From: Diphasiastrum complanatum
Taxonomy: Eukaryota; Streptophyta; Lycopodiopsida; Lycopodiales; Lycopodiaceae
Direction: 5' to 3'
DNA length: 64,000 nt
Assembly (NCBI GenBank): GCA_029204225.1
Contig: CM055104.1
Coordinates: 44,654,841 to 44,718,840 of the forward strand
The notes under the pieces are model-generated. The model saw only the letters and a program-made list of their open reading frames with translations, searched no databases and was not told the DNA's origin. Position 1 is the first letter of the stretch. Each line of letters starts with the position of its first letter. The position numbers were made by a program, and so were the translations under genes. Of the stretch, positions 1-64,000 are shown piece by piece.

Positions 1-220
1 AAGTGTATCAGCCATAGCAAATACGACTAGGTCTAAAGAGATCAATCATGAAAATCATCAGCCAGCACACTTAGAAGCGAGAACTTCTATCAATGTTTCA
101 GAAATAGGGCTACATGTGCTGAGAGTGAAAAGTTTTTTAGTTGCCCCAAACGCGAAGCAGTTAAGAGACGCAAAATGGGATCAAACCCTCGGAATTCAGA
201 TACCTGTCTATGTATTCTAG

Positions 221-3200
221 GGTTTTATCTGTACCAGCTGCATCCTCGTCGCAGGCTTCTGCGGCTTCAGCCGCATCTCATACGAAGAAGATGACTCTGA
301 CGAGGACCAGAAACAAAAGTCAAAAAGCATGATCCATCCCAGAGGATTGTGATCAAGCTGTGGAAGGGCCTAAGCTCAGCCAAGGCCAAGGCAAAGCAGG
401 CTCAAGAAATTCAAAAGAAAGATATGCTAAGAAAACTGTGGAGTACAGTGTTAGGAATCGGACCGGCATTGCGGGCTGTTGCATCAATGAGCAGGCATGC
501 CCTTATTTTGATTTGAAAGTGCATATATCCGTACTTCTGGCTACTTTCATGTGTCATACAACGTTCATAAGCATTTACTATGTAATCATCTGAAATAAGC
601 CAACCACATTGCTTAGCATGCTTGTGATCCTTGAAGCCTAACTTGTTGTATTTCTTCCTTCCTGAACTTGATAATGCAGCCCATAGCCAAACATGTTACA
701 TGAAACTAAGCTTCAATACAAGACTTTGTGCTACTAGTCGCAAATGTATTTTTATGCAAACTAATGATTTTGGATGCCCTGCGTACCAGAAGAAAAACTT
801 ATACAGTGGAAGATGGCCAATTGATACTTTTCATACAGATGCTAACCCAAATTTTATTTAGTATCTTCTTTTTTGGAATGCTGCAAATTTGATTAGGATT
901 ATTAACTCCATATATGCCAGCAACTAATAGCCAAACCCTGTCCGACTTCCTCTTTAAGCCAAAAATTTCAAGCATGAAATGACTTTATCTTTTGCTCACA
1001 AAAGTTAAATTAGTATTGGCTGTAAGCCCAGATCAGAATGTGAATATTTCGTTTCTTATGTCAGTATCTGTAGCCATCAATTTTTAATCTACGGTGAGAT
1101 GCTTGAAAATTTTCATTCTTTTTAGTGTCAGCGTTCCTTATAAACGAAGCATCTGCTCGACTTTCCCTCAAACTTTCTCTCTCAATGTAACTGACTGTGA
1201 GTAGATTATACAACAACGTGACTACAGGGAAGACTGGGCTAAGAAGATGGGTGAGTGGAAGAAACATTTTTGGGAGGGATTGCAGCACTATTGGGTGGGC
1301 ACCAAGCTTTTGTGGGTTGATGTGAGAATCTCTACTCGGTTGCTGATGAGACTTGCTAAAGGGAAGAGCCTTACACGTCGAGAAAGACAGCAGTTAACTA
1401 GAACATCAGCAGACATCTTCAGACTCGTACCGGTTGCTGTGTTCCTCATCGTGCCTTTCATGGAATTTCTGCTTCCTGTATTTCTCAAGCTCTTTCCAAA
1501 TATGCTTCCATCTACCTTCCAAGATAAGATGAAAGAGCAGGTTTGGATTTACTTACGATCTTGAACACAGAATGTGATAAGCACTTGTCTTCTTTGGGCG
1601 CCACTCTATTTGTGTTTTAGGTAATTTGGTTCTTAATCTATTGCATGTTGCTCCTTGTCTAGTTTGATTCACTTACTTGAAGAGATCTGTATCATAAAGT
1701 GATGGGTCAGGAACAATAAATCTGGGCATTAAAATCATAATGCATCTTGTTTCCCATTCCATAAAACTCTAGCTTAGAACTTTATGCTGACAGTGACAAG
1801 GAATTCAATCTGAATCTGATTTTGGTCACAATAAGTGATGGGGTCCATATCATGCCGACCATCATTTACATGAGAACTATTTGTATTGTCTGAAATTTCA
1901 CCCAGTTTCTTCTATGTGTACTTTAGGCTATGCTATGGTTGTTAAGAGGTCTTTTGAACAGTACAGGCATCTAGTACAGGAGGGTCAAAGCATTCCCAAC
2001 TTGTGGTTCATTGAACAGATCTTGATTGATATTGGCTGGCCGCAGTTGCCCTAGTCTCTAAGGGCCTCTAGTATATATAGGCCAATCATTTAGTCATTAC
2101 ATGGATGATGGCTTATGATCAGGTTTTCCAAAAGCAACACACAAATACCCACAAAGCATAGTACTTCAATTGTAGATCATGATGTAAATGTATTTCTACC
2201 GTAGTGGACAACATGATATTACTATAAGTCAATGTATCCGAGATAGATGAATAAAGAAACTGGAACGATTTTGTAACTCGCACAAGTCACTCTGATAGCA
2301 CATCTCTTGTTTGTTATGATCAAGTACTAATCTAGACATAACATTGATATATCTCAAAAGGTTCGTGATTGCAAGAGTCACACATGGCAATAGAAGGGGG
2401 GACGATGAAGGAAGAGTAATCACTAAAGCGCAAACATAAAAAAACGTGCTAACTCTCAACAAATGTGACATAGCCATGATGCTTATCCTATCGACAATGA
2501 TAATTAAGCATGCTATGTTGAACTAATGTAGAAGCAGTAGCAATTGCTTATTGAAGTTATGTACATCTTATGGAGGCTCATCAATAGACACAACTATGTG
2601 TCACACTTCCGAGACTCTATGGATGATGATCACTTTTGCAATCATTTCACTGGAGATGTGAGTGCAATGTGCATATAGTTGAGGGCATAAATATTGGGCC
2701 CTTATCGGCATGCATTTGGACCCCCGTTTTTATCGACGGGGGGGTGCCCCCCCCCCTTGCTACTGTCGCCGGGGGGGTCCAGGCGGGGCCGACGACAATT
2801 GCTCTACAGTTTTGTCTCTCTCACTGGAACCATCTGTGATCGTAACGAACAGGCTAGAGGTTAGTTTTGAATTTTATCCTTGGTAGAACCCAACATGGAT
2901 TAATGCACCTGAACTGGACCATCCTGTACTCGAAATTCGGCAAACTATATAGATGTAATGCTCTTAATTAGAGCTTTCATATGATACCCATATTGACCAC
3001 AAAAAAATCAAAAAAATAAAAAAAAACACGTTTATGAGAAACGCTACCATAATCCAGAAACGCGTTTCTGAACCGCGTTTCAAAACACGTTTGCAGAAAC
3101 ACGGTGCAACTATGATTTTAATATTGGCAATTTTGGTCATTTAGAAATGACGCGCAACATTTTCTCTATGTAATATGATGTAGGCAATAATTGTGAATGA

Positions 3201-6200
3201 TTTGCCATGTACAAAGGTATTGTACATGCATGTAGCTGGCCAACACATCCATGTTTCTATAATGGGAACCTGTTGCAAGGATGGTGGAACAATATGGCAC
3301 TTACCCACATGATGTAGCTCGGAGAGTGATGCATGTTGCAATAGGCCGTGGCCATGCATGTGGTAAATTAGTATGCTATGTGTTTGCTGGTTCCTAGCAT
3401 GCATGCATCTATGGTGCGGTGGTTCATGCACTTTAAATCATTTTCATTTGTTTTATTTGTATTTATTTTCAATTTTTTCATGGTATTTTTATAATTATTT
3501 GTGTTAGTTTATTACACTATGCCTCGTAGTACTATCACATTTGAGATCTGATCTCGAAAGGAGAGCTAAGTGTAGAAACTGCAAGAACATGTAATTTGTA
3601 TACACTTTACTATAGGAGGATTGTATTTGTAAGAAGATTTAATCGAAGATCTGAAAGGTTCTGAAAAAGATGCAGTACCAGAAATTTAAAAATGTGGAAT
3701 TCTGTCATCTTCACTTGCTATACCCAATTTCCAAGAAAAATGGTACGTTTTTTAATGATGTGATGAGAGGCATGCAAAAGTCCCTTAGAATAAAGGTCTG
3801 GCCTCCCTGTTGAAAACTAGAGCCAAAAGATGAAAATCAGTGTTTTCTCCTAAAGCCTGATCTGGAACCTTATGAAATTGGTGCCAATTGTAGAAAACAA
3901 TTTGATGCCTGTCGGTGCCCAGTCTCCCTGCTGGGAAAGTACTTTGATGCCAAATAGTGAACAAGATCTCAGAAGGACTCTAAAGTAACTAAGGAGAAAT
4001 ATCACTGAGCTCATAAAATGAATAGCAAGCTGACAGAAGATCAAGTGCACCGCGGAATCAATGCCAATATCTATCTGAATTTGGCCTATGCTGAGCCCAC
4101 TTTTAATGTAATTGAGGTAAGGATGAATCTAAACTAAACTTTCAAACAGTCACCTAAAGAGAATGTGGTCGTGATCGATATGTCTAATCTTGAGGGCCCA
4201 AATTAGGGTGTTTGGATCTTTGATTTCTAATGAAGGCCCCAGTATATCCCAATAATGAAAATATATCTATTATTGATAGTAAATCTCGATATTTAGATGT
4301 GTCCCTAGAGCCAAAATTCAATATCATATGGTCTGTAGATGTCAATATTTAATGGATAACATTCTTCCATGAAAGCATGCCTAGTTAACTATGGCTACAC
4401 TTAGTTTTACTTTGCAAGTCACTCTTCGCATGTGTAAAGGCTATAATTGGTAACACAAGTATAGATAACCTACGCACCCTTTACGTACATGGATTTGTAT
4501 AGGGGGTATGCCACACTGGTAGAAACTGGTATGGCATGGATTTGCCCCAATCCTTTTGCAAGTGGTAGGGTAATATACTTGGCTAATAAAAACAACCATG
4601 CACAGGTATTGTTTATTGGTTTCTTAAAGACAATCTAGCATGATGAATCAAGTGTCAATGTGTACCTGCTTTCTCCATGTAGTTTGTGGTATTTAAAGCC
4701 TTCAATGTCTAAATGCAGGAGGCCTTGAAGAAACGGTTGAATGCGAGGATACAGTATGCAAAGTTTTTGCAGGATACGGTTGCAGAGATGGCAAAGGAGC
4801 TCAAGACAACAAGGAGTGGTGACCTTAAAAGGACAGCAGAAGATCTTGACGAGTTTATGAGTAAGGTACTCAGTTGTTTGGGTTCCTTTTTTAAGGTTGA
4901 AATTTCAAGGTTTTGAGATTTCTTGTACAAGCTATGCAGCTTAGGTAAGCTGAGTAATCAGTTTTAGAGTTTTTGTATTTTGAGCATTTAGTTACAGATG
5001 TTTGTAATCTCTGGCTCACTCCACCAGCTATAGTATGTAGGAGATTGATTTTGGCAAATTATCTGGGGGTTGAAGAAGATTTTACTACCGACCAAAAATA
5101 AATGAAGCCCAGCTGTTTCCACAACTAATCTTTGACATCATTTTCTTCTCCGTATCAAGTTGCACATATTTCTTCATTGTTTCAATTCACTTCAGGTGCG
5201 AACTGGAGGAAAAGTAAACAATGAAGACATTTTGGCTTTTGCAAAGCTTTTTAACGATGAGTTGACCTTGGATAACATCAGCAGGTATGTTATTGGTTGG
5301 ATCTTTGTTGGTAATTTTTAGCGGTTATTGCAATAACCTTGTGAAGAGATTGCTCTTAAACATACACACATGTGGAAAGCAACTCATCAACTTGGACTAA
5401 CATGAGCAATTTTCAATTCTAAATGGCTTGAGTAAGGTTTAGTATGGAATTGGTACTTTTCTGAAGAAGGTAGCCCTAGCATGGCTGTATGTCGGTTGCG
5501 CTTTCAGTTTTGGTTTAGGATGCTGCACCTATCTGGTCTGTTTTGAATGAACTTTCTTCCTGAATGAAGGGGTTTTGTTATTTCAGACCCAGACTACTAA
5601 GCATGTGTAAGTACATGGGTATCAGTCCCTATGGAACGGACGCATTCTTGCGTTATAGTCTTCGGAACAAGTTGGCAGGGTATGTTTCAAAACTTTACAG
5701 TTTTATAGTTTTGCACTTTCTGTCAACAATCTATGCCAACAGTTTAATAAACCTCTTTGCACTTCTGTTAACAATCTATGCCAATTCTATGTTTCTTGTT
5801 GGACCACCAAACCGACTTATTGTAACAGCGAAACTGCATGCTTTAGATGGGTGCATGGTGGGAATCTTTCACATAATACTTGGTTGAAGCTGCAAAGTCA
5901 TAATTGCTACTTGTCAAAACCCCTCATTGCGTGGTTGTACCTTTAATCTGGAAGTATACTTATGTGAGCTGATTTAGAGCTGCATATAATTCATTTGTTT
6001 AAACTTTTTGAGAATATTAATTTTCTATGAATGCTGAAGTGCAGCGATATTGAAGTAGACAAAGCAAGGTGTAAGGTGTAATGGATGGTATTAAACTTTT
6101 TTTCTTGAGAGCTTGGTTTACTTGTTACATATGTTATACTTGGTCTTTTGGTGTCTTATTGTCTTGTTTGATTTTTGTACCTTCATCGTCACGACATGTT

Positions 6201-9200
6201 GACTTTAGTGATGATCTGAGACATCGAGAACTTTTGAATTCTTATATAGTGTTGACTTTAGTGATGATCTGAGACATCGAGAACTTTGGAATTCTTATAT
6301 AGTGTAAGCTGTAGATGTTTCCCTATTTAGAAACATGCTTCTGTGTCCCCCATTTTCCATTGCTCTCCTCCCTGCCTTGCTATCGTTTATTGGTGCATGT
6401 TTGCTGCGCTTGCTCCTTTCGAGACAGGCAAGCGGGTCTCTGCTTTTGAGATGGCAGAGCACATGTTCTGGATAGATCACCTCCTACAATATGTACATAG
6501 GACGTAGGGGCCGCTGGCATCCTTGGATCCCAGCCACATCTCTTGTAGTTACGGTTCTGGATTTATAACAACATTCATTTTTCTCTCACATCAAGTGAAT
6601 TGTAACATCTCACTCGGACGGAACAATGCCGTCAACAGAAAATTAAACTAAAAACGTAATTCGCTATGTAAACATCTCTCGCGCAGGAGATGAAATAAAG
6701 GACCGTAGCTCAAACGTCCCTCACGTAGGAGAGGGAGAAGAATCTGAAATTTTAAGTGCTGCAATATTAACCAAGATTGAGCATCCGTCTTGAAAGAGAG
6801 CCCGGAAACCGTTGTCGTTAGCATCTGCGAAAATTTTCTTTCTCTCAGTCCATTGAATGGGCGTCAAGTCTTTATCCATAAAAATAGTAGATCCCTTCAT
6901 GCAACCTCTTTTACGTAGAACCTTTTGACGAAGCTTCCTTGAAACGCAGAAACACTGTGGTGGATTGGAGCTTACCCACCCAAGCAGCAGACATGACATC
7001 CTCTTTGAGACCAAAGGTGGAATGAATGAAAGCATTTGCCTCAGCCACAAGGTCCTTACCCACAAAAGAAGCTCCCCTAACTCTGACATTGAGGACCTTG
7101 AGATCTCTTTTTTGATGTTCTTGAATAGATTCAGAAATAACCTGCTTAGATCCCTTGAGCATGTCGGCCCAAGAACTCTTCGATTGCTGAAATTGTTGCT
7201 CCAAGGACTGAACCCGCTGTTGAAGCTGCTTTGCCATGTCTTCTGAATCTGCATTGCTGCCTTCTTCGTCTTCCTCTCCATCTGATTCCAATTCATTCTT
7301 GAGGTAAGTAACATCAACCACAAGAATGCCAACTTTGCCCTGGAGGGCCAAAACCGTATTCTCCAGAGTGGAGATTTGGAATGCTTGTTGCTTGATTAGT
7401 TAAGTAGAGTGGCTAGTGTAGGGCAAGTGTGTTAGCGGCGTGAATCAATAGCTCAGACTCAAGATCTTCAATGTCTCTAGTTCGATGGGTTTTCAGTTTT
7501 TTGATGGTCGCAAGGACCAAATCAGGGGTAAAGAAGGGAATGATAGATGGTCGGGGAGAGATAGAGATGGGTGTATCAGTGGGTATAGTGTATAGTTTAG
7601 TAGCACAATCGATCCAAATACGAAGGTCGTCTAGGGGGTGGGGGGGGGGGCACGGGGGATAAACTCATGCCAAAAGGCACCACCAGAAGAGGAGCTGAAA
7701 AGGAGGTCCACAAGGCTTTTTCCTTCTGAGTCATCATACCCACGTTTTTTACGATGGAGTGTACGGTTGTAAGATTGACATGAGGAACGAAGAGGATGTG
7801 GGGCATGGAAACGAGCATGAGTGACAGCGTGATGAAGGGAGCGACATTCCGTGTCATACCAAGGGGGGGTGGGAAGGGTGAGGTGACCGCGAATGAGATG
7901 GTTTGCGGTTGTGAGGTTTAGACGGGAAGGTCAGAAAAGCAGCAGTATGGTAAGGAAGGCAGCTTGAAATTCCAGCCGTTTATTGTGGGGAAAAGATTGA
8001 AGTAATGAGGCAAGAGATTCTTGGTAGAGTGATATATAGAGAGGATGGAATGTGTATTTGGGTGCACGAGGTAGCGTGGGGTGTGATGAGGGTTGAGGGG
8101 GTGGGAGGTGGCCAATAGCGAAGGAAAGGAACGAATGGTCAGAGAGAGTGGTGGGAGAAACATGAAAACCATGGATGAGGGGAATGGAGGATGGTGACCC
8201 CTATGGCAGGATTGGAGGTGGGATGGAGCGGGGGAGGGGGGGGGGGCGCAGCGCTGCAGGTTGCTCTTGGCAGGTTGTGCTGCCTCGTCTTATACACCTT
8301 TTGGCATGGAAAAGACGTTAATAAAGCTTTCTTTCTTTCTTTCTCTCTCTCTCATGCCTGCAGCACACTTGATTATAAGTAACAGATAACATGTCTTTGA
8401 ATCATGAGTATACATGTAAGTTTGAATGATCATGCTAACTAGAACTTCTTTTGAGAATGGAACCAGGATTAAAGCTGACGACAGGATGATCCAGACAGAA
8501 GGGGTGGAGTCTCTTTCTGAGTCGGAACTTCGTGCTGCATGTAGGGAAAGGGGAATGTTGGGCCTTGTATCTGTAGAAGAGATGCGTCAACAGGTATCTA
8601 GAATAAAATGTAGCTTAGAGCAATTCCATCATTTTCTTGCTATCTTTTGAAATTCTATGCTGGTGAAAGGTCTTTTAAATGACTTTTTTCTGCATGGTAG
8701 TTAGACAGGGCAATGGGATAGGAATATAGTAGTCTTTAATCATAGTTCTTGAGACAAGTTTCCCAAGTTTGGTATCAAAATCATGTCTTTTTAGATTGCT
8801 TGCACGGTGTTAGAATGATGGAATAGGAGAACTATTTTCACCTGGAGTCATCTTTTGGCCTACTTCCAATACTCTCATATGTACTTGTACTAGCAAACAG
8901 CAACATGTGCAATTAATGAGAATTAGATTAAGCTTTATCAAGGTCCACGGAGACCAATATGGCCTATGGGATCAATCAACAAGTCAATACCACAACTAAG
9001 TAACCGCCCTCTTTAGATGTACACAGGCAAAGTAAATGGCTATCTCAACATGCTTGAAATTTGTGTAATGTACCAAAGGCAAATACTTGGCCTAGAGTTC
9101 AGGTACACTGTAGCATAGTTCCTAGCAACAGAACAGAACCATTCCAAGGAGAAAGTTCCTAGAAACGGTTTCGTACCGCAATTTAAAAAATTTCTGACAA

Positions 9201-12200
9201 AAATTATATCTCAAGAAAGATATAACTCTTGCTTCCTGTAGAGAATACACTGCAAAATCGTCCCAACCTCTGGAATAACTAACAGAAATACTGCAAATAG
9301 ATTTCAGAAATGGAAAAATGACAGGAGGGAAGGAAGCACCAGATAGCAATTTGATAGGTAAAGTAGACCATCCAGAAGGATAAGGGTCTTTGAGAGCTGG
9401 CTATTCCAACCAATTAAATCAGCCACTTTTCACTATGTTGTTGCTCGATGTTAATCAGAAAAAAGTTCTTTGATGGAAACCTACCTTTCATAAAAAGCAA
9501 TTTGATTAAACATGTGGGATTCAAATACCTTCATCTGCCTGTAATAGCACCTTGAGTTTCAAATGTTGATTTTTAAAAAGTTTCAAACATCATAATAATG
9601 TTCTAGATGAAATTCTGGCAGATCGTTTCCAGTTCCATAGATATAACATCTCAGGATGTGAAGTCTTTTTCTTTTGTAATTTTGTTAATAGCCAGCGATC
9701 ATATGCTATATTGTTACCTATATATTCAGTACTTACTACTGTTACCTGACAAAAAGGTTCCACAAGAAAATAGTTGGTTTATAGTCTAGGGTACATCTAC
9801 ACAAGTTTCTGTTTTTTACTTGCCAATTGTTTAATAGCCAACAATACGACAGGATAATAGTAAAACAATATATTGGTAGTTGTTTACTCAGTACTTACTA
9901 CTTACTACCGTTACCGGACAGGTTGACAAGAAGGTTACAAAAATTGAAAGTCTGTGTAAATAAATATAAGAAAAGTAAAATGTAGTGGCTACTTCATTTA
10001 TATGAATTTTGAAACTCTTGTATATCTACCCTCAGTTTGGCCGTGGTAATTTACACAAGCCTAGAAAATAATCAGCAAACTGACCAGCCTCAGCCCGTAT
10101 CTGTTATCAATACTTTTGGAACATCTCTGCTTCCGCTTATATGGTTCTGTATTGTGATTCTAAATTATATTGACATAGTTGCTTGCCTGTGTCCTGTGCC
10201 TTCCATTTTTATAGTGCATATCACTTTCACTTGATGTTATATAGAATCTGGTTGGCATTACATTGCTCTTCACGTGCAATGCCCGATGTACCTTTTAGTA
10301 AGTTTTTCTGGTTTGACAATTAAAATGAAAGCAAATCTCATTACATCTGAAATGCTGAGTTTTTTATTTGAGATTTTCATTTAATCGTGTTGCTTGTTGA
10401 CTTCTGCGAAATCTTGGTGATTATCGTGACTATCAATTTCTGATCTTCACTTTGCAATAGAAGCGTTAGGCATTTATGGTACTTGAATGTGTCAAACATA
10501 AACTCCAAACTGATTCTGGTACTTCATTGTTAAAGATATACAAAGATGAAGCCAAGCATTTCTGGTTTAAATCAGAAGGCCATAATGTATGTCCAATCAG
10601 CATATACCTTTGGTGTCACTGTACATTGCCCATAAAATGTTCTTTTTTTTTTATTTCATTTGGTAACTGTGTTTTTTTGGTGTTTCTTTTTTAAGGCCCT
10701 TTAAAATTTGAATATTAGATTTCCCAATATTGTTAAGATTTCACTGCCCCAGATTGTATGTATCCTATAGTTGAACCTTCCAGTATCATAATCTCCTGAT
10801 CAAGATCCAGTTCTGGAGTGGCTACAAGAAGAATTGAACGAACTGTTGCGTTCTGGATAACTACCCTGTACCAAATTATGCAACTGCTCTTTATTTTGAT
10901 GTGTGAAAACCCAATCCCAGGGTCAAAACAAAAAGATGATTACAAAATACTTGTGCCAGCTATACCAGCCTTAAAATTCGACCTTGCCAAAATGACTATT
11001 CATCATGCTTAAAATGGCAACAATTGGCTTGGTTATGTTTTCTTGTGATGACATGCAATCCAAAAATGATTTGTCTCTTTAAAGGGATGGCAGTTTTGAG
11101 CCATGACAGAATCTTCATGGTTAGTTATGACTTCGAGGTGGATGGAACCATGCTTTTGATTGTTTGTTGCTCATGTCTTGCTGCAGCTAAAGGACTGGCT
11201 AGACTTATCCCTCAATCATTCTGTCCCTTCTTCCCTCCTTATCCTTTCAAGGTGAACTTCTTGACTAAGTTTGTTGAGTGTTTCATTTCAATGAAACTGA
11301 TGACCTCTTTTTCTAAGCAGCATTTGAGTAGCAGCTGAGAAACTAGGGGAATTATTCCCATTTACATTGTCATTTTGGCAGATCTTTCATCACAGGCAAA
11401 TCGAAGCTTGAAGAAGCTGTTCAAGCAACACTATCTTCATTGCCTGATGAGGTGGTAGAGTCTGTGGGTGCCACTGCTCTTCCAAGTGAAGATTCAGTGG
11501 AGGAACGAAGGCGCAAATTAGAGTTCTTGCAGCTTCAGGAAGAGCTCATAAAGGTTCAATGTCTGCACTAGTGATCCTGTTGATGACTTTGTAACATTAT
11601 TATTGCACCATATTTGACTTTTGAGTTTGACGAAATCTCTAGCTTTTGGATTGAATGTTTCTGTAGAATCAAATTCTGGCCGTATACATATTTATATGGG
11701 CATGTTGTGGTTGCACTTTATAGGAAGAGGCAGAGGAAGCTGAAGAAGAGCATGAGAGATTGAAGAAAGAAGAGCAACTGCAAGAAGTAGACAATGCATT
11801 GCTGGAGATGAAGCTGGCCACTGCGAAAGAAGCTCAAGCACTAGCTAGGGCAAAGGCCATTGATAAACAGGAACAGTTGTGCAAACTCAGTGGCGCTCTT
11901 GCAACACTAGCATCTGCTTCTGTGAGCTGCAGACAATCTTGGACTCCTTCAAATTTTCTGCTTGCAGATCACAGAGTTTTTGAAAAGCTTGATTGGACAT
12001 TTAGTTGTTTTGGAAAAATAGCTCAAAGATTTGCCTCCAGTTACTTAGCACTGTAGGGTTTTCATGTTTGTTGCATGTTTCAAATAGTCAGTTTTCCACT
12101 GACAGTAATTTTGCGGTATTTTGGGATATGCAGTCGGTCAGCAAAGAGCGTGCGGAGTTTTTGAGGCTTGTGAACAAAGAGGTATGAGAAAAGAGAGTAC

Positions 12201-15200
12201 AAAAGCTTAACCTATTTGTTGCCTTTCTGCTAAATCATTGTGGTGCACAAAAATTGAGCTCTTTATGTACAGTGTTAAGTAATAAGTGGAGTTCATGAAA
12301 GTCCTGAATTTACCCGTAAATCAGTAATTTGAAGCTCGTGTTTAATTTCAGACTTGGATATAGGCATCTTTTTTCTGAGGGTGTCGAAACTGCCAAGGTC
12401 TTGCATTATACCGTGAACTAACAGGTTCTGGTGATTTGTCTATGCCAGAGTAGCTATAAAATTATAATACTAGACACTGTAAGATCAATATGTACCCTAA
12501 AAAAGTTACTGTGAATGAATTCATTTTGAGATCCTAAAATTGTCTAGTTTCCCAGGACTCTTTGAATTTTATGCAACCATATTTCGGATTGTTGATGAGG
12601 CAATACTATAGGAAAAGCTAAATGAAGTGTTCTTACTTGCATACAGTTAAATGTTTAGACCTAAACATATTTGTATTTTAGCTAGAGTACTGGGTCCACC
12701 ATGTAATTATATAGCTGTAGCTGTACTTGGTGTGCGTCATACTATTTTTCATGGAAAACAGACACGTTCATTCTTCACCTACTCGATGGACCATGATGAT
12801 ATCGACTTGCAGATGATGATTGAAAATAGTAGATGGCCACTTGTTTCAAGTTTGAGAGTTAAATGTCATTGCTTCGTTCCTTTAAAAATAATCTTGTGGC
12901 ACTGGAAATGGAAAGACTCTCCACAGTAGGGTGAATAATTCATAAGGACTCATGGCTTTTAAATCATGTAGCAAGTATCAGTAACTCCTGTGTTTGCGAG
13001 AATACAAAGTATGCACCAAATTTGTCAGATTGAGCACTTGCTTGATTGATAATGTTCAACTCGGATTTCAGAGTCAGTGTCCATGTTAATTACACTGTGC
13101 TCAAGCCTCAAATGTAATTCTTAAAAATCTAGAGGCAGATTGTTTTCAACTGGTTCAAACAATTTAATTAAGGGAAGGTTTACCCCAGGTTGAAAATCCT
13201 CCATTCTTAAGTTATAGTTATGTGGCTGTTGGTTTTGAGTTCAAGGAGTGTTGGAGAGCTGGGATATGGATCCTACTATGATACTCCAGGAGAGTTTCTA
13301 ATGTTGGGTTCTTTGCACAAATGCATAATCAAATCCTATTGGGCTTAAGCTTCACATGCTTATGAGGATTTCAAGCAATTGTGGCTCACAGGTTTTTCCT
13401 GATTTTTAGTATCCATCCTTTGAAGCCACCTTTGTACATTGTCATGTTGAGTTTTAGATGTTTTTGCTCATGAGTTATGACAGCTTCGCGATTTGCTGCT
13501 AGATATCAACTATGAGCTTTGGATGGTTAAGGAGATCATCTAAATTGGCGCATTGTGTAGTTATGTACATGCTTTTGCATTTAGTGTTCATAAATTTTTG
13601 CTTGTGTGATTTGAAAGATCAACCAAATAAGTATAAAAAACATGGAAACTTTCTGTCAGTGTTTGTTTTCCTAATTGCTTGAGTGGTGATGTTTCTGTAT
13701 GATGTTTTGGTTGTGGTTTTACTTCAATACAATGCATTATCATTGTTTTTTTACGTGGTCTATGATCTGAGGTTTTCGAAGCTTGTGGCATTTCACAGAT
13801 TGAGCTTTACAACAATATGGTTGAAAAGGAAGGCATCAAAGATGCTGAAGAGGCCCGAAAAGCATATGCTGCAGCTAGGAGGGCTCTTTTAGGTGATGAA
13901 GATGCTGAACGTGCTAACGAGTCTGCTCCAGGAAGCAAAGTTTCTGAAGCATTGATTGAAAGGGTCGGTCTATTCAAACTAAAAGTCTCTGCTGTTAATA
14001 AATCAGTGCTAGACATCTCAATCTCTTGCTACACTCGCTGAAGTTCTCTCAGCATTTTTAGTATTGGAGGAAGACTATTCTGAGTTGGTTATTGTTCCCC
14101 ACATACTTAATGAATGTTAGTGAGAATTTCAGTGGCTTAGTCTTAACTGAAGCTTTGCTCAATATTTAGGTTGATGCAATGCTCCATAAACTGGAAAAGG
14201 AACTTGACGAAGTTGATGCAAAAATTGGTGATCGATGGAGAATCTTAGACAGGTACGGGTTTGCATAGATCTTCTATTTTTATGTTAATCTGAACTGACA
14301 ACAATATAGATGTATGTCAGGACTCATTTTGCTTGTTGATTTTTATCAGGAAGGAGTTAAGTTCTGCAACCATTGTTCAAGAGCTACACTTATGACATTT
14401 ACAGTAATGATTGTGGTTGTCATTCTTGATTCTCTTTTGTGCTGAGCCCATTTTGGGTAATTTGTAACTGATTTACATGAGGTGACAGGAAAATAATTTC
14501 CTAGTGACTGATGACTTGATATGTGATCAAGAAAAACCATTGACAAGTTAACAAAATTAAACTAGACTGGGATCACACATTCGAGCAGGCTTAAATTGCA
14601 TTCCCTTTTTGAACTTTTGAGGTAGAAAGGATCAACATTGCAACAAAGAGAAAGATAATAACTACAAGAAAGATAAAGTTGATGTCTTTTAAGGTACCTA
14701 GAGGTACAAAAGACTGTTAAGTAGATTTCAAGTGTGTATGCCACTATGGGAGCATGGGAGATCTCTCAAAAGTTTACTACATAAAACAAGCTCTCTTGTA
14801 TTAGCAACTGGTAAAAGATGTGCAGTGAAAATCCTGAAGTGTTGTAGACAGAATATCCGACCAAATAATTAAATAAATGACCGTAAGTGAATTGAGGTAG
14901 AACTCCAAAGTAGGATGTAATGGTGACAGGAGAATGCCCGGAGTGATGTGAAGCTCACACCTGCTGAACAACAGGTCTATTTAAGTTGCTCTAGAAGTTG
15001 TTCCTTCTTTTATGAAGCAAACATTGGTTTATAGGCTTCGTGTGAGAAGATCTGGTTTGTTATTTGGATCATGGTTTGAAGTATGAAATCTATGTAGGGA
15101 ATTTTTTTGATAGCAAATATCGTTATCAGCACTAAGAAAAAAAAAGGAAATGTCAGTTACATCTGTAGCAGGCAACTGTGGTGTTTGAGAATGGTCGAAC

Positions 15201-15584
15201 CTTATTTGTACTTTACTGGATATTGGTTGAAGGGATTATGATGGAAAAGTCACACCAGAGGAAGTTGCTGCAGCTGCTGTCTTTCTGAAGGACACCTTAG
15301 GGCAGGAACCCGTTCAAGAGCTAATACAGAAATTAGCGAAAGATAAAGGTAAGTGCATGCCTCCTAGGCAAAAGAAAAAAGTAAAACAAATGAGAAGCCT
15401 TTTATATGATGTGATATACCTGATTTCATGCATTTTCTAGTAGTCTAATTGGGTGTCCTATTTCTAATGAGAGCCATTGTGTTAAATACTAGATGGAAAG
15501 ATTCTTGTAGAAGACATTGTGAGACTGGGGACAACAGAGGAGCCAGAGGATAGGGATGATGGAAAACAGCAGCATTCATCCTAA
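221..15584 (+). CDS. LETM1: LETM1-like mitochondrial inner-membrane protein (5' partial, 14 exons)
   Basis: Homologue of LETM1, an inner mitochondrial membrane protein of cation/proton exchange and mitoribosome binding. Exons read from open frame, splice sites and matching phases: 221-494, 1228-1540, 4719-4865, 5196-5284, 5587-5679, 8467-8593, 11187-11251, 11382-11553, 11724-11921, 12134-12181, 13799-13963, 14170-14252, 15233-15348, 15493-15584 (TAA), about 660 codons. Landmarks in order: [13 protein letters not shown], a proline-containing membrane segment ([19 protein letters not shown]), [18 protein letters not shown] and [11 protein letters not shown] of the LETM1 domain, an acidic coiled coil (exon 11724), and an EF-hand loop [12 protein letters not shown] (exon 15233). 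The targeting peptide must lie left of the window. The first visible exon is out of frame as assembled (290-370). All later exons are clean, so I think the gene is functional. Family assignment is secure; the start of exon 221 is inferred from an acceptor TTCTAG. Confidence 0.93.
495..1227 (+). other. GC-AG intron of LETM1
   Basis: The exon ends ATG AGC AG and is followed by GCATGC, so the donor is GC instead of GT. The acceptor ACTACAG at 1221-1227 is normal. Joining 494 to 1228 gives the reading SMSREDWAKK, which is the expected conserved LETM1 stretch, so the site is well supported. Nothing else is recognisable in the intron. Confidence 0.8.
1541..4718 (+). other. LETM1 intron, 3.2 kb
   Basis: Donor CAG/GTTTGG and acceptor ATGCAG/GAGGCC. 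No coding relic is recognisable. It holds a G/C homopolymer hairpin (2690-2790) and, at about 3030-3105, a cluster of AAACGCGTTT-like palindromes. Small open frames here lack conserved features. Confidence 0.6.
2690..2795. repeat. G/C-homopolymer inverted repeat
   Basis: In AT-rich intron DNA, runs of C, G, C and G alternate: GACCCCCG, CGACGGGGGGG, a twelve-C run and CCGGGGGGGTCC. The arms can fold back on each other. It may be the end of a mobile element, but none is recognised. Homopolymer lengths may be inexact in the assembly. Confidence 0.45.
6197..6302. repeat. 53-bp tandem duplication
   Basis: A 53-bp unit beginning TGTTGACTTTAGTG occurs twice head to tail, at 6197-6249 and 6250-6302, with about one mismatch (TTTTGAAT versus TTTGGAAT). 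It lies in the LETM1 intron after exon 5587-5679 and looks recent. Confidence 0.85.
6721..7390 (-). mobile_element. LINE ORF1-like relic
   Basis: Antisense to LETM1 inside its intron. The frame 7351-6911 reads an acidic stretch, then a heptad-like coiled coil ([20 protein letters not shown]) and a domain with [15 protein letters not shown] and [16 protein letters not shown]. After a frame change near 6915 it continues [17 protein letters not shown] and TERKKIF. Coiled coil, RRM-like core and the 'LTP...R' C-terminal motif are typical of ORF1 proteins of L1-type non-LTR elements. It is broken, has no start context and is not a host gene. Assignment rests on motif memory, not a search. Confidence 0.6.
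7597..8190 (-). mobile_element. LINE endonuclease/RT-linker relic
   Basis: Minus-strand frames with shifts read [16 protein letters not shown] (the SDH motif that ends APE-type endonucleases of LINEs) and then [18 protein letters not shown], which resembles the endonuclease-RT linker. No reverse transcriptase follows. On this strand it lies upstream of the ORF1-like relic, the reverse of normal LINE order, so the two are probably separate or rearranged insertions. G runs near 7637-7650 and 8230-8248 flank it. Confidence 0.5.
8594..11186 (+). other. LETM1 intron, 2.6 kb
   Basis: Donor CAG/GTATCT and acceptor CTGCAG/CTAAAG. AT-rich; I see no coding relic, tandem repeat or transposon terminus in it. 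Confidence 0.6.
12182..13798 (+). other. LETM1 intron, 1.6 kb
   Basis: Donor GAG/GTATGA and acceptor CACAG/ATTGAG. No recognisable content. Confidence 0.6.
14253..15232 (+). other. LETM1 intron, 1.0 kb
   Basis: Donor CAG/GTACGG and acceptor GAAG/GGATTA. It splits the EF-hand: the upstream exon ends ILDR and the downstream exon supplies [10 protein letters not shown]. Nothing else recognised. Confidence 0.6.
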
Positions 15585-18500
15585 CTTGACGCTTCTTAGA
15601 TTGAAATATTTGGGATAAGAGTGGGTATTGGGTCATATATTAGGTATTGCTGGTGACTTTGTAAGAAGCAGCACAAAGCACTGTGGCTTCAGGCTGCAGT
15701 CATGTCACCCTACACTGTCAATGGCAGAGCAAATTTTGACCAAATTTGCTTCATATGATGCCACATCTATAATGTCATGTGATGGTTTCAGAATAGTACT
15801 TTGTGCCAACAAAGCTATCATAAGCAGACAAAATGAATCCAACATTTGTCTCAATGTCGACAGGGTCTGTGATTGTGATTTTCAGTTTCAGTAATCAAGA
15901 GATTGGACATCGCAGAAGTTGCAACAAGTTACATTATTACATGCTTTGAGGGCTGGCTAAGTTGGCTGTGGTGTGAGGATGCAGCTTGTGAATCACTAAC
16001 TTTCAACATTTGCAAACAATGAGTTCTCCTCTCAAAAAGGGTATTACAATGCCGGAAGAATGCATTTGACCTATAGGTTAAATATTTTGGATTTACATTA
16101 TAACCACCTGATGGCATGTTTTTGTATTCTGAGAATTATTTCAAAGAATAACAGGCCTACGATGTCGATCGGATTTATTATTGCCCATCTGTGGAATACG
16201 CCATCACGATGGCCGTAAGTGCGTGCTTCGTCAAGACCCTTCTTCACAGTTCTTGATCGAGACATTCGTCCAACAAGGTTCACTTCTGTGAATGCAGACT
16301 TCAATGTCAAAGAGGAAGCTTTGAAAACCAGGAGAATAAAGGTTCTATCAGCAAGCATATGCATTCATTTGTTTTAATATGTTTCTAATTGGCTATTATT
16401 GATAGTTGAAATCTCATAAGTTTTTTAGCTTCAAAATAGTTGGTACAAAGTGGTTGTTGACTTTGTTGATGAGGGTGTATGAGAAGATACTCATTTCTTT
16501 ATTCTGATACTCAAAAGAGATCCAGTTCTAATTAATCGTAGGCATCTCTTCTAGAATATTTTTAGAATCAATGGCAAGAAAGAAATCACTTAACATTCCA
16601 CAAGAAGGATATCTAATAAGCGCCATCTTTAGACTTCCACTGATATGGGATAAGTAGCTTTGAATTGCATGTGAGAAAGAGCCTGTCCATAATTATTCCA
16701 TTTTCTCATTGGTTTTATCGTGGCAATAAAGCTAAAATTGGTATGGCCAGTTTCTGAAGTGGCCATTTACAAGATTCATCATAAGTGCTTGCCTTATCAT
16801 GATGTATACCCTTTAGGTGCTTCACGTACTTTATTCAATTTCATGAACATCAAACATGTTAGAAAATCATTTCTTGAACTTAAATTGAATTTTCCCGAAA
16901 CTCCTCGTGAAATCAATTCGAGCTCGTGCCATCTATAATTCAAGTCTCATCACAAAGTTGCTCTTTGATGCAAGTTGCCTGCGCTTCAAAATTGGTATAG
17001 TAGCGATAATTTGATAGCAAATTTGAACAAACTGATTAGTTTGTTCATAATTGTTACAAACAAGAATGTTTTGTAGTATCAATAACGAAAGCATAAGAGC
17101 TAAGATCGGACGTGCCGGAGGACGAATTACACAACAGAGCTTTCATGATTGCTTATTGTTTAAACTCCATGCTAATCAGAAAGGCATCATGCATTCTTCA
17201 TTGTGTGGTACATCCTCATTCTTTGCAGCTGGTTGAACCACCAACCTCAAGGAGATGAAAGAGATGTAACCAGCCTGCCACTTGCTAGATGGTTAAAGGC
17301 ACCATACATTTGAAAAAGAAACGTTTACTTAAAATGTACTTTGTCAAAGAGTTGGATCTTTCATGGGTGTTAAATCATAGCTTACATATTAAGCATCTTC
17401 TATGGCAACCTAAAATGGGAACTTTGTTAGTGCAATGAACTGTTTTTTACTTGTTAAAGGTGAGAGTAATTGATGAGCTTGATATCTTTATGCACAAAAT
17501 TAATTCAATGTTTCCAGCCATTAGACTTTTCCCTACCATTTTTTTAAAGAATTGGTACATGTATTATCTAATGTACAGAATGGATTTTTGAGTCTTGCCA
17601 CAATTTAGAGATTCTTGGGCCTTTACAACACAAAAAATGCTACGTATGTGTGCCATTGATTATATAAATAGCATATTGGTATTATGTATAATATCTAGCT
17701 TGTGCCTTTTTCATCACAACAATATGTTTGTCAGAAGATGCAAGTTACTACAAGTTTAGATTTGATTGAAAGTATTGACTTTTTCACTCAAATTGTGCCT
17801 CACATGGCTAAAATCATCATGAATGTCTTTTCAGGTCAGCATTTTAGTTATACCATATGATGCTCATGTTTTAGAGTGTGAACATCTTTGAATTTTCATT
17901 GAATTTTTTTTTCTCGTTGATGATCAGCATATGCAATTAAGATTTCTACAAAATGTATATCAATTGAGAAGAAGAAAGAATCTACTCACTAAAGTTTTAG
18001 ATAACAAATACCATCCCAAAGGGTAAGTTGCTTATAGTTTTACTACATGTTACACTTACTAGGAGGCCAATTTCAATCATTGTAGATTTTGAATTGATGA
18101 ACTAAATCATCTATATGAAGGAATCTAGATGAGATCGACTTTGATTTCTTTGTTATGCAAGATGATGTCCCACGACAGACTTGTGTTGAGCTAACTACTT
18201 TTTCCACATGAACTTACCTCCATGAATGGGTTTTGCTTTTAAATCATTAGATATCATACTGCTTGAGTTGGTGAAGCCCATATTATAGTTTGCCTTGGGG
18301 TTTCAACCAAATTTTCAAGATGCTTTAGTTTTGTGCTTTCTATCTTGGATCATCCAATAAGTTCGTAATAGGTGGCAAGTTCTTGCCTTCTACATTAATT
18401 GGCACCTTCATTGGCAAGGGGTTAGATGTTGAAGATAAAAAATGGCAATGTTGACAGTTTCATGTGGTAAGGACTGAATCAAATAGAATTGACTCTTTTA

Positions 18501-19509
18501 TTAATGTGTATACCAAAGCATTATATGTTCGTATGTCATGTTCTTTATTTTCATCATTTTTGATAGATGAATGTTGATTGTTGAGGGAATCACTTGTTTT
18601 TGAAGTTAAAATAGACATTGACTTATTTGATGTCCTATCCACTTGCATCCATTAAGCGAGTTTTGTTAAAATCAGAGGTTACGAACCTCATTTGGATCTT
18701 AGATAGCATCAAGGATTGCACTTAGATTGAATAGATAGTTATCTAGCCTTGAATTCTACCTATTTTGCATCTAATTTGGCAACTGCCTTTGAACACCACA
18801 AGCAAATTAGCATTTAATAATTTCCATGGCCGGTCACACGTGTGGACAGTATGATACGGTTATTAGATTTAGATCTATTCAATAGACACAAAAAACATCA
18901 CATTAATCTAGCATGTAATCCTCTTGCAAGAGCAAGGTTGTCAAAATCAGCATCAAAGACTATCTCAAAAGGTGTATGTACAAATGAGCTCCAAATCCAT
19001 ATCTAATGAGCTTGGATCTTAGATCAAGACTAAGTGCCCTTAGGGTAGACCCTAACCCTAGCAATTCAATGCCTTAGATCAAGCAAATTATCCACATTGA
19101 TGCCTTAAGTCAAGGTGACTTACATTGGAAGTGACTAACTTCATCAAATTCCCTATAAAATAGGAATACAAATCTTGGCCTTGACATGACCATAATTTTT
19201 AGCCATGAATGGCGATTTGATTTTACATAATCTACTCCTAACTATGTACATGAGGTGGGAACACTTGGCTATCCATCATGATGCCATGTGGCGAAGATCT
19301 AAATGCTAGTTGATTATTTTCATTATGTTGTAGTTTTTGAGATGCAACTTCATCTTATTCGGATTCGTTGTTGATAAGTTGTTCGTCTGAAGCAGACGAG
19401 CTAGGACCTTCAATAGGATTATTCGACTTGGGAACAATAATGTTCGATAGTTCGGCAATATCCAATAGTTCAACTATATGAGCTTTGCCCTTACCTTTGA
19501 GTCAATAAA
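15585..19509. other. Intergenic, AT-rich, no recognised gene
   Basis: Follows the LETM1 stop. Apart from one minus-strand open stretch (16,098-16,364, separate entry) I see no conserved coding signal, tandem array or LTR end. Confidence 0.5.
16098..16364 (-). other. Possible coding fragment, unrecognised
   Basis: An 88-codon minus-strand open frame, convergent with LETM1 and richer in G+C than its surroundings. It contains EVNLVGRMSRSRTVKKGLDE and ARTYGHRDGVFHRWAIINP, which look protein-like. A possible acceptor (GCTGATAG) lies just inside the start, so it could be a last exon of a minus-strand gene or a decayed copy. I do not recognise the family. The upstream part of such a gene is not visible. 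Confidence 0.25.
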
Positions 19510-19804
19510 CTAATCTTTGATGAAGATGATATCCCGACTGGTGAATATCTTCGACTCGACATGATTATACAACTTATAAGCTTTATCTGAAGTGGTGTAG
19601 CTAATGAAAATAGATTTGATATTGTGAAAGTCGAGCTTCTTCTTGATATCTTGCGGTAAATGCGTAAGTTTGATAATGATGGTTTGGAGCCTGTCCAAAC
19701 TTCATATGATGTTTTGTCTGAGAGACCTTTAGAGACATATAGGAGTGAAAATGCTCACGATGACTAGTCATATGTTGAGTAGCTCCAGAATCCAAAAAGT
19801 CCAA
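19510..19804 (-). mobile_element. Copia protease-integrase deletion relic
   Basis: On the minus strand, FLDSGATQHMTSHREHF (aspartic protease motif DSGA) is followed within about 100 bases by PQDIKKKLDFHNIKSIFISY and AYKLYNHVESKIFTSRDIIF, the conserved end of the Copia integrase region. Everything between (GAG-pre-integrase and the DDE core) is missing, so this is an internally deleted copy. Confidence 0.8.
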
Positions 19805-20236
19805 GAATTATCAACTTGCGCTTTTTGGTCTTTGACCATAAACGATGGAGGTGGTAAATATTTTTCAACAGAATTCACTGAATTTTACAAGGAGCAAAGA
19901 ATCAAGAGGCAAACTACAGCTCCTTATTCACCACAACAAAATGGAGTTGCGGAACACAAGAACAGGTCAATCATGGAGATGGCTAGGGCAATGCTCAAGA
20001 GCAAAGGCCTACCAAATACCTTTTGGATAGAGCTTGTAGCATAAGGTATGATGTCTTATGAAGCATTTACTAGAAAGAAACCCAATATTTCTCACTTGAG
20101 AGTATATGGTTGTGATGCTCATGCACATTTTCTTGATGAAAAAAGAAGGAAACTTGATGCAAAGGCTGTTAAGTGCATTTTTCTTGGCTATGATGAGAAG
20201 GCTAAGGCATATAGGATGTATGATAAGGATGGATGA
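19805..20236 (+). mobile_element. Copia integrase relic
   Basis: Plus-strand Copia integrase abutting the opposed fragment to its left: YFSTEFTEFYKEQRIKRQT, SPQQNGVAEHKNRSIMEMAR (catalytic Glu present), a stop at 20042, then HLRVYGCDAHAHFLDEKRRK and KAVKCIFLGYDEKAKAYRMY. The first Asp region and the RT are absent. It ends about 80 bases before an LTR at 20,317. Confidence 0.85.
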
Positions 20237-20316
20237 TGGAGCGCAAGTGAAAGTAAAGCAAAAAAGCTAACTTGGATGCAAAAGATCCAAGAGAAAAAGA
20301 GAGGACCGGAGGTGAG

Positions 20317-20799
20317 TGTTACGGCCACATTCAGCAAAGGACATTGAATAGCCCTAATATAGTAGACCGGCCCTCCAATGTTCGAGATTATTGGTCACGC
20401 CTAGATTTCATTCCACTTCCAGGCCTGTTGGTGACTAATGATCTTGAGAGGACACAGACACTCTAATTGAGACATATGGAGTAGTGCATGTACGTGTGAC
20501 TGATATAGGCTGGAGGAATGCATGAAGAGCTATGATCTATTTATAGTTGACCTGCATGGAGATTGCATGGGTTCATGCACAGGATCCTACTCTCTATATA
20601 TTGAGGTAGTGATTATTCCGTCGATGACTTTGGTCTAGGTCAGTTGAGCTCTTCTCCTCTTGCTATCACATGGCATGGCTTGGGGGCTAGATCCAGGAGA
20701 ACACTCCAGGAGGGATCTAGATTTGGTTGGGTGGTTTTGCTCCATAGTCTCTCTTGTGTTTTCCTATCCTCATCTTAGGGGTTTTCCCTAGTGGTCTTT
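20317..20799 (+). mobile_element. LTR of a repeat family, plus orientation
   Basis: Starts TGTTACGGCCACATT and matches, in reverse complement, the LTR at 52,524-52,990 over its whole length. Similarity continues past the end into the leader (GGATGGGATGGAGACAAG versus GGATGGGATGTAGACAAG), so this is a 5' LTR-leader junction. Its primer site has decayed (TTAATACTAGAGCTT where TTGGTATCAG is expected). Confidence 0.75.
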
Positions 20800-23700
20800 A
20801 TATTAATACTAGAGCTTGACTACGATGCGGTTTTGGATGGGATGGAGACAAGTTCTACATCAAATTGAAATTGGAACGCACTTGGATTCACATCCTGGAT
20901 GAGTGCTGTTTTTTCAAAGGAAATTGGGTTTGGATTCACTAATTCATGTGTGAAGCATGCTTTTCAAACTTGGTGGTAGAGTGCTCTTCTCCTTGGTTGA
21001 TTTTATTAGAGATGTTGTTGGATTAGTGTGAGATTCATACTTATTGTTTTGAAGCCTTGAGAATGTTTCCATTTGAAGTTGAATAACCTGCATGAGTAGA
21101 TTCACTTTTTTGTCTAAATCTATTTTCTTTTGGGCTGAGCAATTTGCAGGAATCCATAATATTTTGGATAGATTGGATTTAAATTTGTAGCAGAATGTTT
21201 GTTGATAGATTGATGAGGAATCAATTTATAGATCGATGAGGAATCAATTTATCCTGATTGAATAAACTAACTGAATGATTGCATGTGAAGGATTTGAGAG
21301 ATTAATCCTCTTGTATTCCTGCAATCTGAAAAAACATAGAATGGAAACGGCAAGTTGCCCATTCCCTAGAAAAACAGATAAGGATTTGGAATAAGTGATG
21401 CATGCAATTGAACCCCTGTGAAGCCTTTATCGGAATGTTGCTCACTACTGTGAGTAGTGTAAACCTGTAGTAACAAATAGCTAGATGTATGAACATCTGA
21501 ATGTGTACCAAAGTTGAACTAGAGGGTTATAAATCTGCAAATCAGTTCTTTAGATTGTTTGTGGAACCTGTGAAACTTTGATGATTGCTTGAAGTGTTCT
21601 TGGTTGAAGAAAACCTTGTGGAAGAACAAGTTGGGTCGGGGAATTGTTGGCCTAGTCATGCATGTAAACACTAGTGGGTTGTCTTCTCCTATTATCTGAT
21701 ATTCCGTAGCACTCTCCCAAAATCTTGCCTTCATTTGCAAGGCCTGTTAACAGATTTTTAAGATGTGTATGTGGAGACAGCGATGGAGACATGTAGGTGA
21801 GCTTGAATCAGCTGTGAGGCTGCGTGGAGTCCACCCGAGTGTTTTGAGCTGGAGGACTGCCTGTGACTTCCCCTGGCTGGCTGGGAAAATTAGAGCGCCA
21901 CTGTCTATTCAGCTGTCTTTGAGCTTCGCGGAATGTTAACTACAGGGAAGCGAGGCAGTTGGGTCATTCTTCCAGTGATGGTTGTGTGTGGATGGAAGGC
22001 GTGCAACAGATGGGCTTGTAGCGGCCGTGAAAATTGTTAATTGTGCCTCTCTTTTGTTTGGGCTTTCTCTGGTAACCCTTGTTAGGGTTTGAAGGGTTCT
22101 TTTTGCTAGGCTTAAAGGTTTATGCTAGCATGTTCTTTCTTTTTCCCTAAAGAGTGTCTATCAGTTAGTTCGCTGAGTATTGCATGCTCATAGGTGATTG
22201 CATTGATGTCATGGGTTTTGCAAAAGGGATTGGTGCATTTGAGTAAATGTATGGCTATTCATAATGGTTTTATAGTTACGTAGCCCGGTATTTTCAAAAG
22301 CCTTTGCAAAAATTTTGATGTAATCAAAGCTTTGGTCAATTCGGGAAGGGGAGTGAATCTACCTAAATCGATAGTGGAGAATTGAATTACCTATTCTTCT
22401 GACCTTAACTGGGAGATCTTTGGACAATAGTTTTATTATCCTAACTGCTATGTCTATGTGATTGGATCCATGGATTTAGGATTGGCAATAAAATACCGTT
22501 CTTCATGGTAATTTTCTCCAGGTAGCAACCTAGCATTTACTTGTGTCAAAGGAGTTTTCGGTGCCTTCGCTGATGAGATTTTTCGGGTGACCGAAAAAAC
22601 TAAGGGAGGAAGAAAATGAGACACATGAGTAGGTAAATGTGATAATGTTGTGTAATTTGGATTGGTTAATAATCCCTATATGAAAATTGCATAGCACCGT
22701 TTTTTTTAAATTCATTAATTTTTTATATCTATAGGACCATAAGTTGACCCTATTTGTTATTGGAAATTGATACATGGAACGAGAATGACACTTAGTTCAC
22801 ATTTGTACTGTAAAGAGCCTTATTCCTAAGAGTTTGGAACTCTCAGATGGTAGGAATTTGGAAATGATAGTACCAACCAGATGGGTTGCCTTATGTGACG
22901 AAAAAACCTTGTGTAGATTCTTGTTAAATCACAATTTTGTTATTGGAAGATCAGATCTTATATTTGGATATAGGATGGTCAGATAATCTTTTTGATTTTC
23001 TGTTGAACAGATCTAAAAGCAAAGAACTTTCTAAAAGAGAAAAGTGTTGGTATGGGACATCAGTGATTTCAAAGGGGGATTCTTGTGCGAGATATAGATC
23101 CGGATCCCTTAACATATGTGGATTTTGGAGGAATCTGCCAGATAATGACATATGTGCTTATGTACTGGGTCATAATGAGATCATTCTCATATGTGCATGA
23201 TTAATCTTGTTTGGATCTAATATGTATTCCTAGTTACTATGGTTATCTGGTGCGCTTAACCTAGTCGTTGAACATAGACATATGATCAAGTATTGTGTTT
23301 GACATTTACTTGCAGAGTAACTTAGAAGTGGTTTGGATAAGGATCTAAATGTGGTGTTGTACTAGTACAATCATGAGCTGCACCTGGACATTTAAGATTT
23401 CTAAATCATGGGCAATTAACTTGAGTAGTTGATTTACTCCTGTGGAAGTTAATTGGTAAAATGGATAGTGTGAAGAGAATTCACTGGAAACTGTTTGTTT
23501 TGTGTGTATTGCTTGTAAGACAGAAAATTTGCGAGTCATTTGGATTCATCAGAAAAGTGTGTGCATAGGATATACAGAATTTTTGGATAAGTATTTAGTT
23601 GAGAAATAGATTTGATTCAGTATCCCTATGAGCTCAATTGGTTATCGGATCCTAATGGTTCCAAGAATGGTTATCTGAATTTAGTTGGAATTCAGCCAAA

Positions 23701-24690
23701 CTTTATAATCTCTAGATATTGTTCTAGGTGATTATATAAAGTTATGTCATTAAGACGAATGTTAAAATGATTTTTAATTACTTGGTTGATTGTAAAATTG
23801 GGAACTCATAATCCGCTTAAGAATCTGGTTGTAAGAATATTTTTGGAATCCAGTAATTTTTCTTGCGGAAAAAATTTCAGAATGTTTTTTATATTTCTTG
23901 AGTGGTATGTTGTACATATACTCCAGTATCTTTTAATGATTATGGAATCCTGTAAATTATGATTCACGAATCATAAGATTCTAAAGGTTTATGATTGACG
24001 GATCATAAATTAATACTTAGAGATCATTAGAAGATTATATGGGAATATGATGATTCTTAAAATGTTGAGGAATTCTTGATCAATTGGGTGAGTCAAGGGT
24101 TAGATCTGTTACTTGAACTCTAAATTTCTTTACTCCAGTGCATACTTGAGATTTTATGGATCTCACAAGCATATAAGATACAGATAGTTGTTGATTTCTG
24201 GCAATGGTGCTAAAAATGGGGCTATTAACTCATTAGAGTAACTGCAGTACTCTGGAGTGAGTTATATTTGTCTGAGACGATGGATCTCCTAGAGATTTTA
24301 AATGACTGAATTGGAATATTTTAGAATATTTATACCAATAAGCATTATTATCTGCAAGAAATTGTGGACAGATTTTAGACTATGATAAAATTTCTTCAGC
24401 TTTCAGATTTGATTTCTAAAATAAAGTGAAATCATCTAATGTTTCATGTAATTGGGATTTGTTGTCCCTTATGTTAGCCCAACATAGGAATTTATTGGAG
24501 CATGTGTTTTGTAAGCCCACAGTAAATTCAAATTAGGAAAACCTTATGCTTAGACCTTTTACTATTTAAGTTTAACTATTACAAACAATCATTTGTAATG
24601 GTTCAACTTAGAAAGTCTAACTTTAAGATTTAATTCCCAAGTTAAGTTAATTCCTAAGTATTGTCAATGTAGATGATTTCGCCTTACAAT
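20800..24690. other. AT-rich stretch without recognised genes
   Basis: Begins with leader sequence of the LTR family. The rest shows no conserved protein motif on either strand. It may be non-coding internal DNA of a large retrotransposon derivative, but no second LTR was found. Confidence 0.4.
24500..24519. repeat. 20-bp repeat GCATGTGTTTTGTAAGYCCA, copy 1
   Basis: The first of three copies. The others are at 25,996-26,015 (one mismatch) and 26,049-26,068. They flank the broken unknown-family gene on both sides. Confidence 0.7.
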
Positions 24691-24696
24691 TACTAA

Positions 24697-25950
24697 CATG
24701 AATTCCAGCAACCACCGTCACCACTAACCCACTCCACACATCTCCGCCACGCGGTATATCCCCACCTCTTTCACCTATCATCCCTCAATCACCTCCACCT
24801 GCCTTTCATTCATCTCCATCTACCCCTGTTCATGATTTTCTACCCTTTAACCCAATGTCATATCCTAACTCCTCCTTTCAAGGCCAACCCTTGGAGCAAG
24901 GAGCTCAAGCACCAACCAATCCATCAGGCTCTGGTGGTACCAGCTCCCAACATTAGCTTTTTTCTTCCACCGCTTCTAACCTCGTCGACGCCACTAATCT
25001 CCCATTTATTCAACACTAATTTTCTCCTGAATCACAAAGAATTGCTGAAGCTAACCCTTCTCCTCCCTTCTCTCCTGAACCTGATCCTCAAATTCAGCAT
25101 GCGATTGCCTTTGAAGCACCAACCATCCGGCACAGAATCATGCCCATAGAACCAAGCAAGGAGTTGTGTGCCTCATATCCAACCACAAAGGAACGAGGCG
25201 GCTACATATTGCCAGATTTAGACCAGTGTCAAACACATAAAGAAGCAGTCAAACTCCTGGATCCACAACCTCTCTGGCGCCATCAGCTCTTCCTACAAAG
25301 CAAGACCTCGATGGCACGGTATATCGAAGCACCCTCCTATATGCGCACAAATCTTTATTAGTATCTAGTAGTGAGGCGAGAACCGTTTCCTGCCACCAAG
25401 GTCAAGAATAGGATATTTTGGCCCAAGCTCACAGGCATCAATACTGGCAACTTAGTCGAAGACATGGTCACCAACTGCCGTGTATTCTACCAGAAGCACC
25501 ATGGCAACCTGATCACGATGTCAGATATTTTGCGGACAATTGTGGCCTGGTAGCATTTCTGGTAGAACTCAAGGGTTTTTGGGATCGAGGGCTACCCCCA
25601 ATAGCCCTTGATATCAATAAACCACTGCAAATGCAAGAAGACCACATCTGCGTAGCAAGGCTTTATTATTGCGCTGCACTCACTTCAGCCCTGCACGTTG
25701 ATATGGTGGAGCTATGGAATACCCACAACTTTTTACAGGGTATGTTCCATTACTACAAACCAATGCCCTTCCTGAACAAATTACAGTGGCAAATGATGGA
25801 GGACATCGGCACCACAATCTCCCACTCCCGACAACAACAGTCTCACCTCCAAGAAGCACAGAAGATCCAGGAAGCAAAAGGCTTCGATTGGTGTGGGACA
25901 CCGACCACCAATCCAATAAGGAGGGGAATAATATTAGCATCCATGCTAAC
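24697..25950 (+). pseudogene. Unknown protein family, copy 1 (broken)
   Basis: A Pro/Ser-rich stretch (frames over 24,700-24,960, for example SSPSTPVHDFLPFNPMSYPN) is followed by ERGGYILPDLDQCQTHKEAV, LLDPQPLWRHQLFL and YIEAPSYMRTNLY (25,140-25,360). Past a stop comes VVRREPFPATKVKNRIFWPK, then a frame change at about 25,545 into AFLVELKGFWDRGLPPIALD and ARLYYCAALTSALHVDMVEL. It aligns by eye with the long frame at 45,978-47,327 (shared pattern RG-Y-LP, LL-PQP-WR, Y-AP, R-Y, YY). It ends in a 24-A run. I do not recognise the family. Stops and shifts mark it as dead; the A-tail suggests retroposition. Confidence 0.5.
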
Positions 25951-25952
25951 AC

Positions 25953-25976
25953 AAAAAAAAAAAAAAAAAAAAAAAA
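25953..25976 (+). repeat. A24 tract ending unknown-family copy 1
   Basis: Twenty-four A residues directly after the broken gene, then GAGAG. It could be a retroposition tail or a simple repeat. Confidence 0.7.
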
Positions 25977-25995
25977 GAGAGAAATAAAACTCGTG

Positions 25996-26068
25996 GCATG
26001 TGTTTTGTAAGTCCACATACGAGTGTTTGTTAATAAACTTCTGCCATGGCATGTGTTTTGTAAGCCCA
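25996..26068. repeat. 20-bp repeat, copies 2 and 3
   Basis: GCATGTGTTTTGTAAGTCCA at 25,996-26,015 and GCATGTGTTTTGTAAGCCCA at 26,049-26,068. The third copy is identical to the one at 24,500, left of the unknown-family copy. Confidence 0.7.
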
Positions 26069-26209
26069 TGAGTAGAAGCTTAAATAATAATAAAATAGCT
26101 TAACCTTAGATGTAGAACTTAGACTTAGGAAACTTAATATTAGAAATATTTTGTCTTAAGTTTTCCTATAGGCTAAGAAGTTTTGAAGTTCTAAATCCTA
26201 ATTTAGAAG

Positions 26210-27201
26210 TGTTAGATTTCTTATGCTCAGTCTTAAACAAATCGTTCAAAGTAATGAGCATCCTGAAAAACCGAAGGCCGACAACATATTTTTTGGCCTT
26301 CACATTTTTTTCCTTTGAGTTTTTCCTATGACTTAGAAATCATTTTTAGGCACCTTCGCCTTTTTCGTCTTTTTCGCTCCTTAGTGAAAAATGCGACACA
26401 CTGGCCAAGTGGCCAGAATAACTTAGAAATCATTTCTTAAAGGCACCTTTGGCTTTTTCGGCTTTTTCTCTCCATAGCGAAAAATGTGACACACTGGCCA
26501 AGTAGCCAGAATACCTTAGAAATCATTTTTTAAGGCACCTTCGGCTTTTTCGTCTTTTTTGCTCCATAGCAAAAAATGTGACACACTGGCCAAGTGGCCA
26601 GAATACCTTAGAAATCATTTTTAAGGCACCTTCGACTTTTTTTGGCTTTTTCGCTCCATAGCGAAAAATGCGACACATTGGCCAAGTGGCCAGAATACCT
26701 TAGAAATAATTTTAAGGCATCTTTGCCTTTTTCGTCTTTTTGCTGACCGACTTCGCCAATGGATGAGTAACCCTAAAACAGCTGGACAAACAAATATCCC
26801 AAAGGCGGTTGACGGTTACCAACTTTTGTACATATGCAAAGACTAGCATAAATAGCCTTAAAGGCTTGTAAGATATTTCCTCTCTTGTAAATCTCTATAT
26901 TAGCTAAAACAAGCTATGTAAGTGTTAATTTTTTTAATTTCTCTTTTTAATCAGAGTTATCTGTAGCCAACGTTATCACGCTCAGCAAGCTGAAGTTATT
27001 ACTTCAAACGATTGTACTCACTGTTGATATTTTTATCAGAGTGCAATTTTTTCATCTCACTACTGCGTCGTTTATTTGCGCAAACTGGATGAATTCTTCT
27101 ACGTGAATATTTATGCTGCTAATTGTTGCGTTTCTGTTCCTACACGCCTACGCTCTAAGCAACCGAGCCTTCACTGTGCTCACGACCACCGATTTTCGAC
27201 A
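26210..27201 (+). repeat. 5' LTR with internal tandem repeats
   Basis: About 992 bp, starting TGTTAG and ending CGACA next to the primer site. Units of about 92 bp start at CTTAGAAAT at 26,332, 26,422, 26,515, 26,607 and 26,699. Each full unit carries two inverted repeats, TTTTTCGCT-CCAT-AGCGAAAAA and CTGGCCA-AG-TGGCCAG. The unit array lies in the presumed U3, where plant LTRs hold promoter elements. Confidence 0.85.
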
Positions 27202-27213
27202 TGGTATCAGAGC
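27202..27213 (+). other. Primer binding site, initiator tRNA-Met
   Basis: TGGTATCAGAGC directly after the 5' LTR is the standard Copia minus-strand primer site complementary to the 3' end of initiator tRNA-Met. Confidence 0.92.
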
Positions 27214-27343
27214 AGGCATTCCAGTAATCTACATTTTTACTACGGATTATCAGTCTTGTTTCTATCAAGATATCTTTCTAGCAACGCATAGCCAACAGTA
27301 TTCAGACAATCGTTGTTTTTACCAACGATCTAGTCCAACCAGA

Positions 27344-30300
27344 ATGGATCCATCATCCAGTTTATCTCTTATTGACAAACTCGATGAAGATAACTACCAT
27401 CTCTGGAAATTCAAGATGAAGGTTATACTTTTAGCCAAAGAATTGTGGGACATCGTTGATGGCATAGAACTCAAACCAGATGGTGATGAAGTCATCATCA
27501 CCAATTGGAGACTGAGAGATGGCAAAGCATTTGCCATGATCACCCTCAACAGAAATGACACTCAGATCAGCCACATACGTGCTGTTCAGACAGCTAAGGA
27601 TGCATGGGACATCCTAGCAACTCTTTACAACATTAGAAACGTTACATCCAAGCTCCATCTGAGGAAAAAATTCTTCAACCTCAGAATGTCTGAAGCAGAT
27701 AGTGTTTTGAGTCACCTCAACACTTTCAAACATCTTATGGAGCAGATGACTGCAACTGGCTCAGTCATACAAGATTCCGATGCACTCATGACTCTATTAT
27801 CGAGTCTACCTGAAGCCTACAAAAATTGGGTAATGACAATTTCTACCCAGGAGCACCTCACTCTATCAAGAGTAATCTCGCTACTCCTACAAGAGGAGAT
27901 CAAAAGATCAGCATCCTCCTTAGGCTCAGGATCGGATCCTCAAGCTCTGTATTCAAAAAATCAGAAGTTTAGATCCAAGAGATCTACAAAGTCAGGCTCT
28001 ATTGACAAAAAAAGCAACATACAGTCTGGACCAAATTTTGGTTCAGGATCGAATTCAAGCTCTTCATCATTCCAACCTGCGAAGAAACTATTTTGCAGAT
28101 ACTGTAAGAGGACTGGTCACGAAAACAAAGAGTGTCGAACTTTGAAGTACAGCAACGAAAAGAAGAAGCAGTTCCAACAACAAGCACATAGTGCTACAAC
28201 CAATCACTCAAATCAGCAACAACAAGAAGAAGAAGATGAAGCAGCTTTCATGACCAAAGTCGAAGAACAACAGGATATCGATTTCTGGTATCTAGACTCC
28301 GGAGCAACTCAACACATGACTCACCATCGCGACTGGTTCAAGACTATAAGTTGTTCACCCACTCTCAAGTCGTGCAACTTGGAGACAACTCATCACATTC
28401 AATCGAAGGTGAAGGAACAGTCAGGGTTGAATTCAGAAGAGGTGAAGTCAAGTTGTTGTCCAACGTTCTCCACGTCCCAAATCTGACCAAGAATCTGCTC
28501 TCAGTTAGCAGAATCACTAATTCAGGTCGGAGGGTTGAATTCGATACAAAAGGCTGCACAATCCTTGACAAATTCCGGAAGGTTCTAGTCTAAGGAAGAA
28601 GAAGCGGCTATCTTTACAAACTTAGCCATTGCTATTCTTCTAACAGTCAAGCTCTTCACACAACCACTTTTGAATTAACTGATATGTTGTGGCATTTCAA
28701 ACTTGGCCATCTTAACTACAACAGTATTTAGCAAATGTCAGCTCAGAATATAGTACGACCTACCTTCAGTCAGCAAGCCAACTTCTCCATGCGAAAGTTG
28801 TATTATCAGCAAGCATGCTAGAAGTCCTTTCAGTTCAGACTCTGTTCATACATCCAAGGGCTTGCTTGACCTTGTACACAATGACATTTGTGGCCCGATG
28901 TAGACTGCTTCCACAGGGGGAGCTCTCTATTTCCTAACCTTCATCGACGACTTCTCTCGAAGGACTGCAACCTACTATATGAAGAGCAAATCTGAAGCAT
29001 GCAAGTTCTTCAAGCAGTTCAAGGTGTCTGCAGAAAACCAGACCCAGAGGAAGATCAAGGCTCTACACACAGATGGAGGGAGAGAGTACATCTCCACAGA
29101 ACTCAAGGAGTTCTGCAAGGCCAACGGGATACTTCAACATTACACAACCAACTACTCACCTCAGTCCAATGGTGTAGCTAAGCGGAAGAACCGAACACTC
29201 ATCAAAAGTGCCAAGAGCAGGATGGCCCATGCCTCTCTTCCAAAGAAGTTTTGGACAGAAGCGGTTACTACAGCTGCCTACTTACAGAATCAATCCATCA
29301 CCAAAGCTCTGAATGAAAAGACACCTTATGAGGTGTGGACATGATCAAAACCATCAGTCAAACATATTCGAGTGTTTGGATGCATCGCTTTCGCTCAGAT
29401 CCCTGAGGATCTAAGAAGAAAGCTAGATGACAAGGGCAGGAAAACGATTTTCATTGGCTATTTCCAAAATCACAAGGGATACAAACTCTACAATTTGGAT
29501 ACCGAGAAGGCATTCACCAGTAGAGATGTCATTTTCGTAGAAGACTATTTCCTCGCCCACAAAGGAAAAGCTGTTGATAATTTTGACTCACGGATCGAGC
29601 AACCAGTCAATTTCGATCCAGAGAATCAATTGCAGAATCTCGACGCTAACTCAAAAGTTGAGCCAGAACCTCAACGAGTCAACCCACATCAGAGGACCAA
29701 AGTTCAACCCATGAGGTTGAACAGGTCCAGACAGCCTCCATCCAGATTTATGGATGATCCGGCCTGTAGGAACCAAACACAGTTGCTGAGGCAATGTCTA
29801 CTCCTGATGCTGACCAGTGAAGAGCAGCGATGGACACCAAATTCGATTCTCTTATGGAGAATCAAACATGGAAACTCATTGAGCTGTCAAAGGACCGAAA
29901 CCCAATTCCATGCAAATGGATATTCAAGGCGAAGTACGACGCTGAAGGCAGGCTAAATCGTTACAAGGCCAGGCTAGTCGCCAAAGGCTTTTTTCAGATT
30001 CCAGATCTGGATTATTCAGAAACCTTCTGCCCAGTCGTCAAACATGCTTCGATCCGCCTCCTTCTCTCCTTTGCAACTGCAGCAGATCTGGAAGTTCATC
30101 AGATGGATGTTCAGACCGCTTTCCTCAATGGAACCATCAAAGAGGAATATACATGATGCGGCCAGAGGGATACGAACTCAATGGCAAGCAATAGCACCTT
30201 GTATGCAAAATTCACAGGGCGCTCTACGGGCTAAAACAGTCACCCAGAGCCTGGTTCCAGAAGATCAATGCATTTCTGATAGAGAATGGTTTTACTCCAA

Positions 30301-31355
30301 ACTCAGCAGACTTGAATGTTTACTTCAAATCTGTATCAAAATACTTCATCATCATCACTCTCTACGTAGATGATACACTCTTATTCAGTAATAATCTGAA
30401 TCTGATGAAAGATACAAAGTGCATGCTGGCCCAGAAATACAAGATGACTGACATGTGTCCAACCCACTATTGTCTCGGAATCCAAATCCAATGAGATCGA
30501 CCCAGCAGACTGATCTTCATCAGTCAGCAACGATATCTCAACAACGTGCTTGAAAAATATGGAATGGCCAACTGCAAACCCAGTCTCTTTCCACTCGACT
30601 CTGGACTTAAGCTATCAAAGGAACAGTTTCCTCAAACTGAGGCAAAAAAGAAGGAGATGAAGCGCTACCTGTTTCAATCCATCATCGACTCACTGATGTA
30701 CGCAATGATCTGCACGAGACCAGACCTTGCATATTCGCCCAGTACACTCAGCCAGTTCCTATCAAATCCAGGCATAGCTCATTGGAAAGCGCTAACAAAG
30801 GTCATGAAGTACATTCAAGCAATGACAACTCTCAGCATCTGCTATGGAGGCAGCCAAAATGCCAATATCCTTGAAGCCTACACATATGCGGATTGGGCAG
30901 GAGATGTCGACACCAGAAAATCAACTTCTGGATTTGTATTTTTATACAACCAAGGCCCAATCTCATGGAACAGCCGGAAGAAGACCTCAGTTGCATTATC
31001 ATCAACAGAATTCGAATACATAGCTGCCACAAATGCAACCAAAGAGGCGATCTGGCTTAGGCAACTGCTTGCAGACCTCAATCTTGCACAACCACTTCCT
31101 ACAATAATCTATTGTCACAATCAAAGCACAATAGCGCTATCTCTCAATTCGAGATTTCACTCTCGAAGCAAACATATAGAAATCAGGTATCACTACCTTA
31201 GAGAGAAAGTGCACAGTAAGGAAGTAGTTTTGATTTTCTGTAGAACAAATTACATGGCAGCAGATTACTTCAAAAAGGCTCTATCAAAAGAGCAACATCT
31301 CAGATTTAACAATATGTTAAATTTGAAGATTAAAGTTTTTCAGAATCCACATTAA
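27344..31355 (+). pseudogene. Copia gag-pol, frameshifted
   Basis: Starts at the ATG reading MDPSSSLSLIDKLDEDNYHL. Gag ends in a CCHC knuckle (CRYCKRTGHENKEC). Protease DSGATQHM is at about 28,295, then the frame changes near 28,350. The integrase has HNDICGP, LHTDGGREY and NGVAKRKNRT, where the third catalytic residue Glu is Lys (codon 29,180-29,182). A stop splits the integrase C-terminus at 29,342. RT reads CKWIFKAKYDAEGRLNRYKA, VHQMDVQTAFLNG, a break at 30,155, and YVDD at 30,363-30,374. RNase H has YADWAGDVDTRKSTSGF and SSTEFEYIA and ends FQNPH at 31,355. Several stops and shifts plus the catalytic substitution make it non-autonomous. Confidence 0.92.
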
Positions 31356-31362
31356 GGGGGAG

Positions 31363-31847
31363 TGTTAGATTTTTTATGCTCAGCCTTAAACAAATCGTTC
31401 AAAGTAATGAGCATCCTGAAAAACCGAAGGCCGACAACATATTTTTTGGCCTTCACATTTTAGAAATCATTTTTAGGCACCTTCGCCTTTTTCGCTCCTT
31501 AGCGAAAAATGCGACACACTGGCCAAGTGGCCAGAATAACTTAGAAATCATTTTTTAAAGGCACCTTAGGCTTTTTCGGCTTTTTCGCTCCATAGCAAAA
31601 AATGCGATACATTGGCCAAGTAGCCAGAATACTTTAGAAATCATTTTTTAAGGAACCTTCGACTTTTTTGACTTTTTCGCTCCATAGCGAAAAATGCAAC
31701 ACACTGGCCAAGTGGCCAAAATACCTTAGAAATCATTTTTAAGACACCTTTGACTTTTTCGGCTTTTTTGTTCCATAGCGAAAAATGTGACACACTAGCC
31801 AAGTGGCCAAAATACCTTAGAAATCATTTTAAGGCACCTTCGCCTTT
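31363..31847 (+). repeat. Truncated 3' LTR
   Basis: Begins TGTTAGATTTTTTATGCTC after the purine tract AAGGGGGAG and repeats the array (CTTAG-type starts near 31,460, 31,540, 31,632, 31,725, 31,816). It breaks off at 31,847, losing about 500 bp. The next bases contain an 8-bp inverted repeat CAAGCACG...CGTGCTTG. Confidence 0.85.
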
Positions 31848-32479
31848 AGGCAGCAGGGGGCACCGGGGCCAAACATCAAGCACGTGCGGCCCCGTGCTTG
31901 AATTGGGACACAGTGTCCATTTTGGTCCCAGTTTTAACATAGCCAGACGTTTTTTTTTATTTTATTTAAAAAAATTAATTTTTTATTCACAGACCGGAAA
32001 GAGTAAGCAAAGGGTGAATAAAAGCGTGAGTTGGAATTTGTACTATGAACTTGGAATTTGGAGGAATTTTTGAGAACTTCGATGGTATAGATTAATTCAA
32101 CTCAAATGTTAGAGATTTCGAAAATCTCTAAGAAACAAATTCATTCCAATGAAATCAATCTATTCTTGAACAATTTGATCAGGAAGTGGATGGTCTTCTT
32201 GGAGGAATAACCTATGGTATGGGACGGAGGCTATTCCAAAAGAAAGATTTGAAACTATCTGGTTCGGGTTGACCATAGTACGACCGTAAATCTAGAATGA
32301 TGCTAAATACTATTGGTCCCAAAAGGGTGTTTTGTCAGAAATTCGAGGTATAGGTCATGACCCCTAATGGATATCTCAAACATACAAAATCGGAAACCCT
32401 AAAAGCTATTTCTTTATTCTGAGAATATATTAGTGAATTTCTTGACACTGATTAACCCTATTTCATGTGACATTGATTA
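31848..32479. other. Unassigned DNA after truncated LTR
   Basis: Starts GC-rich (GGGGGCACCGGGGCC) and becomes AT-rich. No coding relic recognised. Confidence 0.4.
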
Positions 32480-32797
32480 ACCATATTTCATGTGATTCCA
32501 TTGGGCTCACATACACTTGGTCATCCAAGGACACCATTCAAGAATGTAGATTTAACATCCTTCTAATGTAGCTTCCAACCAAAATATGTAGCTCAAGCAA
32601 CCGTAAGCTATAGTGTGGTCCACTTCTTTATTGGTGCAAATGACTCCTTGTGATGTTTGCTCACCTTCGGTCACAATGTCTCATAAATCTTTTTCAATCA
32701 AACTAATCTTCATATAGAACCTCCATACATTGTAATTGGAAAGTTCGTGAAGTTTGTTTGTCTCTCCAAGCACACAGTACTTGTCCATATTTGCCAT
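32480..32797 (-). mobile_element. Copia gag-RT deletion relic
   Basis: Minus strand from an ATG at 32,797: MANMDKYCVLGETNKLHELS, then NYNVWRFYMKISLIEKDL and DIVTEGE (Copia gag start). It is followed within about 100 bases by QKDVKSTFLNGVL-type sequence of the RT palm, with shifts. Everything between gag and RT has been lost. Confidence 0.65.
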
Positions 32798-33983
32798 TGT
32801 TGCTTCAAAATGCACGAAAACTTGGAAATTCCTTCATATAAAGGATGTCAAAGCACTCTTATCTTCACAATAACACCTTTCTCCAAGGATACCAAACAAT
32901 TTATAGCCAAAGAAGGCTCTTAACTTGGCAATGTTGTGAGGAAATAATGAATGTAGCACATTTTGATCCTCTTTTCTTTCAAGCACTAGAATGCTCGAAG
33001 AAATCACTCACAAACACTTTGTCCCCTAAAAAAGCGTTATTCTAAATGTGCACAATAACTTTGACCAAAAATGGTCAAATTTGGCCTTCATAACAAAGTT
33101 ATTTATCCAAGGTTGACTAAGACACCTAACAAATGGCCTTTTCGAAGTTGTGACTTCATAGATGCCTACGTATAGACAAAGTCCTTGACTCATCTAAACA
33201 TAACTATCTTGAAGTCCAGCTAATCCTTGTTTACTTAAGACCTTTTTGGCTTGTTATCTATATTTAAGACACTTTGAGAGAACCGAATTCATTTTTACGC
33301 CTAATAATCTCCTCTTAGGCCCAAAAAAGCTTACAATAGATATATTATGCACTTTTGAGTGCTTAGGTATTTTTTACACATGACATGCATACCATGTAAT
33401 AATAAAAAGAAAGAGGATTTGTACTTTTACTTCCACTAAAATATAAAGACATTTTATTGTCATGAACACAATTTCGTTTTTTATGCAACCACAACACACA
33501 AAATTGTGCCTTAGCACATACAATAGGATTACTTATACACAAACAAAAGCGTGCACTATAGGTGCAGAAGCTTTCCTAAATGCACATAAGTACATTTGGC
33601 TTTATGGAAAGAGAAGGGCCTCAAAAAGCATACCCATTCTTTGTAAAATATTTGCATGTTTCTTGAAATTGTGTGAAACTTCAAAGCTGTCTGAGTGGTA
33701 TGAAAATTGCCTAGAGTTCAAGCCAACGATTTTTGGCAAATGTATGTGCCCAACTGCATATCAACTGGTGTTGGGACTTTCACATGGAATGTTCTGCAAG
33801 TAGTTACCCGTACAAATATCAATGTTTTCCACAACTATCAAAAAATCAATCAAATTTGTAGCCATGAAAGCATTCCTCTCATGTTCCAACAATTATGCAA
33901 GAAAGTTTGCACACATATTAAGTACCCCTACCACGTGTATGTTTCAAATGTGGTAGGTTGTGGAGAGGAAGAGGATGAGCGCA

Positions 33984-33988
<5 letters not shown>

Positions 33989-34049
<61 letters not shown>
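33989..34049. repeat. (GA)n microsatellite
   Basis: About 60 bp of uninterrupted GA in the intergenic DNA between the Copia relics and the E3 ligase gene. The surrounding 32,800-34,960 shows no gene on either strand. Confidence 0.95.
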
Positions 34050-34050
<1 letters not shown>

Positions 34051-34964
34051 ATTGGTATTAAGTTTTCAAAAAGTAGATTGTGAAAGTTAGTTTAGAAGAT
34101 CATTGTGAAAAACACTTGTAACAATTCCATTATGTTCAAGTTGGTAATTTTTCTTCCTATAATAGTCAGTTAACCTTAGACTATTTTCAGTCTAATTGAA
34201 ATAGAATCATAGGGCTAATAATTTGCAGTATTGAATGACTACCTCAATACACCCTATGATGTAACTATGCCTGCAGGGCCTTTACTTACATCCTCAAATT
34301 CCATGCTCTTTTAGTGATTTCAACTTCGTTGTTTCCATACTGAACAAATTCCTTCTGATTGATTTTCCTTCAAATAACTCCTGAATAAAATCTCTTCACC
34401 CAAATTTGTAGGATTGGACGATTATCAAGGTATTGATATTAGATGGCTCAACTAGCTTTTTACTGGAAACACACTGATGATATAGAGTCAGAGGTATATT
34501 CACATCATTGCTTCAAAATTTGCATGCAATTAGGGTTAGCACGTTTGAAGTGCCCAAATTGATTAATAAAAGCACCCTACTGCTGATACGTCACTTGTGC
34601 TATTACAGTTTCTCTCCTTAAGTGGTATGGTAATTTTTTTAATGGTATACGTTCCTACCCATGTGCACAAGTGAAATCTAACTCCATATGAACACATGTT
34701 GAGTGAGGAAAGATGATGTTAGTGGCTAGGCCATATTTCTGGAAATTTCGTGATCAAATTGTGTTGGTCACGTTAGCATATGCCTGCTGTAGCATAAGCT
34801 TACATAAAAGTCAGCTGCCAACAAATGAGAGATTCTGGTTCAAAAATCGTGTGTCCGGGGAAATTCAGAAGATTACTTGGAATTTTTCTCAATAGGGTAT
34901 AAAGTAAACCTTTCCTCTGTATATTCAGTTGAAAGAGAGATTATGTACATTGAATATATTGATT

Positions 34965-37900
34965 TCATTGACCTTGCAGACGACACATTGAGCATCCTAG
35001 ACAATGTTTTTGGCCATTAGGAGCATGGACAATTCTTAGTGGACACCAATTAGGGCCTTTACACTGAAAAGGCAAAAAATGTTCTTGCAGGTCCGGTCTA
35101 ATCAAGTGGCAATTTTCACAAAAATTAACTCCTCCATAGCAAATGTACATGGCTGGCGAGCAACAAAATTGGCATTTGAATTCTAGGTATTCTTTCCCAT
35201 GACCATTTTTGCAAAAATGCTTCACTCCAGCACTGCAGCTCCCGCACATTAATTGATTAGCATCCATTCTTTGGCTGATCAACAAAAGGGAAATATGTCA
35301 ACTCAATAGAAGCATCACTAAGCCAGAAAAGCCTGATAATTTTTTTTTGCATCATGCAAGAATTGTAACAAGATTTACTTTCAGGACTTACTCTGCTTGG
35401 ATCCCACAGTTACGAGCTCCCCCAAAGTATGGTTCACCACACTTGAAGCACAAAAAATATTGATATATATGCACGGCATATTCTGCAGGTCTTCCTTCAA
35501 AGGTGCCCCCAGGCATAAGCTCCTTGCTATTCTTTAATGAACTGTCTGTCTTCAGCCGTTTCAATGCTTTATCTTTTACCTAAAACGGCAATTGCAAGCT
35601 TTAATTTTGACCAGAAAATAAGAGTGGAAAATAGAATATTAGCATTATTAGGAACGGGATTGCCTGCCCATTAAGAGCCCTTACAGCGTTTTCCCCTGCA
35701 GTATTCATCATCCTGGAATGTATACAATAGGTAAAGGAATCATACCAATTTCTTTATGGATAAGGGATGCTGCATGCACACATCCAGATAAGTGTGCTTC
35801 ATGAGTTCAGAACACTGTGGACAGTTAAGGTAGCTGAAGCTGATTTCAAGACCAGGCCATCCTCCTGCAACTTTCATTTTGGCACAATGGTAATGAACAA
35901 TGTGTCCACATTGCAGTTGTATTGATGGAGCACAATGAAGGGATTCCACAGCACAGATGGTGCATAGATCACTGGCTGCAGGTAGAAATCTTGCTCGACA
36001 ATGAACATCTCTTTTCCGACAAGCATCCTAATTTAGCACATGTATACAACAGTAAGGTTGTGTGATAAATAGCCTCTCTAGAAGCTGTGTGGTAGCTTAA
36101 ATAGAATTTGTCATATGCATTCAAAATGGCAAGGATTAATTGAAAAAGTTGCATAAGGATTACACAAGAAAAGAGTTTAGATGAACGGAGATTCTTGAGT
36201 GCAAGCAGCATTTGGCATAACTTTTGAATTCTGTTCAGCTTTAGGAAAAACATAAAATCTTGATAGTTATTCACTAAGACAAATCTCATCTAACTTGGTA
36301 AAGGTGAGGAGGCGAAAGTTCTCTCTTGTTAGTCAAATACTATTTGCTAGAGCACTCAATGAATTCTGTCCACAAAGTGTTGCGCCACTTTTATAACTGT
36401 ATGCGTTGTCTAGTGGGAAGCAAATGAGCCACTTTGGGGATTCTGTCCACTAAAATGAAGATAATTTGCAATCCATTATTTGATTGACTTATCACAAACT
36501 CCATGGTAATGTGTGACCATTTTCTTTCTGTCATTGCCGGAGTTTGTAAAATTCCATAAGGACGATAATTGAAATTTTTGTTTATCATTTTTGCATGATT
36601 GACACTTGGTTACAAACTCTAAAATGTCATGTCACATTCCCCTCCATAAAAACCTATGATTAATCTTGCCAAAAGTTCTGTTGAGTCCTTGGTGACATCA
36701 AATTGAAGAACTATGGTGATTCTGTAGAATTTGCGTCTTGAATTCAGATTGTAAAATTAAGAGTATTCGATTCATTGTAGCGATTGATTTATCATTTGAT
36801 TCATCCTGTACTGGATCTCACAGCCATAGCTTTGTAAAAGTTCTCTCGACCACCTTTTGCTCTGGAGTTACACTGGTTTGACTCTAAAAGTTTTCCAAAG
36901 AATGGTGATCAGGTAAGAACCAAGAATCTATTGACATAAATATGATGGCGCCATTTCTTAATAGCATGAATTATGGCCAACATGTCCTTCGCCCTGCATA
37001 AGCTATCACACATTGCTATTGCCTTAAAGATATAGTTCCCAATCCTTTCCAAAAGCATCAGTTCGATTATGAATGGCATGAAAAAATCAGGAAAGCATAA
37101 CAAAGTGTAGAAGTCATGACTTGTTTCAGCTTCTCAAATGCCACTTGCTTGTTCGTTCCAAGCAAATTCCCGTATCTTTAAGAGGTTGGCACAATGCGTG
37201 ATAAATTTTCTGTAAAATGAAGTCAATGCAAGGAATGCCTTCAGTTGTGTTGCACTTGACGCCAGTTCACAATCACCTTTACCTTTGCAGGATGCACCGA
37301 AATGTTTTGGTCACTGATAATTTGAATCAAATACTCCACTTGAGGTAAGATAAAAAAATGTGTCTGGTGAATTTAGCAAATGATTGGTGCTCTGTGAAGA
37401 TTTCCAGAGTGGCCTTAACATGCTCATAATGCTCTTCCTTATAATCGATGCACATTATAAGTGTTCCATCTTTGTTCCTTACTACAAGCATAGGAGCTGC
37501 ATATGACGATTCAATGTGTCAAAAATTCTTTTGCAAAAGTTCCTCAATTTTCTCCGTAACCTCCTCCCTTTCCACCATAGATAGTCTATATGGAGGCTGA
37601 TTGATTGGCTTCGTGCCCCAATCAAAGTAATTTCATGTACCACATAGTTGTTTCGTGGAAGATTAAGTGGCAATTCTAAAAACACAGGATCAAATTGTGG
37701 TAAGACAGTATCCTTAATCTTACTTTGAATTAAGTCATTAAATCTACTTTATTGTGGAGGTTTTTGACTCCCTCCTAATGCCAATATGTCGTGCTTGATA
37801 GGGTGCACCTGCAGAAGAAAAACAATTCCTTACTTCTTGAATTCCGCCCTAAACTCCCTAATTGTCATAAGATCAATTGTGTCTAAATTTAATTCCACAC

Positions 37901-40900
37901 AATATGGTAACCTTTGTTTCATTGTGGAACTTCAAAGAATGCTACTAAAGATGGACATGAACTTCCACTGATTTTCCCATCCAATCACATCTTAAATAAC
38001 ATCTGCTGGTCCTAACCATAGAATTTGAGAACCGTGGAAGGTTCACCATGGTTCTCAGAACCGTACGGTTCACCAAAAAACTAAGGCTGAACCGTGGTGA
38101 ACCGTCCAATTAATTGATTAATTATTTTTTAATTTCCCACCCCCAAACATAGCCCAAAAATATGCAATAAAAGGCCAAAAAAATCTGTGAAATCTGTGTA
38201 ATGCCAAAAATCTGTGAAATCTGTGAAATCTGGGAAATCATTTGAATCTGTGAAATCTGTGTAATGCCAAAAATCTGTGAAATCTGAGGACCATTTGTGA
38301 AATCTGTGAAATGAGGGCCAAAAATGCCTTGTGAGGGGTTTGGGGGGGAAAATGGAAATTAATTAATTAGAGGAACCGGTTCATGAACCGTGGTACGGTT
38401 CACCCCACGGTTCTGAGAACCGTGGGTTCTATGGTCCTAACTCAAATCTACTAAAATAGACTCATTACTACCAGATTTAATACTAGCATCCTTACAATAC
38501 AGTTTACTCAAAAGTTTGTCCCCACTAGCTAGCTACCTGTACTTACAACTTTTCCAAACTCCCTCAATCCTTATCTCACTCCTTAAATAATTTTCTTATT
38601 CATAATATTTATGAAATTGTCAGTATTACCACTATCTAGAAGAAAACTTTCTCTTTAGATTTGAAGGGCCATGGACTATCTGCAAGAGTCTCTTTATTTG
38701 TTTCTCAGAATGAGAATTAGGCCAATAGTTGATCCTCCCACTTTCCTTGCTTAGCATTCTCTTCATGGTCAGGTGATCATTTATCTCCACATAAAAAAAA
38801 AATGTTCCTCTTTCTTCTTTACTCTATGAAAGCTTGTGAAAGTTCAAGCAGTTTTCAAGTACCTCAAGATATTTAGATGGATTAAATAATTTTGTAGGTC
38901 TGACATCCGGGAACCTTGTAAAAGAGCTTAAAGTCCCAACATTGGCAAATAGTTGTGATCCTCCTGCTGCAAGATTTCTTTGGTTGAAAAATTCTTCGAA
39001 ACTTTCTTAAGAATTGTCAAAGATTTTACCCATGTACTTGGCTTTGAAAAGTTTTGCTGGTTGTAATGCTTCCTTAAATCCAAGCCTTGAGATATTGACA
39101 TCCACCGCGATTTTTACATCTAAATGATGGATGCATTTGGTGATTCATCTTTTATCATTCACTCCCTTCGTAAAGAGTAAAATTTTCTAGAAATGCTGAA
39201 TATATTCTCTGATGTAATGACTCGATGCTAGGTCCACGGTATGTGGCCCCTGTCGACGCATATCCCTCCAACATGAGTCTTTGCTAGATGGAAAAGGAAG
39301 TCACAAAGGTAGAACAATCTTCCGATGGACACATCCACCTTAGTCTTATTGCCACCCGAAATGATTGCAAATAGTATTGTCTACCCCTAACAGCAGCCCT
39401 GCCACCTCTAGAAGAAGAGGGGCCAACTACATCTATATGTGGTGTGGTGTAGATGTGCCAATCTCTACCCCTGTCTCACCTTGAGTCGAGGTGAATGCAC
39501 GCCTACCTGAAGAAACTAATCCTATTGCAACAAACAGAATAAAAAAACATTCAATCGCTGCAAATCACAATGCACATTCATCATTCCATATCTACCATAT
39601 CCCTCCAACATGAGTCTTTGCTAGATGGAAAAGGAAGTCACAAAGGTAGAACAATCTTCCGATGGACACATCCACCTTAGTCTTATTGCCACCCGAAATG
39701 ATTGCAAATAGTATTGTCTACCCCTAACAGCAGCCCTGCCACCTCTAGAAGAAGAGGGGCCAACTACATCTATATGTGGTGTGGTGTAGATGTGCCAATC
39801 TCTACCCCTGTCTCACCTTGAGTCGAGGTGAATGCACGCCTACCTGAAGAAACTAATCCTATTGCAACAAACAGAATAAAAAAACATTCAATCACTGCAA
39901 ATCACAATGCACATTCATCATTCCATATCTACCATATCCCTCCAACATGAGTCTTTGCTAGATGGAAAAGGAAGTCACAAAGGTAGAACAATCTTCCGAT
40001 GGACACATCCACCTTAGCCTTATTGCCACCCGAAATGATTGCAAATAGTATTGTCTACCCCTAACAGCAGCCCTGCCACCTCTAGAAGAAGAGGGGCCAA
40101 CTACATCTATATGTGGTGTGGTGTAGATGTGCCAATCTCTACCCCTGTCTCACCTTGAGTCGAGGTGAATGCACGCCTACCTGAAGAAACTAATCCTATT
40201 GCAACAAACAGAATAAAAAAACATTCAATCACTGCAAATCACAATGCACATTCATCATTCAAATTTCAAAAGCAAAAAAATCAACCTTCAAACTTCAAGT
40301 CACAAGTGTATAATTCTCACCTGCAACTGGAGGAATAATCTCCTCTCTCCAAACAACTCCTGGTCTCGCAATCGTGCCCAAGAGCCCTGGTGGTGCCTAA
40401 AGGCATGCTCCAATCCCGTAGCCACACAAACAGAGGTGTACTCGAATACACACCGGACCACTTTTGTGGCTCACGTGACGATAATTGCATGTCCAGATTT
40501 TTGTGCTCGAGCTACTGTATGCTGAAGAAGTTGTGACATGATCCCATACGGGATCTCTAGATCTCACCATGACTCCCAACTCCTCACTCCTAAGTTCTAA
40601 CTCCCAACTTCTAGCATTCCTCTCACCTCTATTACCTAAAACTAAACTCCAACACTCCTAACTAGTCATTTAGTAGCTACTAACCACTCTACTAGCTAAC
40701 ATTAAAATCACACATCTCTAAGCTCCTCCTCTCCTATTCGCTCTCCTAACTCTTGACTCTTACCTCTCTCCTTCATTTACCCAATACTCAATTTCTAAAC
40801 ATCTAACTCCCAACTCTCTAATAATCAAGCTTCAACCTCTCTCTCCTCTCTGCTCTCTTTTCTCCTCTCCTTTCTTTTCTCCTATGTTTCTCCTTTCTTT

Positions 40901-43129
40901 CCGTTGAAAAGAGGTGCACAAAAAAGTTTTGAAAGAATCGCGAGGTGAGTCCGATTTGGGGGGCCAGTGGTAGATTTTTTTTCCCAATCCTAATCATTTC
41001 CGATTCGAATCGGGACCGGTCAATTCATTGATGAATCATGATTCATTCGCCAACAAATCGTGATTCATGGAAACACTACTCAAGACCCTCAATAAAGGTC
41101 CTAGGACCCCTTTTGGCCTCCAAAGGGGACTGACCTAAACTGCCTCAGTAGTCTACTATTGCACCATCAGGTTTGCTTAGAGCCAAAACAAAAGGGGGTG
41201 AGGAAGAAGTCGGCAAAACATTTCAAACGTTGGGAGGATTTTTCAAACATTTGAAATGCGTTTTAAATGTTTCACATTTGGACGTTTTAAATGTTTCATT
41301 GTCATTATGCATGCAACTTACAGGCTCACTACAACCTACAATAGAAGATGCAGTTTAAAGACCTCATATTTTTCAATAAACAACAAAGAACTTGAAATTT
41401 CTCAAATAAATTTAGGAAGGAATTTGAAATATTCTTCAATGTGGCAATCAAACGACTTATCCAGAAGCACATTTTCATAAATTCTCCATGTTTCTAGGTT
41501 GGCTCTGTTGAGATTACAAACTCGCCGACGGACTCTTATTTATCCGGTTTAGATACTCATTCTTCACTAAAAAATCATAAGAGCTTCTTGTATCATTGTT
41601 TACAAAAAAAGATTGTATTGTTGCAATCCTACTGCATATTCCACATATAAAAGCCTTTTTCCAAAGTTTCCAAAGAAGATGTCAAATGAAAATGTATCAC
41701 TTTTCTTGTGCTCCAACTCTAATTCAGATGAACTCATGACGAGAGAAACAATAGCAAGTCTAACTACTTTAGCACACGAACACTTCACAGAAGATCATAC
41801 AGACATTTGCCAAGACCATGAAACTGATAACTTTCCATATTTACAAAAACAATCCAGTTACAAAAAGTTTAATCTTCAGGACAGGTTTTTGTTCCATACC
41901 TGTAGGCAAGGTAAGCAATTGAGCTCACCTCGTACGCCCCCACATGGATGACCACAAACCAAGGTACGTGTGCAAGCCTCTTTCAATTTCTTCCTGCACT
42001 CTTCTTCCCCACAAATAGAAGCAGCAAGCCTTTGCACTGCAACTAGCTCACTTTTTTCCACACACCAACTAATGTCAACAGCCTCTTTTTCCAACCAAAT
42101 CTGCAATTCTTTGACAGATTTTGCAGAATCATCTGAAGCTTCTCGTTTTCTTGCATATACAGGATCCTGACAATACTTGCATCTAGCACTGTTTTTCTCT
42201 TCCAGAAGTTGCTCACAAGTTCTCCCTAAATGGTACGGACACTCCAAGCAAGATCCACAAAAGTTGACATGACAAATAGTACATCTGAAGCGGTTAACAG
42301 CTTTGTGGAGCAGTGCAGCTCTTGATAAAGGCCTTCTATTGCAGTCTAGCTCTGTAAAAGGAACTGTCCTATCTAACTCAGGGACTCCAGAAAGGGCTAA
42401 ACCTGGAGGCAGCTCACTGGCAACTTTTTCAATCACAACATTGCAACCAGGGCATTTCACATAATCGGTAGTGGATTCAAAAAGAGCTAGGTTAGCTGCT
42501 TCCTGCCACTGCTGAAATGCTTTTGGTGCAAGGTGCTGAGCGTCTGCAAGGGAAAAAGTTCCTGTACACGATGGAGAAGGACAAGGAAAGGCAACTCTAG
42601 CTCTGATGGAGTTGGCATCTTCGATCCTCTCTATGTAAGAAGTCCCATTTGATGTGGGCATAGTATTTTCTCCTTTCTTCAAACTCAAAGAATCATCCGA
42701 GCCTGAAGAACAGACAGCCTTTTTTGTTCTATTCACAGTGATTGAAGCAGAACCCAAAGTATCATTTGGAGTGCATGTTGATGCCGTTGTTAGCAAATAA
42801 TGTGTATACGAGCTGAGACAAGGCTTACAAAGCAGGCAAGAGCAACTTAACTCCGTAAAAATCAGGTCCAAAGAAACACTCCCACTACACAGCCTACAAA
42901 AAAACTGAGGATCCTCCTTAGCTTCAGGCACACCAGACGAGGCTATGCTTGAAGTTGACACAAAAGCGTAAGGGATTGGATCAGCCTGTATAAAAGCAGT
43001 CGCCCAATCTCCATCCTCATCCTCAAATTCTCCTTTCACAAAATTTAGTAAAAATTCTGCTTGTAAGGTAGACACCTCACTTGGTTTGGCAATCTGCTGC
43101 AACACAACTTCTGTTTGCAACAGGTCCAT
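34965..43129 (-). CDS. Hybrid RBR/RCR-type E3 ubiquitin ligase, four exons, 669 aa
   Basis: Exons 43129-41900, 36027-35746, 35579-35392 and 35274-34965; introns are GT-AG in phases 0, 0, 2 and the joined frame is open. Seen: a RING1-like set (C78, C81, C96, C98, C101, C104, C183, C188) and a complete IBR (C226, C229, C283, C286, C291, C294, H300, C305) as in RBR ligases. Next comes a CGHPCGGVRGELNCLPCL motif, then RING C432-C435-C450-H452-C458-C479-C482, and a tandem-cysteine region with YFGGARNC (C562) and YICYGGVNFCENCH (C612, H623). By my recollection of human MYCBP2, the last two match relay Cys4520, Cys4572 and His4583. The RBR catalytic RING2 is absent. Predicted role: relay-cysteine ubiquitin transfer, perhaps to hydroxyl residues. 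Intron 1 (5.9 kb) is full of transposons. The start codon is the first ATG; an upstream exon cannot be excluded. Confidence 0.82.
36391..37690 (-). mobile_element. Ty3/Gypsy pol relic
   Basis: Minus strand, 5' to 3': an RT-start-like piece (PLNLPRNNYVVHEITLIGAR, 37,685-37,482), an RNase H-like piece (KDMLAIIHAIKKWRHHIYVN, 37,103-36,909) and an integrase core (GILQTPAMTERKWSHITMEF and IIFILVDRIPKVAHLLPT, 36,588-36,391). The order fits Gypsy. Many stops. It lies in sense in the E3 intron. Confidence 0.75.
38016..38434. mobile_element. MITE with terminal inverted repeats and 6-bp target duplication
   Basis: A 419-bp element with perfect ends CCATAGAA / TTCTATGG, directly flanked on both sides by TCCTAA (38,010-38,015 and 38,435-38,440). 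Subterminal GAACCGTGG and GGTTCTCAGAACCGT motifs occur in both orientations near both ends. The centre is an AAATCTGTG-rich repeat. No transposase is encoded. Confidence 0.85.
39261..40260. repeat. 337-bp unit, three tandem copies
   Basis: Copies start at TATCCCTCCA at 39,261, 39,598 and 39,935; the third ends at about 40,260 (326 bp). They are almost identical: CGCTG versus CACTG, and CTTAGTC versus CTTAGCC. The unit includes GTGGTGTGGTGTAGATGTGC and a GTCTCACCTTGAGTCGAGGTGA inverted segment. It lies in the E3 intron. Confidence 0.95.
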
Positions 43130-45109
43130 CTTATATCTTGATCCAGTAAGAAAGAAGCTATTCCAGTCTCAGGCGAATTCTGGGAGAGCTTGTTGTAGCT
43201 CCAATAAAAAAAATCTACAAATTGAATGTTTTGTTAGCAGATTTCTCATGAACCACTGCTTCGGCGGATTTCATATGAACAATAGCTATGCAGAACATAT
43301 GAAAGCCCTAATTTCTGACGTAAGCAGACGCAATACTCCAGGAGTTGATGGTGCTTAGCTGAGAAGCCTAGGAATAAGAAAGCAGGAATTTAAGTCCATA
43401 ACGTAATCCTCTTAGATCAATCATGTGTTCACAGATGTTCAGGGTATTGATTAAAGACCTAAAAGGGGTTAAGAATTGCAAACAGAATTCTTCAACAGAC
43501 ATGGGCTATAATAGGGGATGGCAAAACAGGAGCATCAAAATCATTAATTCCTTCTCACTTTGATGGTAGCAGGGCAGAAACCCATGTACCAGAATGGCGC
43601 AATCACGAAGTGCTTTCCTTCTCACACATCAATCTTCAAAAACACAAGTGATTCAATCTTCAATACAAAGGCAACCAGAGTTGCGAAAGTGATTGTCAGC
43701 AACCTTTGAGCTTCTGATCTGTGCACAAATTCTGCCCAAACAAGCAGCCAGCCCCAACCCACCACGCGTATTTGCTCTCCTCCTTCCTTGCTTACTTGTA
43801 AAGGGTGAGGAAAGAGCAAAGAAGGAAGGCGGAAGGCGGAAGGCGGAAGGGCTTCTTGCGATTCATGCTTTTTTGGCTTTGCTTTGCTTTTAAGAAGATT
43901 TTATATTCAGCTGAACCGAAGGAAGACAAGAAAAAACGCTTCATAAATATGCATGTGTGTGTGTGTGTTTTTTTTAGCTTTATTGGTTGCACTTTTATGC
44001 TACATTGAGGGAGTAAGTGGGCTTGGCTTTAATAACTAGGCTTACATGGCAAAGTTGGGAATCCTCTTAGGGCCGTTTCGGACTAGGTGCAACTCCCTTT
44101 GCCCTCTGTTTTCTCTTGTCGCTCATTGTTTTTTAATCTCGCCAAATGAATTCACGGACTAGGTGCAACTCCCTTTGCCCTCTGTTTTCTCTTGTCGCTC
44201 CTTGTTTTTTAATCTCGCCAAATGAATTCACGGGCAATGGACCCTCGTTCTTTTCTCCCTAGACCAACGAGAGAACTCCATTTTAAATCTAGGATGTACC
44301 GGGGAATGTAGTGTGAAATGGGTCTTAGAGTCTATTTCCGTAGCTAAACCCAATCCATGGTTGCATCTGTTGGATTTCTATTCGAAATCAATCGTTAAGG
44401 TGTTTGCTGCAAAGCTTTACATCTGTAAAGTACTCAGGGGTCGCAACGTCAAAATACCTTAGAGTCCAATTTTAGGGTTGAAAATGCATGCAAGGGTCAA
44501 AATAGCCTGGAGTTGAAACTCAACTCGACTCAGGTCAAAATTTAATATTGACTTGACTTGCCAACCCAACGATTCGATTCGACTCGACACTCAATTTTTA
44601 GAGTCAAAATAAAAAAGGATCGTCAAGGTCGAAATAAATGGTCACCTTCAACCAATAATGACCTTCTTGTAGATCTACACAAATTCTTTCAACGGACGTT
44701 CTACTACAATTAACCATAGATGAGAGGAAGTAGTGACTACTACTAAGTAGTCTTATAAATCAATTCAGGATGTAATTAACATTTTTATATAAATAAAAAG
44801 TCCATTGCCTCCATTAGGAGGGGCGCATGGCACTCTTCCAAGAGTGCAAATGATACCCATTGTACATTCATGTTTTCTATAACAGTTTCATAGTAGCCAA
44901 TGTTTCTACCATTAGTGAATCTCAGTAGCTAGAGATTCTATCTTTGGTGAATTAACCCAATGATTGTTGTGATGTTATTTTTTGTACATCCAGTGATTTA
45001 TGTATTGAGTCTAGTTGCGCTCCATCACAACTATTTTGCATATTGCTATCATAAGTTTATTGTTTAATCTTGGACCGCCTTAACGGGCCTTCAGCAACAA
45101 CTCCACCAG
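43130..45109. other. Upstream region of the E3 gene, no other gene seen
   Basis: Should hold the promoter and 5' UTR of the minus-strand E3 gene. Clear TATA or motif evidence was not found. It includes a short AGGCGGA tandem repeat (43,820-43,850) and the 76-bp duplication listed separately. Confidence 0.4.
44079..44230. repeat. 76-bp tandem duplication
   Basis: Two head-to-tail copies beginning CGGACTAGGTGCAACTCC at 44,079 and 44,155, differing at about one position (GCTCATTG versus GCTCCTTG). Confidence 0.9.
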
Positions 45110-47394
45110 ATGCTCTCTGAAAGAGCTACTAAGCAATCTCGCGGCCCACCGATGGCGGGGCTGCAGGCCTTGACTGATCAGGTGGCGCAGCTGAACCAAG
45201 AGAGAGAAAAAGAGAGGAAAGAGAGTCAGGAACTAGTCCATCAGTTGACCGGCCAGCTCAAGAAAGCAGAGCAAGCAGCTCAATATCACCAACAGCACGT
45301 ATAAACTTTCTATTAGACCGTTTTTGCATCTAGCAGCTGATTGTAACGGGAGAGTTGTTCCGCAATATTCCTGCTCTCTTCTGCATTCATGTTCTTCTAT
45401 CTCCCTTGCCCCATCAGGAAGCGCGCCGAATATTACAAGGACCACTCTGGTCGTGTGCTGCAAACTTACCAAGATCAGAGAAGGCTTAATGACGATGAGC
45501 TCCACACTAAAGATACCGAGCTGGCCACCCTACATGGCGCGCTCCAAGAAGATGAGCAAGCGCTCCAGGCAGCAAAAGGCCAATTAAGAATCCTCAAAAA
45601 ACATTTCAACGCCATTCTAGAGTTTTCCACTGCTCTAGATAGTAATTTACCTTTTATTTTTCAATATTTGATTAGACTAGCTTTTTATTATTTCTCTCTA
45701 CCTTTCCCGGCTTCCCCCCTCTCTAATTCGTATCTCATTCATATTTATCAGATTGCATCGGAGGCCAATAAACATATATTTTTGTTTTTGTCGTCCTTAT
45801 TGGCTTTATCCAGGTTAAGGATTTCGGCTATTTTTGTGATATTTTCAAAAATCCTGCGTTCCGATTTGTAGCCGACCTTTGTGCCATCATTAATTTTCCA
45901 CACGATCGACGCGTCCAATTGGAGCTAGATCATATGCATCAACTCCCCCCTCCCCCCCCCCCCCCCCTTCCGCCCTCTTGGTTCCACGTTCGTTTATCCC
46001 TTCATCTCAGAACACCAGCAGGTATGGTATGCGCCAGAATACCAACCAACAGGTTCAGACAGGCCTTCTGATGCCCTTGCAAAGCATATTAAACACTGCC
46101 ATACCGTCGTCGCCACTTCGCGTCCTGTATTATGACTGCCACCAATATCATCCAGCCACGCTCATCATTTGTTATAACGCGACCTTGGCACATTATAATG
46201 CCATTGTCCAAGATCCATCCATCAAGCATCTGTGCCAGATTTCTGACTTTTCATTCATCGAATCTGCCTCCACATTTGACTACCACCAACTTCAGCTAAC
46301 TTTTCCTCACTTCGACCTCCAAACTGGAGGAGACCGAACCTTTGACCAAGATCTTCAGTACGCCTCACAGGCCGATGACACCTTCTCCCTTACAATTGAT
46401 TCTAATATGCCCTCTCTCGAGCTCGCCACTCCTCCTCATGCCATCTCACCATCTCAAGCAACTTCACCACCTCGCGCCAATTCTCCTCCTCATGCTTCTT
46501 CGCCACCTCTCACCTCTTCTTCACCCATCAAATTCGATCCTCCATCCACCTCCTCAGTTCCTCCCAACCCTGTCGACAATCTTGCTGACCTTGTGGTGGT
46601 ACACAAGCACTGGTACCACAAAGTCTTCTCGGTACCTGACTCAGAGCAGCCGGCCCTCTTCAAAAGGAAATATTCAGACATCACTACCAGAGGCAGCTAT
46701 ACACTACCAGGAAAGCTCGAGGAGCTACTCAAAAAGAAGCCAGCCGATATCCTTTCACTCTTGCATCCTCAACCAGAGTGGAGAAAGGCGGCACTTTTAC
46801 ACAACCCCGAGCTCATCAAAGAATATCTTACGGCTCCGACGGCGTTACGGGAAGATCCAGCATACCATTTGCTGCCCCGAAGACGGTCATGGTCTGCACT
46901 CAAAACTCCAAGTGTAGGAGCTTACAATTGGCTGATCATTAAGTCTATGAAAGGTTGGAGCACAATGGTCGATTTCCAAAGAGCCCTCAACCGATTCCTC
47001 ACTGATGCGGCTAATTCACCAGACCCGATTGTTTTGGAGGCCTACTACAATGTGGAGACCCTTCTGACGGCTGCCAAAGTCAAGACCAAGTGGTATTTCT
47101 ATTTTGGAGAGTATTGCTTTGACCCCAGTCTGACTTTCAAGACGACAGCAGTAGTGGATCAACTACCTCTATACCGGACCTACCATCGACTATCGTCCAC
47201 ATCATTTGTCAATATAGCCCGGTTGGAAAGATGGTATACTACACAGTTTTGGAAAAACATGCACCCGACGTTCGGCCCAATTCGCTCACAATCCATCCAT
47301 CGCAGCCCCGATTTGTCCGCACGGTAGCACAAACCCATCGCCAACTTCGCGACACCGAAGATGCCCAGGGCAAACAGCTGAAAAAGGGTCAATA
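45110..47394 (+). CDS. Unknown protein family, copy 2 (coiled coil plus conserved domain)
   Basis: Unrecognised gene, probably spliced. Coiled-coil segments come first: TDQVAQLNQEREKERKESQE (45,110-45,304) and, after a likely intron ending CCCCATCAG, YYKDHSGRVLQTYQDQRRLN and TKDTELATLHGALQEDEQAL (45,420-45,640). A segment VADLCAIINFPHDRRVQLEL (about 45,868) leads into a C run (45,946-45,967) where the frame changes. A 449-codon frame, 45,978-47,327, then carries a Pro/Ser-rich linker and a folded part with LVVVHKHWYHKVFSVPDSEQ, TRGSYTLPGKLEEL, LLHPQPEWRKAALL and YHLLPRRRSW. Just after it another frame reads RTVAQTHRQLRDTEDAQGKQ, so the true end may be near 47,394 after a shift. It resembles the broken copy at 24.7 kb. 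Exon limits are uncertain and the function unknown. Confidence 0.5.
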
Positions 47395-47420
47395 GGGCAA
47401 CTCTCGCAACTTGTATCTTT

Positions 47421-47548
<128 letters not shown>

Positions 47549-47888
47549 CCAAAAAAAACATCCCAAGAGTCAATTTTATTTTTATTGTTTTTTGCCATTA
47601 CCTCCTTTTTCTCTTTCTTATTTCTTCCCCTGTATACATACCTTTATTCCCATGTACATATCCCTCAATTTTAATTTTTGTTTTTCATTATTACCTACTC
47701 TCTCGTTCTAATTTTCTTTTATTCTCCCTTATTCCCCCTGTACATATACCTTCTTTGTTTTCCCCTACTACAGCTCAACTTTGTTGCCAAAAAATTTTCA
47801 CCACGTTTTCCGATGACTCTTTTTCCCTTTTGTCCCTCTTTCGCCACGATTTCACATCCATGCACGGCAACGCCAAAGACATACGCAG

Positions 47889-48097
47889 GTGCCAAGGGAT
47901 TGTCACCAAAATTGCAATGGAGGCATCTTAGAATATTTTGGTGAAGATTCCTTTAACAATGATTCTGGTAAAGATTCTTCTAACGGATTACATGATGTTC
48001 GTGTGAGCTATGGGGGGATTGTATCATTCAATTCGAATATGGAGGAATCAAAACTCAGAAAGATGATTTCAAGAAAGGATTTGAAGCAATATCGCAG
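47889..48097 (+). CDS. Candidate isolated exon, unrecognised
   Basis: A 209-bp open stretch framed by an acceptor TACGCAG/GTGCCA and a donor CGCAG/GTATGC. It encodes a Ser/Asn-rich piece with LEYFGEDSFNNDSGKDSSNG, VRVSYGGIVSFNS and LRKMISRKDLKQYRR. It reads like host protein, but neither neighbouring exon was found, so it could be a fragment carried or left by a transposon. It lies 350 bp right of the GA run. Confidence 0.3.
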
Positions 48098-48198
48098 GTA
48101 TGCCCCTCTCATTTACTTTTACTGAACCATCTGTGACTGTGAACAACCTCATACTGTTCCATTGCTAGTCATTGCATGCTAAAAAATGTGTTGATTAT

Positions 48199-48352
48199 AT
48201 GGCTTAAGGGAGGATTCTTGTTGCCTATTGCGATTTGGTAGCATGATTTTCATTATCACTCAATGAATATGTGGCTTAAGGGAGGTTGGCCAACGATCTG
48301 TTGCCTATCACATTTTGGTAGCATGATTTTCATGATCACTCAATGAACAATA
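48199..48352. repeat. Imperfect 72-80-bp tandem duplication
   Basis: Two copies of a segment starting TGGCTTAAGGGAGG and ending ATCACTCAATGAA, at about 48,199 and 48,271. The second has a small insertion (TTGGCCAACGATC). Confidence 0.8.
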
Positions 48353-49099
48353 ATGAATGATTGTACCTTCATACATATTAGATGGGCCGCCATCCTAAAA
48401 CGCGATGGACCGCATTTTGTCTTCTAATTTCAGAAAGTAATCAAGTGCTTAGGCTTGCATTTCATAAGAAGTATACATATTCCGCTCATAAATACCTTTG
48501 TTGGCCGCCCTACGTTTGCTCGTTGATGGCCTTTGACCCTTCTGTTTGCCTCGCTGAGGTTTTTTGATAATCATGATAGTCGTGTATATGATAATGATAT
48601 GAATACGTACATATGTACGAATACTATCACTACATACAGTTGCTTATTGCTTATGGCTATAATAAAGGAAGCGTTTATGAGGCACTTGTAATAATGATAG
48701 CTATGAACACTAGGATAACCATTGCAACAAATGCCTTCTATCGTTGGCTGGAATGCTAGTAAGGTGATAATATACTACCAATACATGATAAAATTGTAAA
48801 CCTCTTATGATGATTCATGCTTGACTGATCCATTACTGTTCTGGGAACGTGATAAGACTTGCAAGAAAGCTACACAAGCGTTAATCTTGTTCTTTTGGTT
48901 TGAAATCCTTAGTATGTAAGGAGCCCACTAAGAACCCCTCGGCACCATAGTTACCAATGTTCCTTCACATCACTTACCATCTGCGACGCCACAATGTTCA
49001 TTTTTTTAATACCATTGCCATTCCATGTTCCATCCCTTCTTGACACTATTTTTCATTTGTATCAGTATTTTAATCTTGTTTGTTTGTTATATCCACCTG

Positions 49100-51570
49100 T
49101 TAGACCCATTTGTTAAATCCATCTGCTACTCCACTTTTTGTTCGTAATTTTTCATCCATACTGATCAAATTTTTATTTGCTCTTTTCTTTTTTCGTTTAA
49201 AAAAAAAATGGGACACCATATTTGTACAGCTCTTGAAGCAATCTCTTACATCGAGACTACACTGCATTCTAGCCATGACTACCAAGTTTGTCATATTAGC
49301 TTCATTTGAGATGTTCCCTGATGAGACAATTCAACAATACACCAGACGACTGTACAATATGGTGAAAGACAATGATCTACTGAGCCTAGAGACCATAATG
49401 AAGAACTACTATATCAGACTACTCGACAAGATCAAGTCTGGTATGAGAAGTTCGCATCCTATACTTCATTGCCACAAATTTGTCAAGATGCGGTCATTAT
49501 GGAGAATATTATCTTAAGGAAGAGAGTAGATCACTCCTATCCAATGTAGAAATATCAGACGGGAAATCAGAAAAAATATGAACGTTCAACGCTAGTGAAG
49601 CACACAAGAGAGAAAGTCTATGAATCATCTGGGAGTGTAACAGGATCTAGCGGATCAAGTGCAACAAAAGACCACAAACCTAGTACTTCAAGTTCCGGAT
49701 GTCATCAAACTCAAGCTCACACGGCAAAGTTTCTTGAGAAGGACCAATGTACATACTATTTTGAGGATCATCCAAGTACAAGATGTCCGATCAAGAAATC
49801 GTGCTTCGTACAAAGAAAGAATGCAAAGTAGCAAGTTCGACAACAAGATCTAGCAGTTCGAAGGTCAAAAATAAAACCAAGCCTACAAGGAATTCACCAA
49901 GCGGATGGATGTCAAAGCCATATATCTAAATCACAAGTTTCTCCAACGAAAAGTGGCCAAGTGGAAGTATTGGTCATATCATCTTGCATGTCACTGAACT
50001 CAAAAGAAGACCATAATAGCCTACCAGTTTATTTTGTGAAAGATCCTAAGGGATGTCCATTACTTGTGTATGCTTATCAACTCAGAGGACATGGTATACT
50101 GCACATGGTACGATGCTTTGGATGCGGAGGAAGACATTGTCGAGCCGAATGTCCACATCGAGGTGATCCATCAACATTCGAACCTATGTGTGGACAATGC
50201 AAAGGTAACCATCCATGCTTGGATTGTCCAGTGTGGAACTCACAAGGAGGCATTTGGTATATGTAGATCAACATGCACTTGTGTTGTCCAATTCACATAC
50301 AAACTTAATGTGCTATAAGTGAAAAATCTTAGTGCCACATGGGTATGAAAAAAGTGAGAAAGAAGTCAATTTGACAAAAGTTTCAAAGTACACAGATGCA
50401 CTCATCACCAAACCGACAACAACATCACAAAAGACAAGGCTGGTAGAATCTATCAAGCTGATGGTAGCTGAGGAAGTCATGAAATTGGCAACCGACGAAG
50501 TCCAACGGATTTTACCAAGTCTCTTGGCACAATCATTGCAAAGATTTCTTGTTGTTGAATTACAAAGGGAGCCTGTGTCAACATAGCAACTTGAAGACAA
50601 CTCAACACAAAGTACGAGTAAAAGGGCGATCACAGCCTTCAATTGGGAAGTGCAATACCAAGGGAGAGGCTAAGATTGATGATTTCCCTTCAATGAGCAA
50701 GATTCAACCAAAGTCTAATTGTTCCAAAAAGCAACAGACCACAACACAATGCCAAATCCGGGTATAGCATTGGGTTGGGCTTATACACACAGCCCTCGCA
50801 CTTATTGCTCTACATGTACAGTGTACTATGGTGGGGTGCATTTGTCAAAGGACCAATGTCCCCAGACCAAGTAGGAAGAGGAGCAGATGAGAGAGTATCC
50901 TTATCTATCGATACTTGGATCTCTCATGTACACAATGGTCTGTACAAGACTAGATATCTCTTTTGCAGTAAGCTCACTCAATCGATATATGGCCAATCCT
51001 ACCATTATCCATTGGAAGGCTCTCATAAGAGTCATGAGATATATTCGAGCTACCATGGACCAGCGCATCTGCTATGGAGATGTCAACAACGACAATCTTC
51101 ATCAGCTCAGTGGATATTCTGATGCAAGCTGGGGAGGATATGTAGACTATTGTAAGTCCACATCTGGATTTACATTCTTCTTCAACGGTGGTCCTATCTC
51201 ATGGAACAGTCGTAAGCAAACCTCTATCGCACTTTCTTCTACAGAAGCAAAATACATTGTTGCTTCTCAATCTATTAAGGAAGCGTTTTGGTTGAGAAAT
51301 TTATTGCCAGACATTAATTTGTATCAGTACAACTCCACCATTTTATTCTGTGATAATTAGAGTGCTATTGCCTTATTGGCCAACCCTAGAATTCACTCTA
51401 GGAGTAAGCACATTGAAATCAGATATCACTACATTAGGGGCAAAGTTCTCAACAAGCAAGTGAGCTTAACGTATTGAAGAACGCAGGACATGGTTGCAGA
51501 TGTATTCATGAGGGCATTAAGTGTTAATGTAGACAACAATTTTGTGAATTGCTCAATTTGAAGATCAAGG
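49100..51570 (+). mobile_element. Degenerate Copia element, internally deleted
   Basis: Gag-like MFPDETIQQYTRRLYNMVKD is at about 49,308. Cysteine knuckles are CTYYFEDHPSTRCP (49,750) and CFGCGGRHCRAECP with CGQCKGNHPCLDCP (50,110-50,235). After about 600 bp of broken sequence comes the RT end and RNase H, 50,887-51,360: PYLSILGSLMYTMVCTRLDI, YSDASWGGYVDYCKSTSGF, STEAKYIVASQSIKEAFWL, then HSRSKHIEIRYHYIRGKV. Integrase and the YVDD core are not visible. No LTRs identified. Confidence 0.8.
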
Positions 51571-52508
51571 CATTCACAGTTCGTTCTGACTGTGTCACTT
51601 GTCTCACACGAGCTACAGCCTTTCAAAGAATGAAAAAAAAAATAGATTTGCTACCAGCTCATCCCTCTTCACTACAACCTCTGTTGAAGAATTAAATGAA
51701 CCAGGGTTACACAGATTCTAAAACTACTGCTATTCACTGCACCAAATCGCATCTTCACCTCTTGAAGATGGCAATCTTGAGCCATTTGGAAGAAGCATTT
51801 CACAGATAACATTCTAACCAAATCATAGTAGAAGAACCCATGCAAACACCAGATCACAATCACCAGCGAGCTTTAATCTCTAGCAACCAGACAGAGGAAA
51901 AGACAATCTGGGACAGCGATTGTTTACCGTCTTGACATTTTTTTTTTCAGCCTTCAAAGGGGAAGGAAGACTTATTCGATGTTTGCAAAAGCTACTAAAA
52001 AAATTGCAGAGAACAACAATTTCATCCTATGTTCTTAACATGCAGATTTGTGGGAGGATTTGGGTAGAGAAACCCCTTAATCCTTTGCATGTATTACTGG
52101 AATCATCCCAGATAAATTGACTTATTATCAGCTTATCTATGAACTAGTCATGATTCGGAACATCCAAGACTATCATACAATTGCAATTTTAATTGAGCAA
52201 AATCAACAGCGAACCTAAAGCCGGATCACCAGAGCAGATCATTCTACAATACATAAAAGCTTTTCAAAGAAGTAGAAAAACACGAATGAATTCACATAAA
52301 CTCCAGCATCTTTATCAAAATAGCACATGTAGAAGAGCAGTCTACTAACAATTTCGAAAAGTATGCCTCATACAAGAACTATGGAATCCCTATTCGAACT
52401 TCTCTTGAAAAAATCAGCACTCAATTCCGGGATGCCAATCCAAGTGCTTTCAACTTCCAAAATCGATGTAGAGCTTGTCTACATCCCATCCAAGATCTCA
52501 TCTTAGCT
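51571..52508. other. No recognised gene; likely leader of the minus LTR family
   Basis: Lies downstream (minus strand) of the primer site at 52,509-52,523. The part next to it matches the leader at 20,840. No coding relic otherwise. Confidence 0.4.
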
Positions 52509-52523
52509 GGATTCTGATACCAA
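52509..52523 (-). other. Primer binding site of the minus-strand LTR
   Basis: Minus strand TTGGTATCAGAATCC directly follows the LTR end TTAACA. Related to the tRNA-Met primer site TGGTATCAGAGC but different in its last bases. Confidence 0.75.
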
Positions 52524-52990
52524 TGTTAAGACCCTAAGGGATAACCCCTAAGATGAGGATATGAGAACACAATAGAAGAGACTATGGAGCCAAACTGCCC
52601 AACCAAACCTAGATCTAGCCCCCAAGCCATGCCATGTGAAGCAAGAGGAGAAGAGAGAAACTGGTAACCTAAACCCAATATGTCGACGAGAGAATCCCTA
52701 CCTCATTATACAGAGAGTAGAGTCCTGTGCATGAAACCATGCAACCCCCATGTAGGTCAACTATTAATAGATCACATCTCTTCATGCAATCCTCCTGTCT
52801 ATATCCGTCACACGTACATGCAATACTCCATACGTCTCAATTAGAGTATCTGGGTCCTCTCAAGGTAATTACTCACAAACAGGCCTTGACATGGAATTAA
52901 ATCATGGCGTGACCAATAATCTCGAGTACTGGAAAGCTGGTCTACCATATTAGGACTGTTCCAGGTCCTTAACCAAATATGGCCATAACA
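52524..52990 (-). mobile_element. LTR of a repeat family, minus orientation
   Basis: 467 bp on the minus strand from TGTTATGGCC (52,990) to CTTAACA (52,524), with inverted ends TGTTA/TAACA and a primer site adjacent. Reverse complement of the LTR at 20,317-20,799. Diverged, with many point differences. Confidence 0.82.
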
Positions 52991-55211
52991 TTTAGGCTCT
53001 TTGAGCTCTAAATATTCTCCTATTGAGGCTTATCTTCTCAAGGGATGGGAACTATGGAAATGGAACCTACCTACGGATCTTAATGATCCTTTCCAAAGTG
53101 ATTTCTAACAACTACTTTACTATTGTGTGATTTTGTAGATTAGAAGGGTGAAAGCTTGAGCTAATGACTTTCTAATTGTGATAGCATGATTAAGCAATGA
53201 CAGCTTTCTTCTCTCTCTCTCAATCTCTAATCATACAAGTAAATAGTGATTACAAAATGGTGTCACATCCCTACTTATAGACAAAGTTAGGATTAGGGTT
53301 TTTGGTTCACCCAAAACCATGTGCCACGAGTACAGTGCACCTTCTAAGAGTGTCTGACGTTATATTATAGATTGATCTAACTCTTATGTTGACTTGGCCA
53401 TGCTTTTATTCTCGTTGCCGTACAATATGTTGGGGAGACGCTGGGCTTTGTTTTCGCTAGTTGGCCGGTCTGCAATCTTGTCGACCTTCTGATATTGGCT
53501 TTCTTGGATATTCGTTGGGCACTTTCGGCATTTATTATAAGATCAAAGGCTGAACTTTCTTCATACCAACTCGGTGAGGAGAAACCAACTTTCCCTGCTA
53601 GCTCATTTGACAGAATTTTTGCACTCTCTTTAACTTTTGAATGTGTGTCAGTGGAGCTCAACTCTATATTAATCACTATCTTGGTTATTTTTAGTACTTG
53701 CATATCAATAAAAAGGATTTTTTGGTCTACTTATAATGCATGTATAGGATATTGTTACAAGCACTCTCAAATCTATGATCAATAGATATTGCAAATTTAT
53801 AAGTTGATGAGTCTCAATGTGAATATAAAAATTATATATAAATGAAAATTTATGAGCATGTTTCTGGAAGAGAATTAATTACCATGATTGTACAAATGCC
53901 AAGATGAAAAATATCTTTAGGTAAATTTTATGATAGTACACTTGTGGAAGAAATTTGAGCTCCATCATTGTGGATCTAGTATGTTGGTCTTTTTTGTAAC
54001 TTCCATACCAATAACAAGATTATTTATTTATTTATTGATAATATATGCTTAAAACATTGTGATAAATAAATATTGTACAATCATTATTGCGAATTCATAA
54101 CTTCACTAGTTTCAATATCAAAATCTTAAATATTTGCAAATAAATTTGAAAAATTGGAAGACAGTGCTCTCATGAGCTCTTATTTATGATTTTTTTTATA
54201 TTGCATGTTTTGAAAATCATAATTTGACAAAATTCAACATAAAAATACCATCATGATTTCAATTATTCTGCATATTGTAATTAACAATTTCAACTGACAA
54301 TCTCAGTTTTAATCATGATTGTAATCTCAATATTTATAGCATTCAATATTCATGGTTTTACAAGAGTCAAAATTGTAGGTCTTTTTCTCAAAGCAATCAA
54401 ATGTTTAAAAATATATTTTTTCCAATTTTTTTTTTTGATATTTAGAGTTCCAAAGAAATTATGAAGAGGAACCCTCTCAGCTCTTTTCCCCAAGATTTCA
54501 GACCTGCTATCTTGGAAAATGCCAGTTTGAAGCTTCAAAACGATGCCAAATTTCCCGGTGCTTGATTTGAGCAGCTGATTGATCTGATTTCAGGTGTGGG
54601 GCTCCAACAAACTGAGTGAAAACCGAAATTTTACTATAAGAAATCCAAAAAATTTTGTGTCTCTACCCTCGCTGACTGGACAGCCACCTGTCTAGCCCAA
54701 TTTTCTGAAATTCAAGGCCCAATACCTGCTTGAATCTCTGATCTGACCTCAAGCAGTAGGTCGCTGGTCTGTGGCAATCTAGTTTGAAGTTCAAACTACT
54801 GAGAAATCTCAGAAATCAAATTTTTCAGCTCCCTATCCAACGTTGACCCTGCTACTCTATTTCTGATTAGAACTTACTCTAATCTACTCAGAACTTGCTA
54901 CAATTTTCAGATCTAAAGACTAGATATACAATGATGGATCTACCCATTTTTTTCCCTTGAATTATCGCTCAGATGACTTAGAATTTTACTGAAATTGCCT
55001 TGTCAGATAGCTGTCTCTATAGCAATGGATCTCTCTCAGAAATCTAACTCATATTCCAACTGAAAGGAAGATGATTCAATGGAAATTTTCACAATAGAAA
55101 GCTACTCCTCCAACGCTGGATCTGTCTCTCCTATTTACCAAAGTTTTTAAGAGATTCTGAGCACTCTCTCTACTTTCTCCTTGCTGCTACTTAGCTCCCA
55201 AAGATGGAGAT
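52991..55211. other. AT-rich stretch without recognised coding content
   Basis: No conserved motif on either strand. The part next to 55,212 follows a Copia-type primer site on the minus strand, so it may be non-coding internal DNA of a large retrotransposon derivative. A 108-codon minus frame at 53,377-53,703 is not recognised. Confidence 0.4.
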
Positions 55212-55579
55212 GGCTCTGATACCAGTGTAATAGATCCTAACACCACAGTAGGGCAAACACTAACTGATCCACCCAACCTTGCCTACTCCATGATATAGAG
55301 TAAGCCCCTCCTAGCCCAGTGTGAAGACTGGTAGCATGCAACTGCCAAGTGTCGGCCACGTGTCACTGACGTGGCCGACTGCATGTCGGGACCCAACTGG
55401 GAGTCCTATCCTGCTGACAAGGTCCCTAGGTTGTGTTAGGCCCGCCATGGCTATGGACCGTGCTGGGGCACACTACTCACACTATCTTCCCCTGTTGGTC
55501 GTGTACGTTGGACACGACCCTGACTGTGGTATCTGACCTATATGTGTTCTCTAGGGTTTGGCACTGGTCATGAGCTCGT
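55212..55579 (-). mobile_element. Possible LTR with tRNA-Met primer site, minus
   Basis: On the minus strand TGGTATCAGAGCC (55,224-55,212) is a perfect Copia-type primer site. The sequence before it runs from TGTTACGAGCTCATGACC (about 55,579) to CTATTACA (55,226), a TG...CA segment of about 354 bp. No second copy was found, so the 5' limit is uncertain. Confidence 0.5.
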
Positions 55580-55725
55580 AACACCACCCACTGCTTTTCC
55601 ACCAAATTAAAAGCCAAATCGACATCGCCTTCCGAAATGCACTTTGTCGCCAACTCCCAACTACGTGCCCAATGGAATGTTTGGCGCGCTTCAATCACTT
55701 TCTCCGCTGCAATCACTCTGTTTTA
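55580..55725 (-). other. Possible coding fragment, unrecognised
   Basis: Minus strand reads IEARQTFHWARSWELATKC and SEGDVDLAFNLVEKQWVV, a protein-like run next to the putative LTR start. It could be element-derived or a host exon. No family recognised. 55,726-56,890 contains nothing else I can assign. Confidence 0.2.
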
Positions 55726-56892
55726 CGGTACCATACTTGCAGGTATAGTCCAGTTCCGTTTGGAGGTTATAGCCTTTCGTGGATCAAAACGGATAAAGAA
55801 CCCAAAAATAGGGATTTTTCTAGTATTTGAACTGTTTTTTCAAAGTGAAAAAACTTCACCTTTCATAAACGTGGGACCCAACTCCGATTTCACATTGAAG
55901 ATTTTTAATGAAGTTGCATGTCCAGATGCACTTCATACCCTTCGAAGCCTTTCAAAGCCCATCCAGTGGTTCATCTCCATCTGACGGCCCTTATTGAAAG
56001 CGATTTCCACCCTTGATCAAGGTGAGTGCAACTCCGAAGGTCTTGCTGTCTCCTATGCATCGATGGCTCATCCTATAGCCGCTACATACCAAATGACACT
56101 AAGCCTTTGCCTCAACTAGGTGCGCAAACTCCTCCACGAGCTTTCTCTCCTTTGGCTATGGAGGTTTTGAGATGGCCGCCCTACTCCACATTCATTGTGC
56201 CCTCTCCTCCACGCGGCCCTCCATGGCCTCCTGATTGCTAGCTCGCGCTGCCAAGGCACCCTCCTCTGTGCCTTTACAGCTTCAGATTTCGTTGAGCATG
56301 CAAAGAAAGCCAAGATTTTGTACTACAAAATTCTAGGTCAGGGTTTTTATTCATTCTTTTCACTTAGCAGCCTATATACAAATCTTCAACAACCAAATCT
56401 TTTTGCTCTAAGGTCGCCCTACAGCTGGGAAGCTGATGCTTTAATTCGTTTGTCAAACGGTGTCCAATTGAATGCACACCAATCACAAACACCAAGTAGC
56501 CTCTCTACGGAATTTTCAGAATTCCGTCTTTCTTGAGTTCTGATTCAGCCGACAACTCCTGTCTCCGAATCCTCTTATAGTCTCAAGCTTAGCAGGCTTT
56601 TGTATGCTAGAAGTTGTGCACCAGTGCTTCACTTTCCATCTACAACCCGCCGTAAACCCCGAACTCTTAAAAGACTCTTCTCCCGAAGCTCTCTTCAATG
56701 ACGACACTGTATTGTGTACACTCCCTGTACGGCTTCAAACTAAGTTGATACCAACTTAGAATTTGCTTCAAACTCAAAATGAAATTACACTGTACATATA
56801 GTTCTTCACTCAGGCAACCCATGCATGACCTAGGTTGTCGTTGACGGGATGCGTGTCCCGTCGACTCGCCTCGTGGCGAGGCCAACTGATCT

Positions 56893-57997
56893 TTATCCAC
56901 TGATAGGATCCATAGTACAGTAACACAGTGATTCTACTTTGATTCTAACTAAACTAATACTTTGTTGTTGCTCAAATTCCCTCTCAACTATATGTGCTTT
57001 GTACTCATTGAGTAGCCCATTTTCTCCATAATTAGATTCATAAATCCATTTACAAATGATAAACACCTTATAATCAGGTAGCTCAATTAAGTCCCAAGTC
57101 TTCTTTTTCATTATTGCTTCCATTCCAGTTTCCACATTTGCTTTCCATTCTTTGTGCTCCTTTGCCTATATAAAAGACATTGGCTCATGTGTTTTGAGTA
57201 CTAAAATATCAAAGCTAGATTTATCTCCACGCATTGCGGGCATCTATTTCACATTGGCCTTTTGAGCTCTCCTTGTTCACTAGATTTGAGATTCTTTCCC
57301 TCCTTTCCCTTCCTGGTTACCTTCAAATATGACTCGGGTAACCTCTTTGGTCATCTATGGTCTTGTCTTTGTCCTTTGATTCTTCCACATCTAGTTCTTT
57401 CTTAATTTCAACACTCATATCATCCTCCACAAATTCTTGAGTCATATTTTTTTTTGGTGCTTACCCATTTCATCAAAGATTACATCCCTATTAATGATAA
57501 GCTTATGTGTATCCCTCTCATCTATAAGCTTTGGCTTTCTCATCGCCAAGAAAAATATTTTGCGTTTGAATTTCCTTGTGTCTCATAAAAAATGTGTGTG
57601 TAAGCACTACAACCAAATACTCTCAAATGTGGAAAATTCCAATAAGTGTTTCATAGGGTGTCAACCTTCCAGTGAATTCATAAGAGATTTGCTCATGATA
57701 TGAGTGTCAGCTACAAGCTTATGACCAAAACATGTTTGGTAACTTCTTGCGCTTGAGCATTGATCTAGCCATTTACTCTATGTTTCCATTTTACAACTGA
57801 TTTTGTTGCCATGAGTAAGGAGTTACAATTTGTCTCTTGATCTCTTGATCCTTGCAAACCTCAAGCCCCACCCTCGTCCAACGATCCAAAAGCTTCCATC
57901 CAAAGTCATGATTCACAATGAAATATTTCAAGTCTTTAAACATGGCTAACTTCATTAAAGTTAAGCCCAAAAGAGGGAGTGGTGTATTCCCAACCAC
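56893..57997 (-). mobile_element. Copia pol relic, minus strand
   Basis: From the right: integrase end EIKRQIVTPYSWQQNQL then MARSMLKRKKLP (57,800-57,740), a frame-broken FKRKIFFLAMRKPK / DTHKLIINRDVIFDEM region (57,600-57,470), and RT start KKKTWDLIELPDYKVFIICK and YGENGLLNEYKAHIVEREF (57,135-56,930). Multiple stops. No RNase H or LTR recognised. Confidence 0.8.
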
Positions 57998-58300
57998 AAG
58001 TGAAGCTACAAGCTAGGTCACTGTCCTCGTCCAAGGATGGCGAAGAGCTCTTTGCATCTACCATCATCTTTGCATAATCTAGGAACTCTCCATTGCCCTT
58101 GGATGGGGGAGGGAACTAGCCTACACCTTCAACTACTATTAGAAATACACTCCTCCCTAAAAAAGATTCGTGTGGCCATGTTAGGAGAAGTCACCATATG
58201 ACCTTTTAAGTAGGTTTTAATTTTTAATGCACCATAAACTATCATAATTCATGAACTAGCAATATGGCATTATTGAATAGTCTATAATGAATAACAATTA
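57998..58300. other. No recognised feature
   Basis: Between the Copia relic and the SINE I see no gene, repeat or motif. Confidence 0.4.
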
Positions 58301-58369
58301 AGGTTTTTTTGTGAATTTATGGACTTGTGGACCTATGGACCAATGTACGATTCTTTTTGGTTCATCGAT

Positions 58370-58578
58370 TAGAAAGAACATTTTCACTACCTTACAAAGC
58401 CTAAAATTCAAACGAAGCTTGATTTCAAAGACAGGTTTTAACACAAGGCCCAACTTCCACTACACATAAGACACATGGTTCCAATTAAAACCTTACATGT
58501 CTTCACTCGTGCATTGGGGATTTGAACTTGGGTGAGCAAACCTACAACCCAAGCTCTGAGCCATCGAGCTAGGACCCC
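58370..58578 (-). mobile_element. tRNA-derived SINE, minus strand
   Basis: The minus strand starts GGGGTCCTAGCTCGATGGC with an RNA polymerase III A box TAGCTCGATGG (58,571-58,561) and, about 32 bases on, a B box AAGTTCAAATCCCC (58,529-58,516). This is the tRNA-like head of a SINE. The tRNA-unrelated body continues leftwards; its 3' end and tail are not certain. Confidence 0.6.
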
Positions 58579-59359
58579 TTGGATTGAAAAACTAATATCA
58601 TGCTACACCTAGATTGATTTTAAAAGTGAAGTAAGGGCTAGTGCACAATCTTATATCCTAAATCCATAGTATAACCATGAACCAACCCATGCGTGGTGTG
58701 GTGGTGTAGCACTCTTGGGTTGGGCTTGTAAGTTCTCTATTGACGTGTGGGCAAACACGTGCCTAGTTTAGAAAAGATGGAACTATGAGCCAAGCCTAGA
58801 GACTAGTGGAGCCTAGATTTGAACCTAGTTATACATTAAGGTGCCAAGGCATAAGCTTAGATACTACAACAACATGGATCCAACCTTAGCTTAATCTTGA
58901 AATTATACATTAACAAAAACCTAAAGTTCAGCATTTGATATGTATGCAACCATGAAAGGCCTCAAGTATGTAGGTTTTTGAGCCCAACAAAAGAAAAAGG
59001 TGGATTAATTGAAAAATTTGTAGGAGGCAAGCATTGGAATCATTGTAAGGCAGTTGGATTGAGCATTTAATGGCACCTTTTAGAACATTCTAATTTGAAG
59101 TGACATAAAAATGTGCCAATCCCTACAAAGGTAGTTCTAATTTGTGTTTGAATCTATATTCTCTCTTTATCAAGAGACCTTTTCCATACCAAGTCATCAT
59201 GTGAATGAGATGCTCCTAGCCCTTGCAAAAAAAAAGGTCGATTGCTAGGAGGAAATTGTGAACTTCGGATGTTTGAATGCCACTTTGTACTTAAAGCATT
59301 GTTGGTTGATATCTTCTCTTATTAATGCTTTGATGCACTTTGATAAAAACCTATCATTA

Positions 59360-60190
59360 TTACAATAAGCCTAGTCACTGGGGGCATGAGTGCTTCGAGA
59401 AGCAAAAGGAAGCAAGAAACACAAATTGCAGGTGAGCAATAATGTTGACCAACAAATATTTGACAATAATGATGAAGGCGAGGCTCAAATTTGTTCATTA
59501 TCAATGACAAGTAATGAGGTCAATAGTACCTGGTGCATTGGAATGTCCAAGCACATGACCTCATGGAAAGAGTGATTCTCAAAATTTAGAGAAATCCACA
59601 ATGATGACGACATTGGACAAGTGCATAGTCGGTTACCACCCGTGAAATGCGTTGGAGTTGTGTTAGTGAGAGACTATCCAATGGAATGGTAAAGCAAATT
59701 AAAAAAATGTGCGATTTGTACCCATTAGCCACAAATTTGGTCATCTTAGTGTTCAAAGATTGCAAATTTGAAGTGGAATATTATTGTAACTGGTTAGCTT
59801 AACATTTCATTTGAAGGTAGAATTTGTGAATGATGTATTATGGGCAAACTGGGCAAACATCATAGGGACTGATTTTCCAAGAGTGAAGCAAAAATTAACT
59901 AGTGGCATTCTAAATCTTGTTCACATGAATCTATGTGGACCTATGTAGACTAGATCACTTAGTGGCATTTACTATTTCATTTGTTGACGATGATAATAGC
60001 TACATGTGGATTTGTTTTATGAGCAAGAAGTCAAATATTCTCGCAAGATTCACGGAATCCAAGGCTCTAGTGGAAATACAAATAAGATGTTGCATCAAGA
60101 CATCGAGGTCTGATGGTGCTAATGAATATTTTTCAGTGGAGTTCATAGAGCATGCATCCTAAATAATCAAGACGAGAAATTCATTTCCCC
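59360..60190 (+). mobile_element. Copia pol relic, plus strand
   Basis: Gag-knuckle remnant CH-GHECFEK (about 59,375), decayed protease STWCIGMSKHMTSWKE (59,530), GAG-pre-integrase remnant CIMGKLGKHH, then integrase HMNLCGPM, YYFISFVDDDNSYMWICF and SRSDGANEYFSVEF (60,110-60,150). Several stops. No RT. Confidence 0.75.
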
Positions 60191-60339
60191 AATGACTAAC
60201 ATTATACTATCTCCAATGCGATAGAGGCCTTTCGAGCGCAGGGAAATTTAAGGTGGGCCATGACTCCCGTCTGGCCCCCACTTCTAACGTCAATCATCCA
60301 AAAACGTCGGGACGGGATGGGAAGCACTAGCTCTTGCGT

Positions 60340-60500
60340 AGGCTTTAAATGCCTGTTGCGCTCAAATGCACATCCAACGGAAGTGGTCAGGTGAGAGTAT
60401 GAGACGCTAGGTCTCTCACTTAACCACATCCGTTGGATGTGCATCTCAGTTTCTCGCTTAACCACAACCGTTGGATGTGCATCCGAGCACGACAAGCATT
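60340..60500. promoter_or_regulatory. Palindromic GCACATCCAACGG motif, three copies upstream of PUS1
   Basis: GCACATCCAACGG at about 60,368 and its reverse complement CCGTTGGATGTGC at about 60,428 and 60,468. The second occurrence is part of ACATCC-GTT-GGATGT, a 3-base-loop inverted repeat. The segment is the nearest unique-looking DNA upstream of the pseudouridine synthase gene, so it may be promoter; it may equally be a repeat end. Confidence 0.35.
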
Positions 60501-60877
60501 TATTGCCTCTGCATTTTTCAGACAAAATGGGCAGAAGGTACCACTTTGCAAGGTACCCTAAATAGACCACAATATAAAGCATGTGATACCTAGAATTAGG
60601 GCATAGGACGAGGAGGCAAGAGAGGAGCTCTTTTGGGCGATGGCGTTCTCCTCCTGCTCAAACCCTAGACGGCCGACCTCCGCTTGAGCTCTGCTTCCTC
60701 TGCTTTTTCCTCTCCACAAATCACATCCAGGCTGTGTTCTTCTGCTATGGCAGGATCCTGCATTCATCGCGGAGGTTTGCAGATGCTTGCGTCTTCGACT
60801 TATTTAAGGATTTGTTGAAGGAAGAAGTATGAATCATGGAATGCAGCTTTTGTGGTATGCAGAGATAGGCTGAAGAG

Positions 60878-61018
60878 CATGGATTTTAGATCAAGCGCTT
60901 CTGAAGTGGAGGTTGTTGTTGGCAGAGTAGCACTTTCAGAGGTGAGCAGACCAGTGTCCTTGTTTAGGTTGCCATGTCAGCTGATGTCCGAAGCTAGAAT
61001 AATTGATTGTGAGGTGTA
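60878..61018 (+). CDS. Upstream open frame or 5' coding exon of PUS1
   Basis: ATG at 60,878 starts a 46-codon frame, MDFRSSASEVEVVVGRVALS and on to DCEV, whose stop TAA (61,016-61,018) ends immediately before the main ATG at 61,019. It could repress translation as a uORF. A GAG/GTGAGC donor at about 60,941 would instead allow a 5' intron. Which is right needs transcript data. Confidence 0.4.
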
Positions 61019-63177
61019 ATGAGGAAAGGAAACGAGATGGAAAGTTCAAGTGAAAAACAGAAAATACAGGACGAAATCAAAACCGAAATGTTCTCATCTC
61101 GGGTGAACGATTCAGTTCAAGAAAAAGAAATAAGTTATTGTAATGGAAATGGTTTGCAATCGGCTGTTGGTGATGAAACCCTTGCATGCCAGATGTTTCA
61201 TTGTGAGGCTGGATTGAACGGTAATGAAACTTCTGTTTCGAGAACAGGCAAGAAAAGCGAGTGTGTTCCTTTGGGAATGGAGCTCAGGGTCCGAAGTGAA
61301 GAAGAGAGACTTAATACTGTGAACAGAAAGATAGACGCTGAAAGCGAGCTGGAGGACAATGGCATCAATAAAAGCCAATGGCAGAATGTCCATGAGGCAA
61401 GCGATTTCGTCTTCAAGAACGCGGCTGAACTATTGAAGGTGTCTAATCAAGCACATGCTGCAAGCATTGGCAATGAACTTATGGAAAAGAGTATTCATAA
61501 TGTACCGGGGAAGAAAGCAGATGTAGCTGATGTAGCTCGTAAGCTTTCTGAATATGTGGAGGCTGAAGCTATCTCTAGGGATAACCTATATGATAAAAAA
61601 ACAACTGTTATGAACGGTGGTGAGATTATGGTTAATCAGTGCCAAGCGAATAGTGATTATAGAGGAAAGGAATTAATTGAGGAAATAGAAGCTCATAAGG
61701 AACATGGGGCTGTGATTCCGATAGAGGCAGCTATGTCTCAACATCAAAGCTTTGCAGATGGTGGAACTGAAGAAAGAAACCCTGAACAGCAAGGTGTTTT
61801 CATCCACAGAAAAAGGAGTATTGCAGAAGCTGATTTAGGAGGAGTAGGAACAGAAAGGCTGAAGAAGAGCCTTAAGCCAGAAGGAGTTGATGAAGTGTCT
61901 GCTAACTCGGCTGGGAATGAAGGTCCCAATGACTGTCATACTCAGAGGCCGGAAACTGCTCCTGAAGACATCAACTTAGAAACTTCAGTTTGCAAGGAGG
62001 GCGAGAGTACTACAGTTCCTCGTGTTCCTCGCTACAAGAAAAGAAAGATTGCACTTTTTGTGGCATATTGTGGAGTAGGGTATCAAGGAATGCAGAGGAA
62101 TCCAGGCGCAGTCACTATAGAGGGTGACTTGGAAGAAGCCCTTTTCAAAGCGGGTGCCATTGCAGAATCCAACTTTGGGGACCCTTGGAAAGTTGAGTGG
62201 ATGCGGGCAGCAAGGACTGACAAAGGGGTGAGTGCAGTGGGTCAGGTTGTGTCTGGAAGATTTTTCATTGATCCCGCAGGTTTTGTGGAGAGAGTGAACT
62301 CTCATCTTCCAAGGCAAATTCACGTGCTTGGTTACAAGCGGGTAACCAATACGTTTAATGCAAAAAATCTCTGTGATAGACGCAGGTATGAGTATGTCCT
62401 GCCTGTGTTTACCTTTGATCCATCAGCCCATCTCGACCGAGAGAGTGTGAAGCAACTTGGAGGCGGGATCAAAGTCAGTATCTGCTCTGAAACCAGGCAA
62501 GGATCAGAAGGGACAGTCATCAATGAAGACTTTAAGAACGCTGCTCAAGATATCACAGAACTTTCACAAAATATTCCAGATGACGTCCTCCAAAGAGAGT
62601 CTGTAAGAGAACATTCAGAGGAAGAGCCTCAATTGGAGAATGGGATGGAAGCCGTGGACAGAACCTTGCCAAAAAGGTATCCTAAGAATCACACTCAAGC
62701 TACAGATGTTAGTAACGTTATCCTACGTGGTACAGTCCCTTTTGATCCTTCCATGGGAGAAAATGAAGTCCAACAAGAAGTTCACAGTTCTTCCCAGCAT
62801 AATGATGGTGAGAAATTTGGGTCTTTAGGTGTATCTTCCGAACCAGTGATCTTATCGAAAGAAGCTTCTGTAAAAGCTAATTTTCAGTTTGGGGAGAAAC
62901 ACCTTTCGCACTTCAATAGCATTCTCAGCCATTATGTTGGAACACACAACTTCCATAACTTCACATCCCGCATGAAGGCAGAGGATCCAAGTGCCAAAAG
63001 ATACATCGTGTCATTTGAAGCATGCAGTGTTTTCACCATTGGATGTATGGAGTTTGTAAAATGCAAAGTCGTTGGGCAAAGTTTTATGCTTCATCAGATT
63101 CGTAAAATGATTGGTCTTGCTGTTGCTATAGCACGTGGATGTGCTCCTCTATCAATCATTGAAACTGCCTTAAGAAG
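61019..63177 (+). CDS. PUS1: TruA/PUS1-family tRNA pseudouridine synthase (3' partial)
   Basis: Isomerises uridine to pseudouridine in tRNA and probably other RNAs. Residues 1-340 are a charged, low-complexity extension without a recognised domain. The TruA fold starts with RKIALFVAYCGVGYQGMQRN at about 342, then the catalytic loop RAARTDKGVSAVGQVVSG with Asp401. After NAKNLCDRRRYEYVLPVF there is an insertion of about 150 residues, then YVGTHNFHNFTSR from Tyr639 and GQSFMLHQIRKMIGLAVAIA. The first coding exon is unusually long; it ends ETALR-AG at 63,177, with donor GTATTA and phase 2. The frame runs to a stop at 63,196 only by reading into the intron. The C-terminal exons are not in the window. 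The ATG is the first in frame. Family is certain; equivalence to PUS1 rather than a sister paralogue is likely. Confidence 0.9.
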
Positions 63178-63639
63178 GTATTATTTGGACATTTGATTAT
63201 TGTTTGAACCTTGCAAAGAAACATACTACATAGACTATCTCATTGTTGGCATATTCTTTAGTCAGCTAATTTACTTGTTTTGAAGCTCCTGTTTTCTACA
63301 AGCATGATGAAAGTGAATGCTGAAAAGGGAGGAAGTTTTTAAAATGCTTGTAGTTCATTCTGCCTTTATAGAACTTTTCAGTGCAGTTTGCTGATCATTT
63401 GAAATTGATGCACCTAGTGTTGGGCGTCGATGAAATTTATGATTGTAGTTAGACTCAATAGTTTAAGGTGCACGTATTGCTTCTTACATTTCAATATAGT
63501 TCTTCGATTTAACATTTACCTATATGGTTGTTTCCATTGGTCGAATTCCCTTTTGTTGTTTTATATATTTGTACCTGATGTACTTTCGAAGGAGTAAATC
63601 CAACAGTAGGGTATAGTCAAACAAATATAATGTGGCATG

Positions 63640-64000
63640 TTTAATTGAGCATTCAAAGAAGTAGGTATAAGTCAATGGAAAGACATTTTGACATTAAGAT
63701 GTCCAACCTCATACGTTCCTCAAAGTCTATTAGGGTTTGTTCTGAGACAATATTGTCTCCTTCTTGCATCACCCGCTTCAGTCGACTGACATGAAAGACC
63801 GGATGTACCTTTGCGGATTCTGGCAAAGCCAGCTGGTAAGCAGAACTTCCAATTCTCTTGAGTATTGTGAATGGACCACAATACCTCGGGGACAACTTAG
63901 GACACTTGCCTGTGCTTAGAGTGGTAGAGTCTTCAGGAACTTTCAGAAACACCCGATCACCTTTTTGGAAGGTAACATCCCTGCAGGTGTTATCCGCATA
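63640..64000 (-). mobile_element. Ty3/Gypsy integrase C-terminus, entering from the right
   Basis: Minus-strand open frame continuing past the window edge: [37 protein letters not shown] and [20 protein letters not shown]. This is the conserved C-terminal region of Gypsy integrases, before the chromodomain position. The frame is intact over 340 bp, so it is younger than the other relics. It lies antisense in the 3' intron of PUS1. Confidence 0.9.

Follow-up and report, generated by a model that had tools for sequence, protein, structure and literature searches.

A probable single-chain plant E3 ligase gene joining an RBR-derived RING1-IBR region to a MYCBP2-type RCR module

E3 ubiquitin ligases that work by transthiolation include the HECT, RBR and RCR classes, and a 2022 review adds the RZ-finger E3s RNF213 and ZNFX1 as a further class (PMC9527308). 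The same review presents MYCBP2 as the first RCR example, and a 2026 survey of human E3 ligases classes RCR as atypical (PMC13061254). In MYCBP2 the RCR RING recruits the E2 and a Cys-His-Glu triad has been described (PMC9527308), the histidine acts as general base (PMC6769291), and the C4520S variant is termed catalytically inactive (PMC12664034). The original prediction for the locus studied here knew of no described protein that combines RBR and RCR parts, nor of a characterized plant RCR ligase; this agrees with searches of open-access literature, in which the titles and abstract openings among the matches listed name neither a plant RCR protein nor an RBR-RCR protein.

Here, we describe a four-exon gene in a 64-kb window, the whole stretch of Diphasiastrum complanatum DNA that was analyzed. 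Judged from its sequence, the gene is probably intact and encodes what is most likely a single-chain plant E3 ligase: an RBR-derived RING1-IBR region without RING2, fused to a MYCBP2-type RCR module. Its features are as follows.

41900..43129, minus strand: exon 1, codons 1-410, with the N-terminus, RING1, IBR, a lone CxxC and a Cys-rich knuckle (joined translation; open reading frame 41876-43168)
42566..42898, minus strand: RING1-like region, C78-C188 (phmmer match to the RNF144A RING1)
42215..42454, minus strand: IBR, C226 C229 / C283 C286 C291 C294 H300 C305 (RBR profile, alignment)
41906..42013, minus strand: Cys-rich knuckle, C373-C408, CGHPCGG ... CLPC, directly ahead of the RCR RING (joined translation)
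36028..41899, minus strand: intron 1, 5,872 bases long, containing remnants of decayed retroelements and three copies of a 337-base tandem repeat
35746..36027, minus strand: exon 2, codons 411-504, with the RCR RING (MYCBP2 alignment)
35812..35964, minus strand: RCR RING, C432 C435 C450 H452 H455 C458 C479 C482 (MYCBP2 alignment)
35392..35579, minus strand: exon 3, codons 505-567 in part, with a linker and the first part of the tandem-cysteine domain
34983..35450, minus strand: tandem-cysteine domain, C548-C664, split by intron 3 (MYCBP2 alignment, structure match)
35406..35408, minus strand: C562, upstream relay cysteine, aligned to MYCBP2 C4520
34965..35274, minus strand: exon 4, the rest of codon 567 to codon 669 and the stop, with the rest of the tandem-cysteine domain
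35253..35255, minus strand: Q574, aligned to the triad glutamate of MYCBP2
35139..35141, minus strand: C612, downstream relay cysteine (alignment to MYCBP2)
35106..35108, minus strand: H623, predicted catalytic histidine (alignment to MYCBP2)

The four minus-strand exons (43129-41900, 36027-35746, 35579-35392 and 35274-34965) are bounded by GT-AG introns and join in frame into 669 codons. With a slash at each exon border, exon 1 ends at the donor CAG/GTATGG, exon 2 lies between the acceptor AAATTAG/GATG and the donor ATTG/GTATG, exon 3 between TTTTAG/GTAA and GCAGA/GTAAGT, and exon 4 opens at GATCAG/CCAA, with the translation closing on TGA. Splice sites, frame and joined translation thus bear out the four exons and the length first proposed, and the proposed domain order, RING1-IBR and then a RING with a tandem-cysteine domain, is borne out by the structure match and profile tests described below. 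Scans of the 64-kb window for tRNA genes and Rfam families returned none.

The C-terminal half had been predicted to be a MYCBP2-type RCR module. Its close sequence match to MYCBP2, which extends to both relay cysteines, supports this. Residues 427-665 match the human MYCBP2 structures 5o6c (E 5.5e-48) and 6t7f (E 8.8e-48) at 39-41% identity; 95 of the 231 aligned residues are identical, and 27 of the 33 MYCBP2 cysteines and histidines are kept, including all eight presumed RING ligands (8/8 aligned and identical). Exon 2 alone draws the Pfam family zf-RING_2 at E 0.021, below the cut-off. The module thus resembles MYCBP2/PAM/Highwire/RPM-1 in having a RING followed by a tandem-cysteine domain, both relay cysteines, the catalytic histidine and the eight RING ligands. 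It differs in its setting: the plant protein has 669 residues where the animal counterpart is a giant, it places RING1-IBR ahead of the module, and, whereas PHR proteins carry PHR and RCC1-like domains, a Pfam search with all 669 residues finds neither a PHR domain nor any other family at E values up to 10. The PHR domain also has no match in the genome, but control genomes are likewise silent.

The catalytic center departs from MYCBP2 as well. We take C612 to correspond to C4572, H623 to H4583 and Q574 to E4534 of MYCBP2; at each of these numbers MYCBP2 has a residue of the expected type. Cysteine and histidine of the triad are kept while its glutamate is replaced by glutamine (Q574), and since this variant is judged against a single protein, MYCBP2, we state the class as an RCR module with an altered triad. 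The phenylalanine pocket associated with threonine preference in MYCBP2 seems partly changed, with one of its three phenylalanines kept: F4578 is retained as F618, F4573 is replaced by Y613 and F4586 by L629, although the alignment is gapped around the last position. F4573, F4578 and F4586 are the presumed pocket residues, and MYCBP2 again has the expected residue type at each. Together, the Glu-to-Gln change and the altered pocket would be expected to shift the choice of acceptor, or the rate, away from that of MYCBP2.

An RBR origin of the N-terminal half, also part of the original prediction, is supported when profile scores against RBR genes of this genome are compared with those of shuffled controls. 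Against a profile built from nine same-genome RBR segments, residues 170-326 score 41.1 bits, a level reached by 0 of 1000 Cys/His-fixed shuffles (maximum 19.7), and RING1-IBR jointly (residues 73-326) scores 24.5 bits against five animal RBRs (0/1000 shuffles as high, maximum 17.7). By these comparisons residues 170-326 are a true RBR-derived RING1 end and IBR, homologous to those of same-genome RBRs such as the L021 locus. The IBR holds the C6HC ligand set, with 53 residues separating C229 and C283, the second and third ligands; taken alone it is matched by 4 of 1000 shuffles with the animal RBR profile, and the excised segment 170-334 reaches 21.9 bits against Pfam IBR, under the cut-off of 24.3 (one of nine shuffles drew 15.8). 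The RING1-like region shares its cysteine pattern with the RBR ligase RNF144A (phmmer E 0.006 and 0.01 to its RING1), and 78 residues separate C104 from C183. Alone, it is equaled by 23 of 1000 Cys/His-fixed shuffles with the animal profile and by 562 of 1000 with the same-genome profile, which mostly lacks the RING1 front. Of the predicted RING1-like set and complete C6HC IBR, then, the C6HC set and the joint region stand, RING1 alone is not separable from shuffles, and the assignment of its front by itself is weak. Other searches do not pick up the RBR relationship: the full-length 669-residue chain goes unreported by the animal RBR profile, this gene is not among the 38 places found by a whole-genome IBR search, and the five PDB chains matched by the isolated IBR segment (best E 0.016) include no RBR. 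An AlphaFold2 model of exon 1 from the single sequence had a mean pLDDT of 32.5 and was discarded.

Compared with RBR ligases, the plant protein has long stretches within RING1 and IBR and has no detected RING2, hence no RING2 catalytic cysteine. A RING2 profile run over 285 reading frames of positions 34900-43200 found nothing above 5.7 bits, whereas its scores reached 45.5 bits at control RBR loci. The frames had 20 or more codons, and a RING2 divided among very short exons could escape notice. Intron 1 holds no RING2-like cysteine pattern on the minus strand, including its two open frames with five or six cysteines. The prediction that RING2 is replaced, with no hidden RING2 exon, agrees with these searches. 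For the Cys-rich knuckle between IBR and RCR RING, a PDB search of the region returned three unrelated chains and no relatives. MYCBP2 carries a similar CGHxCGG...CLPC stretch directly before its RING, which we do not use as evidence.

The fusion would be an artifact if an RBR fragment (exon 1) and a neighboring RCR gene (exons 2-4) had been wrongly joined across an intergenic 5.9-kb stretch, and the retroelement debris in this wide gap fits such a reading. However, exon 1 stays in frame up to a consensus donor, with a stop due seven codons past it, and exon 2 begins in frame at its acceptor, with no in-frame ATG from its border to the RING; both parts lie on the same strand and have similar codon-position GC (0.49/0.47/0.35 versus 0.50/0.43/0.35). 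We consider two separate genes highly improbable. The predicted one-gene fusion is instead supported by splice sites, frame, strand and the presence of both parts in both genome copies. In the 1.74-Gb genome, a search with the human RCR sequence yields, at E below 0.01, this gene and a duplicate 0.9 Mb away and nothing else, each with three RCR exons matched in order. The viral contigs and prokaryote genome contigs scanned contained no relative. The duplication spans at least 19.5 kb including the whole gene at 99.94% identity, and such redundancy could have relaxed one copy into decaying, unexpressed sequence. Yet the 669 codons hold no stop or frameshift, all four exons are letter-identical in the second copy, and the 99.94% identity may equally reflect assembly redundancy, leaving decay very improbable.

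For the intact single-chain ligase, we propose a mechanism drawn from accounts of RCR chemistry (PMC6769291, PMC9527308). The RCR RING would dock a charged, UBE2D/E-like E2, ubiquitin would pass to C562 on the mediator loop and then to C612, and H623 would activate an acceptor hydroxyl, leaving ubiquitin ester-linked to serine, threonine or another hydroxyl; RING1-IBR would be non-catalytic, a regulatory or substrate- or ubiquitin-binding front end. Instead, in line with the original suggestion that an IBR may load an RCR domain, RING1-IBR could load the RCR, with RING1 binding E2-ubiquitin, IBR holding ubiquitin, and the thioester passing to C562, which would stand in for the absent RING2 cysteine. 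Retention of RING1-IBR without RING2 points this way, as does the hydrophobic residue between the first two RING1 cysteines (C78-R-L-C81), a feature of E2-binding RING1s in RBRs. But the RCR module has a RING of its own with every ligand present, and because the MYCBP2 RCR RING recruits the E2, a second E2 site would be needless; we regard loading as quite unlikely. A coupled design is also unlikely; in it, two E2/ubiquitin-binding units would both supply a single relay of two cysteines, which replaced the RING2 cysteine, in a plant hydroxyl-directed ligase. The RCR chemistry itself may have diverged, leaving an enzyme that is slow or uses an acceptor other than threonine (serine, sugar or water), or a ubiquitin-binding pseudoenzyme, as Q574 and the Y613 and L629 pocket changes would allow, although both relay cysteines and H623 are kept. 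In MYCBP2 the first relay cysteine is not known to bind zinc for structural purposes, so its conservation suggests a relay, and we consider such divergence rather unlikely.

In these two surveys, the RCR mechanism is described around one protein, MYCBP2 (PMC9527308, PMC13061254). If RCR activity exists in a 669-residue plant enzyme, away from the giant protein that carries it in animals, the module would seem more ancient and more mobile than its neuronal context suggests. Such an enzyme would also be small enough for convenient biochemistry and would open the occurrence of ester-linked ubiquitin in plants to direct testing, and its natural Glu-to-Gln change would be a ready-made test of the triad.

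The gene lies on four minus-strand exons, whose predicted splicing joins 2,010 bases into 669 residues and a TGA:

Window 43129-41900, minus strand: exon 1, GT-AG border, in-frame join
Window 36027-35746, minus strand: exon 2, GT-AG borders, in-frame join
Window 35579-35392, minus strand: exon 3, GT-AG borders, in-frame join
Window 35274-34965, minus strand: exon 4, GT-AG border, in-frame join, TGA end

The GT-AG borders, shared frame and terminal TGA bear out the exon join of the original prediction. The start ATG at 43129 is preceded, 13 codons upstream, by an in-frame stop, and its flanking positions -3 and +4 are A and G. Exon 1's open frame (430 codons) is the longest among the stop-free frames listed for 33000-45500, the runner-up having 174, and GC by codon position is similar in exon 1 (0.49/0.47/0.35) and exons 2-4 (0.50/0.43/0.35).

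The C-terminal half is a MYCBP2-type RING-Cys-Relay (RCR) module, as had been predicted. Against PDB sequences, the 669-residue query matched the human MYCBP2 RCR chains 5o6c (E 5.5e-48, query residues 427-665) and 6t7f (E 8.8e-48), and the next match was RNF144A RING1 at E 0.01. Identity to the MYCBP2 RCR is 39% by MAFFT; in a global alignment, 95 of 231 aligned residues are identical and 27 of 33 MYCBP2 cysteines and histidines are kept. The plant protein shares the eight RING ligands, both relay cysteines, C562 (= C4520) and C612 (= C4572), and H623 (= H4583); all MYCBP2 numbers except C4520, including C4572 and H4583, are those we presume, and the residues are of the expected types in the same register. 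A Cys-rich knuckle immediately ahead of the RCR RING (CGHPCGG and CLPC; window 41906-42013, minus strand) had no relative in a PDB sequence search; the RCR module may extend to include it. In MYCBP2, C4520 is reported as an inactivating site (excerpt of PMC12664034). According to excerpts of PMC6769291 and PMC9527308, ubiquitin is relayed from the E2 to a mediator-loop cysteine and from there to another cysteine; a histidine serves as general base, the catalytic triad is Cys-His-Glu, and Thr is selected by a Phe pocket. The plant protein differs in having Q574 at the Glu position of the triad, and at the Phe pocket it has Y613, F618 and probably L629, which lies in a gapped alignment stretch.

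The N-terminal half was compared with two profiles of RING1-IBR-RING2 (RBR) E3s, using 1000 shuffles with Cys and His positions fixed as control. The animal profile has five members, three compared with PDB chains and the other two being RNF144A and RNF19A; the same-genome profile has nine machine-cut segments (17 hits, 12 distinct, 9 once near-identical ones were dropped), chosen with the animal profile from IBR-search loci and excluding the window gene. Residues 73-326 scored 24.5 bits on the animal profile (0/1000 shuffles as high, maximum 17.7), on which left-out members scored 28.5 (parkin) to 82.6 bits, and 34.6 bits on the same-genome profile (0/1000, maximum 22.0), on which residues 170-326 reached 41.1 bits (0/1000, maximum 19.7). 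IBR alone scored 15.5 bits on the animal profile (4/1000 shuffles as high), and RING1 alone 12.7 bits (23/1000) there and -2.3 bits (562/1000) on the same-genome profile, most of whose segments come without a RING1 front. The predicted RING1-IBR thus holds for the two domains together on both profiles; RING1 taken alone is not set apart from the shuffles. The best pairwise match in the nine-sequence set was the RBR locus L021 (28.7% over 122 residues, E 5.1e-6). Other results count against an RBR-derived half. Pfam listed no family for the whole 669-residue protein; the excised IBR segment matched IBR at 21.9 bits, below the 24.3 cut-off, and one of nine Cys/His-fixed shuffles of it also drew this match, at 15.8 bits. 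A PDB sequence search with the IBR segment returned no RBR chain, the full-length chain gave no match with the animal profile, and the window gene is absent from the 38 places (32 above cut-off) found by a whole-genome IBR search. Many IBR matches cluster on one chromosome, contig C22, at 7.58-7.76 Mb and at 30.7-31.7 Mb, which suggests local RBR gene expansion.

The claimed lack of RING2 was borne out by a profile search. A profile of five RING2 domains, three of which had been compared with PDB, reached at best 5.7 bits across 285 frames of window 34900-43200, against 45.5 and 35.7 bits on control RBR loci; inside the 669-residue protein its best match, at 5.9 bits, is the IBR itself. Since the RBR triad is incomplete, the protein is by definition not an RBR E3.

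The genome (1.745 Gb, 5,176 contigs) holds the window at C13:44654841-44718840 and a second copy of the region 0.9 Mb away, C13:45575601-45595130, which aligns with window 24930-44460 over 19,534 bases at 99.94% identity. The gene's second copy (C13:45585638-45593799) is identical in all four exons. Because the repeat runs to the edge of the compared sequence, it spans at least 19.5 kb, and it reflects either recent duplication or assembly redundancy. The genome gave 37 chlorophyll a/b-binding matches, all above the family cut-off, which together with its intron-bearing genes mark it as a photosynthetic eukaryote. Several matches in the genome searches for IBR and chlorophyll-binding domains were paired at equal score, and such duplication or redundancy may be widespread in this genome. 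A genome search with the 669 residues gave eight matches, four per gene copy, and no other locus; stops within six of the eight lie where the match extends into intron. The human RCR sequence matched three exons per copy (E 4.2e-12 to 1.3e-6), its six other matches all having E >0.3. The two gene copies thus constitute the sole RCR detectable in the genome. A PHR domain had no match in the genome, nor in control genomes, so its absence is not demonstrated.

The gene's large intron contains a 337-base unit repeated three times head-to-tail with 99% matches (39259-40260) and decayed retroelement-like pieces on the gene's strand (36391-37748, minus), one of which (36909-37133) has RNase H-like matches under the Pfam cut-off and two others none. 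Copia-type elements are common in plants, and one lies at 27107-29956, its gag, integrase and SH3-like domains spread across separate frames; a further open frame at 30495-31355 has no Pfam match. A 727-codon open frame at 61013-63196 carries a tRNA pseudouridine synthase domain (PF01416, 48.2 bits) near its end, preceded by a long N-terminal part with no Pfam match.

The original RCR papers are reportedly Pao 2018 and Mabbitt 2020. The word MYCBP2 does not occur in a plant RING survey (PMC6118397), and excerpts of a plant N-degron review (PMC11668491) name RCR only as a class. In an open-access library, we found no paper combining MYCBP2, ubiquitin and land plants, which does not prove absence in print; unnamed orthologues may be present in sequence databases.

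From its homology to MYCBP2, we infer that the RCR module has the parts needed to dock an E2, relay ubiquitin by thioesters and transfer it as an ester; the Gln in place of Glu (Q574) might make the last step slower or change its course. It is possible that RING1-IBR loads the RCR module. The simplest role for a RING1-IBR without RING2 would be that of a front end that regulates the enzyme or binds ubiquitin or substrate.
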